In this document: positions 1 to 46,945 of the stretch, in pieces
Position numbering within the stretch: the first letter of the stretch is position 1
How the letters are laid out: each line of letters starts with the position of its first letter
Notes under the pieces: model-generated
Told to the model about the DNA's origin: nothing
The model's input: the letters and a program-made list of their open reading frames with translations, nothing else
Database searches by the model: none
From: a virus
Length of the DNA stretch: 46,945 nucleotides
Strand: one strand, 5' to 3'
Virus record (IMG/VR): IMGVR_UViG_3300020202_000023
Span: 1-46,945 of that record
Program-made: the position numbers and the translations under genes

Positions 1-127
1 CGCGAGATCGTCTGCTCGAGCATGGGGAACTCGCGCCGGAAGTGGATGGCCCAGCCGACCGACTCGGCGATCTCGCCTCGCATCCAGCGCTCATGCTCGA
101 ACCGGAGCTGCGTCTGGATGGGATCCA
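1..127. repeat. Terminal direct repeat (left copy)
   Basis: These 127 bases are identical to 46819-46945. Joining the ends restores one open terminase frame across the junction. The repeat is therefore best read as assembly overlap of a circular or circularly permuted phage genome of 46,818 bp. A 127-base overlap equals a commonly used assembler k-mer length, which makes a natural packaged terminal repeat less likely. Confidence 0.93.
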
Positions 128-254
128 TCAAGAGGCAGAGCGATTTTCCCGGGCCGGCCGAGCCGCCGAGCAGCGCCTCGCGCGCCTCGCACAGGTGGAA
201 CTCCTGTTGCACGGGCGCCGGATCGTAGAGCGGCTTTTCGGCGACGGCGGTCAC
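1..254 (-). CDS. terL: Terminase large subunit, N-terminal part (split by the window edge)
   Basis: This is the ATPase start of the DNA-packaging motor; the rest is at 45603-46945. Translation from the GTG at 254 gives a Walker A motif, GGSAGPGKS, at residues 30-38. The frame then continues without a stop through the repeated end into the second piece, for 489 residues in all. The GTG overlaps the TGA of the gene at 251-616 in a GTGA junction, so the two are translationally coupled. The break is caused only by where the circle was opened. Confidence 0.93.
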   Translation of the reverse strand, partial: MTAVAEKPLYDPAPVQQEFHLCEAREALLGGSAGPGKSLCLLMDPIQTQLRFEHERWMRGEIAESVGWAIHFRREFPMLEQTIS

Positions 255-616
255 GAGACGAATTCCCAGTCCCGGTCGAATTCTTCGGCCGGGATGACGT
301 GTTTCCTTGGCGCCTCCGTGCGCGGATCCCAGGAAACGAGTTCGACGCTGTACTGGCTGCGGTCGACGAGGAATGCCTTTGCGCCGGTGATCTTGGATTT
401 GTACTGGTCATCACCGTTGCGGTCGCACTGGATGTACTCGTTGTACGTCTCCGCAGCGACGACCTCGCGCTCGATCCAGCCGATCAGGTTCCGGGCAGCA
501 GCGCAGGACAGGGCGATGCGCAGCGGCCCCGTCACAAGGGCAACGCCGGCCGTTCCCGGGTCTTCCGAGTAGCGGACGACGTGCGGCGGCTGGGTGATGG
601 TCCAAGGATCGGTCAT
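251..616 (-). CDS. Hypothetical protein just upstream of terL
   Basis: A 121-residue protein starting at an ATG that overlaps the TGA of the gene at 613-1092; its own stop overlaps the GTG of terL. It has no signal peptide, membrane segment or motif I recognise. The C-terminal half is rich in charged and aromatic residues (EEFDRDWEF at the end). Its position suggests a packaging-linked or late function, but the sequence does not show one. Confidence 0.8.
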   Translation of the reverse strand: MTDPWTITQPPHVVRYSEDPGTAGVALVTGPLRIALSCAAARNLIGWIEREVVAAETYNEYIQCDRNGDDQYKSKITGAKAFLVDRSQYSVELVSWDPRTEAPRKHVIPAEEFDRDWEFVS

Positions 617-1092
617 TGCTCGTCCGTCGGCAGGATGCGGATGTGCGCCTTCCACGCGATGGTCGAGACGCCGTCATCACGAACGTCGAGGGTGACGGTC
701 TGGCCGGACACCTGAAGCCGGACGTCCATGGCGGCGGCGGTCTCGATGCTCCAGAGCGCCTGCGTCGCGCCCACCTGGGCCAGGGTCCCGGCGGTGTTCC
801 GAAAGAGCGCCACGCGGCCGTAGTCGGCGGTCTGCGCGGCGCCCGCGGTGGACTGGCCGAGCACGCGGACGTGGACGGACCACGACGAGTCAGTCGGCAC
901 GGGATCGGAAGTCCAGATGTTCGCGAACGCCCCGGTCGCGGCGGTCGTTAACGTGGCCACCTGGGCGGCCTCGGTGTTGAGCGCGCGGCGGGCCTCCTGG
1001 AGGAGGGGACGCGCCTCCTTGTTCACCCACGTGTCGAGGGCGTCCTTGGTAACCGCGCGGTCGGAGACCGCCGTGGGGACGGTGTTCTTCAT
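613..1092 (-). CDS. Hypothetical protein, beta-rich, possibly virion-associated
   Basis: A 159-residue protein that starts at ATG 1092, chosen because it forms an ATGA overlap with the gene upstream. The first 50 residues look helical (WVNKEARPLLQEARRALN). The rest alternates hydrophobic and polar residues as in beta-sandwich structural proteins, ending with a WKAHIRIL strand. Such a helix-plus-beta layout is common in minor virion proteins, but this is inference. No catalytic motif is visible. Confidence 0.78.
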   Translation of the reverse strand: MKNTVPTAVSDRAVTKDALDTWVNKEARPLLQEARRALNTEAAQVATLTTAATGAFANIWTSDPVPTDSSWSVHVRVLGQSTAGAAQTADYGRVALFRNTAGTLAQVGATQALWSIETAAAMDVRLQVSGQTVTLDVRDDGVSTIAWKAHIRILPTDEQ

Positions 1093-1481
1093 CGGATGTG
1101 GGGCGCCAAGATCTGGCGGACGGTCTCGATGAGGCGCGCGCGGATAGGGGCGAGCCCGTCGGTCTCGAGGGGGCAGGGGCGCGGCTCGGCCGCAGCGACG
1201 CGGATGCGCTGGGGGACGGAGGCCCACTCGAGAAGCCCGCTACGGCCCCGAGCCATGAGGAAGGCGCGGTCGACCTCGTAGAGCACCTGTCGCACCTGCA
1301 TCGGGTTGATCTCGAACTGGATCTCTTCGAACCACTGCCCCGGGTCCGGGTTGACGACGTACGAGTCGCTGGCGAGGAGCTGGATGCGCCAGGCGCCATC
1401 GGGCTCGCGCTCGAGGCGGCCGCGGATGCCCGCGCTGTTTACGACCTCGACGCCGGGTTGCCACCACGAGGGAGCCGTCAC
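1089..1481 (-). CDS. Hypothetical protein
   Basis: A 130-residue soluble protein. The start is the GTG at 1481, inside a GTGA overlap with the TGA of the preceding gene. The N-terminal part (WWQPGVEVVNSAGIRGRL) looks like a small beta-barrel, and the C-terminal 30 residues look helical. I do not recognise the family. It is part of the tightly coupled block 2037 to terL. Confidence 0.75.
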   Translation of the reverse strand: MTAPSWWQPGVEVVNSAGIRGRLEREPDGAWRIQLLASDSYVVNPDPGQWFEEIQFEINPMQVRQVLYEVDRAFLMARGRSGLLEWASVPQRIRVAAAEPRPCPLETDGLAPIRARLIETVRQILAPHIR

Positions 1482-1846
1482 TCGTCCTTGACCTCCACGT
1501 CCAGGACCTCGTAGGAGGGGGGCGCCTGGACGACGTTGATGACCGCGATGTTGAGGGGGACAGGGGCGGCGGCCTTAGCGGCCTCGACCTTCGCGTGGCG
1601 GTCGAGGATGCCGGACAGGACGTCGATGTAGACGGGGGCGTTCCGCTTCGAGGCGCGCATGTCGCGCGCGACGCGGACCCGGCGGGCGTCCCAATCAGCG
1701 GGGGCGGGCCCGTCGTCGTCGATGGCGGTGGCGTCGATGGCGCCGCGCTCGACCACGCGGCGGGCCTTGCGGATAATGCTGCGCTCCTTCCGGAGGACGA
1801 CGGCGGCGGAGCGCTGGTCGATCTCGGAGAGGCGCTTCTCGCTCAC
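1478..1846 (-). CDS. Candidate terminase small subunit
   Basis: A 122-residue, charged, mainly helical protein three genes upstream of terL, starting at GTG 1846 (GTGA overlap). The central helix (YIDVLSGILDRHAKVEAA) could oligomerise. The hydrophobic tail ending in EVLDVEVKDE resembles the short C-terminal tails with which small terminases contact the large subunit. In many phages the small terminase is close to terL. The N-terminal region is basic, as expected for DNA recognition, but I cannot assign a defined helix-turn-helix. The call rests mostly on position and size. Confidence 0.42.
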   Translation of the reverse strand: MSEKRLSEIDQRSAAVVLRKERSIIRKARRVVERGAIDATAIDDDGPAPADWDARRVRVARDMRASKRNAPVYIDVLSGILDRHAKVEAAKAAAPVPLNIAVINVVQAPPSYEVLDVEVKDE

Positions 1847-2037
1847 GCCACGGCCCCCCGGGCAGCGCGCTTGACGGCGGAGGCGAGGGCCCTACGCAGC
1901 CGGCGAAGCTGGTTGAACCTGACGTTATGCGCGGCGCAGTAGTAGGACGAATCCCCCGTCAGGACGGGGCAGCCATCCCACCCGCATAGCCCACGCATGC
2001 GGCGGAGTCGGCGGTAAGGGCCACCACGTTTGGACAC
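1843..2037 (-). CDS. Small basic zinc-finger-like protein
   Basis: A 64-residue, arginine-rich protein with one putative zinc site: Cys18, Cys23, Cys34 and His37 (CGWDGC ... YYCAAH). Basic residues flank it on both sides, suggesting nucleic-acid binding. It starts at GTG 2037 and is the first gene after the gap at 2038-2094. Its ribosome-binding site AGAGG lies in the 3' arm of the inverted repeat at 2041-2072. No family name can be given. Confidence 0.72.
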   Translation of the reverse strand: MSKRGGPYRRLRRMRGLCGWDGCPVLTGDSSYYCAAHNVRFNQLRRLRRALASAVKRAARGAVA

Positions 2038-2040
2038 CGT

Positions 2041-2072
2041 CCTCTGACAACTACGAGCCTAGTTGTCAGAGG
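2041..2072 (-). promoter_or_regulatory. Perfect 12-bp inverted repeat holding the ribosome-binding site
   Basis: On the minus strand CCTCTGACAACT is followed by an 8-base loop and then AGTTGTCAGAGG. The last five bases, AGAGG, are the only good Shine-Dalgarno sequence for the GTG at 2037 and sit 5 bases from it. The 5' arm thus carries a perfect anti-Shine-Dalgarno (CCTCT). It could be an RNA hairpin that blocks translation, an operator, or both. No U-run follows, so it is not a standard terminator. Confidence 0.75.
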
Positions 2073-2094
2073 ACAAGGATGGTCAGGGGACGCG

Positions 2095-2295
2095 CTAGGG
2101 GGTCTTCTTGGCGAGGCCGCGCTCGATGAGGCGCTCCCGCACGCGCAGGGTGTGTCCGGTCCACCGGCCGTTGCACGACAGGTCCACGCGGCAGTTGTTG
2201 CAGCTCTGGATCTTGGCGAGCACGAGTTCCACGGTCTCCTCATCGCCGGTGACACCGCAGAACGGGCAGGCCGGCGGCTTCAGCGAGGGCGCCAT
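2095..2295 (-). CDS. Small zinc-ribbon protein
   Basis: A 66-residue protein with CPFCG at residues 10-14 and CNNC at 32-35, a CX2C-X19-CX2C zinc-ribbon arrangement, followed by a basic helix (RVRERLIERGL). Single zinc ribbons of this size usually bind nucleic acid or a protein partner. The start at ATG 2295 is set by AAGGAGGGGAC just before it. That ribosome-binding site lies inside the 3' end of the preceding gene, which overlaps by 16 bases. Confidence 0.78.
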   Translation of the reverse strand: MAPSLKPPACPFCGVTGDEETVELVLAKIQSCNNCRVDLSCNGRWTGHTLRVRERLIERGLAKKTP

Positions 2296-2507
2296 GTCCC
2301 CTCCTTGGCCATGGCCCGCATGCGGTCCGCGTGGAAGTTGTCGAACTCGTCGCCGATGGCGTACTGGTCGGCGGCCATGGAAAGCACTGCGAGCGCGATG
2401 AGGTCGACCAGTTCCTCCGCCAGGTGCGCACGATCGCCGGTCAGCGTCCAGTCCTCCGCCTCCTCCAAGAGTTCGACCACTCGCTTCAGCAGTTCGTCGC
2501 GGGTCAC
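2280..2507 (-). CDS. Small helical protein of the DEL..RV / KEGT family
   Basis: A 75-residue helical protein starting at GTG 2507 (GTGA overlap). The N-terminus TRDELLKRV is like those of the genes ending at 3465 and 3731. AMAKEGT near the C-terminus matches the tail of the latter, but a TGG replaces the expected TGA, adding WRPR before the stop. The stretch AEELVDLIALA faintly recalls MazG-type EExxD helices, too weakly to assign a pyrophosphohydrolase. Function unknown. Confidence 0.75.
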   Translation of the reverse strand: MTRDELLKRVVELLEEAEDWTLTGDRAHLAEELVDLIALAVLSMAADQYAIGDEFDNFHADRMRAMAKEGTWRPR

Positions 2508-2806
2508 GCCACCCCCAGCGCGCGCGCAGCGATGAGCCAGGGGCAGTGCTCGGTGTGGTCCGCGGCGCCGCGCCCGGCCCAGCACCACTTGCAGTACCGA
2601 CGGTCGCGAGGAACACCGCCGACCATGACGGTGTCGCTGGGCCACGGCTGCCCCACGATCGCGATGAGCGCGTCGGCGTAGCGCTGAGCCAGGGCGGGCG
2701 CCGCCAGAGCGTCTTCCAGTGACCCTCCCTGCTGGACGATCGCGCGCTTGAGCTGCGAGAGACTCCCCGGGACCGGCACCACAACGCCCATCTTCACGTC
2801 GCTCAC
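2504..2806 (-). CDS. Hypothetical protein with C-terminal zinc finger
   Basis: A 100-residue protein. The N-terminal 60 residues look helical. The C-terminal part has CKWC, then a histidine and CPW (C-X2-C-X8-H-X2-HCPW), a pattern of small phage zinc-finger proteins. It starts at GTG 2806 inside a GTGA overlap. Its ribosome-binding site AAGGAGGGG is encoded by the KEG codons at the end of the gene upstream. Confidence 0.77.
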   Translation of the reverse strand: MSDVKMGVVVPVPGSLSQLKRAIVQQGGSLEDALAAPALAQRYADALIAIVGQPWPSDTVMVGGVPRDRRYCKWCWAGRGAADHTEHCPWLIAARALGVA

Positions 2807-3468
2807 GTCCCCTCCTTGACGTCTAGCATGGCCTCGATCATTCGCACCGCCTGGTGGTAGGCGACTTCTAAGTCAGCGGCATAGGCAGCGGCCTGGGCGG
2901 CGTAGTGGGCCGCGGTGGCGGCATAGGCGGAGTCCTGGGCGGCGTAGGCAGCGTAGGCAGCGGCGGTCTGGGCGGCAGCCGCAGCATCGGCGGCCTGGGC
3001 AGCGGCAGAGGCGGCGGGCCGGGCGGCGGCATCGGCGGCATAGGCGGCATAGGCAGCAGCGGCACAGGTGGCGACGGCATTGCGAGCCGTTTCCCTATCG
3101 ACGATCGGAGCGCAAGCGCGCAGGGAGACCGCAGATCCTCGATTCCCGAATGCCTCCAGGGCCATCGGCGCGAGCACGCGGACCGCCCAATCTGCCGCGA
3201 CCAGTCCGCGGCGTACAGTTGTGTTAGTATCTGCCCGGGACCCGACAACTTTGACCAACAACGGTCGGAGCAAACGCGTACGCATGTCATCGTCGCCAAT
3301 ACGGTCGTTTAGTCCGCGCACTGCCGACGCAACGACCGGACACGCGCATGTCGGGGCATCCGTGTGCGGCTCACCTGCAAGCCAAGCAACCGCCTCCATA
3401 GCGCACATGCCTTCTTCGCGGGTTTTGTGCGAGCCGTGCCCTAGGGTGATGTTCTCGATGTCCTTCAC
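2803..3468 (-). CDS. Conserved phage/bacterial protein with Ala/Tyr-rich tail
   Basis: A 221-residue protein from GTG 3468. Residues about 15-130 carry a pattern I know from unnamed proteins of phages and high-GC bacteria: CAMEAVAWLAGEPHTDAP, then a run ending in RTRLLRPLL, then LVAADWAVR. The C-terminal 70 residues are a low-complexity series of AYAAYAADAA-type segments, predicted helical. The protein ends in KEGT, whose codons form the next gene's ribosome-binding site. No enzymatic motif is evident. Confidence 0.83.
   Translation of the reverse strand: MKDIENITLGHGSHKTREEGMCAMEAVAWLAGEPHTDAPTCACPVVASAVRGLNDRIGDDDMRTRLLRPLLVKVVGSRADTNTTVRRGLVAADWAVRVLAPMALEAFGNRGSAVSLRACAPIVDRETARNAVATCAAAAYAAYAADAAARPAASAAAQAADAAAAAQTAAAYAAYAAQDSAYAATAAHYAAQAAAYAADLEVAYHQAVRMIEAMLDVKEGT
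2880..3065 (-). repeat. Degenerate Ala/Tyr codon repeats
   Basis: Within the gene at 2803-3468 the DNA is a string of imperfect short units such as GGCGGCGTAGGC and GCATAGGCGGC on the plus strand. They encode AAYAA, AADAA and similar peptides. Unit number probably changes by slippage. The protein frame stays open throughout. Confidence 0.75.
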
Positions 3469-3734
3469 GTCCCCTCCTGCGGTTTGCTTTCGTTGGCCTT
3501 GGCTAGATACCGAAGCGCGGCCGAGCGCAGCGCCCATGCGATAGCCTTGTTGTGCGTCGGCATCGTCTTCGCCCGCTCCACCTCGTCGGCCGCAGCGGAA
3601 AGGTCGGCGGACACCTCTCCAAGCACCACGGGGCGGATAAGGGCGATGATCTGGCGGGCCAGGGGGTCGAGAGGGAACGACGTGCAGCCGTCGAGCGCCG
3701 CCTTCACCCGCTCGACCAGTTCGTCGTAGCTCAC
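3465..3734 (-). CDS. Small helical protein of the DEL..RV / KEGT family
   Basis: An 89-residue protein from GTG 3734 (GTGA overlap). The N-terminus SYDELVERV and the central IIALIRPVVLGEV match the neighbour at 3731-3949 (NDELVERV, VIAIIRPAVLEEV). It ends in QEGT, with the AGGAGGGG ribosome-binding site for the next gene inside those codons. It appears to be one member of a local duplication. There is no membrane segment or catalytic motif; function unknown. Confidence 0.77.
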   Translation of the reverse strand: MSYDELVERVKAALDGCTSFPLDPLARQIIALIRPVVLGEVSADLSAAADEVERAKTMPTHNKAIAWALRSAALRYLAKANESKPQEGT

Positions 3735-3949
3735 GTCCCCTCCTTGGCCATGGCCTCGACAATCCGCGCGGCCTCGATGAGGCCGGACATGTCGACAGAC
3801 TCGGTCGACAGCAGGCGTCCCTTCACCTCCTCCAGCACCGCAGGGCGGATGATGGCGATGACCGCGCGGGCGTAGGCGTCGCTTAACCCCAGCGCCCTTA
3901 GGTACACTGGTAGCCCCTCTTCTACCCGTTCCACCAGCTCGTCGTTCAT
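3731..3949 (-). CDS. Small helical protein of the DEL..RV / KEGT family
   Basis: A 72-residue protein. I place the start at ATG 3949 because AAGGAGG lies just before it and because NDELVERV then aligns with its paralogs; an upstream ATG at 3979 is in frame but adds only ten residues. It ends in AMAKEGT. Between it and the upstream gene, a second frame reads AMAKEAP-stop, apparently a relic of the same tail. Function unknown. Confidence 0.75.
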   Translation of the reverse strand: MNDELVERVEEGLPVYLRALGLSDAYARAVIAIIRPAVLEEVKGRLLSTESVDMSGLIEAARIVEAMAKEGT

Positions 3950-3975
3950 GGGGCCTCCTTGGCCATCGCCGTCGC

Positions 3976-4167
3976 TCATGTCTCCATCCTCCGTCCATCG
4001 ACGTCCACGAAAAACTGGCGCGGGCAGTTCTTACACATGCGCGCCTCGCCTACGTAGTTCGTGACCTGCGCGTCACGACTCGCATCATGGTGGCAGCGAT
4101 GGCACCACCAACGGGCCTTCCACGAGTCGATGAAGCAGCCCTGGCACCCGGGATCGCACAGGCTCAC
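3976..4167 (-). CDS. Small cysteine-rich zinc-binding protein
   Basis: A 63-residue protein with several CX2C-type pairs: CDPGCQGC near residue 4, CHRC at 22-25 and CKNC at 45-48. It probably holds one or two zinc ions. It starts at GTG 4167 inside a GTGA overlap. The family is not recognised. It is one of several short zinc-finger proteins in this arm. Confidence 0.75.
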   Translation of the reverse strand: MSLCDPGCQGCFIDSWKARWWCHRCHHDASRDAQVTNYVGEARMCKNCPRQFFVDVDGRRMET

Positions 4168-4571
4168 CGCACCCTCCGCAGCGTCCCCACGAGCCGACAC
4201 GCCATCCCGCCCCGACCGGACAGCGGAGGCTCGTAGTCGCCGCCTGAGGCGAGCCAGCGGCGCGCGCTCCCGCGCTCCACGGCGCGGGAAAGCTCGCCGC
4301 CGTACATGCGGCGCATCTTCTCCGCGATCTTCGCCTCCTCCCGCAGGTGGGCCTCCCAAGTGCCGTCGGCGGGTCCTGCCCCCGCTGCTGGCGTCCACTT
4401 GATCACGCACGGCACGCACCAGTAAGCGACGGGCTTCCCGTCGAGAAGGACCGCGTTGTAGTCAGTGCGCGGGACAGGTTGCGCGCACCCGTGGCACGGG
4501 GCGAGACTTACCTCCTCGGCATCACCGCGGACGAGTTCGAACCTGTCGCCGACCTTAATCTCGTCGCTCAT
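4164..4571 (-). CDS. Hypothetical protein with a zinc knuckle
   Basis: A 135-residue protein starting at ATG 4571 (ATGA overlap). After a short beta-like start (IKVGDRFELVRGD) it has CHGC near residue 27 and CVPC near residue 56, a CX2C...CX2C pair. The C-terminal half is basic and helical. There is no recognised family; a nucleic-acid or protein adaptor role is possible. Confidence 0.76.
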   Translation of the reverse strand: MSDEIKVGDRFELVRGDAEEVSLAPCHGCAQPVPRTDYNAVLLDGKPVAYWCVPCVIKWTPAAGAGPADGTWEAHLREEAKIAEKMRRMYGGELSRAVERGSARRWLASGGDYEPPLSGRGGMACRLVGTLRRVR

Positions 4572-4942
4572 GGGGTCTCCTTCTCCGGGAACATGGCGCG
4601 CTCGATGCGGAACACGTAGTGACCGCCGCGCCGGCTCTGCACCCAGCAGAGGAACATGATCATGCGGTTCTCCTCGAGCGCCCCGATGAGCGCCTCGTTG
4701 TCCGACCACCCGGCGGTCGAGATGTGGAAGAACGTCGCCCGCTTGGTCTCCTTCTCGTGCCAGCCCCAGTCCGCGTAAGCCCATAGGCTACGCAGGTACG
4801 CGAAGAGGCCCCGCGGGTCTTTCCAGGGCCACGCGCGGATCTTCTCCATGGCCGCTTCGAGCTGCTCGTCGGACATGTTCACTCCGTCGCAGTCGTGGCC
4901 CTTCGTCTCGGGCTCGCCGCACATCAGGCACTCCGCGCTCAT
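4568..4942 (-). CDS. Hypothetical protein with N-terminal cysteine cluster
   Basis: A 124-residue protein from ATG 4942 (ATGA overlap). It begins with CLMCG and a further His-Asp-Cys (residues 5-18), likely a small zinc site. The remainder is rich in tryptophan and phenylalanine (WPWKDPRGLFAYLRSLWAYA), suggesting a compact helical fold. The end, KETP, is encoded by codons that provide GGAG for the next gene. Function unknown. Confidence 0.76.
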   Translation of the reverse strand: MSAECLMCGEPETKGHDCDGVNMSDEQLEAAMEKIRAWPWKDPRGLFAYLRSLWAYADWGWHEKETKRATFFHISTAGWSDNEALIGALEENRMIMFLCWVQSRRGGHYVFRIERAMFPEKETP

Positions 4943-5145
4943 GGCTGCCTCCTGTCTCGGTCCGGGCCGACGTGCGCCCAGCAGCGGCCGCGGACGATGT
5001 CGGAGATGTGCTGCCGAGCGACCCCGAACTCCCGGGCGAGCGCGGCGTTCGTGGCGCCGGAGGCGGCGAGGGCGCGGATAGCGCGCACCTTCTCCTCCGT
5101 CAGCCTCGCCCGCGGGTGCTCCTCACCCGGCCGATACCGTCCCAT
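4939..5145 (-). CDS. Small helix-turn-helix DNA-binding protein
   Basis: A 68-residue protein. Residues 10-55 form a clear helix-turn-helix: LTEEKVRAIRALAASG, then NAALAREFGVARQHISDIVRG followed by W. This layout is typical of short phage DNA-binding proteins related to the binding domains of homing-type nucleases. I chose ATG 5145; a TTG at 5154 is also in frame. No Shine-Dalgarno is visible, so translation may be leaderless. Two AACCAG motifs lie directly upstream, making it a candidate regulator of its own promoter. Confidence 0.8.
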   Translation of the reverse strand: MGRYRPGEEHPRARLTEEKVRAIRALAASGATNAALAREFGVARQHISDIVRGRCWAHVGPDRDRRQP

Positions 5146-5152
5146 CGTTAGC

Positions 5153-5172
5153 AACCAGCCTATCGCAACCAG
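5153..5172 (-). promoter_or_regulatory. Direct repeat of CTGGTTGC before the HTH gene
   Basis: On the minus strand CTGGTTGC occurs twice, 14 bases apart, immediately upstream of the start at 5145. The same hexamer CTGGTT occurs in most other noncoding gaps here. It is likely an operator or part of the promoter. No convincing -10/-35 pair could be fixed. Confidence 0.45.
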
Positions 5173-5211
5173 TCGTCCGCTGACCAGCGTCCCGTGACCG
5201 CGTGTGCACCA

Positions 5212-5246
5212 AGGGGCGGGGGACCTTCAGCAAGCCCCCCGCCCCT
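5212..5246 (-). terminator. GC-rich hairpin, probable terminator
   Basis: AGGGGCGGGGG and CCCCCGCCCCT pair perfectly over 11 bp around a 13-base loop. It lies 25 bases downstream of the stop of the 25-codon peptide gene and upstream of the HTH gene. There is only a weak T-tract, so termination may need a factor. Confidence 0.6.
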
Positions 5247-5270
5247 ACGAATGCGCCCCCCTGATACAAG

Positions 5271-5348
5271 CTAGTACGCAGCGGCGGCAGCGAGAACCGC
5301 GAGTAAAACCGCCGTGAGCGCGAGGAGCGAAAGGATCTCTCTGCGCAT
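5271..5348 (-). CDS. 25-residue hydrophobic peptide (single membrane helix)
   Basis: The frame from ATG 5348 to TAG 5271 encodes MRRE, then about 20 Leu/Ala/Val residues, then a terminal Tyr. It would be a single membrane-spanning helix with a positive N-terminus. GGAGGTG lies 4 bases before the ATG. That site is the 3' arm of the inverted repeat at 5353-5384, with a promoter-like sequence upstream and a hairpin downstream. Size and context resemble regulatory or toxin-like micropeptides, but no family is recognised. Too short for most gene callers. Confidence 0.55.
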   Translation of the reverse strand: MRREILSLLALTAVLLAVLAAAAAY

Positions 5349-5352
5349 CGCC

Positions 5353-5384
5353 CACCTCCGTCTGGCTACAACCAGACGGAGGTG
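5353..5384 (-). promoter_or_regulatory. Perfect 13-bp inverted repeat sequestering a Shine-Dalgarno
   Basis: On the minus strand CACCTCCGTCTGG, a 6-base loop TTGTAG, and CCAGACGGAGGTG. The 3' arm ends in GGAGGTG, the ribosome-binding site of the peptide at 5271-5348, and the 5' arm holds its exact complement. RNA reading through from 5430 would fold it shut. RNA starting at the local promoter (start expected near 5377) would lack most of the 5' arm. Confidence 0.72.
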
Positions 5385-5412
5385 ATATCGCACTAGCTGG
5401 CTAGCAAGTCAA
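5384..5412 (-). promoter_or_regulatory. Candidate leftward promoter with internal TGCTAGCCAG element
   Basis: TTGACT (5412-5407), a 17-base spacer and GATATC (5389-5384) on the minus strand. The -35 is good and the -10 moderate. The spacer begins with TGCTAGCCAG, found also at 9658-9667 and, inverted, at 14164-14173. It is likely a repressor or activator site. Confidence 0.5.
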
Positions 5413-5429
5413 TGTAGTTGCTGCTAGCG

Positions 5430-6125
5430 CTATCGCGCCGCCTGAGTCTTACGGCGGGCGTCTTCGATCCACGTATGTAGCTCCGTGCTCGGGCCGCTGC
5501 GGGTCTGCTTTCCGAACGCCTCGATGAGCTGGCCGAACTTCGGACCGTTGTTCCCGTCGAGCATGATCACCGGGTGCGCGTACTTCCCATCAGCGGGCGG
5601 CTTCCGGTATAGACCCTTGATCTCCGCCTGCGCGGCGTTGAAGACCTCCATCACGGCGGCGTGCGAGCGCTTGCGCGCCTCGGCGCGCTTCGCCGGATCT
5701 GTCTCCGTCCGTGCGACATCGAGCGCGGCGTCGATGGCCGGCACCGCGCGCTCGGCGAACATCGCGTTCGCTCGGTCTGCAACCTCGTGGTAGCGGTGGG
5801 CCTCTTCCTCGGGGAGGCCCATGGCGGCCATGGCTGCCACCCGGCGCTTTTCGTACACGGCCGCGCGAGAGGCGTAAAAGCCGGCGCGCATCCGCTCGAC
5901 CCGCTCGTCGTCATCGAGGGGGCGCCCGCTCGGCGCCACGGCCAGGCGGGGAACCGAGCGCGCAGGCGCCGAGCGCGCTTCGGGCGCGCGGGCGAGCCCC
6001 TGTTCCGAGCGCTCAGGATCCGCCGCCGCCGCTGGCGCGCGTGTCCGGGGGGACGCGAGGTAAAGCCCGACGCCCGCGAGAGCGAAGAGGCCTGCGCCAA
6101 CGGCGACAGCAGATCGAGTGCGCAT
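5430..6125 (-). CDS. Membrane-anchored or secreted helical protein
   Basis: A 231-residue protein. Residues 5-25 are a hydrophobic segment after MRTR, i.e. a signal peptide or N-terminal anchor. Next comes a disordered Ala/Pro/Arg linker to about residue 70, then a highly charged helical domain to the end. The bulk would lie in the periplasm of a Gram-negative host. Together with the next upstream gene it forms a pair of exported proteins. Exported accessory proteins in temperate phages often act on the infected cell surface, but nothing here identifies the function. Confidence 0.78.
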   Translation of the reverse strand: MRTRSAVAVGAGLFALAGVGLYLASPRTRAPAAAADPERSEQGLARAPEARSAPARSVPRLAVAPSGRPLDDDERVERMRAGFYASRAAVYEKRRVAAMAAMGLPEEEAHRYHEVADRANAMFAERAVPAIDAALDVARTETDPAKRAEARKRSHAAVMEVFNAAQAEIKGLYRKPPADGKYAHPVIMLDGNNGPKFGQLIEAFGKQTRSGPSTELHTWIEDARRKTQAAR

Positions 6126-6131
6126 CTTCGC

Positions 6132-6527
6132 TCAGCCTCCGACCGGGGTCATCAGCCGCCGCATGCCGCCGTTCGGCAGCTGCTCGACCGTCGGCTGGTA
6201 CGGCGTCGAGATGGGCGGGTAGTTCGCGTAAATCGGCACGGCCTCGCCGCCGGTGCAGGTGGCGCAGTAAAGCTCGCCGAACTCGTTGTCGACGTGACAC
6301 CGGCCGAGGCCGCACTCACACGCGCCGCCGCAGGCGTCCTTGAGCGCGATGAGCGCCGCGAACTCAGCGGCGTCGGGCGTCGACTCGCACGCCTCGCCCG
6401 TGCGCGTGTTTCGCGAATCGCAGTAGTATCCGATGACCTGGCAGAGCGCAGGCCGCGGGGCTCCGGCGATGTACCCCGCCGCGGCGAGGGTCGTAAGACC
6501 AAGGACTACAGACAACTTCCTAAGCAT
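6132..6527 (-). CDS. Secreted cysteine-rich protein
   Basis: A 131-residue protein with a signal peptide (MLRKLSVVLGLTTLAAAGYIAG). The mature part contains eight or nine cysteines, including a cluster ACECGLGRC and CATC, probably disulphide-bonded in the periplasm. AAGGAGATCCC before ATG 6527 is a good ribosome-binding site. It lies six bases upstream of the other exported protein, so both are probably made together. No family recognised. Confidence 0.78.
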   Translation of the reverse strand: MLRKLSVVLGLTTLAAAGYIAGAPRPALCQVIGYYCDSRNTRTGEACESTPDAAEFAALIALKDACGGACECGLGRCHVDNEFGELYCATCTGGEAVPIYANYPPISTPYQPTVEQLPNGGMRRLMTPVGG

Positions 6528-6548
6528 GGGATCTCCTTCCGCGCCGCA

Positions 6549-6554
6549 AGTATA
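6549..6554 (-). promoter_or_regulatory. Possible -10 element TATACT
   Basis: TATACT on the minus strand 22 bases upstream of the ATG at 6527, in the only gap (6528-6601) ahead of the exported-protein pair. A clear -35 is missing, so this is tentative. Confidence 0.3.
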
Positions 6555-6601
6555 CGACGCGCGCCCTGCCTATCACACGTTTGTCTTGCTGTCCATGGTT
6601 G

Positions 6602-6868
6602 CTATCGGCTCTGGTTTCGCTGCTGCCACTGGAAAGTCTCGTACGCGAGCCGCGCGGCCTGCCGCGGGGTCATGCCCGGCGGGTCCTCCATGGTCCCGCC
6701 GTAGCAGGAGCACTGACGGGTGATGTGGCCGACCGAGCCGATTACCCGGCGCGCAGAGCACTCGAGGTGGGCAACCTGAGCGCCGACCCCGTAGATGACG
6801 ACGGCCTCGGCGGGCTCCTCGGCCAGCACCGCCTCTTTGCAGTAAGGGCACATCGGGGCGGCGTTCAC
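6602..6868 (-). CDS. Conserved phage zinc-binding protein
   Basis: An 88-residue protein: CPYC at residues 7-10, HLEC near 34-37, then VIGSVGHITRQCSCYGGT and EDPPGMT.RQAA. The last blocks are characteristic of a widespread unnamed phage/plasmid family with a LIM-like zinc site; I recognise the pattern but know no function. It starts at GTG 6868 within the TGA of the upstream gene. Confidence 0.82.
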   Translation of the reverse strand: MNAAPMCPYCKEAVLAEEPAEAVVIYGVGAQVAHLECSARRVIGSVGHITRQCSCYGGTMEDPPGMTPRQAARLAYETFQWQQRNQSR

Positions 6869-7143
6869 TCACCGTGCTCCTTCGGCAGCTCGGCGCGCCA
6901 GACGCAACGCCAGCCATCGCCGACGGCGCGAAGGACGGCCGCGGCGCTATCGTTCTCAGGTGTGCCGAAGGGAGCCCCGTGCGCGCCTCCGGTCGGCAGC
7001 TTCTCGAAGAAGTCCGCCGGCAGCCGCGGCGCCATCTGTTCGAGGCAGTCGGCCACCTGCCGCATGCGCTTGGCGGCCACCTGCATCTGGCTTTCGTCTC
7101 CGGCGAAGACGCGGAACTCGAAGGTCCAGTCGAGGCGCCTCAC
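6865..7143 (-). CDS. Hypothetical protein
   Basis: A 92-residue protein. I place the start at GTG 7143, in a GTGA overlap with the stop of the gene upstream; an in-frame ATG further upstream would overlap that gene more. It begins with a beta-strand-like stretch (LDWTFEFRVFAG), then a helix with regular hydrophobic spacing. No family recognised. Confidence 0.7.
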   Translation of the reverse strand: MRRLDWTFEFRVFAGDESQMQVAAKRMRQVADCLEQMAPRLPADFFEKLPTGGAHGAPFGTPENDSAAAVLRAVGDGWRCVWRAELPKEHGE

Positions 7144-7379
7144 GCCGCGCTCCGCTTCCTCTGCCGCCATATCCGCCGCGCCTCGCGCACGCCGGCCGCG
7201 ACGAGGCGCCGTCTGCGAGGAGTCCGGTTCGGGCGCGCGAATCGGATGTACGTGAGTAGGAACTGCGTTCGCGACATGGTCGGCGTGCCGCGCGCCATCA
7301 CTACCACCTGCGCCCAACCCTCAACGAGGGTGGCCGCCAGCATCGCCACGGCGGCGGGGTCGGGCTGGTCGTCGCTCAT
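7140..7379 (-). CDS. Small basic hypothetical protein
   Basis: A 79-residue helical protein with a strongly basic C-terminal half (NRTPRRRRLV..., RRIWRQRKR), suggesting nucleic-acid contact. It starts at ATG 7379, one base after the 3' arm of the inverted repeat at 7381-7404. It is first in the coupled block 7379 to 6602. Confidence 0.72.
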   Translation of the reverse strand: MSDDQPDPAAVAMLAATLVEGWAQVVVMARGTPTMSRTQFLLTYIRFARPNRTPRRRRLVAAGVREARRIWRQRKRSAA

Positions 7380-7380
7380 G

Positions 7381-7404
7381 CCCTGGTATCTACCATAACC
7401 AGGG
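7381..7404 (-). promoter_or_regulatory. Inverted repeat abutting a start codon
   Basis: On the minus strand CCCTGGT, a 10-base loop and ACCAGGG, ending one base before the ATG at 7379. AGGG in the 3' arm is the only Shine-Dalgarno-like sequence. The layout parallels 2041-2072 and 5353-5384. It also contains the recurrent CTGGTT. TAGATA in the loop could be a -10, which would make the transcript nearly leaderless. Confidence 0.55.
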
Positions 7405-7417
7405 TCAGGGGACGGGG

Positions 7418-7684
7418 CTAGCGGTCGACGAGACTGGGGCCGATCAGCTTGTCAAACGGCACGGTCGAGCGCGACGTCCCTTGCCGGAGCAGACGCTCCA
7501 TGTCGGCTACGCCCGGCAGCTTGGCCGACTGCTCCTCCTTCTCCTCGGCCAAGGAGTGAGCCGCCCACCACTCGGTGACGAAGCGAAGGACACGGTCACG
7601 GGTCCGCCGGTCCGCGGTGGGGAGAGCCTGCGTCGCCGCGCACATGGCGCGGATGCATTCGATCTCAGGGTCCATGTCGCTCAT
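7418..7684 (-). CDS. Conserved small phage protein
   Basis: An 88-residue protein. Residues 7-45 (IECIRAMCAATQALPTADR then RVLRFVTEWW) match a pattern common in small unnamed phage proteins, a helical pair ending in an arginine-rich RVL helix. ATG 7684 follows the upstream stop by two bases. Function unknown. Confidence 0.76.
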   Translation of the reverse strand: MSDMDPEIECIRAMCAATQALPTADRRTRDRVLRFVTEWWAAHSLAEEKEEQSAKLPGVADMERLLRQGTSRSTVPFDKLIGPSLVDR

Positions 7685-7686
7685 GG

Positions 7687-8037
7687 CTACCAGGGGAAGC
7701 TAGGGCCGCGCGGGGTCGGGGTGGACTCCTCCTCGCCGCGCTCCTCGCCTTCGGTGTCCTCGGTGAGCTCTGGCGCCGCGGTGACGGGCGCTCTCAAGGT
7801 CTCGTCGGCGGCCTGCTCCTCACCCTCGCAGGCGCAGCCGGCGGCCTTCTGCCCGCACAGGTGGCAATCCTCGACCGCGCAGCCCGGGTGATGGTACTGC
7901 CCCCGGGCGACGAGGCATCCCGGGCACTGCTTCTGCGTGCAGCGCAGCCGCTCCCCCGGCAGATCGTCGAACTTGGCCAGGTCGCAGCCGGCCGACGGGA
8001 GCATCTCCTGGTCGCAGTACGAGCAGATGTCAGCCAT
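7687..8037 (-). CDS. Cysteine/histidine-rich zinc protein
   Basis: A 116-residue protein. Residues 1-70 contain CSYC, then CPGC..ARGQYHHPGCAVEDC and CGQKAAGCAC. This is a multi-site zinc-binding pattern seen in unnamed plasmid and phage proteins (HH.GC.vE.C..CG.Q...C.C). The C-terminal 45 residues are acidic and disordered. It is likely an adaptor or nucleic-acid-binding protein. Confidence 0.82.
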   Translation of the reverse strand: MADICSYCDQEMLPSAGCDLAKFDDLPGERLRCTQKQCPGCLVARGQYHHPGCAVEDCHLCGQKAAGCACEGEEQAADETLRAPVTAAPELTEDTEGEERGEEESTPTPRGPSFPW

Positions 8038-8062
8038 ACCCTAGCCTACCAGAAAGAAGGCA

Positions 8063-8091
8063 CCCCTCCGGGCTAACTCCTCCCGGAGGGG
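8063..8091 (-). terminator. Perfect 10-bp GC-rich hairpin, probable terminator
   Basis: CCCCTCCGGG and CCCGGAGGGG around a 9-base loop, followed on the minus strand by GGTGCCTTCTTTCTGG, which is fairly T-rich. It separates the gene ending at 8120 from the one starting at 8037. It is likely a rho-independent or attenuating terminator. Confidence 0.62.
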
Positions 8092-8119
8092 CGGCGTCCG
8101 GAAAGGCAACGAGAACACC

Positions 8120-8386
8120 TTACCACACGCAAGGCCAGTCTCGGCACGCATCGCAGTCCGTCTCGCACGCCTCCGTGCCGCAGACGCAGCACCGGGGGAA
8201 GCCGGAGCACGGGCGGTCCTGCGTGCGCGCGTCCTCCGCCTCCTGCTCAATCTCCGCGGCGGTCGGCTGCCCGCGCCGGACGCTGGGCCTCTGGGCCGCC
8301 TGCTTCGACAGTCGCTCGTCCTTGTGCGGCTTGCACATCAGGCAGCCGGCGCGCTGGTGCTTCGGGCGATGGCGCTTGTGGTTCAT
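8120..8386 (-). CDS. Conserved small zinc-finger protein
   Basis: An 88-residue protein. The N-terminus KHQRAGCLMCKPHKDERL is a sequence block common to many unnamed phage and bacterial small proteins. The C-terminus has CCVCGTEACETDCDAC, a dense cysteine cluster. It probably binds zinc at both ends. ATG 8386 follows the upstream stop by three bases. Confidence 0.8.
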   Translation of the reverse strand: MNHKRHRPKHQRAGCLMCKPHKDERLSKQAAQRPSVRRGQPTAAEIEQEAEDARTQDRPCSGFPRCCVCGTEACETDCDACRDWPCVW

Positions 8387-8389
8387 GAC

Positions 8390-8812
8390 CTATTCCTCGG
8401 GGTCGGCGCCGAGATCTCGCTCGAGCACACGGCGCAGGTCACCGCCCACCTTGGCCAAGTCACCGGCAAGTGCCGCCGCTACCGATGGAGCGCGCGGAGG
8501 AAACGCGGGCACATCCGTGGCGTCGATGGACGCAGCTATGTCGAAGGCGGTCGCGGCGCCGAGGAGATACTCGCGAGCCTCAGCCTCAAGGCGCTCGAGC
8601 CTCTCGGGCGTAAACTTCTTCGCGCGGATGTCGCGCCAGCGGTGCAGCTTCATGGAGGGGTTCCAGCCGATGGCAGACCGCCGCCCTTTGCCCCCGCCGT
8701 GAGCGGCCGTGTCACGCTCCTTTGGACTCGACGGGGAAGGCGGCGGGAGGCGTGCCGGCTCACTGGTCCGGCTAGGTATGGCCTCGTTCGCCTCGCTCGT
8801 GGTGTTGCGCAC
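8390..8812 (-). CDS. Hypothetical helical protein
   Basis: Up to 140 residues from GTG 8812. The first 53 residues are a low-complexity Pro/Ser/Arg region. The folded part starts at an internal ATG (8653) with KLHRWRDIRAKKFTPERLERL, which recalls the N-terminal helix of some XRE-type antitoxins, but no helix-turn-helix follows. Either start is possible; neither has a strong ribosome-binding site. If 8653 is right, 8654-8924 is noncoding and carries an AACCAG motif (8869-8874). Confidence 0.6.
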   Translation of the reverse strand: MRNTTSEANEAIPSRTSEPARLPPPSPSSPKERDTAAHGGGKGRRSAIGWNPSMKLHRWRDIRAKKFTPERLERLEAEAREYLLGAATAFDIAASIDATDVPAFPPRAPSVAAALAGDLAKVGGDLRRVLERDLGADPEE

Positions 8813-8924
8813 CCATGCCCTAGACGAGACTCGCTCGGGCCGAGAAGGATCACCCTACCACACGACGCAACCAGCCAGGGGTTTGGGAAGGGGAAATTTT
8901 CCGGGTGTGGATGGTTCCCCCTTT

Positions 8925-9527
8925 CTACCCCCCCTGGTACTTGCCCCCTCCCCCCTTCGGCCCCCGGGCACCGATGCTGGCACCGCTCGCATCGACAGCT
9001 CTCGAGCGCAGCCAACGCAGCGCACGCGCCGAGCTCGCATCGCCCGTCCATCGCTCGGCTAGCCAACGCTCCAAGCTGGCCACGCTGATAAGCCACCGTC
9101 CGCGCCCCGTCTTACGCACCCGCTCGTCGGCGTAGTGTCGGCTAACCGTCTGTATTCCTTCGAGGATTCCTGCTCTCAGGTAGCGCCTAAGGGATTCGGT
9201 CGACAGGGACAGCGCTCGCGATGCGCCCGCTACCGTCACGTACGCTGTCTCCCGAGGGATGACGTGGGTTTTGGGGAGCGAACGCGGGCGATGCGTGGGC
9301 CCTTCTTCCGGGCCTTCTTCGAAGCCGTCTTCCGACCCCTCGTGCAGCGGCGTGTGTCTCACGCATCTATCGTGCGCGCTGCCAGGCGCCGCGGTCCAGA
9401 CCCGGACGCCGCCGCGAGCTGGCGGCGCGATAGCGCAGGGAGCGCACTCGGCTTCGCTCCGACGCGTGCGTGCGCGTGTGCCTGACTCAGATACCACTCT
9501 GGTATCCAGCTGTCTAGTAGGGAGCAC
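8925..9527 (-). CDS. MerR/excisionase-like DNA-binding protein
   Basis: Up to 200 residues. Residues about 93-160 form a winged-helix DNA-binding domain: VTVAGASRALSLSTESLRRY, then RAGILEGIQ, a linker, and RGRWLISVASLERWLAERW, like HTH_17/excisionase-type proteins. The N-terminal 90 residues are low-complexity and the GTG at 9527 has no ribosome-binding site, so the true start may lie inside. It is transcribed away from the rightward operon, a usual place for a repressor, Cro-like or directionality factor. Confidence 0.68.
   Translation of the reverse strand: MLPTRQLDTRVVSESGTRARTRRSEAECAPCAIAPPARGGVRVWTAAPGSAHDRCVRHTPLHEGSEDGFEEGPEEGPTHRPRSLPKTHVIPRETAYVTVAGASRALSLSTESLRRYLRAGILEGIQTVSRHYADERVRKTGRGRWLISVASLERWLAERWTGDASSARALRWLRSRAVDASGASIGARGPKGGGGKYQGG
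9490..9506. promoter_or_regulatory. Small palindrome GATACC/GGTATC
   Basis: GATACC, five bases, GGTATC. The half CTGGTATC also occurs at 7383-7390. It lies in the poorly supported N-terminal region of the excisionase-like gene, so it may be an operator if translation starts further in. Confidence 0.35.
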
Positions 9528-9638
9528 ACCAAAACCGGCGTGGTCAGAGGGAAATCGACCGACCCCGGAATGCGCTTCCTTCCTGTGAAGCGGCTGCAGC
9601 TCCAGACGGCGGGATAGCTAAGAACCGAGTCTCTATCT

Positions 9639-9667
9639 CTGGTTAGCAGGTTTGTATTGCTAGCCAG
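9639..9667 (+). promoter_or_regulatory. Operator-like inverted repeat in the divergent control region
   Basis: CTGGTTAGCA (9639-9648) and TGCTAGCCAG (9658-9667) form a 10-bp inverted repeat with one G:T mismatch and a 9-base spacer. The same half-site occurs in the promoter-like sequences at 5397-5406 and 14164-14173. The gap 9528-9731 separates the two transcription arms, as expected for a lysogeny-type control region. Confidence 0.6.
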
Positions 9668-9721
9668 TCCTCTGCATGCCAGAGTAGTCGTAGTCAGGGG
9701 CGACGATGCCCCGACAGAGGA
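9668..9721 (+). promoter_or_regulatory. Leader with long-range anti-Shine-Dalgarno pairing
   Basis: TCCTCTG (9668-9674) is exactly complementary to CAGAGGA (9715-9721), which contains the ribosome-binding site of the gene at 9732. Between them a GGGGC/GCCCC hairpin brings the arms together. The CTCTG can alternatively pair with CAGAG at 9680-9684, so two exclusive folds exist. This may be a translational switch. Confidence 0.45.
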
Positions 9722-9731
9722 GACGACGACG

Positions 9732-9965
9732 ATGAACCGGAGTGAAATCTACGACGCCGCCGCCGACCAGGTGGCAGATCAGGGTAGCGCCACTGCGGCG
9801 CTGGATTCGTGGCGCACCTACACGGTCCCCACCCTTCGCGCCCGCATCGCTCAACTTCAAGACCAGATCCATGCGGCTGAGTGCGCGCTCACGGACGCGC
9901 TAAACGTCGAACTGCGCCTCAAGACGCTCGCGGAGCGCGAGCGAGACGCCGCCGATGAGAGCTAG
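9732..9965 (+). CDS. Small coiled-coil protein, first gene of the rightward operon
   Basis: A 77-residue protein starting at ATG 9732 behind AGAGGAG. Residues 25-70 have heptad-like spacing (LRARIAQLQDQIHAAECALTDAL), a probable coiled coil. The first gene of a rightward early operon often encodes a host-takeover or regulatory protein, but no family is recognised. Its end overlaps the next gene by 11 bases. Confidence 0.74.
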   Translation: MNRSEIYDAAADQVADQGSATAALDSWRTYTVPTLRARIAQLQDQIHAAECALTDALNVELRLKTLAERERDAADES

Positions 9966-10146
9966 AGACGCGATCGGCCGGCGCGTCGTCGCGGTCAAAC
10001 AGACTCGGACGCACGACGGACGCGACGCCTTCCATTGGCACCTAGTAGCAATCGTTCTCGACGACGGGACGCGCCTTGTGCCGAGCGTCGTCGAAACGAA
10101 CACCGGCGAATACATCGTCACGCTAACAGCGTTCACACGCGACTAG
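9955..10146 (+). CDS. Small hypothetical protein, beta-rich
   Basis: A 63-residue protein from ATG 9955, overlapping the previous gene. Short strands (GRRVVAVKQTR, WHLVAIVLDDGTRLVPSVVET) suggest a small SH3- or barrel-like fold. No family recognised; frame supported by tight spacing. Confidence 0.7.
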   Translation: MRARDAIGRRVVAVKQTRTHDGRDAFHWHLVAIVLDDGTRLVPSVVETNTGEYIVTLTAFTRD

Positions 10147-10227
10147 GTCCGGACGCTAGGGCGCGTCTCTCACGCGCCTTAGAGCCTGAGCCTAACGACG
10201 ACGACACCCAAGCAAGGAGACGACGAC

Positions 10228-10431
10228 ATGACCACGACGACGCACCTTGAGAGACTGGCCGCGGGCCTCACCACGTACGAGCGCTACCTGGCTAAGACGT
10301 TCGCCGGATGCATCATCCGGGGCGAGGCGTTCGCCCCGGCGGTAGGTCCCCGCCGGCATCGCGTGGCGATTCTTGCCGGCGCGCTGGCCGCGCGGGTTGA
10401 GCGCAACGCCCCGGTTTCGGCGGTGCTGTGA
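10228..10431 (+). CDS. Small hypothetical protein
   Basis: A 67-residue protein from ATG 10228 behind AAGGAGACGACGAC. Helical, no motif. The same AAGGAGACGACG-type leader precedes 9732 and 11522, suggesting a repeated translation signal across these small genes. Confidence 0.72.
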   Translation: MTTTTHLERLAAGLTTYERYLAKTFAGCIIRGEAFAPAVGPRRHRVAILAGALAARVERNAPVSAVL

Positions 10432-10679
10432 TGCGCACCGTTCAATGGGTGCTGGTCAAGGGAACACTCCTTGACGCTCATCGGGCGGCGAAGCGCCACG
10501 GCATGCGAATCGCTCGGGTGTGGATTCCGCCGTCGACGAATCATCGCTTCCCCGAAACGTGTCTGTACGTCGAAGGGACGTACACCGCGCTGACTGATTG
10601 GCTCTGCGCTGACCGCGAGGCTCCATTCCCCCCGGGCGCGCTTCTGTGGCATCGCGATGCGAGCAAGGAGGGGGTGTAA
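10431..10679 (+). CDS. Small hypothetical protein
   Basis: An 82-residue protein. ATG 10431 overlaps the upstream TGA by one base; a GTG three bases earlier is also possible. The alternating pattern (RTVQWVLVKGTLLDAHRAA, ARVWIPP, CLYVEG) suggests a small alpha/beta fold. No family assigned. The end supplies AAGGAGGGGG for the next gene. Confidence 0.72.
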   Translation: MRTVQWVLVKGTLLDAHRAAKRHGMRIARVWIPPSTNHRFPETCLYVEGTYTALTDWLCADREAPFPPGALLWHRDASKEGV

Positions 10680-10681
10680 CC

Positions 10682-11062
10682 ATGCGCGACCCAAACATTT
10701 GTCGAGTCGTTCGCTTCCGTCCCTACCGCCGAGGCATGGGGCCGACCTTCACTCTCACTCTCTGGGATGGCGGATATGGACAGATGGCAACGGGACAGGA
10801 TCTCATGCGCTACCGCCTCACGATGAGTGAGGGAAAGCGCCGCACGGTTCTCTTCGACGGGACCGACTTCGGGCGCGCGCCTAGCCATGCTAGCGACTCG
10901 GACGCGTGCATCGAAAGCATCATGGGTTTCCTCTGCCTCCGTCCCGGCGACACGGACGCGGATTACTTCGCCAACTACACCGAAGCGCAGCGCGCTTTCT
11001 GTGAGGCGCATGCGGCGACGCTTTCGTGCGAAGTGATGGCCCGCTTCGGAGAGGAGCGCTAA
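10682..11062 (+). CDS. Conserved phage/plasmid protein
   Basis: A 126-residue protein behind AAGGAGGGGG at ATG 10682. Blocks RRGMGPTFTLTLWD, YRLTM..GKR..VLFDGTDFG and LRPGDTDADYFANYT are typical of a widespread unnamed family carried by plasmids and phages of Proteobacteria and other phyla. The function is unknown to me. It starts the conserved pair with 11067 and 11522, which commonly co-occur. Confidence 0.84.
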   Translation: MRDPNICRVVRFRPYRRGMGPTFTLTLWDGGYGQMATGQDLMRYRLTMSEGKRRTVLFDGTDFGRAPSHASDSDACIESIMGFLCLRPGDTDADYFANYTEAQRAFCEAHAATLSCEVMARFGEER

Positions 11063-11066
11063 CGCC

Positions 11067-11447
11067 ATGGCCACGCGTGATTTTCTCTCAAAGTACAGGC
11101 ATCTTCGCCGCTGCGGTTGGGGGGCGGCGGCCGCATACTCCGGCGCGCGCGCATGGGTGGCAGTCGAGGATCGCGGATGGTCCTATCGGTGGGAAGACGA
11201 CGACGGAGACGACGGCCACGACGACTGGTGTCGCGCCCGGCGCTGCAAGGGACACACGGTCCTCGGGTGTGTGCTTGTCGACGCCGACGACAGGCCGCTC
11301 GCGTCACTCTGGGGAATTATCGATCCAGATGCGTCATACGAGCAAGAAATCCAAATCGAGCTTGCGATGGAAGCTCTCGCCGACGTCGAAGAGCTTGAGG
11401 CACAAGAGACCGCGTCCGTAATCGCGCCGGAAGAGGACTGGGCATAG
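11067..11447 (+). CDS. Hypothetical acidic protein
   Basis: A 126-residue protein from ATG 11067 (GAGAGGAG upstream). An acidic loop (WEDDDGDDGHDDW) is followed by CRARRCKGH, then a VLGCVLVDADDRPLASLWGI core of strands. The arrangement looks like a small alpha/beta protein. The family occurs near the DUF-like genes beside it, but no role can be given. Confidence 0.8.
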   Translation: MATRDFLSKYRHLRRCGWGAAAAYSGARAWVAVEDRGWSYRWEDDDGDDGHDDWCRARRCKGHTVLGCVLVDADDRPLASLWGIIDPDASYEQEIQIELAMEALADVEELEAQETASVIAPEEDWA

Positions 11448-11451
11448 TTCC

Positions 11452-11493
11452 CCCTAGCCTAGGTGCCGAGACCGCACGGCACTCTGGTTAGGG
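11452..11493 (+). promoter_or_regulatory. Two-step hairpin between small genes
   Basis: CCCTAGCC/GGTTAGGG (one mismatch) encloses GTGCCG/CGGCAC with an 8-base loop. The right arm includes CTGGTTAGG. It lies 23 bases before the ribosome-binding site of the gene at 11522. It may be a processing or attenuation element, or an operator pair. Confidence 0.45.
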
Positions 11494-11521
11494 CGAAGTG
11501 TGCCCGAAAGGAGACGACGTT

Positions 11522-11914
11522 ATGACGATTCGGGATTTCGTAGCGAAGCACGGCATAACTGCCACGGTCGCGCGCGGCGAGCCGTTGCCAAACTGGGGCG
11601 GGCCACACTTCGCCTACCGCGTGACTCTCTACATGCCGGGAGACCAGCGGCGCCGTTATACCCTGCCGTTCGCAACCGGAACGGGTTGGACGCGCGAGCC
11701 GACGGCGGCCGACGTCCTAGAGTGTCTCCGCTCAGATGCCTCTAGCGTCGATTCTGCGCGCGACTTCGAAGATTGGGCGCGCGACCTTGGCTATGACACT
11801 GACTCGCGCAAGGCAGAGTCAACCTACCGCGCGTGTCTCAAGGTCGCTGCTCGCCTTCGACGCTTTCTCGGCGCGGACGCTTACGCCGAACTGATGACCG
11901 CGGAGGAAGCCTAG
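11522..11914 (+). CDS. Conserved phage/plasmid protein
   Basis: A 130-residue protein from ATG 11522 behind AAAGGAGACGACG. It has FAYRVTLYMPGDQ, then PTAADVLECLRSDA, DFEDWARDLGYDTDSRKAE and YRACLKVAARLRRFLG. These blocks mark a very common unnamed family in mobile DNA. It is probably a small cytosolic protein; no catalytic residues are obvious. Confidence 0.85.
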   Translation: MTIRDFVAKHGITATVARGEPLPNWGGPHFAYRVTLYMPGDQRRRYTLPFATGTGWTREPTAADVLECLRSDASSVDSARDFEDWARDLGYDTDSRKAESTYRACLKVAARLRRFLGADAYAELMTAEEA

Positions 11915-11916
11915 CC

Positions 11917-12090
11917 ATGCCCCGGTGGCGCGTCTATGCGACCGTGTGCAAAACCCTCACGACAGTCGTGATAGCGCCGACCGAAGCCGAGGCCGAAGAG
12001 GTAGGGCGCGAGACGTTCCGCGCCGAGGGACACCGGCCACGCAGCATCGTTGCCGTGCGTATCGTGGGCGTCGAGAAACCAGGTAAGTAG
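11917..12090 (+). CDS. Small hypothetical protein, beta-alpha-beta
   Basis: A 57-residue protein from ATG 11917, two bases after the previous stop. WRVYATVCKTLTTVVIAPTEAEAEEVGRE reads as strand-strand-helix, then AVRIVGVE as a final strand: a minimal ferredoxin-like fold. Function unknown. Confidence 0.74.
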   Translation: MPRWRVYATVCKTLTTVVIAPTEAEAEEVGRETFRAEGHRPRSIVAVRIVGVEKPGK

Positions 12091-12091
12091 C

Positions 12092-12112
12092 GCTCTCGCG
12101 CGCGAACAAAGC
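12092..12112 (+). repeat. 21-bp direct repeat, copy 1
   Basis: GCTCTCGCGCGCGAACAAAG plus a C, placed immediately after the TAG of the gene at 11917 and just before the next ribosome-binding site. Identical to 12408-12428. Confidence 0.85.
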
Positions 12113-12126
12113 AAAGGAGAAGACAC

Positions 12127-12408
12127 ATGGAAGCGAAGAAATGGGGACAGTACATGCTCGCGCGTCACTTCGGTAGGAAGCTTGCCGAAGTCCTAGATGT
12201 GGACGTGCATAGCTGTCGGGTGAAACTGCGCAAGCTGCGCGCGACCTCGCGTCGGTGGACGTTGCCTCGATGGTATCCCGGCTCGGTGATGGAAGGGGCG
12301 CGCCTCGCCGACGCGAAGGAAGACCGCGACCTTCTGCGCAGGGCGCAAGAGGCATCGGAGAAGGAAACCCGGGAGCGCCTCTCGCGCGCGACGTGGCCAA
12401 ACAAGTAG
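12127..12408 (+). CDS. Basic helical hypothetical protein
   Basis: A 93-residue, strongly basic protein from ATG 12127 behind AAAGGAGAAG. It consists mainly of helices with a tryptophan pair in the middle (RWTLPRWYPG). A third, degenerate copy of the CTCTCGCGCGCG repeat lies in its last codons (RLSRATWPNK). Nucleic-acid binding is plausible from charge only. Confidence 0.74.
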   Translation: MEAKKWGQYMLARHFGRKLAEVLDVDVHSCRVKLRKLRATSRRWTLPRWYPGSVMEGARLADAKEDRDLLRRAQEASEKETRERLSRATWPNK

Positions 12409-12428
12409 CTCTCGCGCGCGAACAAAGC
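12408..12428 (+). repeat. 21-bp direct repeat, copy 2
   Basis: Same 21 bases as 12092-12112, again directly after a TAG and before a ribosome-binding site. Shorter related copies are in coding sequence at 12379-12390, 12627-12645 and about 13008-13028. Confidence 0.85.
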
Positions 12429-12448
12429 CAGGGAAGGGGGAGAGCAGC

Positions 12449-12697
12449 ATGAGAGGTTGGAGTAACCAGTATTCGACCGCGAACCCGCGCCGCCGGCAGC
12501 TACCACCGGTGAAGGTGACCGACGATGAGCTGCGAGACGTGCAGCAAGCGGCGATCGAGAGAGGGACGTCCGTGGCCGATGTGATCCGCGGTGCGCTCGA
12601 GGCGGCCGGGGTGCTGCGAAAGGCGCCTCTCGCGCGCGAGCCAAAGCCGAATCCGCCGCCCGCGGCGCCGGCACGACTGACGAAACCAGCGTTCTAG
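12449..12697 (+). CDS. Ribbon-helix-helix-type DNA-binding protein
   Basis: An 82-residue protein. Residues 17-54 fit a ribbon-helix-helix fold: a short strand LPPVKVT, helix DDELRDVQQAAIERGT, turn, helix SVADVIRGALEAAG. Such proteins act as dimeric repressors (Arc/CopG type). The C-terminal 25 residues are a Pro/Ala linker. Lying next to the sigma factor, it may control this region or bind the recurrent operator motif. Confidence 0.72.
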   Translation: MRGWSNQYSTANPRRRQLPPVKVTDDELRDVQQAAIERGTSVADVIRGALEAAGVLRKAPLAREPKPNPPPAAPARLTKPAF

Positions 12698-12758
12698 CGT
12701 CCTCAGACTGTAGCCCGGACTGCGCTGCTCGCGCGTACGATGAACGCGGGGGCTCGCC

Positions 12759-13340
12759 GTGGAAGTTACTGCCGTGCACGTCGCGATGGTGAGGAAGACC
12801 GTTCGTCGGATAGTTTGGAAGATCCGGCGGCGTTACTTGTTCGAAGATCTCTTCTCCGCCGGGCTTGAGGGGCTCGTCAAGGCGGCTCGGGCGTTCCAGC
12901 CCACGAAGGGGGTCCAGTTCCAGACGTACGCCGCGCACCGGATTCGCGGCGCCATCCTGGATCACCTCCGGAGCATCGATCCTGCGGGCAGGCATGCGCG
13001 AATACGTGCTCGCGCGGGCGACAAAGCAAAGGTGGAGTGGCTCAACAACCTCAAGGTGATTGCAGGGCAGGCCGCCGAGAGGATCCTGCTCGATATCCCG
13101 GTGCCGCCTGCGCAGGAAACAGATCTCGATCTCGCCCGACTACGCACCGAGATCTCGCGGGCGATGGAAGAGCTCACGGAGAAAGAGCACTACGTCGTGC
13201 GCCGCTGGTTCCTCGAGGGGGCGACGCTGGCCACCATCGGCGACGAGCTCGGCGTAACGGAGTCGCGCGCGTGTCAACTCGGGTCGGCTGCTGTTTCTCG
13301 TTTGAGATCGGCCTTGCGGTTTGGTAGCGAACCCGTTTAG
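12759..13340 (+). CDS. Phage-encoded RNA polymerase sigma factor (FliA/sigma-28-like)
   Basis: A 193-residue protein with both essential sigma regions. Region 2 (about 27-75) reads FEDLFSAGLEGLVKAARAFQP, FQTYAAHRIRGAILDHLRS; region 4 (about 138-186) reads LTEKEHYVVRRWFLEGATLA, then IGDELGVTESRACQLGSAAV. The layout is that of group 3/4 factors such as FliA, without region 1.1. It would direct host polymerase to phage promoters, most simply the late leftward operon. The start is GTG 12759; the ribosome-binding site is weak, so an internal ATG at 12786 is possible. Confidence 0.88.
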   Translation: MEVTAVHVAMVRKTVRRIVWKIRRRYLFEDLFSAGLEGLVKAARAFQPTKGVQFQTYAAHRIRGAILDHLRSIDPAGRHARIRARAGDKAKVEWLNNLKVIAGQAAERILLDIPVPPAQETDLDLARLRTEISRAMEELTEKEHYVVRRWFLEGATLATIGDELGVTESRACQLGSAAVSRLRSALRFGSEPV

Positions 13341-13399
13341 CTTCTGGGTGCTGCTCGGGCCAGGGCGGAAAGTCTTCGTCGTCTCCCGTCCTGGCTCGA

Positions 13400-14116
13400 G
13401 TGGCGCCTACCAAACTTATGGCAAGCCGACGCAAGAGGAAGAAGAATGGCGGCAAGCCTCGGAAAATGCCGCACGTCTCACGACACGAGACGACAAAGCG
13501 CGCGCGGGTTCGTAACCGTATCTTGCGGGAGCGCGCTCGCTGGGAATACATTCTCGACGTGTCGCATCCCTTCGTCGACGCTATCGTGCGTCGATTCTGC
13601 AAAGAGGTCGGAGTCGATCATCAGGTGGTGATCGCCGCTGTCGAGCGGCGCGCAGCCTTGCCCGCTGCTCTCGCCAGACTCTTCGAGCTTGAGCTCGGTG
13701 TACCTGCGTCGGCGTGGACGGCGGTAGCGCCGGCCACGCCCGCCGTGGCGCGCACGATCGAGCGGCAGCTTGAAAACTCTCCTGCCAATCTGCAAGCTAG
13801 AGAGATGCCGGTCCAGAAGCCGACGCCCGAAGTGCACTACAAGGGCGGCATGAGCAAGGTGAAGAGCGACAACGCTCTTTACGACTGGTTCAAGGCGCGC
13901 CACCTCAGCACGACGTGGCTCGCCGCGCAGCTCAAGGATCGCGGGATCGACATCTCCCGGTCTGCCTTGCAGACGTACATCACGGGGCAGCAAGTGCACG
14001 CCAAGTACGGGCTTCGGAAGACCAAGATGCCGCTCCGGATCGCGAGCGCGATCGAAGAGATCACCGAAGGTGAGGTCAAGGTCGAGAGCTGGCCTAACCT
14101 CGACGCCCAGTTGTAA
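13400..14116 (+). CDS. Helix-turn-helix regulator, two-domain
   Basis: A 238-residue protein with a basic N-terminus (SRRKRKKNGGKPRK). Residues about 50-105 (VDHQVVIAAVERRAALPAAL, then ELGVPASAW) resemble a YdaS/XRE-like unit. Residues about 160-230 form a second, clearer one: ALYDWFKARHLSTTWLAAQL ... SRSALQTYITGQQVHAKYG, then PLRIASAIEEITEGEVKVESW, the usual ending of phage XRE regulators. It is likely a transcriptional repressor or activator. The start may be GTG 13400 or ATG 13418. Confidence 0.75.
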   Translation: MAPTKLMASRRKRKKNGGKPRKMPHVSRHETTKRARVRNRILRERARWEYILDVSHPFVDAIVRRFCKEVGVDHQVVIAAVERRAALPAALARLFELELGVPASAWTAVAPATPAVARTIERQLENSPANLQAREMPVQKPTPEVHYKGGMSKVKSDNALYDWFKARHLSTTWLAAQLKDRGIDISRSALQTYITGQQVHAKYGLRKTKMPLRIASAIEEITEGEVKVESWPNLDAQL

Positions 14117-14155
14117 CGCAGGGTTACGGCGCGCTCGTCCTCTGGTTATTTCTGC

Positions 14156-14184
14156 TTGCCAGTCTGGCTAGCAGACGATATAAC
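14156..14184 (+). promoter_or_regulatory. Strong promoter with embedded operator; probably leaderless transcript
   Basis: TTGCCA, a 17-base spacer, and TATAAC. The spacer contains CTGGCTAGCA (14164-14173), which with TGCTTGCCAG (14153-14162) makes a near-perfect inverted repeat. The expected transcription start falls at or one base before the ATG at 14192. This is the best canonical promoter in the window. Confidence 0.65.
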
Positions 14185-14191
14185 CGAAGGC

Positions 14192-14419
14192 ATGGAGTGC
14201 TGGCGATGCTGGGGCGAGGGGGTCGAGTGGTGGGACGCGGCTGACGCCCGCGGCGAGCACTGCACCGACGAGGCCGTCTGCTCGGTGTGCGCCGGGACGG
14301 GGATGAAGCGCTGCGACTTGTGCATGCGCGGCCCCGCGACGGTGGACGGCGGCGTCGACGGACTCGGGTTCTGCCAGACGTGCCATCAGGAGATCGCAAA
14401 GGAGGAGTGTGCGGCATGA
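14192..14419 (+). CDS. DnaJ-type zinc-finger protein
   Basis: A 75-residue protein with CWRCWGEG, CSVCAGTG, CDLC and CQTC, i.e. CxxCxGxG motifs like the zinc domain of DnaJ, holding probably two zinc ions. It has no J-domain. ATG 14192 is close to the predicted transcription start, with only GAAGGC upstream. It leads the recombination-gene block. Such small zinc proteins may act as redox or binding adaptors; role unknown. Confidence 0.78.
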   Translation: MECWRCWGEGVEWWDAADARGEHCTDEAVCSVCAGTGMKRCDLCMRGPATVDGGVDGLGFCQTCHQEIAKEECAA

Positions 14420-14589
14420 CGACGAAGCGCGAGATGAAGGTTTGGCGGCCCTGTCAGTCGATGGAGTGCAACCACATCGACTGTTGGATCGAGCGCCGTC
14501 GGGCGCTCCGGAATGCCTGCTACGCGGCGGAGCTGAAGCTCCACGCGGGCGAGCATCCGGCCTTTCACGCCGAGGAGTCGGAGTCGTGA
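14416..14589 (+). CDS. Small hypothetical protein with Cys pair
   Basis: A 57-residue protein from ATG 14416 (ATGA overlap). CQSMECNHIDC holds three cysteines and a histidine in eleven residues, a likely zinc site, followed by a basic helix. Function unknown. Confidence 0.72.
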   Translation: MTTKREMKVWRPCQSMECNHIDCWIERRRALRNACYAAELKLHAGEHPAFHAEESES

Positions 14590-14807
14590 GCGCGCTTGAC
14601 GCCGCGATCGAGCACTTGCGAGACGAGGGCGTCGGCGGCAGCCCGCCCGAGCTGGCCGTCGCCGACGACGCGGAGATTGAGCTTCGGCGTCTTCGCCACG
14701 TCGAGAACACGGTGCTGGACGCGCTCTATCGCTGGAACAACCCCCACGACTTCGTGGGGGCGGGCGAGCTGTTTCGCGCGCTCGAAGACGCTTTCCACAC
14801 CCGCTGA
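14586..14807 (+). CDS. Small helical hypothetical protein
   Basis: A 73-residue acidic helical protein from GTG 14586 (GTGA overlap). No motif is recognised. The codons for NPHDFVGA contain a strong 8-9 bp hairpin (CCCCCACGA/TCGTGGGGG, 14741-14760), which may be chance or an RNA feature. Confidence 0.7.
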   Translation: MSALDAAIEHLRDEGVGGSPPELAVADDAEIELRRLRHVENTVLDALYRWNNPHDFVGAGELFRALEDAFHTR

Positions 14808-14821
14808 GGAGGATGACCACC

Positions 14822-15895
14822 ATGACCGCCACCGCCCTTGTCGCCGCCACGCCCGCCGAGCTCGCCGCCTACGATGAGGAGTTCGCCGTCTCGCGCCTTG
14901 TCGCCCAGAAGACCGCCATCCAGAAGGCGATGGCGTCCGTCATGAAGGCGGACGAGCATTACGGGAAGATCCCGGGGACGGACAAGGACAAGCCGACTCT
15001 CCTTCAACCCGGCGCCGACACGCTGTGTTTCCTCTTCCACCTCCGGACGGAGTTCGAGGAGATGACCGCGATCGAGCGCGACGACTTCGTCTTCTTCAAG
15101 ATCCGGTGTCGCCTCTTTCACAAGCGCACGGGCGAGGAGTGGGGCAGCGGGATCGGCTCGGCCAACTCGCGCGAGAAGAAGTACCAGGCGCAGACGAGCG
15201 CCAAGAGCTGCCCCTCGTGCAAGAAGCCGTCGATCTTCAAGAGCAAGGAGGGCGGCTGGTTCTGCTGGAAGAAGAAAGGCGGTTGCGGGCTCAACTTCAA
15301 GGACGGCGACAAGTCCATCGAGGAGCAGGCGGCCGAGGTTCAGCCGATGGCCGTCTGGGATCTGCACAACACGATCCTCAAGATGGCGCTCAAGCGCGCC
15401 AAGGTCTCGGCCGTCCTCTCCTCGACGGCGGCGTCGGACATCTTCACGCAAGATCTCGATGACCTCGTCGAGGTGATGCCGGCGCCGCCGGCTCCCGCGC
15501 CCGCCAAGCCGGCCTCGCCCGCGCCCACGGCAAAGCTTGCCGAGCCCCCGTCGGGCCCGCGCGCAGCGCCGAGGGCCGCCGAGCCGACGCCCGAGGCGGT
15601 GGACGTGACCCCGGTGAACATCGCCACCGACACGGGCGAGGCGATCACCGACCGGACGCGCCTCGAGATCTCCGAGGTCGCGCTCAACGGGCTCAAGTGG
15701 AGCCTGCCGCACGCGAAGAACTGGCTCCACAAGATGTTCGAGGTCTACGACACTTCGCAGCTCACCGAGTTTCAGGGGCAGGACGCGATCGCGCTGCTCC
15801 AGGCGCGCCTCAAAAGCGAGGCGGCCTACAAGGCGAAGCTGTCCCTCTTCGCGCAGGCTGGGCGCGTGCTCGAGACGGCGGTGGAGGCGAAGTGA
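14822..15895 (+). CDS. Conserved phage recombination-associated zinc-ribbon protein
   Basis: A 357-residue protein. Residues 25-60 have MASVMKADEHYGKIPG then KPTLLQPGADTL; the middle has a CPSCKK...WFCWKKKGGCG zinc ribbon (about 120-150); next comes VWDLHNTILKMALKRAKVSA and AASDIFTQDLDDL. I recognise this as a widespread phage family usually paired with a Cas4/RecB-like nuclease, as here, and probably binding single-stranded DNA in recombination. The C-terminal half has a Pro/Ala linker and a helical domain. ATG 14822 has the best spacing from GAGGAGG. Confidence 0.84.
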   Translation: MTATALVAATPAELAAYDEEFAVSRLVAQKTAIQKAMASVMKADEHYGKIPGTDKDKPTLLQPGADTLCFLFHLRTEFEEMTAIERDDFVFFKIRCRLFHKRTGEEWGSGIGSANSREKKYQAQTSAKSCPSCKKPSIFKSKEGGWFCWKKKGGCGLNFKDGDKSIEEQAAEVQPMAVWDLHNTILKMALKRAKVSAVLSSTAASDIFTQDLDDLVEVMPAPPAPAPAKPASPAPTAKLAEPPSGPRAAPRAAEPTPEAVDVTPVNIATDTGEAITDRTRLEISEVALNGLKWSLPHAKNWLHKMFEVYDTSQLTEFQGQDAIALLQARLKSEAAYKAKLSLFAQAGRVLETAVEAK

Positions 15896-16125
15896 GCGAG
15901 CGATGGCAGTGGGCCGCCGGCCCGCGGGAGTACGTGCTCATGGAGGGGCAGCGGCGGCTGCTCTCGGTGCCGGCGGGCGCGGTCTGGAACCTGACGCCGA
16001 TGGAACAGCGGCTCATCGAGGCGGCGCCGGAGCTGCTGGCGGAGCTCAAGGACATGGCCAACGATCATCCTTGCTGCGCTCCCATCGCTCTCGACCTCAT
16101 CGCCCGCATCGAGGGGAAGTCGTGA
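15892..16125 (+). CDS. Small hypothetical protein
   Basis: A 77-residue protein from GTG 15892 in a GTGA overlap. Residues 35-75 (NLTPMEQRLIEAAPELLAEL, then CCAPIALDLIARIE) match a common small-phage-protein pattern in which a helical APELL segment precedes a second helix. It lies between the zinc-ribbon protein and the nuclease, so it may belong to the recombination module. Confidence 0.76.
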   Translation: MSERWQWAAGPREYVLMEGQRRLLSVPAGAVWNLTPMEQRLIEAAPELLAELKDMANDHPCCAPIALDLIARIEGKS

Positions 16126-16853
16126 GCGAACACAAGGTCAAGCTCGTCACCGCCTCGGGCCTGATGCGCAACTGCGGTCACCCGAGGCTGCTCGGCAAGC
16201 GCCGCATCCGGACCGCATCTCAGCTCAAGGCGCTCGACCGGGGCAACCTGTTCCAGGATGCGTGTTGGCCGTTCGTGCTCGGCAAGACGGCGGCCCCGGT
16301 GCCGGTCAACGACAGCATGGTCAACAAGTGGGCGGAGACGTTCCGCCAGGTGTGGGTGCATCGCCCCGGCGTCCTCGTCGAGCTGCCGCTGGGCCTGTCT
16401 CCCGTGGGCCGCCACGTCGAGGTGCTCGAGCCCCGGCCGCACGAGTACGAGGCCGCCGACGGCTTCTCTCTTCTGCTCACCGCCGGCCGCGCGGACATCG
16501 CATGGACCGAGCGGCACGGCGATCTCCTCATCGCCGTGATCCTCGACGTCAAGACGGGGCGCTTTGCCCCCGAGCGCCCGGCGAGCAATCCGCAGATCTG
16601 GAGCCTCGGGCTCTCGTTCGCCGATCGCGTGGGCGCGCAGGCGCTTCGAGTCGGGCTCTACTACGCACGTACGGGCGCCTTCGACTGGTATCCGGGCGCG
16701 GACGAGTTCGTGAGGCTCGATTCGGAGGAGGCGGCGCAGCGTTGGGACGACGTCACCAACCTCGCCATGCTCGACGAGGAGCCGCGGCCGGGGCCGTGGT
16801 GCGATTCGTGCTGGGAAAAGAACCACTGCCCCGAGGCGGTGACCGCCGCATGA
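16122..16853 (+). CDS. PD-(D/E)XK nuclease, Cas4/RecB-like
   Basis: A 243-residue protein from GTG 16122 (GTGA overlap). The catalytic signature is visible: GRADIAW (first Asp) about residue 122, LDVKTG (D-x-K) about 142, then NPQIWSLGLSFADRVG, the helix with the conserved Gln. The C-terminus has CDSCWEKNHC, like the cysteine cluster that ends Cas4-type exonucleases, though only three cysteines are present. It probably resects DNA for the partner at 14822. No CRISPR array or cas genes are in the window, so it is not a CRISPR component here. Confidence 0.82.
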   Translation: MSEHKVKLVTASGLMRNCGHPRLLGKRRIRTASQLKALDRGNLFQDACWPFVLGKTAAPVPVNDSMVNKWAETFRQVWVHRPGVLVELPLGLSPVGRHVEVLEPRPHEYEAADGFSLLLTAGRADIAWTERHGDLLIAVILDVKTGRFAPERPASNPQIWSLGLSFADRVGAQALRVGLYYARTGAFDWYPGADEFVRLDSEEAAQRWDDVTNLAMLDEEPRPGPWCDSCWEKNHCPEAVTAA

Positions 16854-17092
16854 GCGCCGAGATCTACCTCGGGACGCCGGCCGCCGAGCGAGCGGCGATC
16901 GTGCGGTGGCTGCGGGAGCTCGCCGAGAAGCGCTACGCCGATCCCGAGCTTCCAGACGTGATCCGAGTGTTCGCCAACTGCATCGAGTCTGGTTTTCACC
17001 GCGCGAGCTGGCAACCAGACGCGGACCTCCATGCACGTACGGCCCCCGAGGAGGTTGTGGACGCGGTTACGGTTACCCCCTCAGTTACGTAA
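16850..17092 (+). CDS. Small hypothetical protein
   Basis: An 80-residue protein from ATG 16850 (ATGA overlap), helical (ERAAIVRWLRELAEKRY). Last gene of the recombination block before the regulatory gap. Function unknown. Confidence 0.73.
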   Translation: MSAEIYLGTPAAERAAIVRWLRELAEKRYADPELPDVIRVFANCIESGFHRASWQPDADLHARTAPEEVVDAVTVTPSVT

Positions 17093-17299
17093 CCGACAGG
17101 TGACGTTTCTAGGTGTCACCCCGCATGAGGACCGCCAAGAATTTGACGGTTGCCCGCCACTTTTTGGTTGCTGCCCCGCTGGCAGGCATGGTTAAAGTTC
17201 GCTGGCGAGCGGTCTGGCCCGCCTGGTTATCTTCCGCCGGACCGCACACGGTAGCCCGCCCTGGTTGTGGACGGGCGTCCTTAACCGGAGGTGTGCTCG
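17093..17299 (+). promoter_or_regulatory. Regulatory gap with repeated CTGGTT/GGTTGC motifs
   Basis: A 207-base noncoding stretch. GGTGACGTTTCTAGGTGTCACC-like inverted repeat at 17099-17120; GTGACGTTTCTAGGT recurs with one change at 19346-19360, beyond the integrase. CTGGTT occurs at 17223 and 17261, and GGTTGC at two further places. No confident -10/-35 pair is seen, although TTGACG occurs near 17143. Probable promoter/operator region, possibly with integrase arm sites. Confidence 0.5.
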
Positions 17300-17545
17300 A
17301 TGGGTGTCAGGGATCTGGACCGGGAATTTTGGCTGCTCCGTCGTGTGGTTTTGCAGCGGATCGAGGGCGATCGGAAGGAGATCGACCACGCCTTCGAGGT
17401 GCTCGAGGACGTGCGCCAGTCCTGCCCGCGGCCCCTGCTCGAGAGACTGAACGCGGCCTATCTGGCGCTGCGGCACGACCTGCGCTGCCATCGGCCAGAG
17501 CTACTGCCCCGCATGGATGCGTTGCTAGACAGGGTAGGTGTCTAG
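17300..17545 (+). CDS. Small helical hypothetical protein
   Basis: An 81-residue protein; ATG 17300 is preceded by CGGAGG at good distance (a GTG at 17291 is also in frame). Helical with several charged residues (RIEGDRKEIDHAFEVLEDV). It ends in an inverted repeat CTAGACA/TGTCTAG (17525-17545) that includes its stop codon. Confidence 0.73.
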   Translation: MGVRDLDREFWLLRRVVLQRIEGDRKEIDHAFEVLEDVRQSCPRPLLERLNAAYLALRHDLRCHRPELLPRMDALLDRVGV

Positions 17546-17573
17546 CGGTAAAGAGAAGCAAGAGGAGGACGGA

Positions 17574-17867
17574 ATGAGACGACGGAAGCCCAAAATGTAC
17601 AAGGTCACTCTCTGGTTAACTCCAGAGGAGTACGGGCGCCTGGCGAACCTGTGCCCGAACAAGATGTCATTTCACAAGCTCTGCCGAGCCCTGTTCGAGC
17701 TCGGCCATCAGCAGGGCCAGGCGCGGCTCGCTGCCTTGGCAGTCCAGATCCACGAGGCACGCCTCGGCAAGAAGGGCGCGAAAGTCGTTCCGATGGAGAA
17801 GTTCCGCATCGACGCGAAGAAGATCGCCGAGTCGATCGCCCGCGGCCGGCGATACGCGGTGGCGTGA
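17574..17867 (+). CDS. Small basic protein, possible DNA-binding
   Basis: A 97-residue basic protein from ATG 17574 (AGAGGAGGACGGA upstream). KMYKVTLWLTPEEYGRLANL looks like the strand and first helix of a ribbon-helix-helix protein, continued by SFHKLCRALFELGH. It may therefore be a second repressor-type protein, close to the integrase. Assignment is tentative. Confidence 0.68.
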   Translation: MRRRKPKMYKVTLWLTPEEYGRLANLCPNKMSFHKLCRALFELGHQQGQARLAALAVQIHEARLGKKGAKVVPMEKFRIDAKKIAESIARGRRYAVA

Positions 17868-18064
17868 TGGCGCCGCCCTACTATCCACGAGGCAAGCTGC
17901 GCGCTGACGATCTCGGCGCGACAAACATCCGGATAGCCGTCCAGGACAACACGCTTCTCATCATCTTCGAGAAGCCGATCGACTGGCTCGGCCTCGGCCT
18001 CGCTGAGGTAGAGGCACTCATCGGCATCCTTCAGGAGCGGAAGAAGGAGCTCAAGCCGACGTAA
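17867..18064 (+). CDS. Small hypothetical protein
   Basis: A 65-residue protein at ATG 17867 (a GTG at 17864 forms a GTGA overlap and is equally possible). NIRIAVQDNTLLIIFEKPID then LAEVEALIGILQERKK reads as strands plus helix, a pattern of small phage proteins. Followed by a terminator-like hairpin. Confidence 0.72.
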   Translation: MAPPYYPRGKLRADDLGATNIRIAVQDNTLLIIFEKPIDWLGLGLAEVEALIGILQERKKELKPT

Positions 18065-18070
18065 AAAGCT

Positions 18071-18120
18071 GCGCGCCCCTCCGGCCCCTTGCTTGGCGGC
18101 CGAGGTCCGGAGGAGCGCGC
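18071..18120 (+). terminator. Long GC-rich hairpin before the integrase
   Basis: GCGCGCCCCTCCGG and CCGGAGGAGCGCGC pair over 14 positions with one mismatch, with a 22-base loop. It lies seven bases after the stop at 18064 and separates the small-gene operon from the integrase. No T-run follows. Confidence 0.6.
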
Positions 18121-18168
18121 CCCCTATCCCGTCACGTTCGAGCAACCAAACGCGCAGGAGTAGAGACC

Positions 18169-19323
18169 TTGAATAACCAAAATATCACGCCCGAGACGCT
18201 CGCAGCAATTATTGCGCAGGCGACCGCGAACGCAATGGCGCCGATGCTCCAGCAGCAGCAGCAAGCGTTTGCGGAGTTGGCGAAGACCACGGCGGCAAAC
18301 ACGCAGCTTGCGCCGAGTCGACCGAGCGGGGCGCCCGAGTTGATCCGCGACCTCTTCAAGAAGCACTACCTCGTCGAGGGGCAGCTCCGCCGCTCGGCCA
18401 AGGACATCAAGACGCGCGGCAACACGATCTGCGCGACGGTGCTCGAGATCGACGGCGTCGAGCAGCCGCTCGGGAAGTTCCCGGTGGGCGTGATGTCGCG
18501 GGTGGTGGCGTCGCTCTATCGCGAGAAGCGCAAGTCGACGGGCAAGACCCGCTACGGGACGCCGCCCAAGACGGCGACGCTCAACCGGGAGATTGCGCTC
18601 CTCAAGAGGGTGTACAGCTACGCGACGAGCGAGGGCTGGGTGACGAAGAATCCCCTCTCGAAGTTTGGCCTCGAGGAGGAGGACAACATCCGCAACGTGG
18701 AACTGCCGCCGGAGGACTTCGCCCACCTGCTGACGTTCTGCGATCACAAGACGGCGGCGCTGGCGATGGCGTACTACTCGACGGGGTGCCGGCGGCTGGA
18801 GATCCAACATCTCAAGTGGACGGGCTTCGACCACGAGACGGGGCAGATTTTCCTGCTTAAGACGAAGACGAAGGGCAAGAAGAAGCGGGAGCCGGTGCTC
18901 TCGCCGGAGGCACTCAAGGCGATCTTGTCGATGCCCCGGGTGGCCGGCTCCGAGTACGTCTTTGCGTCGCCGGAGACGAAGAAGCCGATCGCCTCGCGGT
19001 TTCTGCTCAAGCTGTTTCAGCGGGCGGTGCGGCGAAGCGGGCTTGAGGAGAAGCGGGGGCACATCTCCTGGCACACGCTGCGCCACCAGTTCGTGCGCAA
19101 CGGCCGGCAGGACGGGCTTTCGGAGAAGGTGCTCATGGCGGCGGGGGGCTGGGCGACACGGAGCGCGTTCGACCGTTACGGCATGCCGAGCGACGACGAG
19201 ATCACGGACGCCTTCCGCCGGGTGCACCGGCGCATCGGCCCCAAGGCGATCATGCGTGACGGGCAGGCGCCCGTTACCTCCGAGGACAGTTCTGAGAGCG
19301 AGCCGGTCAAAAAGGCTGGCTAG
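18169..19323 (+). CDS. int: Tyrosine-type site-specific integrase
   Basis: A 384-residue protein. Catalytic residues are in order: Arg208 in TGCRRLEI, a lysine-rich beta hairpin about 231-240, His302 and Arg305 in SWHTLRHQF, Trp328 in GGWATRSAFDRY and Tyr337, the nucleophile. The N-terminal 60 residues are Gln-rich and helical, then comes the core-binding domain. The start is TTG 18169, with AGGAG at good spacing, implying low translation. It lies about 310 bases from a tRNA-Lys-like sequence, the probable attP. Integration into the host chromosome is therefore expected. Confidence 0.95.
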   Translation: MNNQNITPETLAAIIAQATANAMAPMLQQQQQAFAELAKTTAANTQLAPSRPSGAPELIRDLFKKHYLVEGQLRRSAKDIKTRGNTICATVLEIDGVEQPLGKFPVGVMSRVVASLYREKRKSTGKTRYGTPPKTATLNREIALLKRVYSYATSEGWVTKNPLSKFGLEEEDNIRNVELPPEDFAHLLTFCDHKTAALAMAYYSTGCRRLEIQHLKWTGFDHETGQIFLLKTKTKGKKKREPVLSPEALKAILSMPRVAGSEYVFASPETKKPIASRFLLKLFQRAVRRSGLEEKRGHISWHTLRHQFVRNGRQDGLSEKVLMAAGGWATRSAFDRYGMPSDDEITDAFRRVHRRIGPKAIMRDGQAPVTSEDSSESEPVKKAG

Positions 19324-19818
19324 CCGAAAAAGCCGTGTCAAGTTAGTGACGTTTCCAGGTTGACGGCCTGGGTCGTTATCTGGTTTGATGCGGTTGCTGG
19401 TTGCTGCTGTTTCGCTTGCGAGCAGGCCCCCCGAGTGGGTTCGTGTGGCGCTCCCCTGACCTTCAACCAGCCAGGGTTGACGTGTGCACGCGGATCCTCT
19501 CGGCGGGCCTGCCGCAAGACAAACCGGTACAAAGGCACGCGGCGAGAGCCACGGATTTTCACCGGACTGATCTTGAGGGAGAGCGTGCATGGAACTTCCG
19601 GAACGTGAACGATTTTGCCTGGTTGGATTCGTGAGCCCAGCAGGGATCGAACCTGCGACCTACGGATTAAAAGTCCATGGTCCAACTACACGGACGTGCG
19701 GGATCGTATCGAGTAAGCGGCTCAACTTCGTTCAACGCCCCGGAACGCCCATGGGCGTCCAGAGAGGTGGGAGAGTTTCTCTTGCCCGGCGCCCGGCGTC
19801 AAGTTCCCGGAGGGCGGC
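19324..19818 (+). other. Noncoding attachment (attP) region
   Basis: A 495-base stretch without a credible gene. It contains four CTGGTT/AACCAG motifs (19380, 19397, 19465, 19619), the GTGACGTTTCCAGGT element at 19346-19360, a TCAACC/GGTTGA inverted repeat at 19464-19480, and the tRNA-Lys-like sequence. Repeated short motifs between an integrase gene and a tRNA core are what arm-type integrase and excisionase sites look like. Confidence 0.65.
19632..19705 (-). tRNA. tRNA-Lys(UUU)-like sequence; probable attP core
   Basis: The minus strand gives a correct 3' half: anticodon arm with loop CTTTTAA (anticodon UUU), variable region AGGTC, T-arm GCAGG-TTCGATC-CCTGC, and acceptor strand TGGGCTC-A. 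The 5' half can form a D-stem (GTCC/GGAC), but the acceptor pairing needs one extra base and has a mismatch, and U8 is missing. CCA is not encoded. I read it as a tRNA 3' fragment that restores the host tRNA-Lys gene on integration, rather than a working tRNA. Confidence 0.6.
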
Positions 19819-20058
19819 GTGAAGCCCCCACTGGCGTGGACGCTCTCCCCAGGGTTCCGGCACCTGGGCTCCGTCGCCGAGCTGGACCTGTCGCCCCGGT
19901 GCGATGGATGGAACGACGAGGATGACGCCTCCTCGTTCTGGGCCGTCGAGGTCTACGACGGCGTCGCTTACACCTACTGCAAGCGGCCCGAGAAGCTGGA
20001 CCTAGCCAGCCCGGCCCCCGACGCCTGGCGGCCGCTGACCCGGGAGGAGCTGCCTTGA
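19819..20058 (+). CDS. Small acidic hypothetical protein
   Basis: A 79-residue protein from GTG 19819 with GGAGGGCGGC upstream. Acidic and aromatic (WNDEDDASSFWAVEVYDGVAY), probably a small beta domain. First gene after attP, so the first of the operon leading to replication. Function unknown. Confidence 0.72.
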   Translation: MKPPLAWTLSPGFRHLGSVAELDLSPRCDGWNDEDDASSFWAVEVYDGVAYTYCKRPEKLDLASPAPDAWRPLTREELP

Positions 20059-20207
20059 TCGCCCGGCTCAATGTCCCCGTGTTCGCCGGGGGGGTGATCG
20101 TCGGCGGCGTCGTCGCCTCCCTCTGCCCGTCCATCCCCTGGCCGCTGGCGCTCGTCTACGTGGCTGGCCTCCTGTTTGCGTCGGTGGAGGTCTACCGCCG
20201 TGGCTAG
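20055..20207 (+). CDS. Two-helix small membrane protein
   Basis: A 50-residue frame from TTG 20055 (TTGA overlap with the previous stop) to TAG 20207. It encodes two hydrophobic segments, VPVFAGGVIVGGVVASLC and WPLALVYVAGLLFASVEVY, ending in YRRG. It overlaps the next GTG by eight bases. Length and codon pattern are consistent with a real coupled gene. Possible inner-membrane protein; role unknown. Confidence 0.6.
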   Translation: MIARLNVPVFAGGVIVGGVVASLCPSIPWPLALVYVAGLLFASVEVYRRG

Positions 20208-20457
20208 GCGCACCCGACGCGACTACCGCACCGCTGAGCACTACCGGAAGCTGAGGGCCCAGCGCCGCAAGAAGGGGCTTTGCACATGGTGCGGCAAGCC
20301 CAGCAAGCCCGCCCGGCTCTGCCTGTCCTGTAAGCAGACGCCGAGCTATCTCAAGTCCTCCTACGTCCCCAAGGGCGTCAACAAGTGCCGGCTCTGCCGG
20401 TTGCCAGGCCACAACAAGCGGCGCTGCCCGGCGGCGGCCCAGAAGGCGGCGGCCTGA
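20200..20457 (+). CDS. Zinc-knuckle protein (CCHC)
   Basis: An 85-residue basic protein. After an Arg/Lys-rich N-terminus it has CTWCGK...LCLSC (about 28-45), then CRLCRLPGHNKRRC (about 63-76), an exact CX2CX4HX4C zinc knuckle as in retroviral nucleocapsids and cellular RNA-binding proteins. It probably binds single-stranded nucleic acid. It starts at GTG 20200 and is coupled to genes on both sides. Confidence 0.78.
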   Translation: MARRTRRDYRTAEHYRKLRAQRRKKGLCTWCGKPSKPARLCLSCKQTPSYLKSSYVPKGVNKCRLCRLPGHNKRRCPAAAQKAAA

Positions 20458-20627
20458 TGGCCGGCTTCAACATGGTGCCGAGGAAGCTGAAGAAGGTGAT
20501 GCGCGAGCGGCAGGTGTGCCTTTGCCCGTCGTGCATCGCCGCCCAGGCCGGGCGCAAGGAGGCGCTCCGGGAGTACAAGCGCGCCTTGCAACGTAACCCG
20601 CACTTTCGGAAAGGGAAGCAGCCATGA
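20457..20627 (+). CDS. Small basic Cys-pair protein
   Basis: A 56-residue protein from ATG 20457 (TGATG overlap). Very basic, with CLCPSC near residue 21 and a basic helix REYKRALQRNPHFRKG. Likely nucleic-acid-binding, from charge and context. Confidence 0.7.
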   Translation: MAGFNMVPRKLKKVMRERQVCLCPSCIAAQAGRKEALREYKRALQRNPHFRKGKQP

Positions 20628-20755
20628 AGACGACGTCGAAGCTCCTCACCGTAGTTCGAGCCATCCGCCGGGCGCTGCGGGCCGAGCAGAAGCGGCTCGG
20701 CCGCTCCGAGCGTTGGTACGTCCAGCAATGCCGACGAAACGGGGTTCTCCCGTGA
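20624..20755 (+). CDS. 43-residue basic protein
   Basis: Runs from ATG 20624 (ATGA overlap with the previous stop) to TGA 20755, itself overlapping the next GTG. MKTTSKLLTVVRAIRRALRA is an amphipathic helix, followed by a basic stretch. Supported mainly by perfect overlap at both ends. Confidence 0.62.
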   Translation: MKTTSKLLTVVRAIRRALRAEQKRLGRSERWYVQQCRRNGVLP

Positions 20756-20931
20756 ACAGCCGGCAGAAGGCCCTGCGGGAGCAGGCCCGGGACATCCTCT
20801 CAATCCGCACCCGCCTACGGCAGGCCCAGAACGACTACGCGAACAGCATCCGCGACTACGTGATGACGTGCGCGACGGACGAGGACGTCTCTGAGCTGAT
20901 ACATGACCTTGTCGAGGTGGTGCGCCCATGA
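20752..20931 (+). CDS. Small helical protein
   Basis: A 59-residue helical, probably coiled-coil protein (REQARDILSIRTRLRQAQND) from GTG 20752. GTGA and ATGA overlaps join it to both neighbours. Function unknown. Confidence 0.7.
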   Translation: MNSRQKALREQARDILSIRTRLRQAQNDYANSIRDYVMTCATDEDVSELIHDLVEVVRP

Positions 20932-21224
20932 GCCCCAAGGTCGGCTGCCACATCCGGATCCGCGAGAAGGCGCTGCCGCTTGTCCGGCAGTTCTACCCAG
21001 CCATCGGCGGCAGGGAAGAGATGAGCTACCTCGTGACGTTCATCGAGGTGCGCCAAGGACGCAAGGTCATCTACTTCCAGTTGTTGAACGGTGACACGGC
21101 TGCGGCCTGGGCCGGCCACGTGGTGCCGCTGCCTCGCTGCCGAGTCTGCGACTCGGAGGAGCACAAGACCCCGAAGCCCACCGCCAAGAACCCGCCCTGT
21201 CGCTTCGAGTCCGTTGCCGCCTAG
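20928..21224 (+). CDS. Hypothetical protein with Cys motif
   Basis: A 98-residue protein from ATG 20928 (ATGA overlap). Beta-rich first half (LVTFIEVRQGRKVIYFQLL); C-terminal CRVC and a further cysteine give a possible zinc site. It immediately precedes the replication genes. Confidence 0.73.
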   Translation: MSPKVGCHIRIREKALPLVRQFYPAIGGREEMSYLVTFIEVRQGRKVIYFQLLNGDTAAAWAGHVVPLPRCRVCDSEEHKTPKPTAKNPPCRFESVAA

Positions 21225-21231
21225 GAGATCA

Positions 21232-21927
21232 GTGGAAGCCCTACGACCCAAGATCCGCCTGATCGTCGGAGCCGTCCCTGACCACGATCTCGCCGCCGAG
21301 CTCATTCTCAACCTCGTCCTCGCCGCGATGGAGGCCCAGGAGAGCGCCCGCCAGCAAGCCGCCGTCGAAGCACGCCGCGAGAAGTGGCGCACCTACAAGC
21401 GCGGCCCCGTCGCCCCACCGGCGAACGATGTTCCTAAGAGTTCCAGTGGAGTTCCAGAGGAGTTCCAAAGAATTCCGCTGAACGAAAAAGCTACCGCGCT
21501 TATTGAGATCTCAGAATCAGAAGAGAAAGAGATCTCAGAGTCAGAGGAAGAATCAAGAAGTGCGGTAACGCCGCCTCCCGATCTCGTCGCTTCCGAGCCT
21601 CCCGAGCCGCCGGTGATGACTTTCCCCACAAGGGGGAAGGTGAAGGAGTGGCACCTCCTGCAGGCCTTCGTTCGGCAGTGCGAGGAGGCTTTTCCCGGGG
21701 CCGACGTCATCGCTCAATTCCGAGCTGCGCGCCTCTGGTGTGAGGCCAATCCGGCGAAGCGCAAGACCGCCAAGGGCATGCAGGCGTTCCTCGCCCGGTG
21801 GCTGTCGAACAACGCCGACAAGCCCGCGCGCGCGTCCCCGGCGAACGGCAAGCCCGCGGACATTCGTGTCGGACATGCACGTGTAGACCCGAACTTTCAG
21901 TACCCCGTCGGAGAGCAGGAGATATGA
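21232..21927 (+). CDS. Replication initiator-like protein
   Basis: A 231-residue protein from GTG 21232 (AGGAG upstream). A helical N-terminus is followed by an acidic, disordered linker (about 85-115, with SESEEKEISESEEESR), then a C-terminal domain: WHLLQAFVRQCEEAFPG, FRAARLWCEANPAKRKTAKG, FLARWLS. The last block is typical of phage replication proteins encoded next to a DnaC-like loader, where it often recruits helicase. It directly precedes the loader with an ATGA overlap. AT-rich short repeats at 21430-21560 could include an origin, as in lambda O, but I see no iterons. Confidence 0.72.
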   Translation: MEALRPKIRLIVGAVPDHDLAAELILNLVLAAMEAQESARQQAAVEARREKWRTYKRGPVAPPANDVPKSSSGVPEEFQRIPLNEKATALIEISESEEKEISESEEESRSAVTPPPDLVASEPPEPPVMTFPTRGKVKEWHLLQAFVRQCEEAFPGADVIAQFRAARLWCEANPAKRKTAKGMQAFLARWLSNNADKPARASPANGKPADIRVGHARVDPNFQYPVGEQEI

Positions 21928-22622
21928 GCTACCACGACATCCTCGCCAGACTCTCGGCCCGGCTCGACGATCCGGCCACGAAGGCCGAGCAGGAGGCCGC
22001 CGAGGCCGAGCGCCGGGCCGAGCAACTCGCCGAGTGGAAGCTCGCCCAACGGTGGGCGCTCGAGTCGGCCGACGTCCCCGACAAGGACGTCGAGCTCATC
22101 GGTTCGGGGAAGGTCTACGAGACCCCGGCCGTCCAGGAGCTCGGCAAGGCCGGTAACCTCGTCGTCCTGTCGGGCTCCCCGGGCTGCGGCAAGACGACCG
22201 CCGCCGCGGTCTGGATCCACGCCTACATCGCCGACAAGGCGAACTGGGATCTCTCCTGGACGCCCACCCTCGTCGGCCCAAAGCCGATGTGGATGTCCGC
22301 CGCCCGCCTCTCCCGCTTCCCTAAGTACGACGAGGAGGCCATGCGCCGCCTGCTGCGCACGCCGCGCCTCGTGCTCGACGATCTCGGCGTCGAGTACATG
22401 GACGACAAGGGTGCCTACATGAGCCTCCTCGACGAGGTGCTCAACGAGCGCTACGCCGGGCGCCGTCCGACGGTCCTGACGACGAACCTGACCGCCGAGG
22501 ACTTCAAGGCCCGCTACGGCGCGCGCATCGCCGACCGCATCCGCGAGGTGGGCCGGTTCGTCAGCCTCGGCACCAAGAGCTACCGCAAAGAACGTTCCAC
22601 GAGGAACGGAAAAGCCGCATGA
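21924..22622 (+). CDS. DnaC-like AAA+ helicase loader
   Basis: A 232-residue protein. Walker A is GSPGCGKT (about 84-91), Walker B is LVLDDLG (about 149-155), sensor 1 is TTNL, and the arginine region is ARIADRIREVG near the C-terminus. This is the DnaC/IstB family pattern. It would load the host replicative helicase on phage DNA with the initiator-like protein upstream. The N-terminal 75 residues are helical and charged, the usual helicase-contact region. Confidence 0.9.
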   Translation: MSYHDILARLSARLDDPATKAEQEAAEAERRAEQLAEWKLAQRWALESADVPDKDVELIGSGKVYETPAVQELGKAGNLVVLSGSPGCGKTTAAAVWIHAYIADKANWDLSWTPTLVGPKPMWMSAARLSRFPKYDEEAMRRLLRTPRLVLDDLGVEYMDDKGAYMSLLDEVLNERYAGRRPTVLTTNLTAEDFKARYGARIADRIREVGRFVSLGTKSYRKERSTRNGKAA

Positions 22623-23176
22623 CCCCGCCCTTTCAGGCGTTCGAGCGCATCCCCCGGCTCCACCGCGACATCGTCATCACCGAGAAGCTCGACGGCACCA
22701 ACGCTGTCGTCCACATCGACGACAGCGGCACCGTGGTCACCGCCGGCAGTCGGAGCCGCTGGATCACCCCGGACAACGACAACTACGGCTTCGCCCGCTG
22801 GGTGGAGGAGAACAAGCAGGAGCTCCTCAAGCTCGGCCCCGGCTACCACTATGGCGAGTGGTGGGGCGCCGGCATCCAGCGCCGCTACGGGCTCAAGGAG
22901 AAGCGCTGGAGCCTGTTTAACACCGCCCGGTGGAGCGACCCAGCGGTGCGCCCGGCCTGCTGCCACGTGGTGCCCCTGCTCTACGACGGCCCGCTCCTCG
23001 GCCTCGGCGATCCGGTCAAGGACTGCCTCGCGTCCCTCTGGTGCAGTGGGAGCGTCGCGGCGCCCGGATTCATGCAGCCCGAGGGGATCGTCGTGTTCCA
23101 CAAGGCCAGCAACCACCTCTACAAGGTCACCCTCCCCGACGACGGACACAAGAAAGCAAAAGGAGCCCCGACATGA
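22619..23176 (+). CDS. RNA/DNA ligase-family nucleotidyltransferase
   Basis: A 185-residue protein with the covalent nucleotidyltransferase motifs: TEKLDGTN (motif I, Lys23 as nucleotide acceptor), GSRSRW (Ia), HYGEWWG (III), EGIVVF (IV) and LYKVTL (V). It lacks extra domains, so it is a minimal core like the Rnl2-type RNA ligases. It lies between the helicase loader and SSB, with an ATGA overlap. The role may be sealing RNA cut by host defence, or nick joining; the substrate cannot be told from sequence. Confidence 0.82.
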   Translation: MTPPFQAFERIPRLHRDIVITEKLDGTNAVVHIDDSGTVVTAGSRSRWITPDNDNYGFARWVEENKQELLKLGPGYHYGEWWGAGIQRRYGLKEKRWSLFNTARWSDPAVRPACCHVVPLLYDGPLLGLGDPVKDCLASLWCSGSVAAPGFMQPEGIVVFHKASNHLYKVTLPDDGHKKAKGAPT

Positions 23177-23529
23177 TCAGCACCCAAGTCACCGGCCGCG
23201 TTCGAGAGGTCATCACCAAGGAGCACAAGGGCACGAACTACTACTCGGTCCTCGTCGACGCCCGCGTCATGAAGTGGGACTCCGACGCCAAGGCCGAGCG
23301 GGAGGCCAACGCCCCCCTGCTCGTCAAGCTCTGGGGGCGCGCTGCCAAGCGGGCGCCCAAGCTGGCGAAGGGCCAGCTCATCGAGCTCAAGGGCAACGCC
23401 GAGAGCCGGGAGTACAAGGACTCCTGGTTCACGGACGTCAACGCCGACACGCTCATCGTCCTCGACGGGGCGGGCGCCAGGGACCGCGAGCCAGGCGATG
23501 ATGACGACAAGATCGAGCCGCCCTTCTAA
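23173..23529 (+). CDS. Single-stranded DNA-binding protein-like
   Basis: A 118-residue protein. Strands of an OB-fold are visible (VTGRVREVITKEHKGTNYYS, VLVDARVMKW, LLVKLWGRAA, LIELKGNAESREYKDSWF). It ends in the acidic tail DDDDKIEPPF, which mimics the DDD-IPF tip by which SSB recruits partners. AAAAGGAGC precedes ATG 23173. It protects single strands in phage replication. The N-terminal domain is more divergent than host SSB. Confidence 0.82.
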   Translation: MISTQVTGRVREVITKEHKGTNYYSVLVDARVMKWDSDAKAEREANAPLLVKLWGRAAKRAPKLAKGQLIELKGNAESREYKDSWFTDVNADTLIVLDGAGARDREPGDDDDKIEPPF

Positions 23530-23855
23530 TGCGCAGGCGCCTGTCGTGGGGCTCGGTCCGCCGGGCCAAGTCTGACGCCATCGCCGCCGAGTGCGACGAC
23601 ATCGTCCTCGTCCATGGCGGCTCGATTCTCAAGCTGGACGCGGCCAGGGACGGTGTCCCCGACCGCGTGATCGGCTACCACGGCCTCAACGACGTCTGGG
23701 AGTACAAGGACCCGAAGAAGGGCCGGCTCCGGCCGGCGCAGGAGGAGCTCATCGAAAACTGGCGCGGCGCCCCCATCCGCATCGTGCGGGGGCGCGACGA
23801 CGCGCTCGAAGCGCTCGCCTACATGAGAGAGCGAGCGCGAAAGGGGAGCCTATGA
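23529..23855 (+). CDS. VRR-NUC/PD-(D/E)XK-like nuclease
   Basis: A 108-residue protein. GYHGLNDVWEYKDPKKG carries the D...ExK catalytic pattern, followed by RLRPAQEELIENWRGAPIRI and RGRDDALEAL, the usual order in VRR-NUC proteins. It is a probable structure-specific nuclease or resolvase for replication forks. ATG 23529 overlaps the SSB stop by one base. Confidence 0.72.
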   Translation: MRRRLSWGSVRRAKSDAIAAECDDIVLVHGGSILKLDAARDGVPDRVIGYHGLNDVWEYKDPKKGRLRPAQEELIENWRGAPIRIVRGRDDALEALAYMRERARKGSL

Positions 23856-23962
23856 CCATCCGATCGAAAAGGCAGCTCGTCACCCTCGCCTGGGTCCTCG
23901 GCCTCGTCGCCTACGGCCTTCTCACCGGCGACGACGCGATGATGTACTACTACGGCCGCTAG
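23852..23962 (+). CDS. 36-residue membrane peptide
   Basis: From ATG 23852 (ATGA overlap) to TAG 23962. Basic start (TIRSKRQ), one hydrophobic helix LVTLAWVLGLVAYGLL, tail ending MMYYYGR. AAGGGGAG lies upstream. A single-span micropeptide; function unknown. Confidence 0.6.
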   Translation: MTIRSKRQLVTLAWVLGLVAYGLLTGDDAMMYYYGR

Positions 23963-24177
23963 TGCCGATGGCAATCAGGCGCGAAAACCGCGTTACAGGG
24001 CCGCACCTCGCCGAGCGCCCGAATGACAAGCCGTTCCGGGTTTACTGGGGCGTCTCCGTCTTTCGGAACGAACACGGATACTTTGAGGCCGTTCGCATCC
24101 CAGGATACGACCTCTTTGAAGAGTGCGAGTGCGAAGCCCTCGCTCAGCGCTTGGCGAACGCGCGGCTAAGCGTGTAG
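23962..24177 (+). CDS. Hypothetical protein, end of rightward arm
   Basis: A 71-residue protein from GTG 23962 (one-base overlap), or ATG 23968. RPNDKPFRVYWGVSVFRNEH suggests a small alpha/beta fold. Its last 34 bases overlap the 3' end of the leftward holin-like gene, so the two arms converge with interlocking stops. Confidence 0.7.
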   Translation: MPMAIRRENRVTGPHLAERPNDKPFRVYWGVSVFRNEHGYFEAVRIPGYDLFEECECEALAQRLANARLSV

Positions 24178-24323
24178 ACGGCGCCGGTGACGGCGTTGGC
24201 AATCACCTTCCACTGGGGCGGCACGGCCTCGACGAGGTGCGGGGCGAGCGTCGTCACGATCGTTACCCAGAACTCCGTCGTCTTCCAACCGTCCTTCTTC
24301 TTCGGCGCTGGCGTCTCGCTCAT
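24144..24323 (-). CDS. Small holin-like protein
   Basis: A 59-residue protein from ATG 24323 behind AGGAGG. It starts KKKDGWKTTEFWVTIVTTLA, then WKVIANAVTGAVYTLSRAFAKR. This start (K.GWKTTEFW) is typical of phage proteins called holin or holin-like. Hydrophobicity is moderate, with one or two weak membrane segments. It is last in the leftward operon and overlaps the rightward gene ending at 24177. Confidence 0.7.
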   Translation of the reverse strand: MSETPAPKKKDGWKTTEFWVTIVTTLAPHLVEAVPPQWKVIANAVTGAVYTLSRAFAKR

Positions 24324-24332
24324 CGTGTCCTC

Positions 24333-24803
24333 CTAGAGCCCTGCCACTTCAAGGGCCCGGTTCGCTTGCTCGACCATGCCGCCGGGGCCAAACCCCGGCG
24401 ACTTGTGGTAGGGGTCGGCGATCCCGTCGAGCATCATCGCCGCGTGCCACAGTTCGTGCGCGAGGGCGGTCTCGTGGATCTTGGTGTTGTCGGGCAACGC
24501 CACCGTCACCGCCCAGGGCACATAGGTCACGCCGCCCACGCAGTCGTTGCCGATGGTGACCGCCCGGAAGCCCTTGCCGTCGCGGCAGTTGAGCTCCTCC
24601 TGGCCGATCCAGAAGACCCCAGGGGGCGGCTCCTTGCGCCCGTAGACGGTCCGCCAGACGAGCTCCACGGCCTCCTTCGAGCCCTCCGGCGACGGCGCCG
24701 GCCGGAACATCGACCGGAACCCCGGCGAGCACGAGGCGACGAGCAGCACCGCGAGAACGATCACCCAGAAGCAGACGGCGCCCATGACGTCCCGAGCGCT
24801 CAC
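24333..24803 (-). CDS. Lipoprotein with HEXXH metallopeptidase motif, lysis cassette
   Basis: A 156-residue protein from GTG 24803 (GTGA overlap). A membrane segment ends in a lipobox LVASC (Cys25), so it should be a lipid-anchored envelope protein. Residues 116-120 are HELWH, a zinc-protease HEXXH motif, followed by D and H in ADPYHK as possible third ligands. It follows the endolysin gene. It could degrade an envelope protein during lysis or stand in for an outer spanin. The activity is inferred. Confidence 0.74.
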   Translation of the reverse strand: MSARDVMGAVCFWVIVLAVLLVASCSPGFRSMFRPAPSPEGSKEAVELVWRTVYGRKEPPPGVFWIGQEELNCRDGKGFRAVTIGNDCVGGVTYVPWAVTVALPDNTKIHETALAHELWHAAMMLDGIADPYHKSPGFGPGGMVEQANRALEVAGL

Positions 24804-25225
24804 GCGTTCTCGCTCCCGACGCCCCGGCCATCCCAGCGGGCAAGCGTACCGTTCGGCTTCTTGGGCCGGATGTCGAGGTGGAGCCAGCGGGGATACTTGC
24901 CGATGGCTCCGAGGCCAGGCAGCCGGCCGTTGGCCCACAGCCGCTCGACCATGGCCTCGAACTTCGGCAGCGTGTCCAGGAACACCGGCCGGATGTCGGC
25001 CGCCTCCCCGGTCATGTGCTTCGAGGCCTTGGCTCCGCCGACTTTCTCGTTCCACTTCGGAGAGCGCCAGCCGGAGACGATGATGATCGGCCCATACCAC
25101 TCCTCTCGGAGTGGCTGGAGTACCGTCATGCAGAGGCGTTTGAGGTTCGGGATGACGTGCGCCGGCACCCCCTCGCCGCTGTGGCAGTCGAACTCGTCGC
25201 TGTCGAAGTTGAGCGTGAGCCTCAC
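24800..25225 (-). CDS. Peptidase M15-type endolysin
   Basis: A 141-residue protein. Zinc ligands of the VanY/M15 family are visible: His70 and Asp77 in SKHMTGEAADI, and His116 in RWLHLD. SGWRSPKWNE precedes them, as in M15_3 peptidases. It cuts peptide bridges of the cell wall. No signal peptide, so export needs the holin. GTG 25225 overlaps the upstream stop. The size is normal for a single-domain phage endolysin. Confidence 0.9.
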   Translation of the reverse strand: MRLTLNFDSDEFDCHSGEGVPAHVIPNLKRLCMTVLQPLREEWYGPIIIVSGWRSPKWNEKVGGAKASKHMTGEAADIRPVFLDTLPKFEAMVERLWANGRLPGLGAIGKYPRWLHLDIRPKKPNGTLARWDGRGVGSENA

Positions 25226-25470
25226 AGGCCTAGTCCTTTGACCGCCCGGCGAGCTTCATGCGCAAGATCGCCGATCTCGCCGAGCTTCTGCGCAAGCTGA
25301 CTGAGAAGGCTTCGGCGTGCATCGCCTTCCAGCTCATCGAGACGTTTCGCAGTTTCTGCGCAGTCGAGTCCAATAGCGTCGAGTGCAAGGGCGAGGTTTG
25401 CGAGGCTGATTGCCTCGGCTGAGGGGATTCGCCGTCCCCGGGGCGGTGTGTCGTGGTGCTCCATGGCCAT
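25222..25470 (-). CDS. Small helical protein in lysis cassette
   Basis: An 82-residue helical protein (CAETAKRLDELEGDARRSLL) from ATG 25470. It has no membrane segment. It sits between the coiled-coil membrane protein and the endolysin. It may regulate lysis or be structural; unknown. Confidence 0.72.
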   Translation of the reverse strand: MAMEHHDTPPRGRRIPSAEAISLANLALALDAIGLDCAETAKRLDELEGDARRSLLSQLAQKLGEIGDLAHEARRAVKGLGL

Positions 25471-25471
25471 C

Positions 25472-25822
25472 TCATGGGACTTTCGCGGACTGGACGATGT
25501 AAGAGAGGCGTAGGAGCCAGGCCACCATCGTCACCCCGAGGGCGGTGATGATGATCCAGGCGATGCGGCTCATGATGTCGCGGCGGCGGTCGTGCTCAGC
25601 GAGCCGCCACAAGATCCCCTTGTGCGGCTCATGATCCGGGCCCTGCAAGGCGGTGGTCAGCTTGGTGACGGCGTCGGTGAGATCGGCCATCTGCGAGGCG
25701 AGCCTGATGAGGCTGTCCTCCGTCCCCGCCGACCGCGCCTCGAGCTCGCGAACCCGCGCATCAATGGGCAGGTTCGGGTGTGTAGGAGAAGCCCGACGCA
25801 GGGGCGGGGGCGTATCAGTCAT
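25472..25822 (-). CDS. Coiled-coil protein with C-terminal membrane helix, XhlA/holin-like
   Basis: A 116-residue protein. Residues 20-70 form a coiled coil (VRELEARSAGTEDSLIRLAS, LTDAVTKLTTAL), and residues 90-108 a membrane span (IAWIIITALGVTMVAWLL). This layout is that of XhlA-type lysis or holin-associated proteins. Start at ATG 25822 chosen over 25849 because the longer form adds only a short basic stretch. Just upstream of the endolysin. Confidence 0.73.
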   Translation of the reverse strand: MTDTPPPLRRASPTHPNLPIDARVRELEARSAGTEDSLIRLASQMADLTDAVTKLTTALQGPDHEPHKGILWRLAEHDRRRDIMSRIAWIIITALGVTMVAWLLRLSYIVQSAKVP

Positions 25823-25826
25823 AACT

Positions 25827-26045
25827 CTACCCAGTCGGGCCGCCGCCAATTTTGATGTACGCCTTGAGGAGCACGCGGAGCGCTGCCTGAAGCTGCGTCG
25901 CCGTCATGGCGTCGACCGCAGCGTCCCATTCCGCCTCGCTCGTGATCGGCGGAACCTGGTTCTTGCAGTACGTCGCGATCCTTCGCTCGGTCTTCTCCTG
26001 GTCGAACGAGACCAGGGGATCGTTCGTGGAAACCTTGTAGCCCAT
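25827..26045 (-). CDS. Small hypothetical protein
   Basis: A 72-residue protein from ATG 26045. Helical second half (WDAAVDAMTATQLQAALRVLL). Lies between structural and lysis genes. No family recognised. Confidence 0.7.
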   Translation of the reverse strand: MGYKVSTNDPLVSFDQEKTERRIATYCKNQVPPITSEAEWDAAVDAMTATQLQAALRVLLKAYIKIGGGPTG

Positions 26046-26049
26046 GGCG

Positions 26050-26748
26050 TTACCTCGGGAAGATGCAGAGGACCCAGTCGATACGGAGGGTGCGAACTGC
26101 CCCAGTGGCCTGGTTGCGAGCGGAGGCGATGACCGCGTAAGCGCCCGTCGCCGTGGACGACTGCGTGGCGGACAGCTCCGCCTCGTCGTCGAAGCGGCCC
26201 CGAAGGACGTTGTCCCCCTGGCAGTAGGCCTCGCCGATGTGCGAGGCCGTGTCGACGGAGACGGTGGACGTTAGCCCCGTCGTGCTCGAACTGTAGTTTC
26301 CGTCATACAGGATCACGTACTTTGTCGCGCTGATCGGCCCGACGGCGCCGAGGGTGACCGCGTTAGCCGTGCCAGCGGTGGCGTAAAGACCGTTGAAGCA
26401 CCTGGTCTCGGCGTCGATCGTCGTCGTCACCGAGAACTTCGTCGCGTAGTAGAAGCGGTCCGTCAGGGCCGACGACACGATGTTGTTCTCGGTGTAGACC
26501 TCGCCGATGCCGTTCGCCGTGCCGCCCGAGGTGAGCTGAATGAGGCCACCCTTCGTCCCGGCGAGGAGCCGCGAGAATGCGCCCGTGCCGCTGTGGCCCG
26601 CGATCCAGCCGTTCGGTGCGGTGGTGCCGCACGCCGTGAAGTCCTCCCAGTAGAAGCCGGCGTTGTTCGTCAGGCCGGTCGCGGCGATGCCACGGGCGAA
26701 GTACTTGTTGAAGTCGTCGGCGAACCGACCGGGGATGGCGGCGTACAT
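26050..26748 (-). CDS. Virion protein, probable tail-fibre or receptor-binding domain
   Basis: A 232-residue protein from ATG 26748 (GGAGGCTAACC upstream). It is almost entirely beta, rich in Thr/Ser/Gly/Asn (GTGAFSRLLAGTKGGLIQLT, FYYATKFSVTTTIDAE), resembling lectin-like jelly-roll domains at the tips of phage fibres. It has no N-terminal anchor. Its place at the end of the structural operon supports a particle-surface role. Specific function inferred. Confidence 0.65.
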   Translation of the reverse strand: MYAAIPGRFADDFNKYFARGIAATGLTNNAGFYWEDFTACGTTAPNGWIAGHSGTGAFSRLLAGTKGGLIQLTSGGTANGIGEVYTENNIVSSALTDRFYYATKFSVTTTIDAETRCFNGLYATAGTANAVTLGAVGPISATKYVILYDGNYSSSTTGLTSTVSVDTASHIGEAYCQGDNVLRGRFDDEAELSATQSSTATGAYAVIASARNQATGAVRTLRIDWVLCIFPR

Positions 26749-26750
26749 GG

Positions 26751-27131
26751 TTAGCCTCCGAGCGCCCGGTCGTAGTGGCCCACGAGCGCGAGTCGCCACG
26801 TGGTCTGTGCGCTGCCGCCATTCACGAAATCGAGCTTCCAGTCGTAGAAGGGATCGACGAGGAAGTCGTAGGGGCCGTTGACGACGCCCGAGCCGGCCGC
26901 CGCCACCGCCTGGCTCGAGTACTCGTCCCACGTGGTGCCGCCGTTCGTCGAGCAGTACGCCTTGAGCGTGCCGCTGTGGCTGTTTTTCATGGTGAGCGTG
27001 AAGCGCTTGATCCCCGTCGTGGGGAGCACTTTCGCGCCCATGGCGGTCACCGTGGAAAAGAGGGTGTAGGTGTTCGAATCAGCGCCCGGGGTGCCCCCCG
27101 AGACGGCGTATCCGGTGGACGGCTGGGTCAT
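26751..27131 (-). CDS. Small beta-rich structural protein
   Basis: A 126-residue beta-rich protein from ATG 27131 (ATGA overlap). Strands such as IKRFTLTMKNSHSGTLKAYC and TWDEYSSQAV suggest a jelly-roll or immunoglobulin-like fold, as in decoration or fibre-attachment proteins. Not named. Confidence 0.65.
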   Translation of the reverse strand: MTQPSTGYAVSGGTPGADSNTYTLFSTVTAMGAKVLPTTGIKRFTLTMKNSHSGTLKAYCSTNGGTTWDEYSSQAVAAAGSGVVNGPYDFLVDPFYDWKLDFVNGGSAQTTWRLALVGHYDRALGG

Positions 27132-29212
27132 TGACTGGCTCCTGTTTGCTCGCGCTTGAGCGACTCAAGCGCGTCGAGAACGGCCTGCTCGATCGGGGGC
27201 AGGAACGCGGGCACCATCCCCGGCAGGCGAACGGACGGCGGGCGAAGAAGGCGGCGCTCTCCCCACTCGGCGGCGGGGTGAATGCCCTTGGCCAGGAACG
27301 GGCGAGCGAGGCGCAGCTCGCCCTTGCCGCCCAGCCACGAGGGCACCTGGAACTCGAGGCTGTCCTGCGCGGCTTGGCGGGCGGCCCGCTCCTCGACCTC
27401 GGAGAGGACGGCGCGCGGCCCATGGAATGCCTCCTCGAGATCGTACGGAGTGAGGCGCTCGCTGTAGGGGAATTGCTCGCGGAGCTCGTCGAGTCGGCGC
27501 TGCTCCATACCGGAGGCGCCGCTCGCGTCGTCGCCGTACCGCATGATCTGCTTGGCGAGGGAGCCCTCAGACTCTGAGCGCATCCGCTCCTCGGTGCGCT
27601 CGAGCTTCTGGCGTCTCGCGTGTGCACGGCGATCGGCAAGGGACATCTTTGGCGCTACGGCCGGCATCACCTCATGACGGATTAGGTCGGCATACTTCTG
27701 GATGATCGTGTCAGTCGGGTGCTGGTTTGCGACGTCGTAGTTGATCTGATCGTCAAGCGCCTTCTTGATGGCGTGCCACTGGTCCGCCGTCAGCGCCCGG
27801 TTGGGCGTCAGAGGGCCGCCGACGCGCCCTCTGACCTCCTCGATCGGGACCTCGAAGACGTCGTCCTGGTACGTCGAGGTGGAAACCCCCTGAAAACCAG
27901 GCCGCTCGATACGATCGACGACGACCGGCTCAGGAGAGTCGGTCGTCACCGCCCGTCCTTGCACCTGATTCGGTAGTCCCTCCTCCGAGTACCAGTCGGA
28001 CCGCGGCGAGACGGTCTGCTCCCGGTCGGCCCCGACGCCACGGCCCTTGCGCTGGACAAACACCGCCGCTGGGCTTGTAGACACTTCTTCGACCGCTGCC
28101 GGCGGGTGAAGCTCCACCGGGCGCTCGAGCATCTCCTCCACGCCGCCGACTGGACCGGCGCCCCGGATGGCCGTCGCCGGATACACCGTCTCCGTCGGCT
28201 CCTTTTGTCCGCGGAGCATTCGCCGAACGTTCATGAGGGTGGCGCGCGCTCCGGGCCGCAGGTTCCGAGTGACCGGGTTGGCGAGATCTTTCTCAAGCTC
28301 CTCGAGTACCTGCTCGGAGCTGTGGAGACGGGAGCCCTGCGCCGCACTTGCGGCGGGCCCTTCGACGTGGGTAAGCCGCTTCTCGGTTGCCCGCTTCTGA
28401 ATGGCCACCTCGCCCTTGATCTTCTGCTCCGCCTCGTCGGCGAGCTGTCCGGCGCCGTGCTTCGTGGGCGGCACGCCGTACTTCTGCGACGGCGGCGTCG
28501 CCCCATACGACGGCGGGCGCTTGAGCATCGGGATCTCGGGAACGAGCTTTTCGACGACGGGCTTCGCCGCTCGGAGCATGTGCGGGACCCCGTCCTGTCC
28601 GACCGCAGCCGCGGGACCGAGCATCGCGCCGAGTTTCCCGCTTTCGACCCCAGCCGAATGCGCCTCTAGCGGCGTCTCGGTGCCTTTGGCGAGCGAGCGC
28701 CCGACGCCCTCCGTGTATCCACCGGCGCCACCGGCCACGACTGCCCGCCCGGCCTTGTCGAGGAGCTTCTCGCCAGCCAGGAGGCCCTTGCCCCCTTGAT
28801 AGAGCTTCTGCGCGACAGGGACTCCGAGGCTGCCTACGAGGCCGCCCCAGATCTCGGCGCCACCGGCCAGCCACGGGTGCTCATCGGCCGCAGCGACGTC
28901 CCTACGCGCCTCGGCGATTTCGTCGGGGCGGGAGACGTTCCCACGTTCGAGCACGTTGTCCGGGCTGGCCACACCAAAGGCCGCGCCGCGCCGGACACCC
29001 GTACCCAGCGCGCGCCCGTAACCCTTCGCCTGCGCGAGGAGCTCGCCGAACAAGGAAGGGCTCGCCGGCATTGGGGAAAACCCCTTCTTCGCCTTCTCGA
29101 TGAGCTGGGGCTCGCGCTCGACCTGCTTGGCCATGTGGGCCAAGTCCCCGGCGGTGACGCCCTGAGACAGAAGGCTATCGACGAGCGCGTCGAGCTCGTT
29201 GTCGTCAGCCAC
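27128..29212 (-). CDS. Large internal virion/ejection protein
   Basis: A 694-residue protein from GTG 29212 (GGGAGGCGGCCC upstream). A helical N-terminus is followed by a Gly/Ala-rich, possibly membrane-active region (about 65-170, with WGGLVGSLG and AVVAGGAGGYTEGVG), then long charged segments. It is third in the 33152-27128 run, like the P22 ejection proteins that cross the envelope with DNA. Sequence similarity is not obvious; the call rests on size, order and composition. Confidence 0.68.
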   Translation of the reverse strand: MADDNELDALVDSLLSQGVTAGDLAHMAKQVEREPQLIEKAKKGFSPMPASPSLFGELLAQAKGYGRALGTGVRRGAAFGVASPDNVLERGNVSRPDEIAEARRDVAAADEHPWLAGGAEIWGGLVGSLGVPVAQKLYQGGKGLLAGEKLLDKAGRAVVAGGAGGYTEGVGRSLAKGTETPLEAHSAGVESGKLGAMLGPAAAVGQDGVPHMLRAAKPVVEKLVPEIPMLKRPPSYGATPPSQKYGVPPTKHGAGQLADEAEQKIKGEVAIQKRATEKRLTHVEGPAASAAQGSRLHSSEQVLEELEKDLANPVTRNLRPGARATLMNVRRMLRGQKEPTETVYPATAIRGAGPVGGVEEMLERPVELHPPAAVEEVSTSPAAVFVQRKGRGVGADREQTVSPRSDWYSEEGLPNQVQGRAVTTDSPEPVVVDRIERPGFQGVSTSTYQDDVFEVPIEEVRGRVGGPLTPNRALTADQWHAIKKALDDQINYDVANQHPTDTIIQKYADLIRHEVMPAVAPKMSLADRRAHARRQKLERTEERMRSESEGSLAKQIMRYGDDASGASGMEQRRLDELREQFPYSERLTPYDLEEAFHGPRAVLSEVEERAARQAAQDSLEFQVPSWLGGKGELRLARPFLAKGIHPAAEWGERRLLRPPSVRLPGMVPAFLPPIEQAVLDALESLKREQTGASQ

Positions 29213-29262
29213 GGGCCGCCTCCCTCTTGTCGAGACGGGGCAGCAAGGGGAAACTAGAGATC

Positions 29263-29529
29263 ATGAAGCGCGTGGCGTTCGGCGTGGCGATGTTCTTCCT
29301 GGGGACGATGTTCTCGTCGGGCTCGTCGGAGGCCGAGAAGGCGTCGGAGGCGCTGGCGCTCCTGTGCAAACGGCACAAGGAAGAGATCGCGCGCGCGAAG
29401 AAGGTCCACGACGCAGTCTTGCTCAAAGCAAACGCACCGCGCCCGTCACGCGCCGACGACATGGCCGGTTGGGCCGCGTACGCCGAGAACAACACGCTCT
29501 GGCGCATGTATCGCGTATTCTGCGAGTAG
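29263..29529 (+). CDS. Exported small protein on the opposite strand (moron candidate)
   Basis: An 88-residue protein from ATG 29263 that lies alone in the gap between two leftward ejection genes (29213-29530). It has a signal peptide: KR, then VAFGVAMFFLGTMF, then SSGSSEA. The mature part is a charged helix (KEEIARAKKVHDAVL) with two cysteines (LLCKRH, RVFCE). Its ribosome-binding site is weak (AAGGGG, far). The competing minus-strand frame has no plausible protein pattern. It may alter the lysogen's envelope, but this is inference. Confidence 0.62.
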   Translation: MKRVAFGVAMFFLGTMFSSGSSEAEKASEALALLCKRHKEEIARAKKVHDAVLLKANAPRPSRADDMAGWAAYAENNTLWRMYRVFCE

Positions 29530-29530
29530 C

Positions 29531-31102
29531 TCACGGCGCTTCCCCGCTGAGTTTCTGGCGCAAGGCCGGGTTGCGACGGAGTAGTTGCTTCAGTCGCTCG
29601 CGCTCGGCGGCTTGCTTGTTCGGATCAGGGGCGGGGGTTGGGTTGCCGCGCTCCGGGCGAGTTTCGCTCGGCGGACGAATGCCTGTCGCCCTCTTCCCGG
29701 CGGGGGAGTCGATGATGATCGTGGCGCCGTCCACCTTGATCGGAGGGCGCCCGAACGTGCGGAAATTCCGGTTGTACCAGTGAGCCGTGTTCCCCTTCAT
29801 GTTCTGGTACAAGGGATCGTCGATGAACGACTCCCGGAAATCTCGCTCCAGTTCGTCCACCCGACGAGTCACCAAGTCGCCGAACCTGCCCATGATGGAC
29901 TGCTCGAAGATCTTTCGCTGACCGGCAGCTAGCCCGCCGCTCATCCACGCCTCGACGAGCTGGTTGAAGGACTCCCACTTTCCTCCGACGCTCTCTATGA
30001 TCTTCCTCTGCTCGTCTTCCGTGAACACGCCGGGGCCAGCGATCTTGCGACCGATCGCAAACCGCGCGGACGTCGAGTCGATCTGGTTCTTCGACCGGAT
30101 CTCGCGCAGGGCGATCTGAAGTGCCCGATGCTCTTCGCGCGCATCGTCGTAGCCGGCGTCCTTCTGCCACTGCTGAACATCGGTACGCAGATCTCGCGCA
30201 GCAGATTGCGTGAATCGCGCCTCTTCCCCAGGAGTGACCTTGACCCCGTGCATGCCAGCGCGCCTCGTCGACTCCTGCTGCTCGATGAGCGCGCCGATTC
30301 GCTTGCTGTAGGTCTCGAAAGCGTCCTGCGGCGTCTTGAAAGCTCCGGTCTGCGCCTGGCCGAGTGACTCGTCCGCGGCAACTCGGCCAAGCTTCTGGTG
30401 CTCTGGCGGCAGTCTGGTGATCATCTCCTCGAACTGAGGAGCGAGTGAGTCGGCGAGCTGCTTGCCTCGCGCGAGCCGCGCCTGGTTATCGGCGGCGAGG
30501 GAGAGCGTGGTCTCCGCCCCGGCCGGCATGCGGAGGGTGTAGTTGCCGGTCGGCTGCGGATTGGCGACCGCTTGGTGATCGGCTTCAGCCTGGGCCGCGT
30601 ACTGCGCCTGTCGCTGCTGAAGATCTGGCGCGGCCTCCTCGGCGATCGAGGCCGGCGGGGTGAGGGGCGGCAGGGAAGACAGAAACGGAGAGGGAGGCAT
30701 CTCCGGCTCGAACTCCATCCCGTTCGCCTGGGCGATGAGCCGCGCCCCCTCGACGTCCTGCTCGCCGAGCGCCTTGCGCACGTCGGGCGCTGCCTTGGCG
30801 GCCTGCTCCTGGAGGCGCTGGTTGGCCTTGACCTGCGCGGCCTGGATGCGGGCTGCGTTCTGCGCCTCGGCGTGCTCGCGCTGCCAACCGAGGTTGTCCC
30901 GGTTGTACTGCTCGGTCGCGAGGTGGTGACGGTGCATCTCCGCCCGCTGCGCCTCGGCGGCCATCCGCTGCTGCTCGAGCTGCTGCATCTGGAGCCGCCG
31001 ATCGGCGTACGCCTGAAGCAGGCTCGAGATGTTCGAGAGCTCACCTGCGAGCGGCGACGGCGCCGACGGCTTGGTGAGCCCGGACCAGTCGAGACGAGCC
31101 AT
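29531..31102 (-). CDS. Internal virion/ejection protein
   Basis: A 523-residue protein, strongly helical and Gln/Ala/Glu-rich in the first 170 residues. Near residues 380-440 it has GGKWESFNQLVEAWMSGGLA and GQRKIFEQSIMGRFGDLV, then ELERDFRESF. I know this pattern from podovirus internal proteins. It starts at ATG 31102, just after the stop of the previous gene. Probably ejected with DNA. Confidence 0.7.
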   Translation of the reverse strand: MARLDWSGLTKPSAPSPLAGELSNISSLLQAYADRRLQMQQLEQQRMAAEAQRAEMHRHHLATEQYNRDNLGWQREHAEAQNAARIQAAQVKANQRLQEQAAKAAPDVRKALGEQDVEGARLIAQANGMEFEPEMPPSPFLSSLPPLTPPASIAEEAAPDLQQRQAQYAAQAEADHQAVANPQPTGNYTLRMPAGAETTLSLAADNQARLARGKQLADSLAPQFEEMITRLPPEHQKLGRVAADESLGQAQTGAFKTPQDAFETYSKRIGALIEQQESTRRAGMHGVKVTPGEEARFTQSAARDLRTDVQQWQKDAGYDDAREEHRALQIALREIRSKNQIDSTSARFAIGRKIAGPGVFTEDEQRKIIESVGGKWESFNQLVEAWMSGGLAAGQRKIFEQSIMGRFGDLVTRRVDELERDFRESFIDDPLYQNMKGNTAHWYNRNFRTFGRPPIKVDGATIIIDSPAGKRATGIRPPSETRPERGNPTPAPDPNKQAAERERLKQLLRRNPALRQKLSGEAP

Positions 31103-31103
31103 C

Positions 31104-33152
31104 CTAGTCCTCGTCCCTCTTCACGTTCGAGCGCGGATCCGTGATGGTCTTGTACGCGGCCCGCTGGGTCGGGGTGTACGTGGCCGTGGGATCGCTCGCC
31201 CGGGGCGCGGGCGGCAGAGCGGACAGCGGGAGCGAGAACGTCCTGAACAGGTTCTGGATGGCCTGATCGGCCGCCTGCCCCTCGAGCTCGCCCTGCTTGA
31301 TGCGCCCCTGGATCTGCTCCCACTCGAGCTCGAACTGCTCGCGCCGGGCGGCGTCCATGCCGGCCGAGTAGGTCGCGATCTGGTGCTCGACGAGCCGGAA
31401 AAGGTTGTCGACCTCGCGTTGGTAGCGGCCCTCCTCAAGACCCTGCGCGGTGGTCGCCCCAGACATCCCCGTCTCGAAGGTGTCGAGGCCCTCCTTGGAG
31501 ACGTTGCCCGCGATGTTCGAGCCCATCCCGAACTTGGCCATGATGTTGTCGAAGATGGCCTGCTCGAGCTTGGCGCGCTCGGCGCGCCGGTCGGCCCCCG
31601 CCTTGTCGGCGGCGCCGCCATGCTTCATGAGATCCTCGACGATGGCGCGAACCTCCGCCCCAACCTTCGCCGCCACCTCGGCGCCGCCCTTGACCCGGCC
31701 CTCGCCCGCAGCCTGCGCCGCGTGAGCCTCGCGCATGAGCGTCGTGATGCGCTCCATCGCCTTGCCCTGCGCCTCACTGGAGAAATTGCCGGCAGAGATG
31801 AGCCGGTTCATCGCCGCTGACTGCGCACGGTCGGCCGTGTCGGCTCCGAGGCCCACCCGCTCGATCGCGCGGCCCTGGGCGTTGTTCGCCGCCTGGCCGC
31901 CGAGCTCCAGGCCGCGGAAGCGCTGGTCTTGGATGGTCTTGAGAAGATCCTGGCGGGACTTCGCGCGCTGGAGCGCGATCTGGTCGACGCTCTGGGCGCC
32001 CTCGAAGCCGAGGCCGATGCGCCCCCGGAGCGACGAATCCGCCCCCTGCATGAGATCGAGACCGTAGCGGTCGCGCCCGAGGCGCTGGTTGTCCGCCTCG
32101 GCGGCGAGCGCCGCCATGTCGCGCGCCTGCTGCGCGCCGAGCTCGGCGTTGAGCTCGCCGGTGGCCCGCAGGGCCGCGCCGGTGTTGAATCCACCCTTCG
32201 CGGCGGCGGCCTCATCAAGGCGCCGGGCGCCGGTCTTGTAGGCCTGATCGTAGTAGCGGTTGAGGCCGGTGTTGCCCTCTTCGTAGAGGCGCTCGGTGTT
32301 CGTCTTGTACTTGGGGTCATACCCCTGGGCCATGCGCTCGGTGTAGCCGGCGTTTTCGAGCTGGCCGCGGTTCTTGGTGAAGAAGTCCTCCATCATCACC
32401 GCGCGGTTGATGTCCGACTCGACGTCACCACGGCCGCGCTCGAGCTCACCCGGACGGGTGTAGTCGTAGCGGTTCTCGATGTACCAGTTCTCGGCGGCGC
32501 CGGGATTCGCGAAGAAGGTGCGGAAGTCGTCGTTGAACCGCTCCATCGCACCCGGGCGCGCGAACTCGCCCTTGTTGGCGCCCCACCACTTCTCGAACTC
32601 CCCTGGTTCGAGGAAGAAGCCCTTGTTGTCGGCGAACGCGCGCTCGCCCTCGCCCGGCCGGTCGAAGGTGCCCCGGTTGGCGTTCCAGTAGTCGCCGAGC
32701 GTGCCGGAGCCCTGGAGCATCCGCTGGATCTCGGGCCACATGTCCTCGACGCGCGACGAAGACGGGATCTGGTTGCGGAGATCCTGGAGGCCTTCGAGCC
32801 CCTGGTCGGGGTTCGTGAACCACCCCTGAATTCCCTGCCAGTAGCCGGCGAGCGGCTGCTGCCCCTGGAGCCGCCAGGCGTTGTCCTTCCAGTACTGCTC
32901 GCCGACGCCTGGCTTCGAGAGCACGCCATCGGTGCGCGGCACGGGCGACGCAGGCTTCGTCGGCCGCGGCGCCGTCGGCCGCGGCGTCGTCGCGAGTGGG
33001 TTGGCGGGCGGCATGGGGAGCCCCACAAGGCCCGGAGGCGTCGTGTACGCCCCCGTGGCCCCGTTCATGCCGCTTCCGCCGCGCCAATCCGTATCAGGCG
33101 GGCGCGTCTTCTTCCTCGACGGCGGCGGCGTGAATCCGCTCCATCCGGCCAT
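31104..33152 (-). CDS. Internal virion protein with 17-residue tandem repeats
   Basis: A 682-residue protein. Residues 1-80 are Pro/Thr-rich. Residues 156-240 are five exact-length 17-residue units of the form W..NRG.F..PGE.ER; a diverged unit is at 105-121. The rest is a long helical region with many AAEADN/QAANNAQG-type repeats. It is first of three large proteins before the lysis genes, the usual place for ejection proteins. The repeats may form a short superhelix. Confidence 0.7.
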   Translation of the reverse strand: MAGWSGFTPPPSRKKTRPPDTDWRGGSGMNGATGAYTTPPGLVGLPMPPANPLATTPRPTAPRPTKPASPVPRTDGVLSKPGVGEQYWKDNAWRLQGQQPLAGYWQGIQGWFTNPDQGLEGLQDLRNQIPSSSRVEDMWPEIQRMLQGSGTLGDYWNANRGTFDRPGEGERAFADNKGFFLEPGEFEKWWGANKGEFARPGAMERFNDDFRTFFANPGAAENWYIENRYDYTRPGELERGRGDVESDINRAVMMEDFFTKNRGQLENAGYTERMAQGYDPKYKTNTERLYEEGNTGLNRYYDQAYKTGARRLDEAAAAKGGFNTGAALRATGELNAELGAQQARDMAALAAEADNQRLGRDRYGLDLMQGADSSLRGRIGLGFEGAQSVDQIALQRAKSRQDLLKTIQDQRFRGLELGGQAANNAQGRAIERVGLGADTADRAQSAAMNRLISAGNFSSEAQGKAMERITTLMREAHAAQAAGEGRVKGGAEVAAKVGAEVRAIVEDLMKHGGAADKAGADRRAERAKLEQAIFDNIMAKFGMGSNIAGNVSKEGLDTFETGMSGATTAQGLEEGRYQREVDNLFRLVEHQIATYSAGMDAARREQFELEWEQIQGRIKQGELEGQAADQAIQNLFRTFSLPLSALPPAPRASDPTATYTPTQRAAYKTITDPRSNVKRDED
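32433..32687 (-). repeat. Five tandem 51-bp codon units (17-residue repeats)
   Basis: Codons for residues 156-172, 173-189, 190-206, 207-223 and 224-240 of the gene at 31104-33152. All units have the same length, with a conserved PG at positions 11-12 and Phe/Tyr at 8. The DNA copies are diverged, so the duplication is old. Confidence 0.8.
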
Positions 33153-33154
33153 CG

Positions 33155-33541
33155 TTACCCCCCCATGCCCGGCATGCGGGGCGGCATCCCGCCCTGCGGG
33201 GGCAGGCCGCCTCCGCCCGTGCCGTACAGCTCGCCGAGGCGGTTCTGGATGGGGCCGTAGAAGGACATGATCTTGTCGAGATCGCCCATCCGCTGCTCGT
33301 AGCGCTGGCGAGACAGGATCTGCAGGCGCTTCATCGCAGCGTCCATCGCGCGCCGCCGGGCGTCCTCGGCGCGCTTCTGCTCCATGCCGCCCAAGAATCC
33401 GAGCCCGAGCCCAAGCCCGCCGCCGACCGCGGCGCCGATGCCGGTTCCGACGCCGGGGATGGACGAACCGATGAGCGCGCCCGTCGCTGCCCCGCTGGCG
33501 CCGCCGCCGAGAGAGCCGGTAAAGCGTGGATCCACTGTCAT
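33155..33541 (-). CDS. Glycine-zipper protein, gp14/gp7-like position
   Basis: A 128-residue protein from ATG 33541 behind GGAGG (very close). Residues 10-50 are a glycine zipper (GGGASGAATGALIGSSIPGV, GTGIGAAVGGGLGLGLGFLGG), able to insert in membrane. A charged helix and a Gly/Pro/Met tail follow. Its place after the gp10-like gene and before the ejection proteins suggests a small internal virion protein that helps form the DNA channel. Confidence 0.7.
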   Translation of the reverse strand: MTVDPRFTGSLGGGASGAATGALIGSSIPGVGTGIGAAVGGGLGLGLGFLGGMEQKRAEDARRRAMDAAMKRLQILSRQRYEQRMGDLDKIMSFYGPIQNRLGELYGTGGGGLPPQGGMPPRMPGMGG

Positions 33542-33545
33542 CCTC

Positions 33546-34958
33546 CTACGTGAGCACCTCGAAGTCCTCTTCCGCGCCGATGAAGGCGAGCTCCGCTGAA
33601 GAGTCGTATTCGAGCTTCCATTGACGTTGGCGGTAAGTGCCGGAGCTGTGGATCTCGACAATCGGATCGTAGTCGCCCGCCGTCCCCAGACTCACCATGG
33701 TCTGGGGACAAAAGGCCCCGCCGTCGTCGCGCCAGGAGATGGCCACCTGGGGCGCGGTGCCGCCGTAGCTGCCCACGCCCCGCTTGAACATGAACCGGGT
33801 GGACCTGTTCAGCTTCCAGGCTTTCGTGCCGTGGCTTACAAAACCGGTGACGAGCTCGACCTTGATGGGGTTCGACAGATCCGTGTACGCCGAGGCGTCG
33901 AGCTTGGCGATCTGGCCCGTGGAAAGGCCCACGAGGAGGAGGTTCCGCTCGGGCCAGGCGACGGCCGATGTGATGTTGATGGACTGCCAACCCGACGAGC
34001 CGAAGGCGCGCCACTCGGCCCAGCGGGAGGTGTTCAGGTCGAAGATGAGCCCCTTCCCCTCGGTGGGGAAGAAGGTGACGCAGGCGTCCCACTGGTCGAT
34101 CTGCAGGCGGACGCCCCAGGCGTCATCGACCGTCGAGTAGGCGTCCAGCGTCCGCTTGAGGAATTTCGAGCTGACGTCATCGAAGCCCCGGCCGTCGGTC
34201 ATGACGAACCGGCGGAGCCGCTCGAACATGAAGAAGTTCGCGTCGACGGGGGTGATGGAGTAGGGCGCGATGGGGGCGATGTCGAGCGCGCGCGAGCGGG
34301 CGAATCCCGTGTACGGATCCGGGACGTGTACCTCGACAGTGCGCGAGCCGAAGGCGAAGATCTCGCCGCCGTTTTCGTGGAGAGCCACGAGCCGGTCGTG
34401 CTTCGATTCCGCCTCGGCGTAGTTGAGCGCGTCCCAAGTCTCGTGCGCCGTGTCCCCGAGGCCGCTCCAGCGGAAGATCCCGGAGACGTCGGCGACGGAG
34501 CCGACGATGCGCGTAGCGATGCCGGCCACGTGAGTAAGTGAGGGCGGCGAGCCCCCGAGGCGGGCGGACAGCCCCAAGCCCGTCCACTTCTGAGGCGCGC
34601 CGCCCCCGGTAACTACAACCTTCGTTCGCAGCGGCAGGAACACCGGGCGATCGGGCCCGGCGAGCTGCGTGGCCGCGGTGGCGTCCGACAGCGATAGGAC
34701 GGTGTCCTCGCCGATCCAGGCGAAGAGCTTCCGGTCCTCGGTGGCGTAGACGAGGTACTCACCCCACGGGCACATCGCAGTGACCGCCGAGGCGTTCGGG
34801 ATGGCCGAGGGGAACTCATCCCAGGCCGAGATCCCGGGCCGCTGCCGGATGGTGCCCGTGTCGTCGACGAACGAGTTGACGGACAGGGGGCTCGCCCCGC
34901 CGAGCTGCTCGAGACCGGAGGCTTGCGTGTCGGCGAAGGGGAGGGCTTCGGCCGGCAT
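33546..34958 (-). CDS. P22 gp10-like packaged-DNA stabilisation protein
   Basis: A 470-residue protein. The N-terminus SGLEQLGGASPLSVNSFVDD then RQRPGISAWDEFPS is typical of this tail-hub family. Repeated four-strand blades follow (YLVYATEDRKLFAWIG, RLVALHENGGEIFAFGSRTV), giving a beta-propeller-like body. P22 gp10 is 472 residues, almost the same length. It would plug the portal below the gp4-like adaptor. ATG 34958 adjoins the tailspike stop. Confidence 0.82.
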   Translation of the reverse strand: MPAEALPFADTQASGLEQLGGASPLSVNSFVDDTGTIRQRPGISAWDEFPSAIPNASAVTAMCPWGEYLVYATEDRKLFAWIGEDTVLSLSDATAATQLAGPDRPVFLPLRTKVVVTGGGAPQKWTGLGLSARLGGSPPSLTHVAGIATRIVGSVADVSGIFRWSGLGDTAHETWDALNYAEAESKHDRLVALHENGGEIFAFGSRTVEVHVPDPYTGFARSRALDIAPIAPYSITPVDANFFMFERLRRFVMTDGRGFDDVSSKFLKRTLDAYSTVDDAWGVRLQIDQWDACVTFFPTEGKGLIFDLNTSRWAEWRAFGSSGWQSINITSAVAWPERNLLLVGLSTGQIAKLDASAYTDLSNPIKVELVTGFVSHGTKAWKLNRSTRFMFKRGVGSYGGTAPQVAISWRDDGGAFCPQTMVSLGTAGDYDPIVEIHSSGTYRQRQWKLEYDSSAELAFIGAEEDFEVLT

Positions 34959-36614
34959 CTAGGCGACGTCCTGCGACGATCCGGTCAGCAACCAGTTTGT
35001 GCCATCCCACACGAACCAGAACGTCGAATACCGGAGACTCTGGATGTTCGCGACCGCAACAGAGCTGGCGCTGAGCCCGACGTACTGAGCGTTGAACGAG
35101 GGCGTGCCCGTAGCGGCACCGCCGTACACGATGACGATGGTAAGGTGATCCCCGACGGCAAGGTTTGTCGTCGCGGTGGCGTTGATGGTGATGGTGATCG
35201 CGCCAGCGTTCGACGCCGTGAACTGGTTGATGGGGTACGTTGGATCGGGAGTGAACGACGGTCCTGCAGCGGCGCTCGACGCGCTCGTGCGGCGGGTGGG
35301 GACACGCCGGTCCTTGAGCCAGGCGTGACCGACCTTCGACGTGTCCGTGAGGGTCGAGTACGTGTTCGAGTGCTCGACAAACGCCGTGGCGCTCGCGTTG
35401 ATGCTGATGTCCGTGGTGTTGCCGCTGAAGCTGTTCCCGATGATCTTGCCGCGCGCGACCGCGGCCATGGCGATCCCGGTCGACGCGCCAGCGACGTAGC
35501 AGTCCTTGACGGTGCCGTCGGCCGTGGCCATGTCGATGGCGGTGCCGCTCGAAGCGGCGATGACCTTGCAGTCCCGCGCGGTGCCGTAGGCGCCGTCAAG
35601 CGCGATCCCCTTGCCGTTCGAGGCGGAGGTCACCCGGCACTTGTAGGCGGTGCCGTGAGCACCGAGGCGGATGGCCTTGCCGGCGGAGTTGCCGTCGGTG
35701 GAGTCGACGAGGCAGTCCTCGACAAAGGCGTGCGAGACCGCCTGAACGTCGATGCCGATCCGGTGAAGCGCGGTCCGCACCCGGTAGAGCGCCGGGCCGT
35801 CCCCGTGCGTGAACTTGATCGCCGTGCCGCTCGAGGTGCTGTCGGCGGTGATGGTGAAGTTGCGCAGGATGATGTGCGACTCGATGGCGCTCGAAAGGTC
35901 GATGGTGAGCGCTGTATTCGACGTCGACATGTTCTTGATGACGCAGTTGGCGCGGTCGGCCCCTTCGATGACGAGGCCGGCGCCGGAGGAGCCCTGGACG
36001 GAAAGGCCGCTCGTGATCCGGTACGTCCCGGGCTCGATCCACACCGGCTTGTTCGCCGCCATCGCGCGCGTGATCGCCTGCTGAAACGGCGTCGTGTCGT
36101 CGTTCGAGTCGTTGCCCGCGGCTCCGAAGTCGGAGGGGGAGACCCACTTGCCGATCGCCGCGTACATGTAGCGGCTCGTGGCGGTGCTCGACTCGGCATA
36201 CTTGCCATCGGTCCCGCCGAAGCTGGTTCCGAGGGTGCCCAGGGCAGTGGCCACGTCGGTACGGCCGCCCGCGACCTGCTGGCCGGTGGTGAGGCTCGTC
36301 CCGGTAAAGCCCGCAACCTCGAGCTCCACCTGGCCGGCGGCAATGGTGTTCGCGCGGTCTTCGACCTTGACGGTGGCTCCGGACGAATCCTGGATCTCGA
36401 CGCGACAGGGGACCTTCGCGTACACGACCGCCCGGCCACCAGCATCGAGGGTGACGGGCTGCGACAGGGCCACGAGGCCGTCATCGTCGCTGTAGATCGA
36501 GACCTGGGTGGCGGTCGTGTCCGGCTGGTAGAAGTAGGCGCGGCCGGAGGCCACGGCGGTCCCGTCGGACTTACGGGCGCCCGAGTAGGCGAGCCAGGAG
36601 ATCAGCGAGGCCAT
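34959..36614 (-). CDS. Tailspike with right-handed beta-helix
   Basis: A 551-residue protein. An N-terminal domain (1-90) is followed by SPSDFGAAGNDSNDDTTPFQ about residue 158, the entry motif of pectate-lyase-3 type tailspikes. Many repeated rungs follow (HIILRNFTITADSTSSGTAI, GIGIDV-like turns) to about 420. Then comes a small C-terminal beta domain. It would bind and perhaps cut host surface sugars. Unusually, the gene lies between the gp4-like and gp10-like genes. Catalytic residues cannot be read off. Confidence 0.85.
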   Translation of the reverse strand: MASLISWLAYSGARKSDGTAVASGRAYFYQPDTTATQVSIYSDDDGLVALSQPVTLDAGGRAVVYAKVPCRVEIQDSSGATVKVEDRANTIAAGQVELEVAGFTGTSLTTGQQVAGGRTDVATALGTLGTSFGGTDGKYAESSTATSRYMYAAIGKWVSPSDFGAAGNDSNDDTTPFQQAITRAMAANKPVWIEPGTYRITSGLSVQGSSGAGLVIEGADRANCVIKNMSTSNTALTIDLSSAIESHIILRNFTITADSTSSGTAIKFTHGDGPALYRVRTALHRIGIDVQAVSHAFVEDCLVDSTDGNSAGKAIRLGAHGTAYKCRVTSASNGKGIALDGAYGTARDCKVIAASSGTAIDMATADGTVKDCYVAGASTGIAMAAVARGKIIGNSFSGNTTDISINASATAFVEHSNTYSTLTDTSKVGHAWLKDRRVPTRRTSASSAAAGPSFTPDPTYPINQFTASNAGAITITINATATTNLAVGDHLTIVIVYGGAATGTPSFNAQYVGLSASSVAVANIQSLRYSTFWFVWDGTNWLLTGSSQDVA

Positions 36615-37316
36615 CTACCAGTTCCTCCCGCGGTGAGTGACACGGAGCTGGATGGCGCCCCGCTGGACATCGTCGCCCCGGCAGATCGCCTTCATCCGCT
36701 CGGCCTCGCTCCGCAGGTACCCGGTCTTGTCGAGGGGCAGGTTGCGGGCGAGGGCGATCTGGGCGGCGATGGAGTAGGCCACGGCCTGGAGCCAGCGCCG
36801 GGCGACGTCCATCGTGACCGCGCCGGTGTCAGCGTCACGCAGGAGCCGCACGCGGGCGTAGCGCCAGGTGTATGCGCCGTCCGGCACGGGCCAGGGATAG
36901 GCGGTGACGGTGGCGAGCTTCTCGATGTAGATGCGCGAGGGGCGCCCCTCCTGCGTCGTCTGCGGCAGGTTGAGGTACTCGTCTCGGCTCATGACGTAGA
37001 CCGGGGTAGCGGTCCCCGAGGAGCCGGTGACGGCGCCGATCTCGTCGTTGGGTCCGACGTGGACGTCGATGGTATCGGCGTCGAGGGCGTAGGAGCCGGT
37101 CCCGTCCGCGAACGCCTTCGTGGTGCGCTCGACAGTGCGCAGGACGACGCCCTCGGCCTGAAGGTTCATGAGCTCTAGGTTGAGGAAGTCCGACGCCATC
37201 CCGATCTCAGCGGCGCTGGGCTCCTTGCCCGCCATGAGCGTCCCGGTCAGCTGGTAGGCCATCCGGATGAGCTGGTCCCGGGTGAAGTCGAGCGAGTAGT
37301 TCGCGGAGACGGTCAC
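36615..37316 (-). CDS. P22 gp4-like head-to-tail adaptor
   Basis: A 233-residue protein from GTG 37316 (GTGA overlap). Residues 10-65 (FTRDQLIRMAYQLTGTLMAG, DFLNLELMNLQAEG) and 120-190 (DEYLNLPQTTQEGRPSRIYI) are the usual blocks of gp4/tail accessory factor proteins. It is somewhat longer than P22 gp4 (166). It forms the ring beneath the portal. Confidence 0.83.
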   Translation of the reverse strand: MTVSANYSLDFTRDQLIRMAYQLTGTLMAGKEPSAAEIGMASDFLNLELMNLQAEGVVLRTVERTTKAFADGTGSYALDADTIDVHVGPNDEIGAVTGSSGTATPVYVMSRDEYLNLPQTTQEGRPSRIYIEKLATVTAYPWPVPDGAYTWRYARVRLLRDADTGAVTMDVARRWLQAVAYSIAAQIALARNLPLDKTGYLRSEAERMKAICRGDDVQRGAIQLRVTHRGRNW

Positions 37317-37534
37317 CGGCGGGTCCTTCCGCGCGGGAGCGCCTGGGGCGTGGGCCCGGCGGCGTTCTCGCGGTCAAGATCGACCGCGACGCGCCCCTCG
37401 GCGTCATCTGGGCAGGCGAGCAGGCCCGCAGCGTCGAGCTTGAGCTCCGAGCGATGCCACTTGACGCCGCAGTAGTCGCAGTCGGTCGCGTAGTCCGGGG
37501 TCGAGCCGGTGAAGCTCCGGCCGATCGTCCTCAT
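37313..37534 (-). CDS. Small zinc-ribbon protein of the head-tail region
   Basis: A 73-residue protein; ATG 37534 forms an ATGA overlap (a GTG at 37543 is also in frame). CDYCGVKWHRSELKLDAAGL and a later CP give a half zinc site, a pattern found in small proteins next to gp4-like genes in podoviruses. It may be a minor assembly protein. Confidence 0.74.
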   Translation of the reverse strand: MRTIGRSFTGSTPDYATDCDYCGVKWHRSELKLDAAGLLACPDDAEGRVAVDLDRENAAGPTPQALPRGRTRR

Positions 37535-38349
37535 GCCGCCCACACGACGCGGGCCGAGCCCGACTTGTTGCGGATGTGTAGGTAGCCGCTGGTGCCTGTG
37601 GCGATGGTGACGTCGGAGTCGTTGAGGAGATCGATGTTCTTGGCGCGAAGGCGCGTAAGCGCATCGGCGATCTCAAACGCGTAAGGCTGCGACCAGCCGG
37701 AGGAGCCGCCGTCGAAGATGACGGTGTCCATCCAGAGATCGGAGAACGTCGGCGAAACTACGAAACCTTGCGACGGCTGCGAGGAGGCGCTCGCCGAGGT
37801 CGACACGAAAGTGGTCGACGTGACCTGCGCCCGGTTCGACCCCGTACCGAGTAGGAGCGCCGCACCGCCATCGAGGGTGCCGCACTCGTGATAGCAGTTC
37901 CGCATCACGAAGTCGGTAGAGCTGACCTGGATGCGGTTGTTCGTCGTGGAGACCGTCGACGACGGAAAGTACAGGTTCGCGAGGGTGACCCCGGCGGCCG
38001 ATACGGTGAACAGGTTGATGTCGGCGCCCCGAATGAACTTCGGGCGGTTGCTGCCGGTGCCCTCGCCGACGAGCGTGATCCCCGCCTTGGCGAGCGCCTG
38101 GGCGCTCGTGAGCGTCTCCATGTGGCCCGACAGGCACACGATGGTGTCCCCCGCCGAAGCGTTCGTGTACGCCTGCGAGAGCGTCGCGAGCGGCCGGATG
38201 CGCTCCTTACCCCGGGGAGAGGCGGCGTCCGACCCCGTGACGGAGTAGACGTACCAGATGTTCCCGGAGGTGTAGAGCGGGGAGACGGTGGCGAGCTCGT
38301 CGCCGGTGCTGCCGCCTACACCCGTGCTGTAGATATTCGGGCTCGCCAA
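37531..38349 (-). CDS. Beta-helix virion protein (paralog of 38428 gene)
   Basis: A 272-residue protein from TTG 38349, with GGAGG 8 bases upstream. TIVCLSGHMETLTSAQALAK then AGITLVGEGTGSNRPKF matches LVLPGHTETI and VAIIGLGRGTARPTITF in the neighbour, so the two arose by duplication. Repeated turns (LFTVSAAGVTLANLYF, STDFVMRNCYHECG) suggest a right-handed beta-helix. Adjacent to coat, it may be a capsid decoration or a short fibre. Translation may be controlled by the RNA structure upstream. Confidence 0.74.
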   Translation of the reverse strand: MASPNIYSTGVGGSTGDELATVSPLYTSGNIWYVYSVTGSDAASPRGKERIRPLATLSQAYTNASAGDTIVCLSGHMETLTSAQALAKAGITLVGEGTGSNRPKFIRGADINLFTVSAAGVTLANLYFPSSTVSTTNNRIQVSSTDFVMRNCYHECGTLDGGAALLLGTGSNRAQVTSTTFVSTSASASSQPSQGFVVSPTFSDLWMDTVIFDGGSSGWSQPYAFEIADALTRLRAKNIDLLNDSDVTIATGTSGYLHIRNKSGSARVVWAA

Positions 38350-38416
38350 GGCTCAATCCTCCGAAAGGCTCGGGCCAGGGACGCCCGGGGAGATCGAGCC
38401 TTGGCGTCCCTGGCCC
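38348..38416 (-). promoter_or_regulatory. Perfect 14-bp hairpin with pseudoknot potential over a TTG start
   Basis: GGGCCAGGGACGCC (38372-38385) and GGCGTCCCTGGCCC (38403-38416) pair perfectly. The loop contains GAGCCTT (plus, 38396-38402), complementary to AAGGCTC at 38365-38371 and again at 38348-38354. The last copy covers the TTG start of the gene at 37531-38349. An H-type pseudoknot could therefore block or set ribosome access; it may also act as a partial terminator. Confidence 0.62.
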
Positions 38417-38427
38417 TACGTGATGGC

Positions 38428-39420
38428 TTACGAGTCGGCGGCCGGGCAGAGGATGGCCGAAGCCGAGTCTGCCGTGACGCAGTAGTTGACCCCGAACCGA
38501 TACGTGGTCGTGAACGTCGCGAAGCCGAGCGAGGCGGGCCCCGTTCCGCTGTCGTTGACGTGGTACACGTTGCCGTGCACGAACCCGGTCGAGGTGGCGT
38601 GGGGATCGATCACGAACTTCGAGCTCGCGGTCTTGTTCGCGAGCTGGTTGTTCAAGATCAGGTTGTCGAGGAGGGCCGCGTTGTCGAGGTCGAGGAGGAC
38701 CCCGGTCGCCGCGGTGGCCACCGCCGCCGTGATGGTGTTGCCGATGATCTTGAGCCGGTCGACCGCCCCCGTGGTCGTGACGACCGACGTGATCTCCGCC
38801 GCGGTGGCGCCGTAGATGTAGTTGCCTGCGATGAGGCAGTCATCTGCGGCGGCCGACAGCTTGATAAAGTCGGTGCAGAGCTGATCGGCGTCGACGCCGA
38901 CCTCCGCCTCGTTGTTCACGAACTGGAACCCCGCGGCGGTCACGTTCAACGGGTTTGCGACCGTCAGGGCCGTCGTCCCTGCAGGGCCGGCGGCCTTGAA
39001 GACCATGTTCTTGATGAGCACGTTCGCCACGTCGATGTCGAGCTGCGCGTTGGCGTGGTTGAACGTGATCGTCGGGCGGGCGGTGCCCCGGCCGAGGCCG
39101 ATGATGGCGACGTTGGCCTTGATGTTCGACCAGGCGTCACCATCGTTTCCGATGGTCTCGGTGTGTCCCGGCAGCACGAGCACGACGTCGCCCCGGGTGG
39201 CCACGCACTGGCGCAGCGCCACGTTGATGCTGGCGTTGAGCCGCGCACCGAGGCCGGGCGGATCGTAGTCGTACTCGGTGACGGTGGTGCCGTTGCCGCG
39301 CACGAAGAAGACGTTCCCCCCGGGCGGGAGAACGACCGAGTGGCCGAGGTCCACCCCCGCCGGCTGGATGCTCACCGGCAGGAGGGGGACGTCGCTGAAT
39401 CCGTCGAGGAGGCCGGCCAT
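38428..39420 (-). CDS. Beta-helix virion protein (paralog of 37531 gene)
   Basis: A 330-residue protein from ATG 39420, directly downstream of coat. RGDVVLVLPGHTETIGNDGD, then VAIIGLGRGTARPTITF, then rungs (VANVLIKNMVFKAAG, DDCLIAGNYIYG, LKIIGNTITAAVA). It is likely a trimeric beta-helix attached to the head. The same GHTETI block occurs in the neighbour, supporting duplication. Specific role inferred from position beside the coat gene. Confidence 0.76.
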   Translation of the reverse strand: MAGLLDGFSDVPLLPVSIQPAGVDLGHSVVLPPGGNVFFVRGNGTTVTEYDYDPPGLGARLNASINVALRQCVATRGDVVLVLPGHTETIGNDGDAWSNIKANVAIIGLGRGTARPTITFNHANAQLDIDVANVLIKNMVFKAAGPAGTTALTVANPLNVTAAGFQFVNNEAEVGVDADQLCTDFIKLSAAADDCLIAGNYIYGATAAEITSVVTTTGAVDRLKIIGNTITAAVATAATGVLLDLDNAALLDNLILNNQLANKTASSKFVIDPHATSTGFVHGNVYHVNDSGTGPASLGFATFTTTYRFGVNYCVTADSASAILCPAADS

Positions 39421-39421
39421 G

Positions 39422-40333
39422 TTAGGTGTTCCCCTGGTACCAGCCGCGCGGATCCGACCAGCCGTGCGCCTCGCGGTAGGACACGCCGAACTTCATCACC
39501 TCGGCGTCGTTGTCCACCCAGCTGCGGCGACGGAGCTTGCGCCGGTGCCGCCACTGCAGGCCGTTGTCGGCGTCGGTGATGGCGCCCCACGCGGTCGTCG
39601 AGGAGGCATCCCAGTACTTGATCGGGATGACCTCGATGCCGAGCTTCTTGACGACGTTGATCTCGTTGTTGCCGCTCTCGGGCACCTGGGCGGAGCCGAG
39701 GATCCCCTCCCACACGGCCCACTGGACGAGGGGGCAGACGATCTTCTTGATCGTGTAGCCCTCGGTGATGCCGTTCGGGGACGGATACTTGCCGACCTTC
39801 GTGATGGCGGCGATGAGGGCCGCGCGCGACGGGGTCGCGTAAGTGTCGGCGATGTTCGACCACGTCTGCCCGTAGGGAGTCGTGTGCGAGGCGTTCCCGA
39901 GGCACAGGTTGTCGACGCCACCGGGGTAGTCGGTGTTCGTCGACCGGATCAACATCGCGGTCGCGTCGATGTCCTGGGTCTTGTAACCCGAGCGGACGAG
40001 GCGCTTGGCGGCGTTGATGTACTTGTCGTACTTGCTGTCCTCGAGCGCCTCCTCGGCGATGTGCAGGTGAAGCGCCATCGTGCGGCTGATGTAGCGCTTG
40101 ACCCCGCCCTCCTGGATGTTGCCCACGGCGGCGGTTGCGCCCTCGGGCTTCTCCTGGAGGAGGAGGGTGCCGGCGACCTCGGCGTCGTCCTCGTAGTTGT
40201 CCGACATGGACTTGATTTCCAGGTACTTCGGAAAGAGCAGGTCCTTCTCGGGCGACTCGGTCGGATCGGTGATGATGTTGTCGAGCGTCGCCTTGAGGTT
40301 TCGGTACTGCGCAGAGTTGGTGAAAATAGCCAT
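39422..40333 (-). CDS. Major capsid (coat) protein
   Basis: A 303-residue protein from ATG 40333 behind GAGGAGC. It follows scaffold and decoration-type genes, the normal place for coat. YINAAKRLVRSGYKTQDIDA, NAASHTTPYGQTWSN-like and VVKKLGIEVIPIKYWDASST match the general HK97-fold plan: a helical spine, an extended E-loop and a beta P-domain. No cleavage site is obvious. Length is shorter than P22 coat (430). Confidence 0.82.
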   Translation of the reverse strand: MAIFTNSAQYRNLKATLDNIITDPTESPEKDLLFPKYLEIKSMSDNYEDDAEVAGTLLLQEKPEGATAAVGNIQEGGVKRYISRTMALHLHIAEEALEDSKYDKYINAAKRLVRSGYKTQDIDATAMLIRSTNTDYPGGVDNLCLGNASHTTPYGQTWSNIADTYATPSRAALIAAITKVGKYPSPNGITEGYTIKKIVCPLVQWAVWEGILGSAQVPESGNNEINVVKKLGIEVIPIKYWDASSTTAWGAITDADNGLQWRHRRKLRRRSWVDNDAEVMKFGVSYREAHGWSDPRGWYQGNT

Positions 40334-40352
40334 TTTCTTAGCTCCTCAGGGC

Positions 40353-40961
40353 CTAGTCGCCGCTCGTGCTGAACTGGGGCTGGTTGCTCTCGTTGACCTC
40401 GACGAGATACTTGGCCCGGGTGGAGGTGACGTCGTTCAGGGGATCCGACGCGATGCCGACGATGCGCCACTGCGCGGCCGTGGCCACGTGCGTGGAGATG
40501 TCGAGGGCGTAGGCGGACCGGCCGGTGGCCGTGGAACCAGCCGCAGCGACGTGGTCGCAGTTCTCGCCGACGACGCCGTGAGCGGCGGCGACGGTGGTGA
40601 CCGACGAGCCGTCATCGGCGTCGACCTCGAAGACGGTGTCGCGCGCCAGGATCACGCGCACGCGCGACTCGTTGACCGAGCCGACAGTGGACGGCGAGAA
40701 CGTGGTGCTCGCGGGGAGATAGTTCCCCTTCCGCAGCACGCCGCTCTCGTTGTACTGCTCGACGCCGTCGGCGATGCCGAGGATGTCGGTGTCGCCCGCC
40801 GCGGCGACCTCGATGGTGCCGTCGTCGACCTTCTTGACCGGGTCGCCCCGGAAGATCGCGGTCGCGTAGCCGCTCGCCACCGGCCAGACCTCGACCACCG
40901 GGGTCCGGCTGCCGTTCCGCATCTTGTTGAAGCGGAATCCGCCATACGTGTTGTTCGCCAT
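40353..40961 (-). CDS. Head decoration protein-like
   Basis: A 202-residue protein from ATG 40961 (GGAGGAACGAGTCC upstream). GGFRFNKMRNGSRTPVVEVW, FRGDPVKKVDDGTIEVAAAG, ILGIADGVEQY then YLPAST is the pattern of small beta-barrel capsid-surface proteins next to coat in many phages. It probably decorates or cements the capsid. Confidence 0.75.
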   Translation of the reverse strand: MANNTYGGFRFNKMRNGSRTPVVEVWPVASGYATAIFRGDPVKKVDDGTIEVAAAGDTDILGIADGVEQYNESGVLRKGNYLPASTTFSPSTVGSVNESRVRVILARDTVFEVDADDGSSVTTVAAAHGVVGENCDHVAAAGSTATGRSAYALDISTHVATAAQWRIVGIASDPLNDVTSTRAKYLVEVNESNQPQFSTSGD

Positions 40962-40976
40962 GGACTCGTTCCTCCG

Positions 40977-41396
40977 TTACGTCCGTGAGAACTCGACCTC
41001 TTGCGTGGTCAGGTTCTGTGCCAGGCGTCCGGTGGGGCCGCGTACGCCGTCGAGGCCACCCGGCCTCAAAATCGTCTGGTCGATGGCCGCTTGTCGGTCC
41101 TGGCCGCGCTTGTACTCGGCCATCCAGACATCGCGGGGGCAGGACATGAGGACCATGCCGCGCCAGGTGATGGTGTCGCCGTCCTTGGCGACCTTGCCGC
41201 CCTTGATCCGCGGCCCGTCCTTGCGGGCGCGCTCGATCTCGAAGCCGAGCTCGGCGAGGGCGGACACGCCGCACATCTCGTCATTCGGATTCGCGAACTT
41301 GTATTCGCGGTTGGGATCTTTGCCGACGATGACGGTGTTCGAGTCACCGTCGACGGCGCGGGACGGGGGATCGATGCGCTTGAGGGTCTCAGCCAA
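40977..41396 (-). CDS. Conserved structural-region protein
   Basis: A 139-residue protein. The frame opens at TTG 41396, with a ribosome-binding site that is weak or far (GGAGGAAG, 15 bases). WRGMVLMSCPRDVWMAEYKR then QAAIDQTILRPGGLDG is a block I know from unnamed phage proteins between scaffold and coat. It may be a head maturation or decoration protein. The start is uncertain. Confidence 0.72.
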   Translation of the reverse strand: MAETLKRIDPPSRAVDGDSNTVIVGKDPNREYKFANPNDEMCGVSALAELGFEIERARKDGPRIKGGKVAKDGDTITWRGMVLMSCPRDVWMAEYKRGQDRQAAIDQTILRPGGLDGVRGPTGRLAQNLTTQEVEFSRT

Positions 41397-41469
41397 GAGG
41401 GAAAGCTGCTTCCTCCGCTTCGAAGACCCCCGTCCGCTCGCTGCCTGCGGCGACAGCGGGACACGGCCC

Positions 41470-41496
41470 CCTCCCCTGAAGGGGAGGTTGTTTGTC
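41470..41496 (+). terminator. Plus-strand terminator-like hairpin inside the leftward operon
   Basis: CCTCCCC, loop TGAA, GGGGAGG, followed by TTGTTTGT on the plus strand: a classical rho-independent form, but facing against the operon. It lies in the 144-base gap between scaffold and the gene at 40977. It might stop antisense transcription. On the minus strand the 3' arm is GGGGAGG. Confidence 0.55.
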
Positions 41497-41540
41497 AGCG
41501 TGATGGTTTGTAAGCTACGTCGTCAATTCTGGTCTGGGGA

Positions 41541-42443
41541 CTACTCGGTCGGCTCGGCGGCCTGCCGGCGCTCCCATCCCTGGTACATCTGCGCCCACTT
41601 CGAATAGGCGTCCTCCTCCGACAGGTGGGGATAGGCGGCGGTGGCGAGCTTCATCTGCTCGCGGGACAGGCGCATCTCGCGCGGCGTCGAGCGGGCGCCG
41701 GCCTGGGCGGGGACGGCGCCGTAACGGGCTTGCTGCGCCGGGGAGGCCGCGGGCCGGGACGGGCGCAAGATCCCGAACCTCTCGCCCGCCTGGCGGAAGG
41801 CCTCGCGGCTCGTCTCGAGCGTGGGGTGCTCTCCCTTCTTCGCGAGCTCGGCGGCCATTTGGTTATAGAGGCCGTAAGCGTAGCGGGCGGCTTCCCGGTC
41901 CGCGATGACCGCGCCGAACTCGGAGCGAAGGATGGCCTCCTCGTAGGAGCCCTCGGGCTGCGCTTGAGGGACACGCTTGGTGATACGCTGCTCGAGTCGC
42001 TCCTCGCGGAGATCCTGGCGCTTCTCCTCGAGATCGTAGAAGCGCTTGCGCAGCCGCTCGATCTCGCCGGGGTCCGTGATGGCCTGGGAGCGCAACGCGA
42101 GCTGGATCGACTCCTGCTCTTGCCGGATGTGGTTGATCTCGCGCTTGTAGGGATCGCCGTCGTCCTCTCGCTGGGGCGGCGGCTGGTACTGCTGCGGCTG
42201 CGGGCGGGACAGCGCCGCGCGGAGCTCCTGCATCTCCCGGGCGAGCTGCTCGCGCTGCTCGCGCTCCTGGCGCAGCTGCGTGGCCATCTCGTCGTAGCGC
42301 TCGCGGTTGCGCGCCTCGCGGCGCTCCTTGCGGGAGCCGAGCTGGACCTTGACGCCGCCCTCGGGGTCGGCGACGACTGCGGGCTTGTCGTCGTCGTCCT
42401 CGAGATCGGGATTCTGCTTCTCTGCGGTGTTTTCCTGGGCCAT
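41541..42443 (-). CDS. Scaffolding protein
   Basis: A 300-residue protein from ATG 42443 (GAGGAGCGAGCCC upstream). Acidic N-terminus (NPDLEDDDDKPAVV), long coiled coil (RERYDEMATQLRQEREQREQ), Gln-rich linker, further helices and a C-terminal helical domain. That composition, and the place between portal and coat, is diagnostic. It guides capsid assembly and is lost before packaging. P22 scaffold is 303 residues. Confidence 0.85.
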   Translation of the reverse strand: MAQENTAEKQNPDLEDDDDKPAVVADPEGGVKVQLGSRKERREARNRERYDEMATQLRQEREQREQLAREMQELRAALSRPQPQQYQPPPQREDDGDPYKREINHIRQEQESIQLALRSQAITDPGEIERLRKRFYDLEEKRQDLREERLEQRITKRVPQAQPEGSYEEAILRSEFGAVIADREAARYAYGLYNQMAAELAKKGEHPTLETSREAFRQAGERFGILRPSRPAASPAQQARYGAVPAQAGARSTPREMRLSREQMKLATAAYPHLSEEDAYSKWAQMYQGWERRQAAEPTE

Positions 42444-42454
42444 GGGCTCGCTCC

Positions 42455-42943
42455 TCACATGTCAACGAAGTCGGGGGGATCGAAGCGGGGGACGACAGAG
42501 TCATCGACCACGTATTGGTGCCGGCCGTCGTCGCCGACCTTGATCGAGATCTTCCCTTCGCCCATCAAGCGCAGGACGTCCTCGGAGCCGACGATGTCGC
42601 CCGAGCGCAAGAACATGAACTCGACGTCACCGCCCTCGGTCCGGTCGACGACGTGCCGCCACGGCGACAGGCGCGCCACCCAGACGATGTGCCCGAGGTC
42701 GATGCCCTGGGATCGCAAGTGGTCCATGGCGCCGAGGCCGGCGGCCACGACGATGGCGCGCGGGGTCTGGTTCTTCTCGCGGCTCTTGGTGGTCTCCGGC
42801 TTGACGATGACGCCGTCCTTCGCGAAGGTGTCGCGCGTCGCCATCTCCTCGGGGAGCATGTAGACGATGATGCGGTCGTAGGCCGGCTGGTACGGGTAGG
42901 CCGGGACGTTGAAGGCCTTGAGGCGCTCGTCAAGCAGGGACAT
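42455..42943 (-). CDS. GroES/Cpn10-like co-chaperonin
   Basis: A 162-residue protein. YDRIIVYMLPEE matches the DRVIV start of GroES; KDGVIVKPETTK is like the mobile-loop exit; RAIVVAAGLG matches GEVLAVG; GIDLGHIVWV matches VKVGDIV; LRSGDIVG matches the closing ESDIL strand. Its place before scaffold and coat fits a phage co-chaperonin for coat folding, as T4 gp31 is. The longer C-terminal tail is unusual. The mobile-loop tip is unclear. Confidence 0.62.
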   Translation of the reverse strand: MSLLDERLKAFNVPAYPYQPAYDRIIVYMLPEEMATRDTFAKDGVIVKPETTKSREKNQTPRAIVVAAGLGAMDHLRSQGIDLGHIVWVARLSPWRHVVDRTEGGDVEFMFLRSGDIVGSEDVLRLMGEGKISIKVGDDGRHQYVVDDSVVPRFDPPDFVDM

Positions 42944-43142
42944 TGCCCACCACCTTCTCGAGGATGGCTGTCGCAGCGTCGATGCGCGAGACTGCGCGCC
43001 GAACCTCGTTCGCGAGCTCGCCCGGCTGCTTGATCTCGAGGTTTTCGCCCTCCAGGAGGGCGCCGCCGAACATGATCTCTGCCTCGTGCCTCTTCATCTC
43101 GATGACGGCGGTTGCGTCGCTCACGGCTATGAGGCGGGCCAT
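42930..43142 (-). CDS. Small hypothetical protein
   Basis: A 70-residue protein from ATG 43142 (GGAGGAG upstream; overlaps the previous TGA). MARLIAVSDATAVIEMKRHE looks like strands, then ANEVRRAVSRIDAATAILEK a helix. It overlaps the GroES-like gene by 14 bases. Function unknown. Confidence 0.72.
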   Translation of the reverse strand: MARLIAVSDATAVIEMKRHEAEIMFGGALLEGENLEIKQPGELANEVRRAVSRIDAATAILEKVVGNVPA

Positions 43143-43384
43143 CACTTTCTCCTCCCGGCGGTCTCTTTGCGGGCGAGGTCGATGACCCAGTCGAGCGCCT
43201 GGATCTCGCCGCCGTAGAAGCGAAGGGAGTTGAGATCTCCCTCCTGCGACTGCGTGGCGAGGACGGTGTTTTCGGAGATGAGCTTGCGGTACTGGCGCAT
43301 CGTCTCGATGAACGCCTGGGTGGCGGCCATCGTCCGCCACTCCTCTCTTGTGTCCGGGGAGAGTCGTTCGAAGGGGCTATCCAT
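43142..43384 (-). CDS. Small helical hypothetical protein
   Basis: An 80-residue protein from ATG 43384. AATQAFIETMRQYRKLISEN, then YGGEIQALDWVIDLARKE is a helical pattern found in small proteins between portal and scaffold. It may be an assembly factor. Not named. Confidence 0.72.
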   Translation of the reverse strand: MDSPFERLSPDTREEWRTMAATQAFIETMRQYRKLISENTVLATQSQEGDLNSLRFYGGEIQALDWVIDLARKETAGRRK

Positions 43385-43400
43385 GGGTCACTCCTGGGGG

Positions 43401-45602
43401 CTATGAGGGCGGGACCTGCTCGGGAGCGGGTTGCGGGGCGGGGCCGGGGACGCCGGGGCCCTCGGGCGGGGGCGGGCCGCCTCCGGGCCCCGGCGGGGAC
43501 ATGCTAGGAGACATGCTAGGTGGCATGCCTGGTTGCATGCCCATGCCCGGCATCTGCTGCGGGGGCGGCGGACGCGGGCCGAGGAAGCGGACCATGTCGT
43601 GGAAGCCGCGGGCCTTGAGCGACTTGACGATCGCCTCGTAGATGAACGACGGAGGGAACATCTGCATGGCGATGGGCGGGGGGAGGGCCTGCATCATCCC
43701 GAGGAGCTGGTCGGCCTCGCTGATCCGCTGCGCCTTGGAGGCGAAGCGCGTGTCGGCGGTAAAAGCGATCTCGAAGTCCTCGGCGTACATCTCGCGGCCG
43801 ACGGTGATCGGCTGCGTCTCCATGGTCCGGGGATCGATGACGTCGAGGATCTCGTAGTCCTCGAGAAAGACGGCGTTGAGCCGCGCGTTGTTGCGCATCA
43901 CCTGCCCCAGGAACTCGAGATAGTTCTGGGCGAGGACGGTCAGCTGCTTCGTCGCCTGCTCCACGCGGGTGGCGATCCCGCGGAAAGTCTCGTTCGCCTT
44001 CCCGGGCTCGCCCGAGAGGACGTCAGGCGCCGAGGACACACCGTCGGCGCTCTCGAGCGCGAGGCGGACCATGTCGAGGAGCTGGGGGTTCGCCGGGGGG
44101 AACTGGACGACCTTGAAAGCCTTGTCGAGCTGCTCGGAACTGACGCCCCTGACGTTGTGGATCTTGCCGGGCGAAAGCTGAAGCTCGCCGGTCTCCATCT
44201 TGACGCTCTCGGGCTTGATGATGGTGACGACGTTGGCGAGCGTGGCCGCGTCGGAGAACTGCGAGGCCCAGGTGTTCGCGGCCTTGTTGAACTCCTCGAG
44301 TAGAAGCCCGATCCCGAGGCCGGCGGAGCCGTCTGGGTTCTCGATACAGACCCCGTGCGAAAAGGGCTCGATGGGGACCATGCGCACGGGCTTCGGCTGC
44401 TCGCCTGGCACCTTCATCCACGACGGCGGCTCGGGCGGCATCATGGCCTGCTGGCCGAGGGTCCCCTCGAGCTCCGCCGCCTCCTCGGGCGGCACGTCGG
44501 GCTGGGCGAGGCGGTCGCGGACCGCCTGCTCTTGCGCCTGCACCTGCTGGAACATCTGCGTCGCCTGGTTGAAGGATTCCCACTCCTTCATCTCGCGCTC
44601 GAAGCGCGCGCGGTCCTTCCAGTCCGGCTCCTCGCGCAAGGTGAGCGCGACGACGGTCATCGTCTTCGGCTCGACGGTGACGACGACGGGGCGCTCCTCC
44701 TCTTGGCCGTAGAGCTTGCACCAGCCGTGATACTCGAAGAACACGTACGGCGCGGCCTTCGAGGCGGCCGGCTTTTCACGCCCCTCGAGCTTGTCCATGA
44801 CCGGGCGGACCTTCTGCTCGAGCCCGTCATCGAACGAGGCGACCTTGTTCTTGTCGAAGATGCGCTCGATGTCGGCGTAGAGGCCATCGGCCTCGAGCCG
44901 CTTGAGCTCGTGCTTGAATTTCCGCACGATCCGCCACTTCCGGGGCACATCCGAGAAGTCGACGGCGGTGGTCTTCCACGTGTAGGGCCAGCCGAACTCC
45001 TCGCAGTTGAGGTGCTCGTGCCGGTTGCGCTTTCCGGCGATGTCCCGGTAGGAGTGCATCACGCAATCGCCGTTCGCGATGTACTCGTGCAGGCATCGGC
45101 GGTTCTGGCGGAGAAAGTCCGGGATCTCCTTCCGGATCTGCCAGTTCTGGTGAAGCGTGACGGTGTCGGCGCGCTCCTGGCTCATCCGCGAGGACGGGAT
45201 GGCGGTGAAAACCATGTCCTGGTCGGGGAACATCTCGGCATAGAGCCGATGGACGAGCCGGAGCTCGCGTTCGAGCATGACGGGGATGTGCGCGTTGGCG
45301 CAGTCCTCGAAAGGGAACGATTTCTTGTCGAGAGAGCCGGTCCGCAGCTTCGCGCGCTCGGCGCGGCGCTGCCGGTAGGGCTCCATCGAGTCCCAGTCCT
45401 CGGTGACGTCCTCAACTACCTTCTTGGCGAGACCTTTGAGGAACTCTTGCCCCTCTTTCGATGTGATGTAGTGAGGGACAAGGTTGATCGCCTCTTCGGG
45501 GAGGTCTTCTGGGGGCGGGACGAGCTTGACCGTGACCGATCCATCGTCGTTACGCTCGACTTCGCTTTCAGTCTTCTCGTTGCCGTAGTCATCAGACGCC
45601 AT
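43401..45602 (-). CDS. Portal protein (P22 gp1-like)
   Basis: A 733-residue protein; P22 portal has 725. Directly downstream of terL, starting at ATG 45602, two bases from the terL stop. The N-terminal region has WDSMEPYRQRRAERAKLRTG and KSFPFEDCANAHIPVM; the stem/crown region has GLGIGLLLEEFNKAAN, SGEPGKANETFRGIATRVEQ. It ends with a long Pro/Gly/Met tail. It forms the 12-subunit ring through which DNA passes. Confidence 0.92.
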   Translation of the reverse strand: MASDDYGNEKTESEVERNDDGSVTVKLVPPPEDLPEEAINLVPHYITSKEGQEFLKGLAKKVVEDVTEDWDSMEPYRQRRAERAKLRTGSLDKKSFPFEDCANAHIPVMLERELRLVHRLYAEMFPDQDMVFTAIPSSRMSQERADTVTLHQNWQIRKEIPDFLRQNRRCLHEYIANGDCVMHSYRDIAGKRNRHEHLNCEEFGWPYTWKTTAVDFSDVPRKWRIVRKFKHELKRLEADGLYADIERIFDKNKVASFDDGLEQKVRPVMDKLEGREKPAASKAAPYVFFEYHGWCKLYGQEEERPVVVTVEPKTMTVVALTLREEPDWKDRARFEREMKEWESFNQATQMFQQVQAQEQAVRDRLAQPDVPPEEAAELEGTLGQQAMMPPEPPSWMKVPGEQPKPVRMVPIEPFSHGVCIENPDGSAGLGIGLLLEEFNKAANTWASQFSDAATLANVVTIIKPESVKMETGELQLSPGKIHNVRGVSSEQLDKAFKVVQFPPANPQLLDMVRLALESADGVSSAPDVLSGEPGKANETFRGIATRVEQATKQLTVLAQNYLEFLGQVMRNNARLNAVFLEDYEILDVIDPRTMETQPITVGREMYAEDFEIAFTADTRFASKAQRISEADQLLGMMQALPPPIAMQMFPPSFIYEAIVKSLKARGFHDMVRFLGPRPPPPQQMPGMGMQPGMPPSMSPSMSPPGPGGGPPPPEGPGVPGPAPQPAPEQVPPS
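43496..43552 (-). repeat. Short Met-Pro-Ser codon repeat in the portal tail
   Basis: Two near-identical units ACATGCTAGGAG and ACATGCTAGGTG followed by GCATGCCTGG units (plus strand). They encode MSPSMSPP and related peptides in the portal's C-terminal tail. Likely slippage-prone low complexity. Confidence 0.6.
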
Positions 45603-46945
45603 TTAGAACCCCCCATAGCCATATCGACCGCCCGCGCGCTGCCGCTTCGTGCGGCGGCGCTCCTCGAGCTCGTCAACCTGTCGTGATCGGCGCACCGGCG
45701 CGGAATCCGACTTCGGAACGACCGCGCGGTACATGCACGCGTAGAGAACCGTGTCGAGCCAGTGGTCATCGCCCCCGTCCTCGGGCAGTTCGGGGTCGGT
45801 CTTGTCGGTCGGGATGGCCGGGATCGTGCGGATCGTCTCCCGGCAGGTGTCGAAGAAGCGGATCGCGGGGATCCCGCCCTCACCCGAGCGATCTTTGAGT
45901 CTGGTGATGAACTGCTGGACGCTGGCGTGTCTGTTTTTCGTGCATTTTTCCCAGAAAACGCCCGCCTCGCTCATCGTCTCCGCGATGGTCGGCCCGATCG
46001 TCCCTCTTTCCTCCCAGATCTGGGTGTCGGCCGGGCCGGTGAGGCGTGAACAGTCCTTGTTGAGGTCCCACTCGTCGGCGGCCATCTCGATATCGCGGAT
46101 CTGCTCGGCGACTTCCGAGGAGTCCTTCTTGCGGAAGTTCTTTTCGCGGTAGCAGATCAGGTTTCCGTCGGTGTCGACCGCGAACCAGAGGACGACGCAC
46201 CAACTTTTGTAACCCCAGTCCATGGCGCGGAAGCGCGTCCACCCGCTCGGGATGCGAAACGGCTTGACGACGTGGATGCGGGCGTCGAATTCCTCGGCGA
46301 AGAACGCGCCGGCCACGACATACCAGTCGCCTTCGAGGAGGGCGCGCCGGATGTGCGAGGGTTTGTCGCGCAGCTCGATCTCGTACTGCGCGCGGAACCC
46401 CGGATCTGGGTTGTCCTTCAGGGTGGCGGGGATGAAGATCCGGGAGCGCGTCTCAGAAGTCCCGTCACCACGGGCGATCTTGCGGGTGAGGAGCACGCGG
46501 CCCCGGGGGGCGGGGTCGACGAAGTAGCTCCGGACCCAGTTCCCGGCGGGGTTCGTGGCGGCGCGTATGCGCAGACGCGGGCGGAGGCCAGGATCTGAGC
46601 AGCGAAGGCGGGTGTTGACGAGCTGGTACTGCTCCTCGGAGAACTCCCAGAGCTCGTCATAGGCGATGTGCGTGTACTCGTTCGACTGGTAGTTAAACCG
46701 GTCGTCGTCGTTCTTCATGTGGCCGAACGAAAACTTGTAGCCACAGGAGAAAGTCCAGCGGTGCGCCTGGCTTTCGTACTTGGCGCCGGGGTCGATGAGG
46801 GGGAAGAGCCGCTGCGAGCGCGAGATCGTCTGCTCGAGCATGGGGAACTCGCGCCGGAAGTGGATGGCCCAGCCGACCGACTCGGCGATCTCGCCTCGCA
46901 TCCAGCGCTCATGCTCGAACCGGAGCTGCGTCTGGATGGGATCCA
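45603..46945 (-). CDS. terL: Terminase large subunit, main part (continues at 1-254)
   Basis: Carries the rest of the packaging motor. Walker B is THIAYDEL; the ATPase coupling motif is ATNPAG; KDNPDPGFRAQYE is usual in this family. The nuclease domain has MDWGY (first acidic residue), DTQIWEERG (second) and DDHWLDTVLYA (third), all present. Full length with the other piece is 489 residues, as expected. Headful packaging is plausible since P22-like, but cannot be told from sequence alone. Confidence 0.95.
   Translation of the reverse strand, partial: DPIQTQLRFEHERWMRGEIAESVGWAIHFRREFPMLEQTISRSQRLFPLIDPGAKYESQAHRWTFSCGYKFSFGHMKNDDDRFNYQSNEYTHIAYDELWEFSEEQYQLVNTRLRCSDPGLRPRLRIRAATNPAGNWVRSYFVDPAPRGRVLLTRKIARGDGTSETRSRIFIPATLKDNPDPGFRAQYEIELRDKPSHIRRALLEGDWYVVAGAFFAEEFDARIHVVKPFRIPSGWTRFRAMDWGYKSWCVVLWFAVDTDGNLICYREKNFRKKDSSEVAEQIRDIEMAADEWDLNKDCSRLTGPADTQIWEERGTIGPTIAETMSEAGVFWEKCTKNRHASVQQFITRLKDRSGEGGIPAIRFFDTCRETIRTIPAIPTDKTDPELPEDGGDDHWLDTVLYACMYRAVVPKSDSAPVRRSRQVDELEERRRTKRQRAGGRYGYGGF
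46819..46945. repeat. Terminal direct repeat (right copy)
   Basis: Identical to 1-127; see the left copy. The preceding base differs from any continuation at the left edge, so the overlap is exactly 127. Confidence 0.93.

Follow-up and report, generated by a model that had tools for sequence, protein, structure and literature searches.

Small genes and repeated junctions of the block

The DNA analysed here, referred to as the window, spans 46,945 bases and is a virus record from IMG/VR; it contains a portal gene (43401-45602, -) and a terminase gene (45603-46901, -). Use of the terminase as a query yielded three related records. When gene order was compared with that of the relative L006, window positions 1-255 ran on into the terminase end (45603-46901); since the left end joins the right-end terminase in the gene order of relatives, the window is best read as circularly permuted or terminally continuous.

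Our analysis concerns six genes, A to F, from an operon whose genes are small and in most cases overlap; all six are encoded on the minus strand. Gene A (3731-3949, -) is an open reading frame whose translation of 72 aa begins with MNDELVERV and ends in EAMAKEGT; its flanks are GGCGATGGCCAAGGAGG and GGCCATGGCCAAGGAGG. It has two in-frame starts with Shine-Dalgarno sequences (SDs) in the region 3946-3990 (-): ATG 3949, with AAGGAGG at 4 nt, and ATG 3979, with GGAGG at 8 nt, which gives a 5' extension. Gene B (3465-3734, -; 89 aa, GTG start) ends in SKPQEGT. Gene C (2803-3468, -; 221 aa, GTG start) is alanine-rich in its 3' half, resembles phrog_3416 and ends in LDVKEGT. Gene D (2504-2806, -; 100 aa, GTG start) could be assigned to no family. 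Gene E (2280-2507, -; 75 aa, GTG start) ends in AMAKEGTWRPR; its start, GGGGGTGGCGTGA, has neither a strong SD nor the repeated cassette, which occurs at the 3' end of E only. Gene F (2095-2295, -; 66 aa), a zinc-ribbon-like gene, starts from the E/F junction and overlaps E by 16 nt. Profile searches with F gave weak matches only, all below threshold; among these, similarity to Lar-type restriction alleviation proteins is of a kind common for zinc ribbons.

The junctions between these genes resemble one another. J0 (3946-3969, -; GCGATGGCCAAGGAGGCCCCATGA) combines a relic tail, AMAKEAP-stop, with an SD and the start of A. The tail lies in the frame of the upstream gene at 3976-4167, but past that gene's stop; a previous sequence-only reading had recognised this relic and had put it at 3950-3978. 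J1 (A/B; 3731-3754, -; GCCATGGCCAAGGAGGGGACGTGA) resembles J0 and J5 (E/F; 2292-2315, -; GCCATGGCCAAGGAGGGGACATGG) in its left part, and J2 and J3 in its right part. J2 (B/C; 3465-3478, -) and J3 (C/D; 2803-2816, -) are both AGGAGGGGACGTGA, and form the left and right copies of a 14-nt direct repeat around C. The 20-mer GCCATGGCCAAGGAGGGGAC was confirmed at 2296-2315 and 3735-3754 (-), with 0 occurrences expected in shuffles. Likewise, the 15-mer AAGGAGGGGACGTGA is exact at 2803-2817 and 3731-3745, with one mismatch at 3465-3479 and two at 2292-2306, against 0.07 expected.

Translation bore out the N-termini NDELVERV, SYDELVERV and TRDELLKRV and the tails AMAKEGT, QEGT, VKEGT and AMAKEGTWRPR, which the sequence-only reading had taken as marks of three adjacent, duplicated small genes. 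This proposal held for A and B, which are adjacent and clearly related (50% identity over 44 aa, 1e-7; 76% identity over a 58-nt stretch of DNA) and which we regard as tandem paralogues. E is not adjacent, since C and D separate it from B. The similarity of B to E is marginal (1e-4; shuffle P 4e-4), and A and E show no significant similarity beyond the tail (shuffle P 0.22, tail excluded); E is a probable distant paralogue of the other two. Gene C is unrelated to A, B and E, and yet, as had been pointed out, it carries the same tail, ending in VKEGT.

At the equivalent position, L006 encodes a weak homologue of the E/A/B profile (E 0.003; 30% identity to E) that ends in RIRALKDKP, with no strong SD; a helical end of the RxRAxxKx type therefore seems native to the family. 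The proposed database search for further relatives of A, B and E gave none, either by peptide pattern in IMG/VR and genomes or by tblastn against a phage collection. The structure model of E comprises three helices, at moderate confidence, and found no fold match.

The shared tail as a ribosome-binding site

A 4-nt NTGA overlap fixes the frame of the upstream gene, in which GGAGG placed four bases before the start reads x-E-x-x-stop and AAGGAGG supplies K-E. The A/B, B/C and C/D junctions have this overlap, and in each of them the last part of the upstream gene contains an SD; an SD is likewise present at E/F, but the overlap there measures 16 nt. Among 113 NTGA junctions with GGAGG in the window and related viral loci, a spacing of four was the commonest (39), and all 39 read x-E-x-x-stop. 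Because overlap and spacing together force this ending, the KEGT tail is a ribosome-binding site read as protein, ordinary for coupled overlapping genes, and in this the sequence-only reading was right. Other SD-coded tails, at coupled-type junctions of the same operon that read the SD in other frames, are RRMET at 3979, KETP at 4571 and RRQP at 4942. We rejected KEGT as a functional peptide, as the tail varies with the SD frame and is extended in E. That extension, AMAKEGTWRPR, had been explained by a change of TGA to TGG; the extended tail is real, and as far as this window shows the change may have run either way.

SDs inside overlapping gene pairs, with termination-reinitiation, are established in bacteria and archaea, and most ATGA/GTGA pairs in most phyla have an SD (PMC6728339). 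The block resembles the pairs of Huber et al. 2019 (PMC6728339) in its 4-nt overlaps and in the SD within the upstream gene end; that study does not deal with repeated identical junctions flanking inserted genes, and the coupling of translation across A to F is here a prediction from sequence.

Positions 4939-5154 (-) encode a 71-aa helix-turn-helix protein that matches the C-terminal part of the endonuclease family phrog_6156 (E 9e-12) and also HNH endonuclease families, without containing the HNH part.

Direct repeats around C-family genes

Residues 8-204 of the 221 in gene C match the PHROG profile phrog_3416 (E 4.7e-10), which we take to be a family without assigned function. For this family, no flanking direct repeats are recorded in the literature as far as it was searched. 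Of 260 C-family loci, 80 were retained, and the 79 viral loci examined encode relatives of C; the pattern used found no relatives in GTDB genome contigs. An alignment of 49 sequences defines a conserved domain with invariant C22, M24, E25, A31, G32, P39, C41, N54, D55, R63 and R87, modelled as six helices with high confidence (pLDDT 96). The domain has no counterpart among solved structures (best E 5.9), matches only unnamed phage proteins in BFVD, and finds nothing in Pfam except one weak single-member match. No recombinase match was obtained by profile or fold, and a mobility role for C is speculation. Four contigs (L013, L014, L022 and L030) end inside the alanine-rich repeat of C, probably through assembly breaks; since many C-family contigs break there, complete C genes are undercounted.

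Diverse junctions precede C in the 79 relatives, and the idea that the family always comes with AAGGAGGNNACGTGA was rejected. A scan for like junctions within contigs found that the tail of C can repeat that of the preceding gene, as LVAALEAAP does in L029 and L042; in L075, PPKEKSE is repeated around C. We then compared the 44 nt ending at each gene start with the 65 nt around the stop of the same gene. A score of at least 12 was reached by 9 of 56 C genes, as against 3 of 3080 cross-locus pairs and 4 of 557 other genes at the same loci, with gene A of the window among these four; this threshold was picked after the scores had been seen, and the contrast is stable from 11 to 16.

For a larger control we took the complete records of some 50 of these viruses, in which 15 of 2334 other genes (~0.6%) reached the threshold. 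A liberal control, which allowed each control gene its best SD-bearing start, set 9/56 for C against 14/2334 (Fisher 7e-10, and about 1e-9 for 14-15/2334). With L012 added after the fact, the counts are 10/57 for C and 15/2334 for other genes; when downstream flanks were shuffled among the C genes, none of 20000 permutations reached 10, the maximum being 4. Exclusion of the window and of the two loci with homologous neighbours left 6/53 (P 4e-6). A separate greedy gene call recognised 28 C genes, 1 of them at threshold; we attribute this low count to C genes mis-framed or mis-started in the alanine-rich region, judged the call unsuitable for C statistics and used it for non-C controls only. 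No repeat is seen at about five-sixths of the C-family genes. The part of this analysis worth following is that such direct repeats of the junction are enriched around a single phage gene family.

The repeats differ in sequence from virus to virus and range from about 11 to 47 nt. They are exact in L050 (33/33 nt, extending seven codons into the downstream gene), L065 (17/17 nt), L088 (16/16 nt) and the window, where AGGAGGGGACGTGA stands on both sides of C (14/14); that of L029 is 27 nt long, that of L042 is 37 nt long with 34/37 matching, and that of L075 is 47 nt long with 3 variable positions, its second copy lying past the C stop. The right copy typically reaches as far as the start codon of the following gene. 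In L065, L087, L088 and the window, this copy also encodes the short, variable tail of the C protein and its stop. What recurs is an arrangement, a gene body set between two copies of its own local junction.

C is similar to neither of its neighbours, U and D, except in the tandem copies of L012, and U and D are homologous to each other in L029 and L042 only; paralogy of U and D was therefore rejected as a general cause of the repeats. L029 (2026-4522) and L042 (2350-4000) carry arrays of a second small family, W (LARRAVACKxWRWMPGM...), whose tail LVAALEAAP is the ribosome-binding site of the next gene, and the C genes inside these arrays share it. Positions 3474-5564 of L012 hold tandem C-family copies, the third of them truncated. 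Of the full copies, the second apparently uses CTG as its start, within a CTGA overlap (L012:4381); it follows an unrelated gene whose end, ELAKEAT, resembles the ELAKEET of the C copy.

Origin of the repeated junctions

The spacer GGAC is common to four SD junctions of the block, of which three start with GTG. It was shared in 0 of 140 pairs of window and other junctions, and spacers agreed in 21 of 578 pairs between other contigs. Because the spacer is peculiar to the block, the junction sequence must have been copied locally. The sequence-only reading had gone further and suggested that the tail and ribosome-binding site spread as an independent unit. The searches that it proposed speak against this: the exact 20-mer has no further copy in IMG/VR, none of three relatives contains a related pattern, and C-family genes elsewhere have different junctions. 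On these grounds we rejected a cassette that moves freely on its own. Instead of a mobile element, the copied stretch resembles a footprint left when a gene was inserted or duplicated.

The explanation that we favour, and consider somewhat more probable than not, is that a coupled array of small genes grew by local duplication and by insertion of a C-family gene, with junctions copied along with gene bodies. At each NTGA overlap, a strong SD (AAGGAGG, 4 nt before the start) within the last upstream codons would dictate a tail x-E-G-T-stop. Local duplication would have enlarged the array, giving A and B, probably E, and the relic before A, and an unrelated C-family gene would have been inserted into it. 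If the junction (last codons, stop, SD and start) was copied with the gene body, the new gene and its displaced neighbour would each keep a ribosome-binding site and start. The repeats may have arisen at insertion or duplication, through recombination or template switching. An empty site, with U and D adjacent and a single junction copy, turned up neither in the related records (about 1.9 Mb) nor when two flanks served as queries against the phage collection, so we infer the insertion step at C loci. Several other observations go against this explanation: most C-family genes lack a repeat, only 1 of the 28 C genes in the greedy call reached the threshold, the repeats of about 11 to 47 nt are unlike a transposase footprint, and the 20-nt identity of the A and E tails, in genes otherwise dissimilar, goes beyond simple tandem duplication. 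Moreover, the left part of J1 corresponds to J0 and the right part to J2/J3, so that more than one event would be needed.

The main rival to junction-duplicating insertion is the birth and death of tandem arrays, in which genes duplicate with their junctions, bodies are lost or replaced, and the repeats are the remaining relic tails and ribosome-binding sites. The relic AMAKEAP before A and the paralogy of A and B agree with it, as do the W-family arrays around C with homologous U and D in L029 and L042, the tandem C copies in G004 and G043, and the mini-ORF MKTLGTSDPTEPPKEKSE after C in L075. Yet at no fewer than eight other C loci the neighbours are homologous neither to C nor to each other, so array decay would have to remove the lost copy exactly at the junction each time, and we hold this account to be rather unlikely. 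Spread of the tail and ribosome-binding site by recombination between junctions, like the boundary sequences of phage mosaicism, would explain the 20-nt identity of the A and E tails amid unlike flanks, the mosaic make-up of J1, and the W tails on the unrelated C gene of L029 and L042. With the four copies confined to one 1.5-kb block, nothing but near or antisense matches in the rest of the window, and the database results given above, we rate it as decidedly unlikely. Short conserved boundary sequences have been proposed for phage mosaicism, as cited in PMC3029335. The boundary sequences described there are likewise short, shared, placed at gene borders and potential guides of exchange, whereas here the shared sequence flanks single genes inside one genome.

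Convergence without copying would have a strong SD, a fixed spacing and the NTGA overlap force similar tails. The geometry does impose x-E-x-x-stop, KE tails occur in unrelated viruses (for example ELAKEET in L012), and convergence is still sufficient for the KEGT tail alone. It is disfavoured for the junctions of this window, and very improbable as a full account, because chance accounts neither for the shared GGAC spacer nor for the 20-mer, and because identical 11-mers precede starts in 9 of 988 pairs within contigs versus 8 of 39198 between them, three of the nine being a periodic low-complexity run in L068. A repeated regulatory element read by a phage factor would also place an SD-containing repeat beside several starts in one genome, as do the Start-Associated Sequences of cluster K mycobacteriophages (13 bp, GGGATAGGAGCCC, 11-19 copies conserved across the cluster, mostly ahead of genes whose upstream gap exceeds 50 bp; PMC3203893). 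Both are short SD-containing repeats just 5' of the starts of unrelated genes in one phage. The repeats here have another sequence, number only four in one block, lie inside overlaps rather than intergenic gaps, differ in every virus and have no Rfam match, which makes a regulatory element exceedingly improbable.

We also considered, as a tentative and unlikely extension of our favoured explanation, that the C family is a single gene able to move, which enters phage operons at the starts of genes and leaves the junction duplicated. Such a gene would borrow from its target the ribosome-binding site, the start codon and often the stop and last residues, and would fit seamlessly between overlapping genes. 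Transposable elements with target-site duplication resemble the C genes in having direct repeats immediately at their flanks (9/56 versus 0.6% of other genes), but not in repeat length, which is not constant around C. Morons and other small phage mobile elements are single small genes added between phage genes; C loci differ in having no recognised transposase or target duplication of fixed length, and in repeats that include the ribosome-binding site and start.

Phages gain and lose small genes constantly, and tightly overlapping operons offer no gap for insertion. Junction duplication, if true, would let a gene be added without depriving the next one of its ribosome-binding site, would leave a searchable footprint, and would account for tails common to unrelated neighbouring proteins, such as KEGT, LVAALEAAP and PPKEKSE. 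If the C family were active in this process, its members would count as mobile genes of a very small type.

Repeat-bounded genes were also seen outside the C family. In L147, another C-carrying virus, a 60-aa ORF (5353-5536) lies between exact 34-nt repeats, CGCCTCCGACGCGGGCCGGGAGGGGACGTAGATG, that contain a ribosome-binding site and start; further such cases are L182:17571-17853 and L181:12438-12720.

Follow-up and report, generated by a model that had tools for sequence, protein, structure and literature searches.

In a 46,945-base record of an uncultivated and possibly temperate phage with 66.8% G+C (the whole of which is called the window below), an open reading frame of 88 codons lies on the plus strand, from the ATG at 29263 to the TAG at 29529, opposite to the late operon that surrounds it, and is very probably a real gene. 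Provided that it is real, it is likely to be an accessory gene of the moron type, and the complete reading, of a real, moron-type gene with an exported product, is somewhat favoured. Genes of this kind are already known as prophage cargo or morons, and the predicted protein falls outside the known families in the collections searched.

The gene calls between 24144 and 46901 are almost all on the minus strand, with the large terminase and the portal at the right end of the window (PHROGs), and for the coat region we take the gene assignments from position. The same operon includes an adaptor-like gene (36615–37316; among its 10 INPHARED matches, several carry an adaptor annotation), and genes for the spike (34959–36614) and an Hc3-like closure protein (33546–34958), both identified with PHROGs. 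Next to these are genes for three large proteins (31104–33152; 29531–31102, 523 residues; and 27128–29212, 694 residues), which we regard as ejection proteins by position and size. The gene under study lies between the second and third of these, referred to here as the upstream and downstream flanks. The initial annotation placed it inside the ejection-protein genes, which agrees with the position and size of the flanking genes, but neither flank, nor the remaining large protein, matches a family above the cut-off in PHROGs or Pfam. INPHARED holds no match for the 31104–33152 and 27128–29212 proteins. Scans of IMG/VR with two of the ejection-type proteins as single sequences gave no match, and scans with alignments returned only the contig of a related record, L002, again (with L005 as another slice). 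The INPHARED matches of this phage group are all below 60% identity, and at most about 30% among the matches listed.

The gap between the flanking genes (29213–29530, 318 bases) exceeds every other one in the late operon; the second largest by gene calls has 144 bases (41397–41540). The 88-codon frame fills it closely, with the 3′ end falling one base short of the stop of the converging upstream flank and a divergent spacer of 50 bases (29213–29262) at the start. By eye, this spacer has GGGAGG ahead of the GTG of the minus-strand downstream flank, and AAGGGG about 12 bases ahead of the plus-strand ATG. The gene caller scores the frame at 44.3 and 47.3. Because the caller makes doubtful calls on the opposite strand, at least one in the window (25258–25422) and two more where the related record L006 is cut off, gene calls alone were not used as proof. 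The doubtful call in the window marks a second place where both strands are open, 25222–25470 on the minus and 25258–25422 on the plus strand; the caller picked the plus strand, and by eye the 82-codon minus frame suits the operon better.

Across the gap, the minus frame is open as well. It covers 29205–29534 with 109 codons from a GTG start, was absent from the initial annotation, and is intact in the window. It shares a GTGA overlap with the upstream flank and an 8-base overlap with the downstream flank, an arrangement that would suit a real gene whose small late product is translated in succession with the ejection proteins, the plus-strand frame being its shadow. GC3 is unable to choose between the strands because the third codon positions of one frame pair with those of the other; it is identical for both across the shared stretch, and was dropped as the deciding measure. 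Codons were scored relative to the antisense frames that known genes have in the very phase seen at this site; the reference set was 27 genes from the window, L002 and L006, with each gene omitted while its own stretches were scored. In this phase-matched test, the plus-strand frame obtains 18.6 bits, a value at or below which 8 of 126 real 88-codon stretches fall and which none of 25 open antisense stretches reaches (maximum 10.1). The 88 minus-strand codons facing it obtain −14.0, as low as none of the 126 real stretches (minimum −4.8) and matched or exceeded by 2 of the 25 open antisense stretches; at its full length the minus frame obtains −14.1, and we judge it to be a shadow and not a gene. 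An earlier version built on the genes of the window only agrees, with +11.5 for the plus and −17.3 for the minus frame (47 sense stretches, minimum −1.7, and 47 antisense stretches, maximum −1.3).

A pooled codon model gives 0.53 bits per codon for the plus-strand frame versus 0.24 for the minus frame. The median of 125 real stretches in this model is 0.56 and the 5th percentile 0.16, and none of 118 stop-free 88-codon stretches antisense to known genes reaches 0.41 (maximum 0.30). Taken alone, the minus value is still within the range of real genes and does not clearly mark the frame as non-coding. That the frame is open is weak evidence, since 25 of the 126 known-gene stretches have no stop in the antisense frame of this phase along all 88 codons. 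The G+C content by codon position is 0.59/0.47/0.89 in the plus and 0.49/0.58/0.87 in the minus frame, the latter in an unusual order, and the minus-frame protein has no match in L002 (E ≤ 1), L006 (E ≤ 0.01), PHROGs, Pfam, INPHARED or NCBIfam. We therefore consider a minus-strand gene highly improbable in view of the codon scores, and favour the plus strand as the one that codes at 29263–29529. The initial annotation had named two grounds on which its reading would fall, a lack of plus-strand codon bias and an intact minus-strand frame in relatives; the bias is present by both the phase-matched and the pooled test, and for the intact frame the minus-frame protein gave no match in L002 or L006.

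It is also conceivable that the gap is non-coding or a decayed remnant, and that GC-rich sequence has left both frames open by chance. At 67% G+C such openness is common, and no homologues of the 88-residue protein turned up in the collections searched, both of which would fit. This explanation is nevertheless very unlikely, considering that the plus-strand codon score is near the median of real genes, that the frame has a signal-like start and a tight fit at both ends, and that a frame of the same orientation occupies the same site in L002.

The related IMG/VR records available for comparison are L002, L003, L004 and L006. The site is covered in the window, L002 and L006; L003 ends before it, and L004 is distant (23% identical in one protein). 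The gene order of L002 is that of the window, with identities of 51% for the adaptor, 44% for the spike and 58% for the Hc3-like protein, and of 29–30% in the matched stretches of the three large proteins; both flanks are homologous. At the same site, L002 has a gap of 195 bases with an opposite-strand frame of 50 (ATG) or 52 (GTG) codons, which contains a hydrophobic stretch, would encode a membrane protein of about 50 residues, and whose stop overlaps the stop of the upstream gene. An operon-strand frame of 59 codons is present there too. The codon test, used only in the applicable phase since both strands pass in the two non-applicable ones, gives 10.0 for the opposite-strand frame (14 of 231 real stretches are as low, and none of 197 open antisense stretches as high), and −3.0 for the operon-strand frame (0 of 231 and 1 of 197, respectively). 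With the L002 genes alone as model, the two obtain 21.2 and 7.6 bits. When the entire 195-base gap is scored, the operon-strand frame has a slight lead (7.8 vs 6.4 bits). The pooled codon score of the small L002 frame, 0.34, lies between the 95th percentile (0.22) and the maximum (0.40) for 299 open antisense stretches, and its caller score of 21 is in the range of calls that we regard as false elsewhere. The opposite strand is thus favoured in both the window and L002, more firmly in the window. The small L002 protein bears no recognisable relation to the 88-residue protein; it has no match in INPHARED or PADLOC, and one sub-threshold match each in Pfam and NCBIfam.

In L006, the upstream flank is homologous (E 1e-5 and E 1e-12), and the next gene starts within its stop (TGATGG), a one-base overlap that leaves no room for an insert. 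The protein encoded by this next gene has a MADDLK start like that of L002 and comprises 599 residues, compared with 694 in the window and 675 in L002. Its similarity to a profile of the window and L002 proteins is not significant, and the flank was assigned by position and the MADDLK start. Evidence for a shared insertion site thus comes from two inserts and a single empty junction, one flank of which is assigned by position. Comparison with relatives for presence or absence, as proposed in the initial annotation, finds the 88-codon gene in the window, a different frame in L002 and none in L006. This pattern, present, replaced or absent at one site, is that of a moron, a view that we regard as fairly well supported. 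Repeats flanking the insert were not found in the window; the L002 stretch has one two-copy family of 14 bases, probably by chance.

The predicted protein starts with MKR followed by VAFGVAMFFLGTMF and SSGSSEA, which resembles a Sec signal with a charged n-region, a hydrophobic core, and small residues before the predicted cleavage site. We place the putative signal peptide at residues 1–24 (29263–29334), with cleavage probably after S-E-A. The assignment draws on the sequence, a helix at residues 3–16 of the structural model described below, and a crude rule (hydrophobicity above 1.5) used in place of a trained predictor, by which the N-terminus scores 2.04. Of the 83 called frames in the window, three pass this rule, the 88-codon frame among them, but so do 5 of 235 non-called frames of at least 60 residues, four of which exceed 2.04. 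For this reason, the signal-like start alone is not proof; the signal peptide seen in the initial annotation agrees with the rule, which also accepts those non-called frames. The existence of a plus-strand gene with a signal-like start in the 318-base gap is confirmed by the frame itself, the coordinates of the flanks and the coding signature. Another exported-looking protein of the window is encoded at 6132–6527 on the minus strand; it has 131 residues, a signal-like start and many cysteines, and has no match in Pfam, PADLOC or NCBIfam.

The predicted mature part (29335–29526) has 64 residues, is probably helical, and contains two cysteines, at residues 35 (29365–29367) and 87 (29521–29523). 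A single-sequence AlphaFold2 model of the 88 residues has helices at 3–16, 20–55, 63–75 and 78–87, and is of low confidence (mean pLDDT 70.9, pTM 0.44). If the helices were folded into a hairpin, the spacing suggests that the two cysteines would be roughly opposite each other. The same model was used for fold searches of two libraries, where nothing was found at E ≤ 0.001, a result that says little because of the low confidence of the model.

Searches with the 88-residue sequence gave no credible homologue among INPHARED phages or plasmids and no credible match in the four related IMG/VR records, and no family in PHROGs, Pfam or PADLOC. A pattern scan of IMG/VR found 8 stretches that fit the pattern, none of which was confirmed. 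The single NCBIfam match is to an unrelated family (13.4 bits against a cut-off of 65.5), and the two matches to solved structures by sequence (best E 0.29) are not credible. A 28-residue tblastn match in L002 (E 0.007, at 3540–3623) is far from the site and was taken as chance. The statement that the two-cysteine mature helix belongs to no known family thus holds up, in that the collections searched gave no credible family, homologue or fold. With respect to known exclusion families, the protein is without similarity in PHROGs, Pfam, PADLOC and NCBIfam.

A prophage stage is plausible because the window encodes a tyrosine integrase (18169–19323, plus strand; PF00589 3e-18, phrog_1 2.1e-35). 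No integrase was seen in three other records, which measure 10.8 to 34.4 kb and may be fragments. Scans of genome contigs with other genes gave no match, and so yielded no prophage whose host is named. Among the plus-strand genes is one for an RNA ligase family protein (22619–23176; PF09414, 1e-11). The moron reading of the initial annotation is partly borne out, by a coding plus-strand gene with an exported-looking product that is replaced or absent in relatives of an integrase-bearing phage. The base composition of morons often differs from that of their neighbours, which is not required; the 88-codon gene, at about 65% G+C compared with 66.8% for the window, is not marked as foreign by its composition.

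A scan for the sigma-70 consensus found no promoter for the gene, and this consensus may be neither that of the host nor that of a phage sigma factor. The one terminator-like site nearby, at 29592–29612, lies past the gene and compares with a shuffled expectation of 1.0. The short distance between the two divergent starts, just 50 bases, weighs against the moron reading. The window also encodes a phage sigma-70 family factor at 12774–13340 on the plus strand (Sigma70_r2 6e-13, Sigma70_r4 1e-10, phrog_351), which could read promoters invisible to the consensus scan, perhaps one for the 88-codon gene. The main role of the locus might instead be regulatory, with plus-strand transcription damping the late expression of the downstream ejection gene and the protein secondary. 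We find this most improbable, given the coding signature and signal-like start, the fact that L006 manages without the gene, and the outcome of the promoter scan.

Our preferred reading is an accessory moron-type gene opposite to the late operon, between two ejection-type genes, whose expression from the prophage would not depend on the late transcript of the phage. The small product would be exported to the periplasm and its signal peptide removed, and the remaining short helical protein might contain a disulphide formed by the two cysteines. It may act in superinfection exclusion at the envelope, for instance if it obstructs the ejection conduit that related short-tailed phages build across the periplasm, in the manner of SieA in P22. 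By this analogy, and not by homology, exclusion is the leading single function that we can propose for the protein, a proposal that we make tentatively and with considerable doubt; some other envelope role is as likely as exclusion.

HK97 gp15 is reportedly a small membrane protein. Going by the title of a paper alone, it provides a likeness as a moron product with exclusion activity. The 88-residue protein differs from it in matching no PHROG or Pfam family. A precedent comes from P22-like phages, where a variable, non-morphogenetic moron within the late operon is reported to be missing in some phages and to bear sieA, and where, according to one of the reports and among the phages compared there, morons within the morphogenetic clusters are found only before the tailspike gene (PMC2629481; PMC8022706). 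The locus described here is like this “ant moron” in having variable non-morphogenetic content between late genes, next to ejection-protein genes, and missing in some relatives; it differs in that the P22 site is flanked by gene 16 and the tailspike gene 9, whereas this one has an ejection-type gene on each side and the putative tail spike upstream. The inner-membrane product of P22 sieA stops DNA injection, and escape mutations from SieA map to the ejection proteins encoded by genes 16 and 20, according to a further report (PMC10883804). The same report describes SieA as having 162 or 164 residues, three predicted transmembrane segments and no obvious signal sequence, unlike the 88-residue protein with its signal-like start (PMC10883804). 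In the Pseudomonas aeruginosa phage Fc02, olg1 and gene 10 are reported as exclusion genes on opposite, overlapping strands, and the olg1 product is likewise small (7.9 kDa); exclusion activity is reported there for both strands, in the regulatory region (PMC9936078). The site in the window differs in belonging to the late operon and in having a coding signature on the plus strand alone.

A real exported plus-strand gene could equally have a job other than exclusion, as an envelope, lysogenic conversion or lysis-related periplasmic protein. This overlaps with the preferred reading, with which it shares the same core, and we rate it as a reasonable contender that still falls short of probable. 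No sequence feature ties the 88 residues to exclusion, which is in its favour; the P22 precedent at a comparable place is exclusion, which is not. A lysis role in particular is less likely here, because the endolysin (Peptidase M15, 24800–25225) is on the other strand, the minus strand, and two small proteins close to it give weak holin matches (E 0.026 and 0.061). Beside the endolysin, the minus-strand gene at 24333–24803 encodes a lipobox-like VASC and a HELWH (HExxH) motif, read by eye, and its product is possibly a membrane-anchored metalloprotease of the lysis region; it has no family above the cut-off in searches that included Pfam, PADLOC and NCBIfam.

Small envelope proteins encoded by prophages can render a lysogen resistant to other phages, and short genes for such proteins, when without relatives, easily stay unannotated. 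The 88-codon gene is placed where the logic of P22-like phages would put an ejection blocker. On a more speculative and rather unlikely view, the junction would serve specifically for the exchange of genes on the opposite strand, whose unrelated small envelope products would each block, self-specifically, the DNA-ejection conduit that the surrounding genes encode, so that a SieA-like function would have been invented independently beside its own target. The comparison of the sites suggests a route for finding further candidates, through opposite-strand frames between these two ejection-type genes. The related record L003 has two tandem spike genes (4069–7409) that both match the single spike of the window, at 47% and 41% identity, and are likely to result from duplication.
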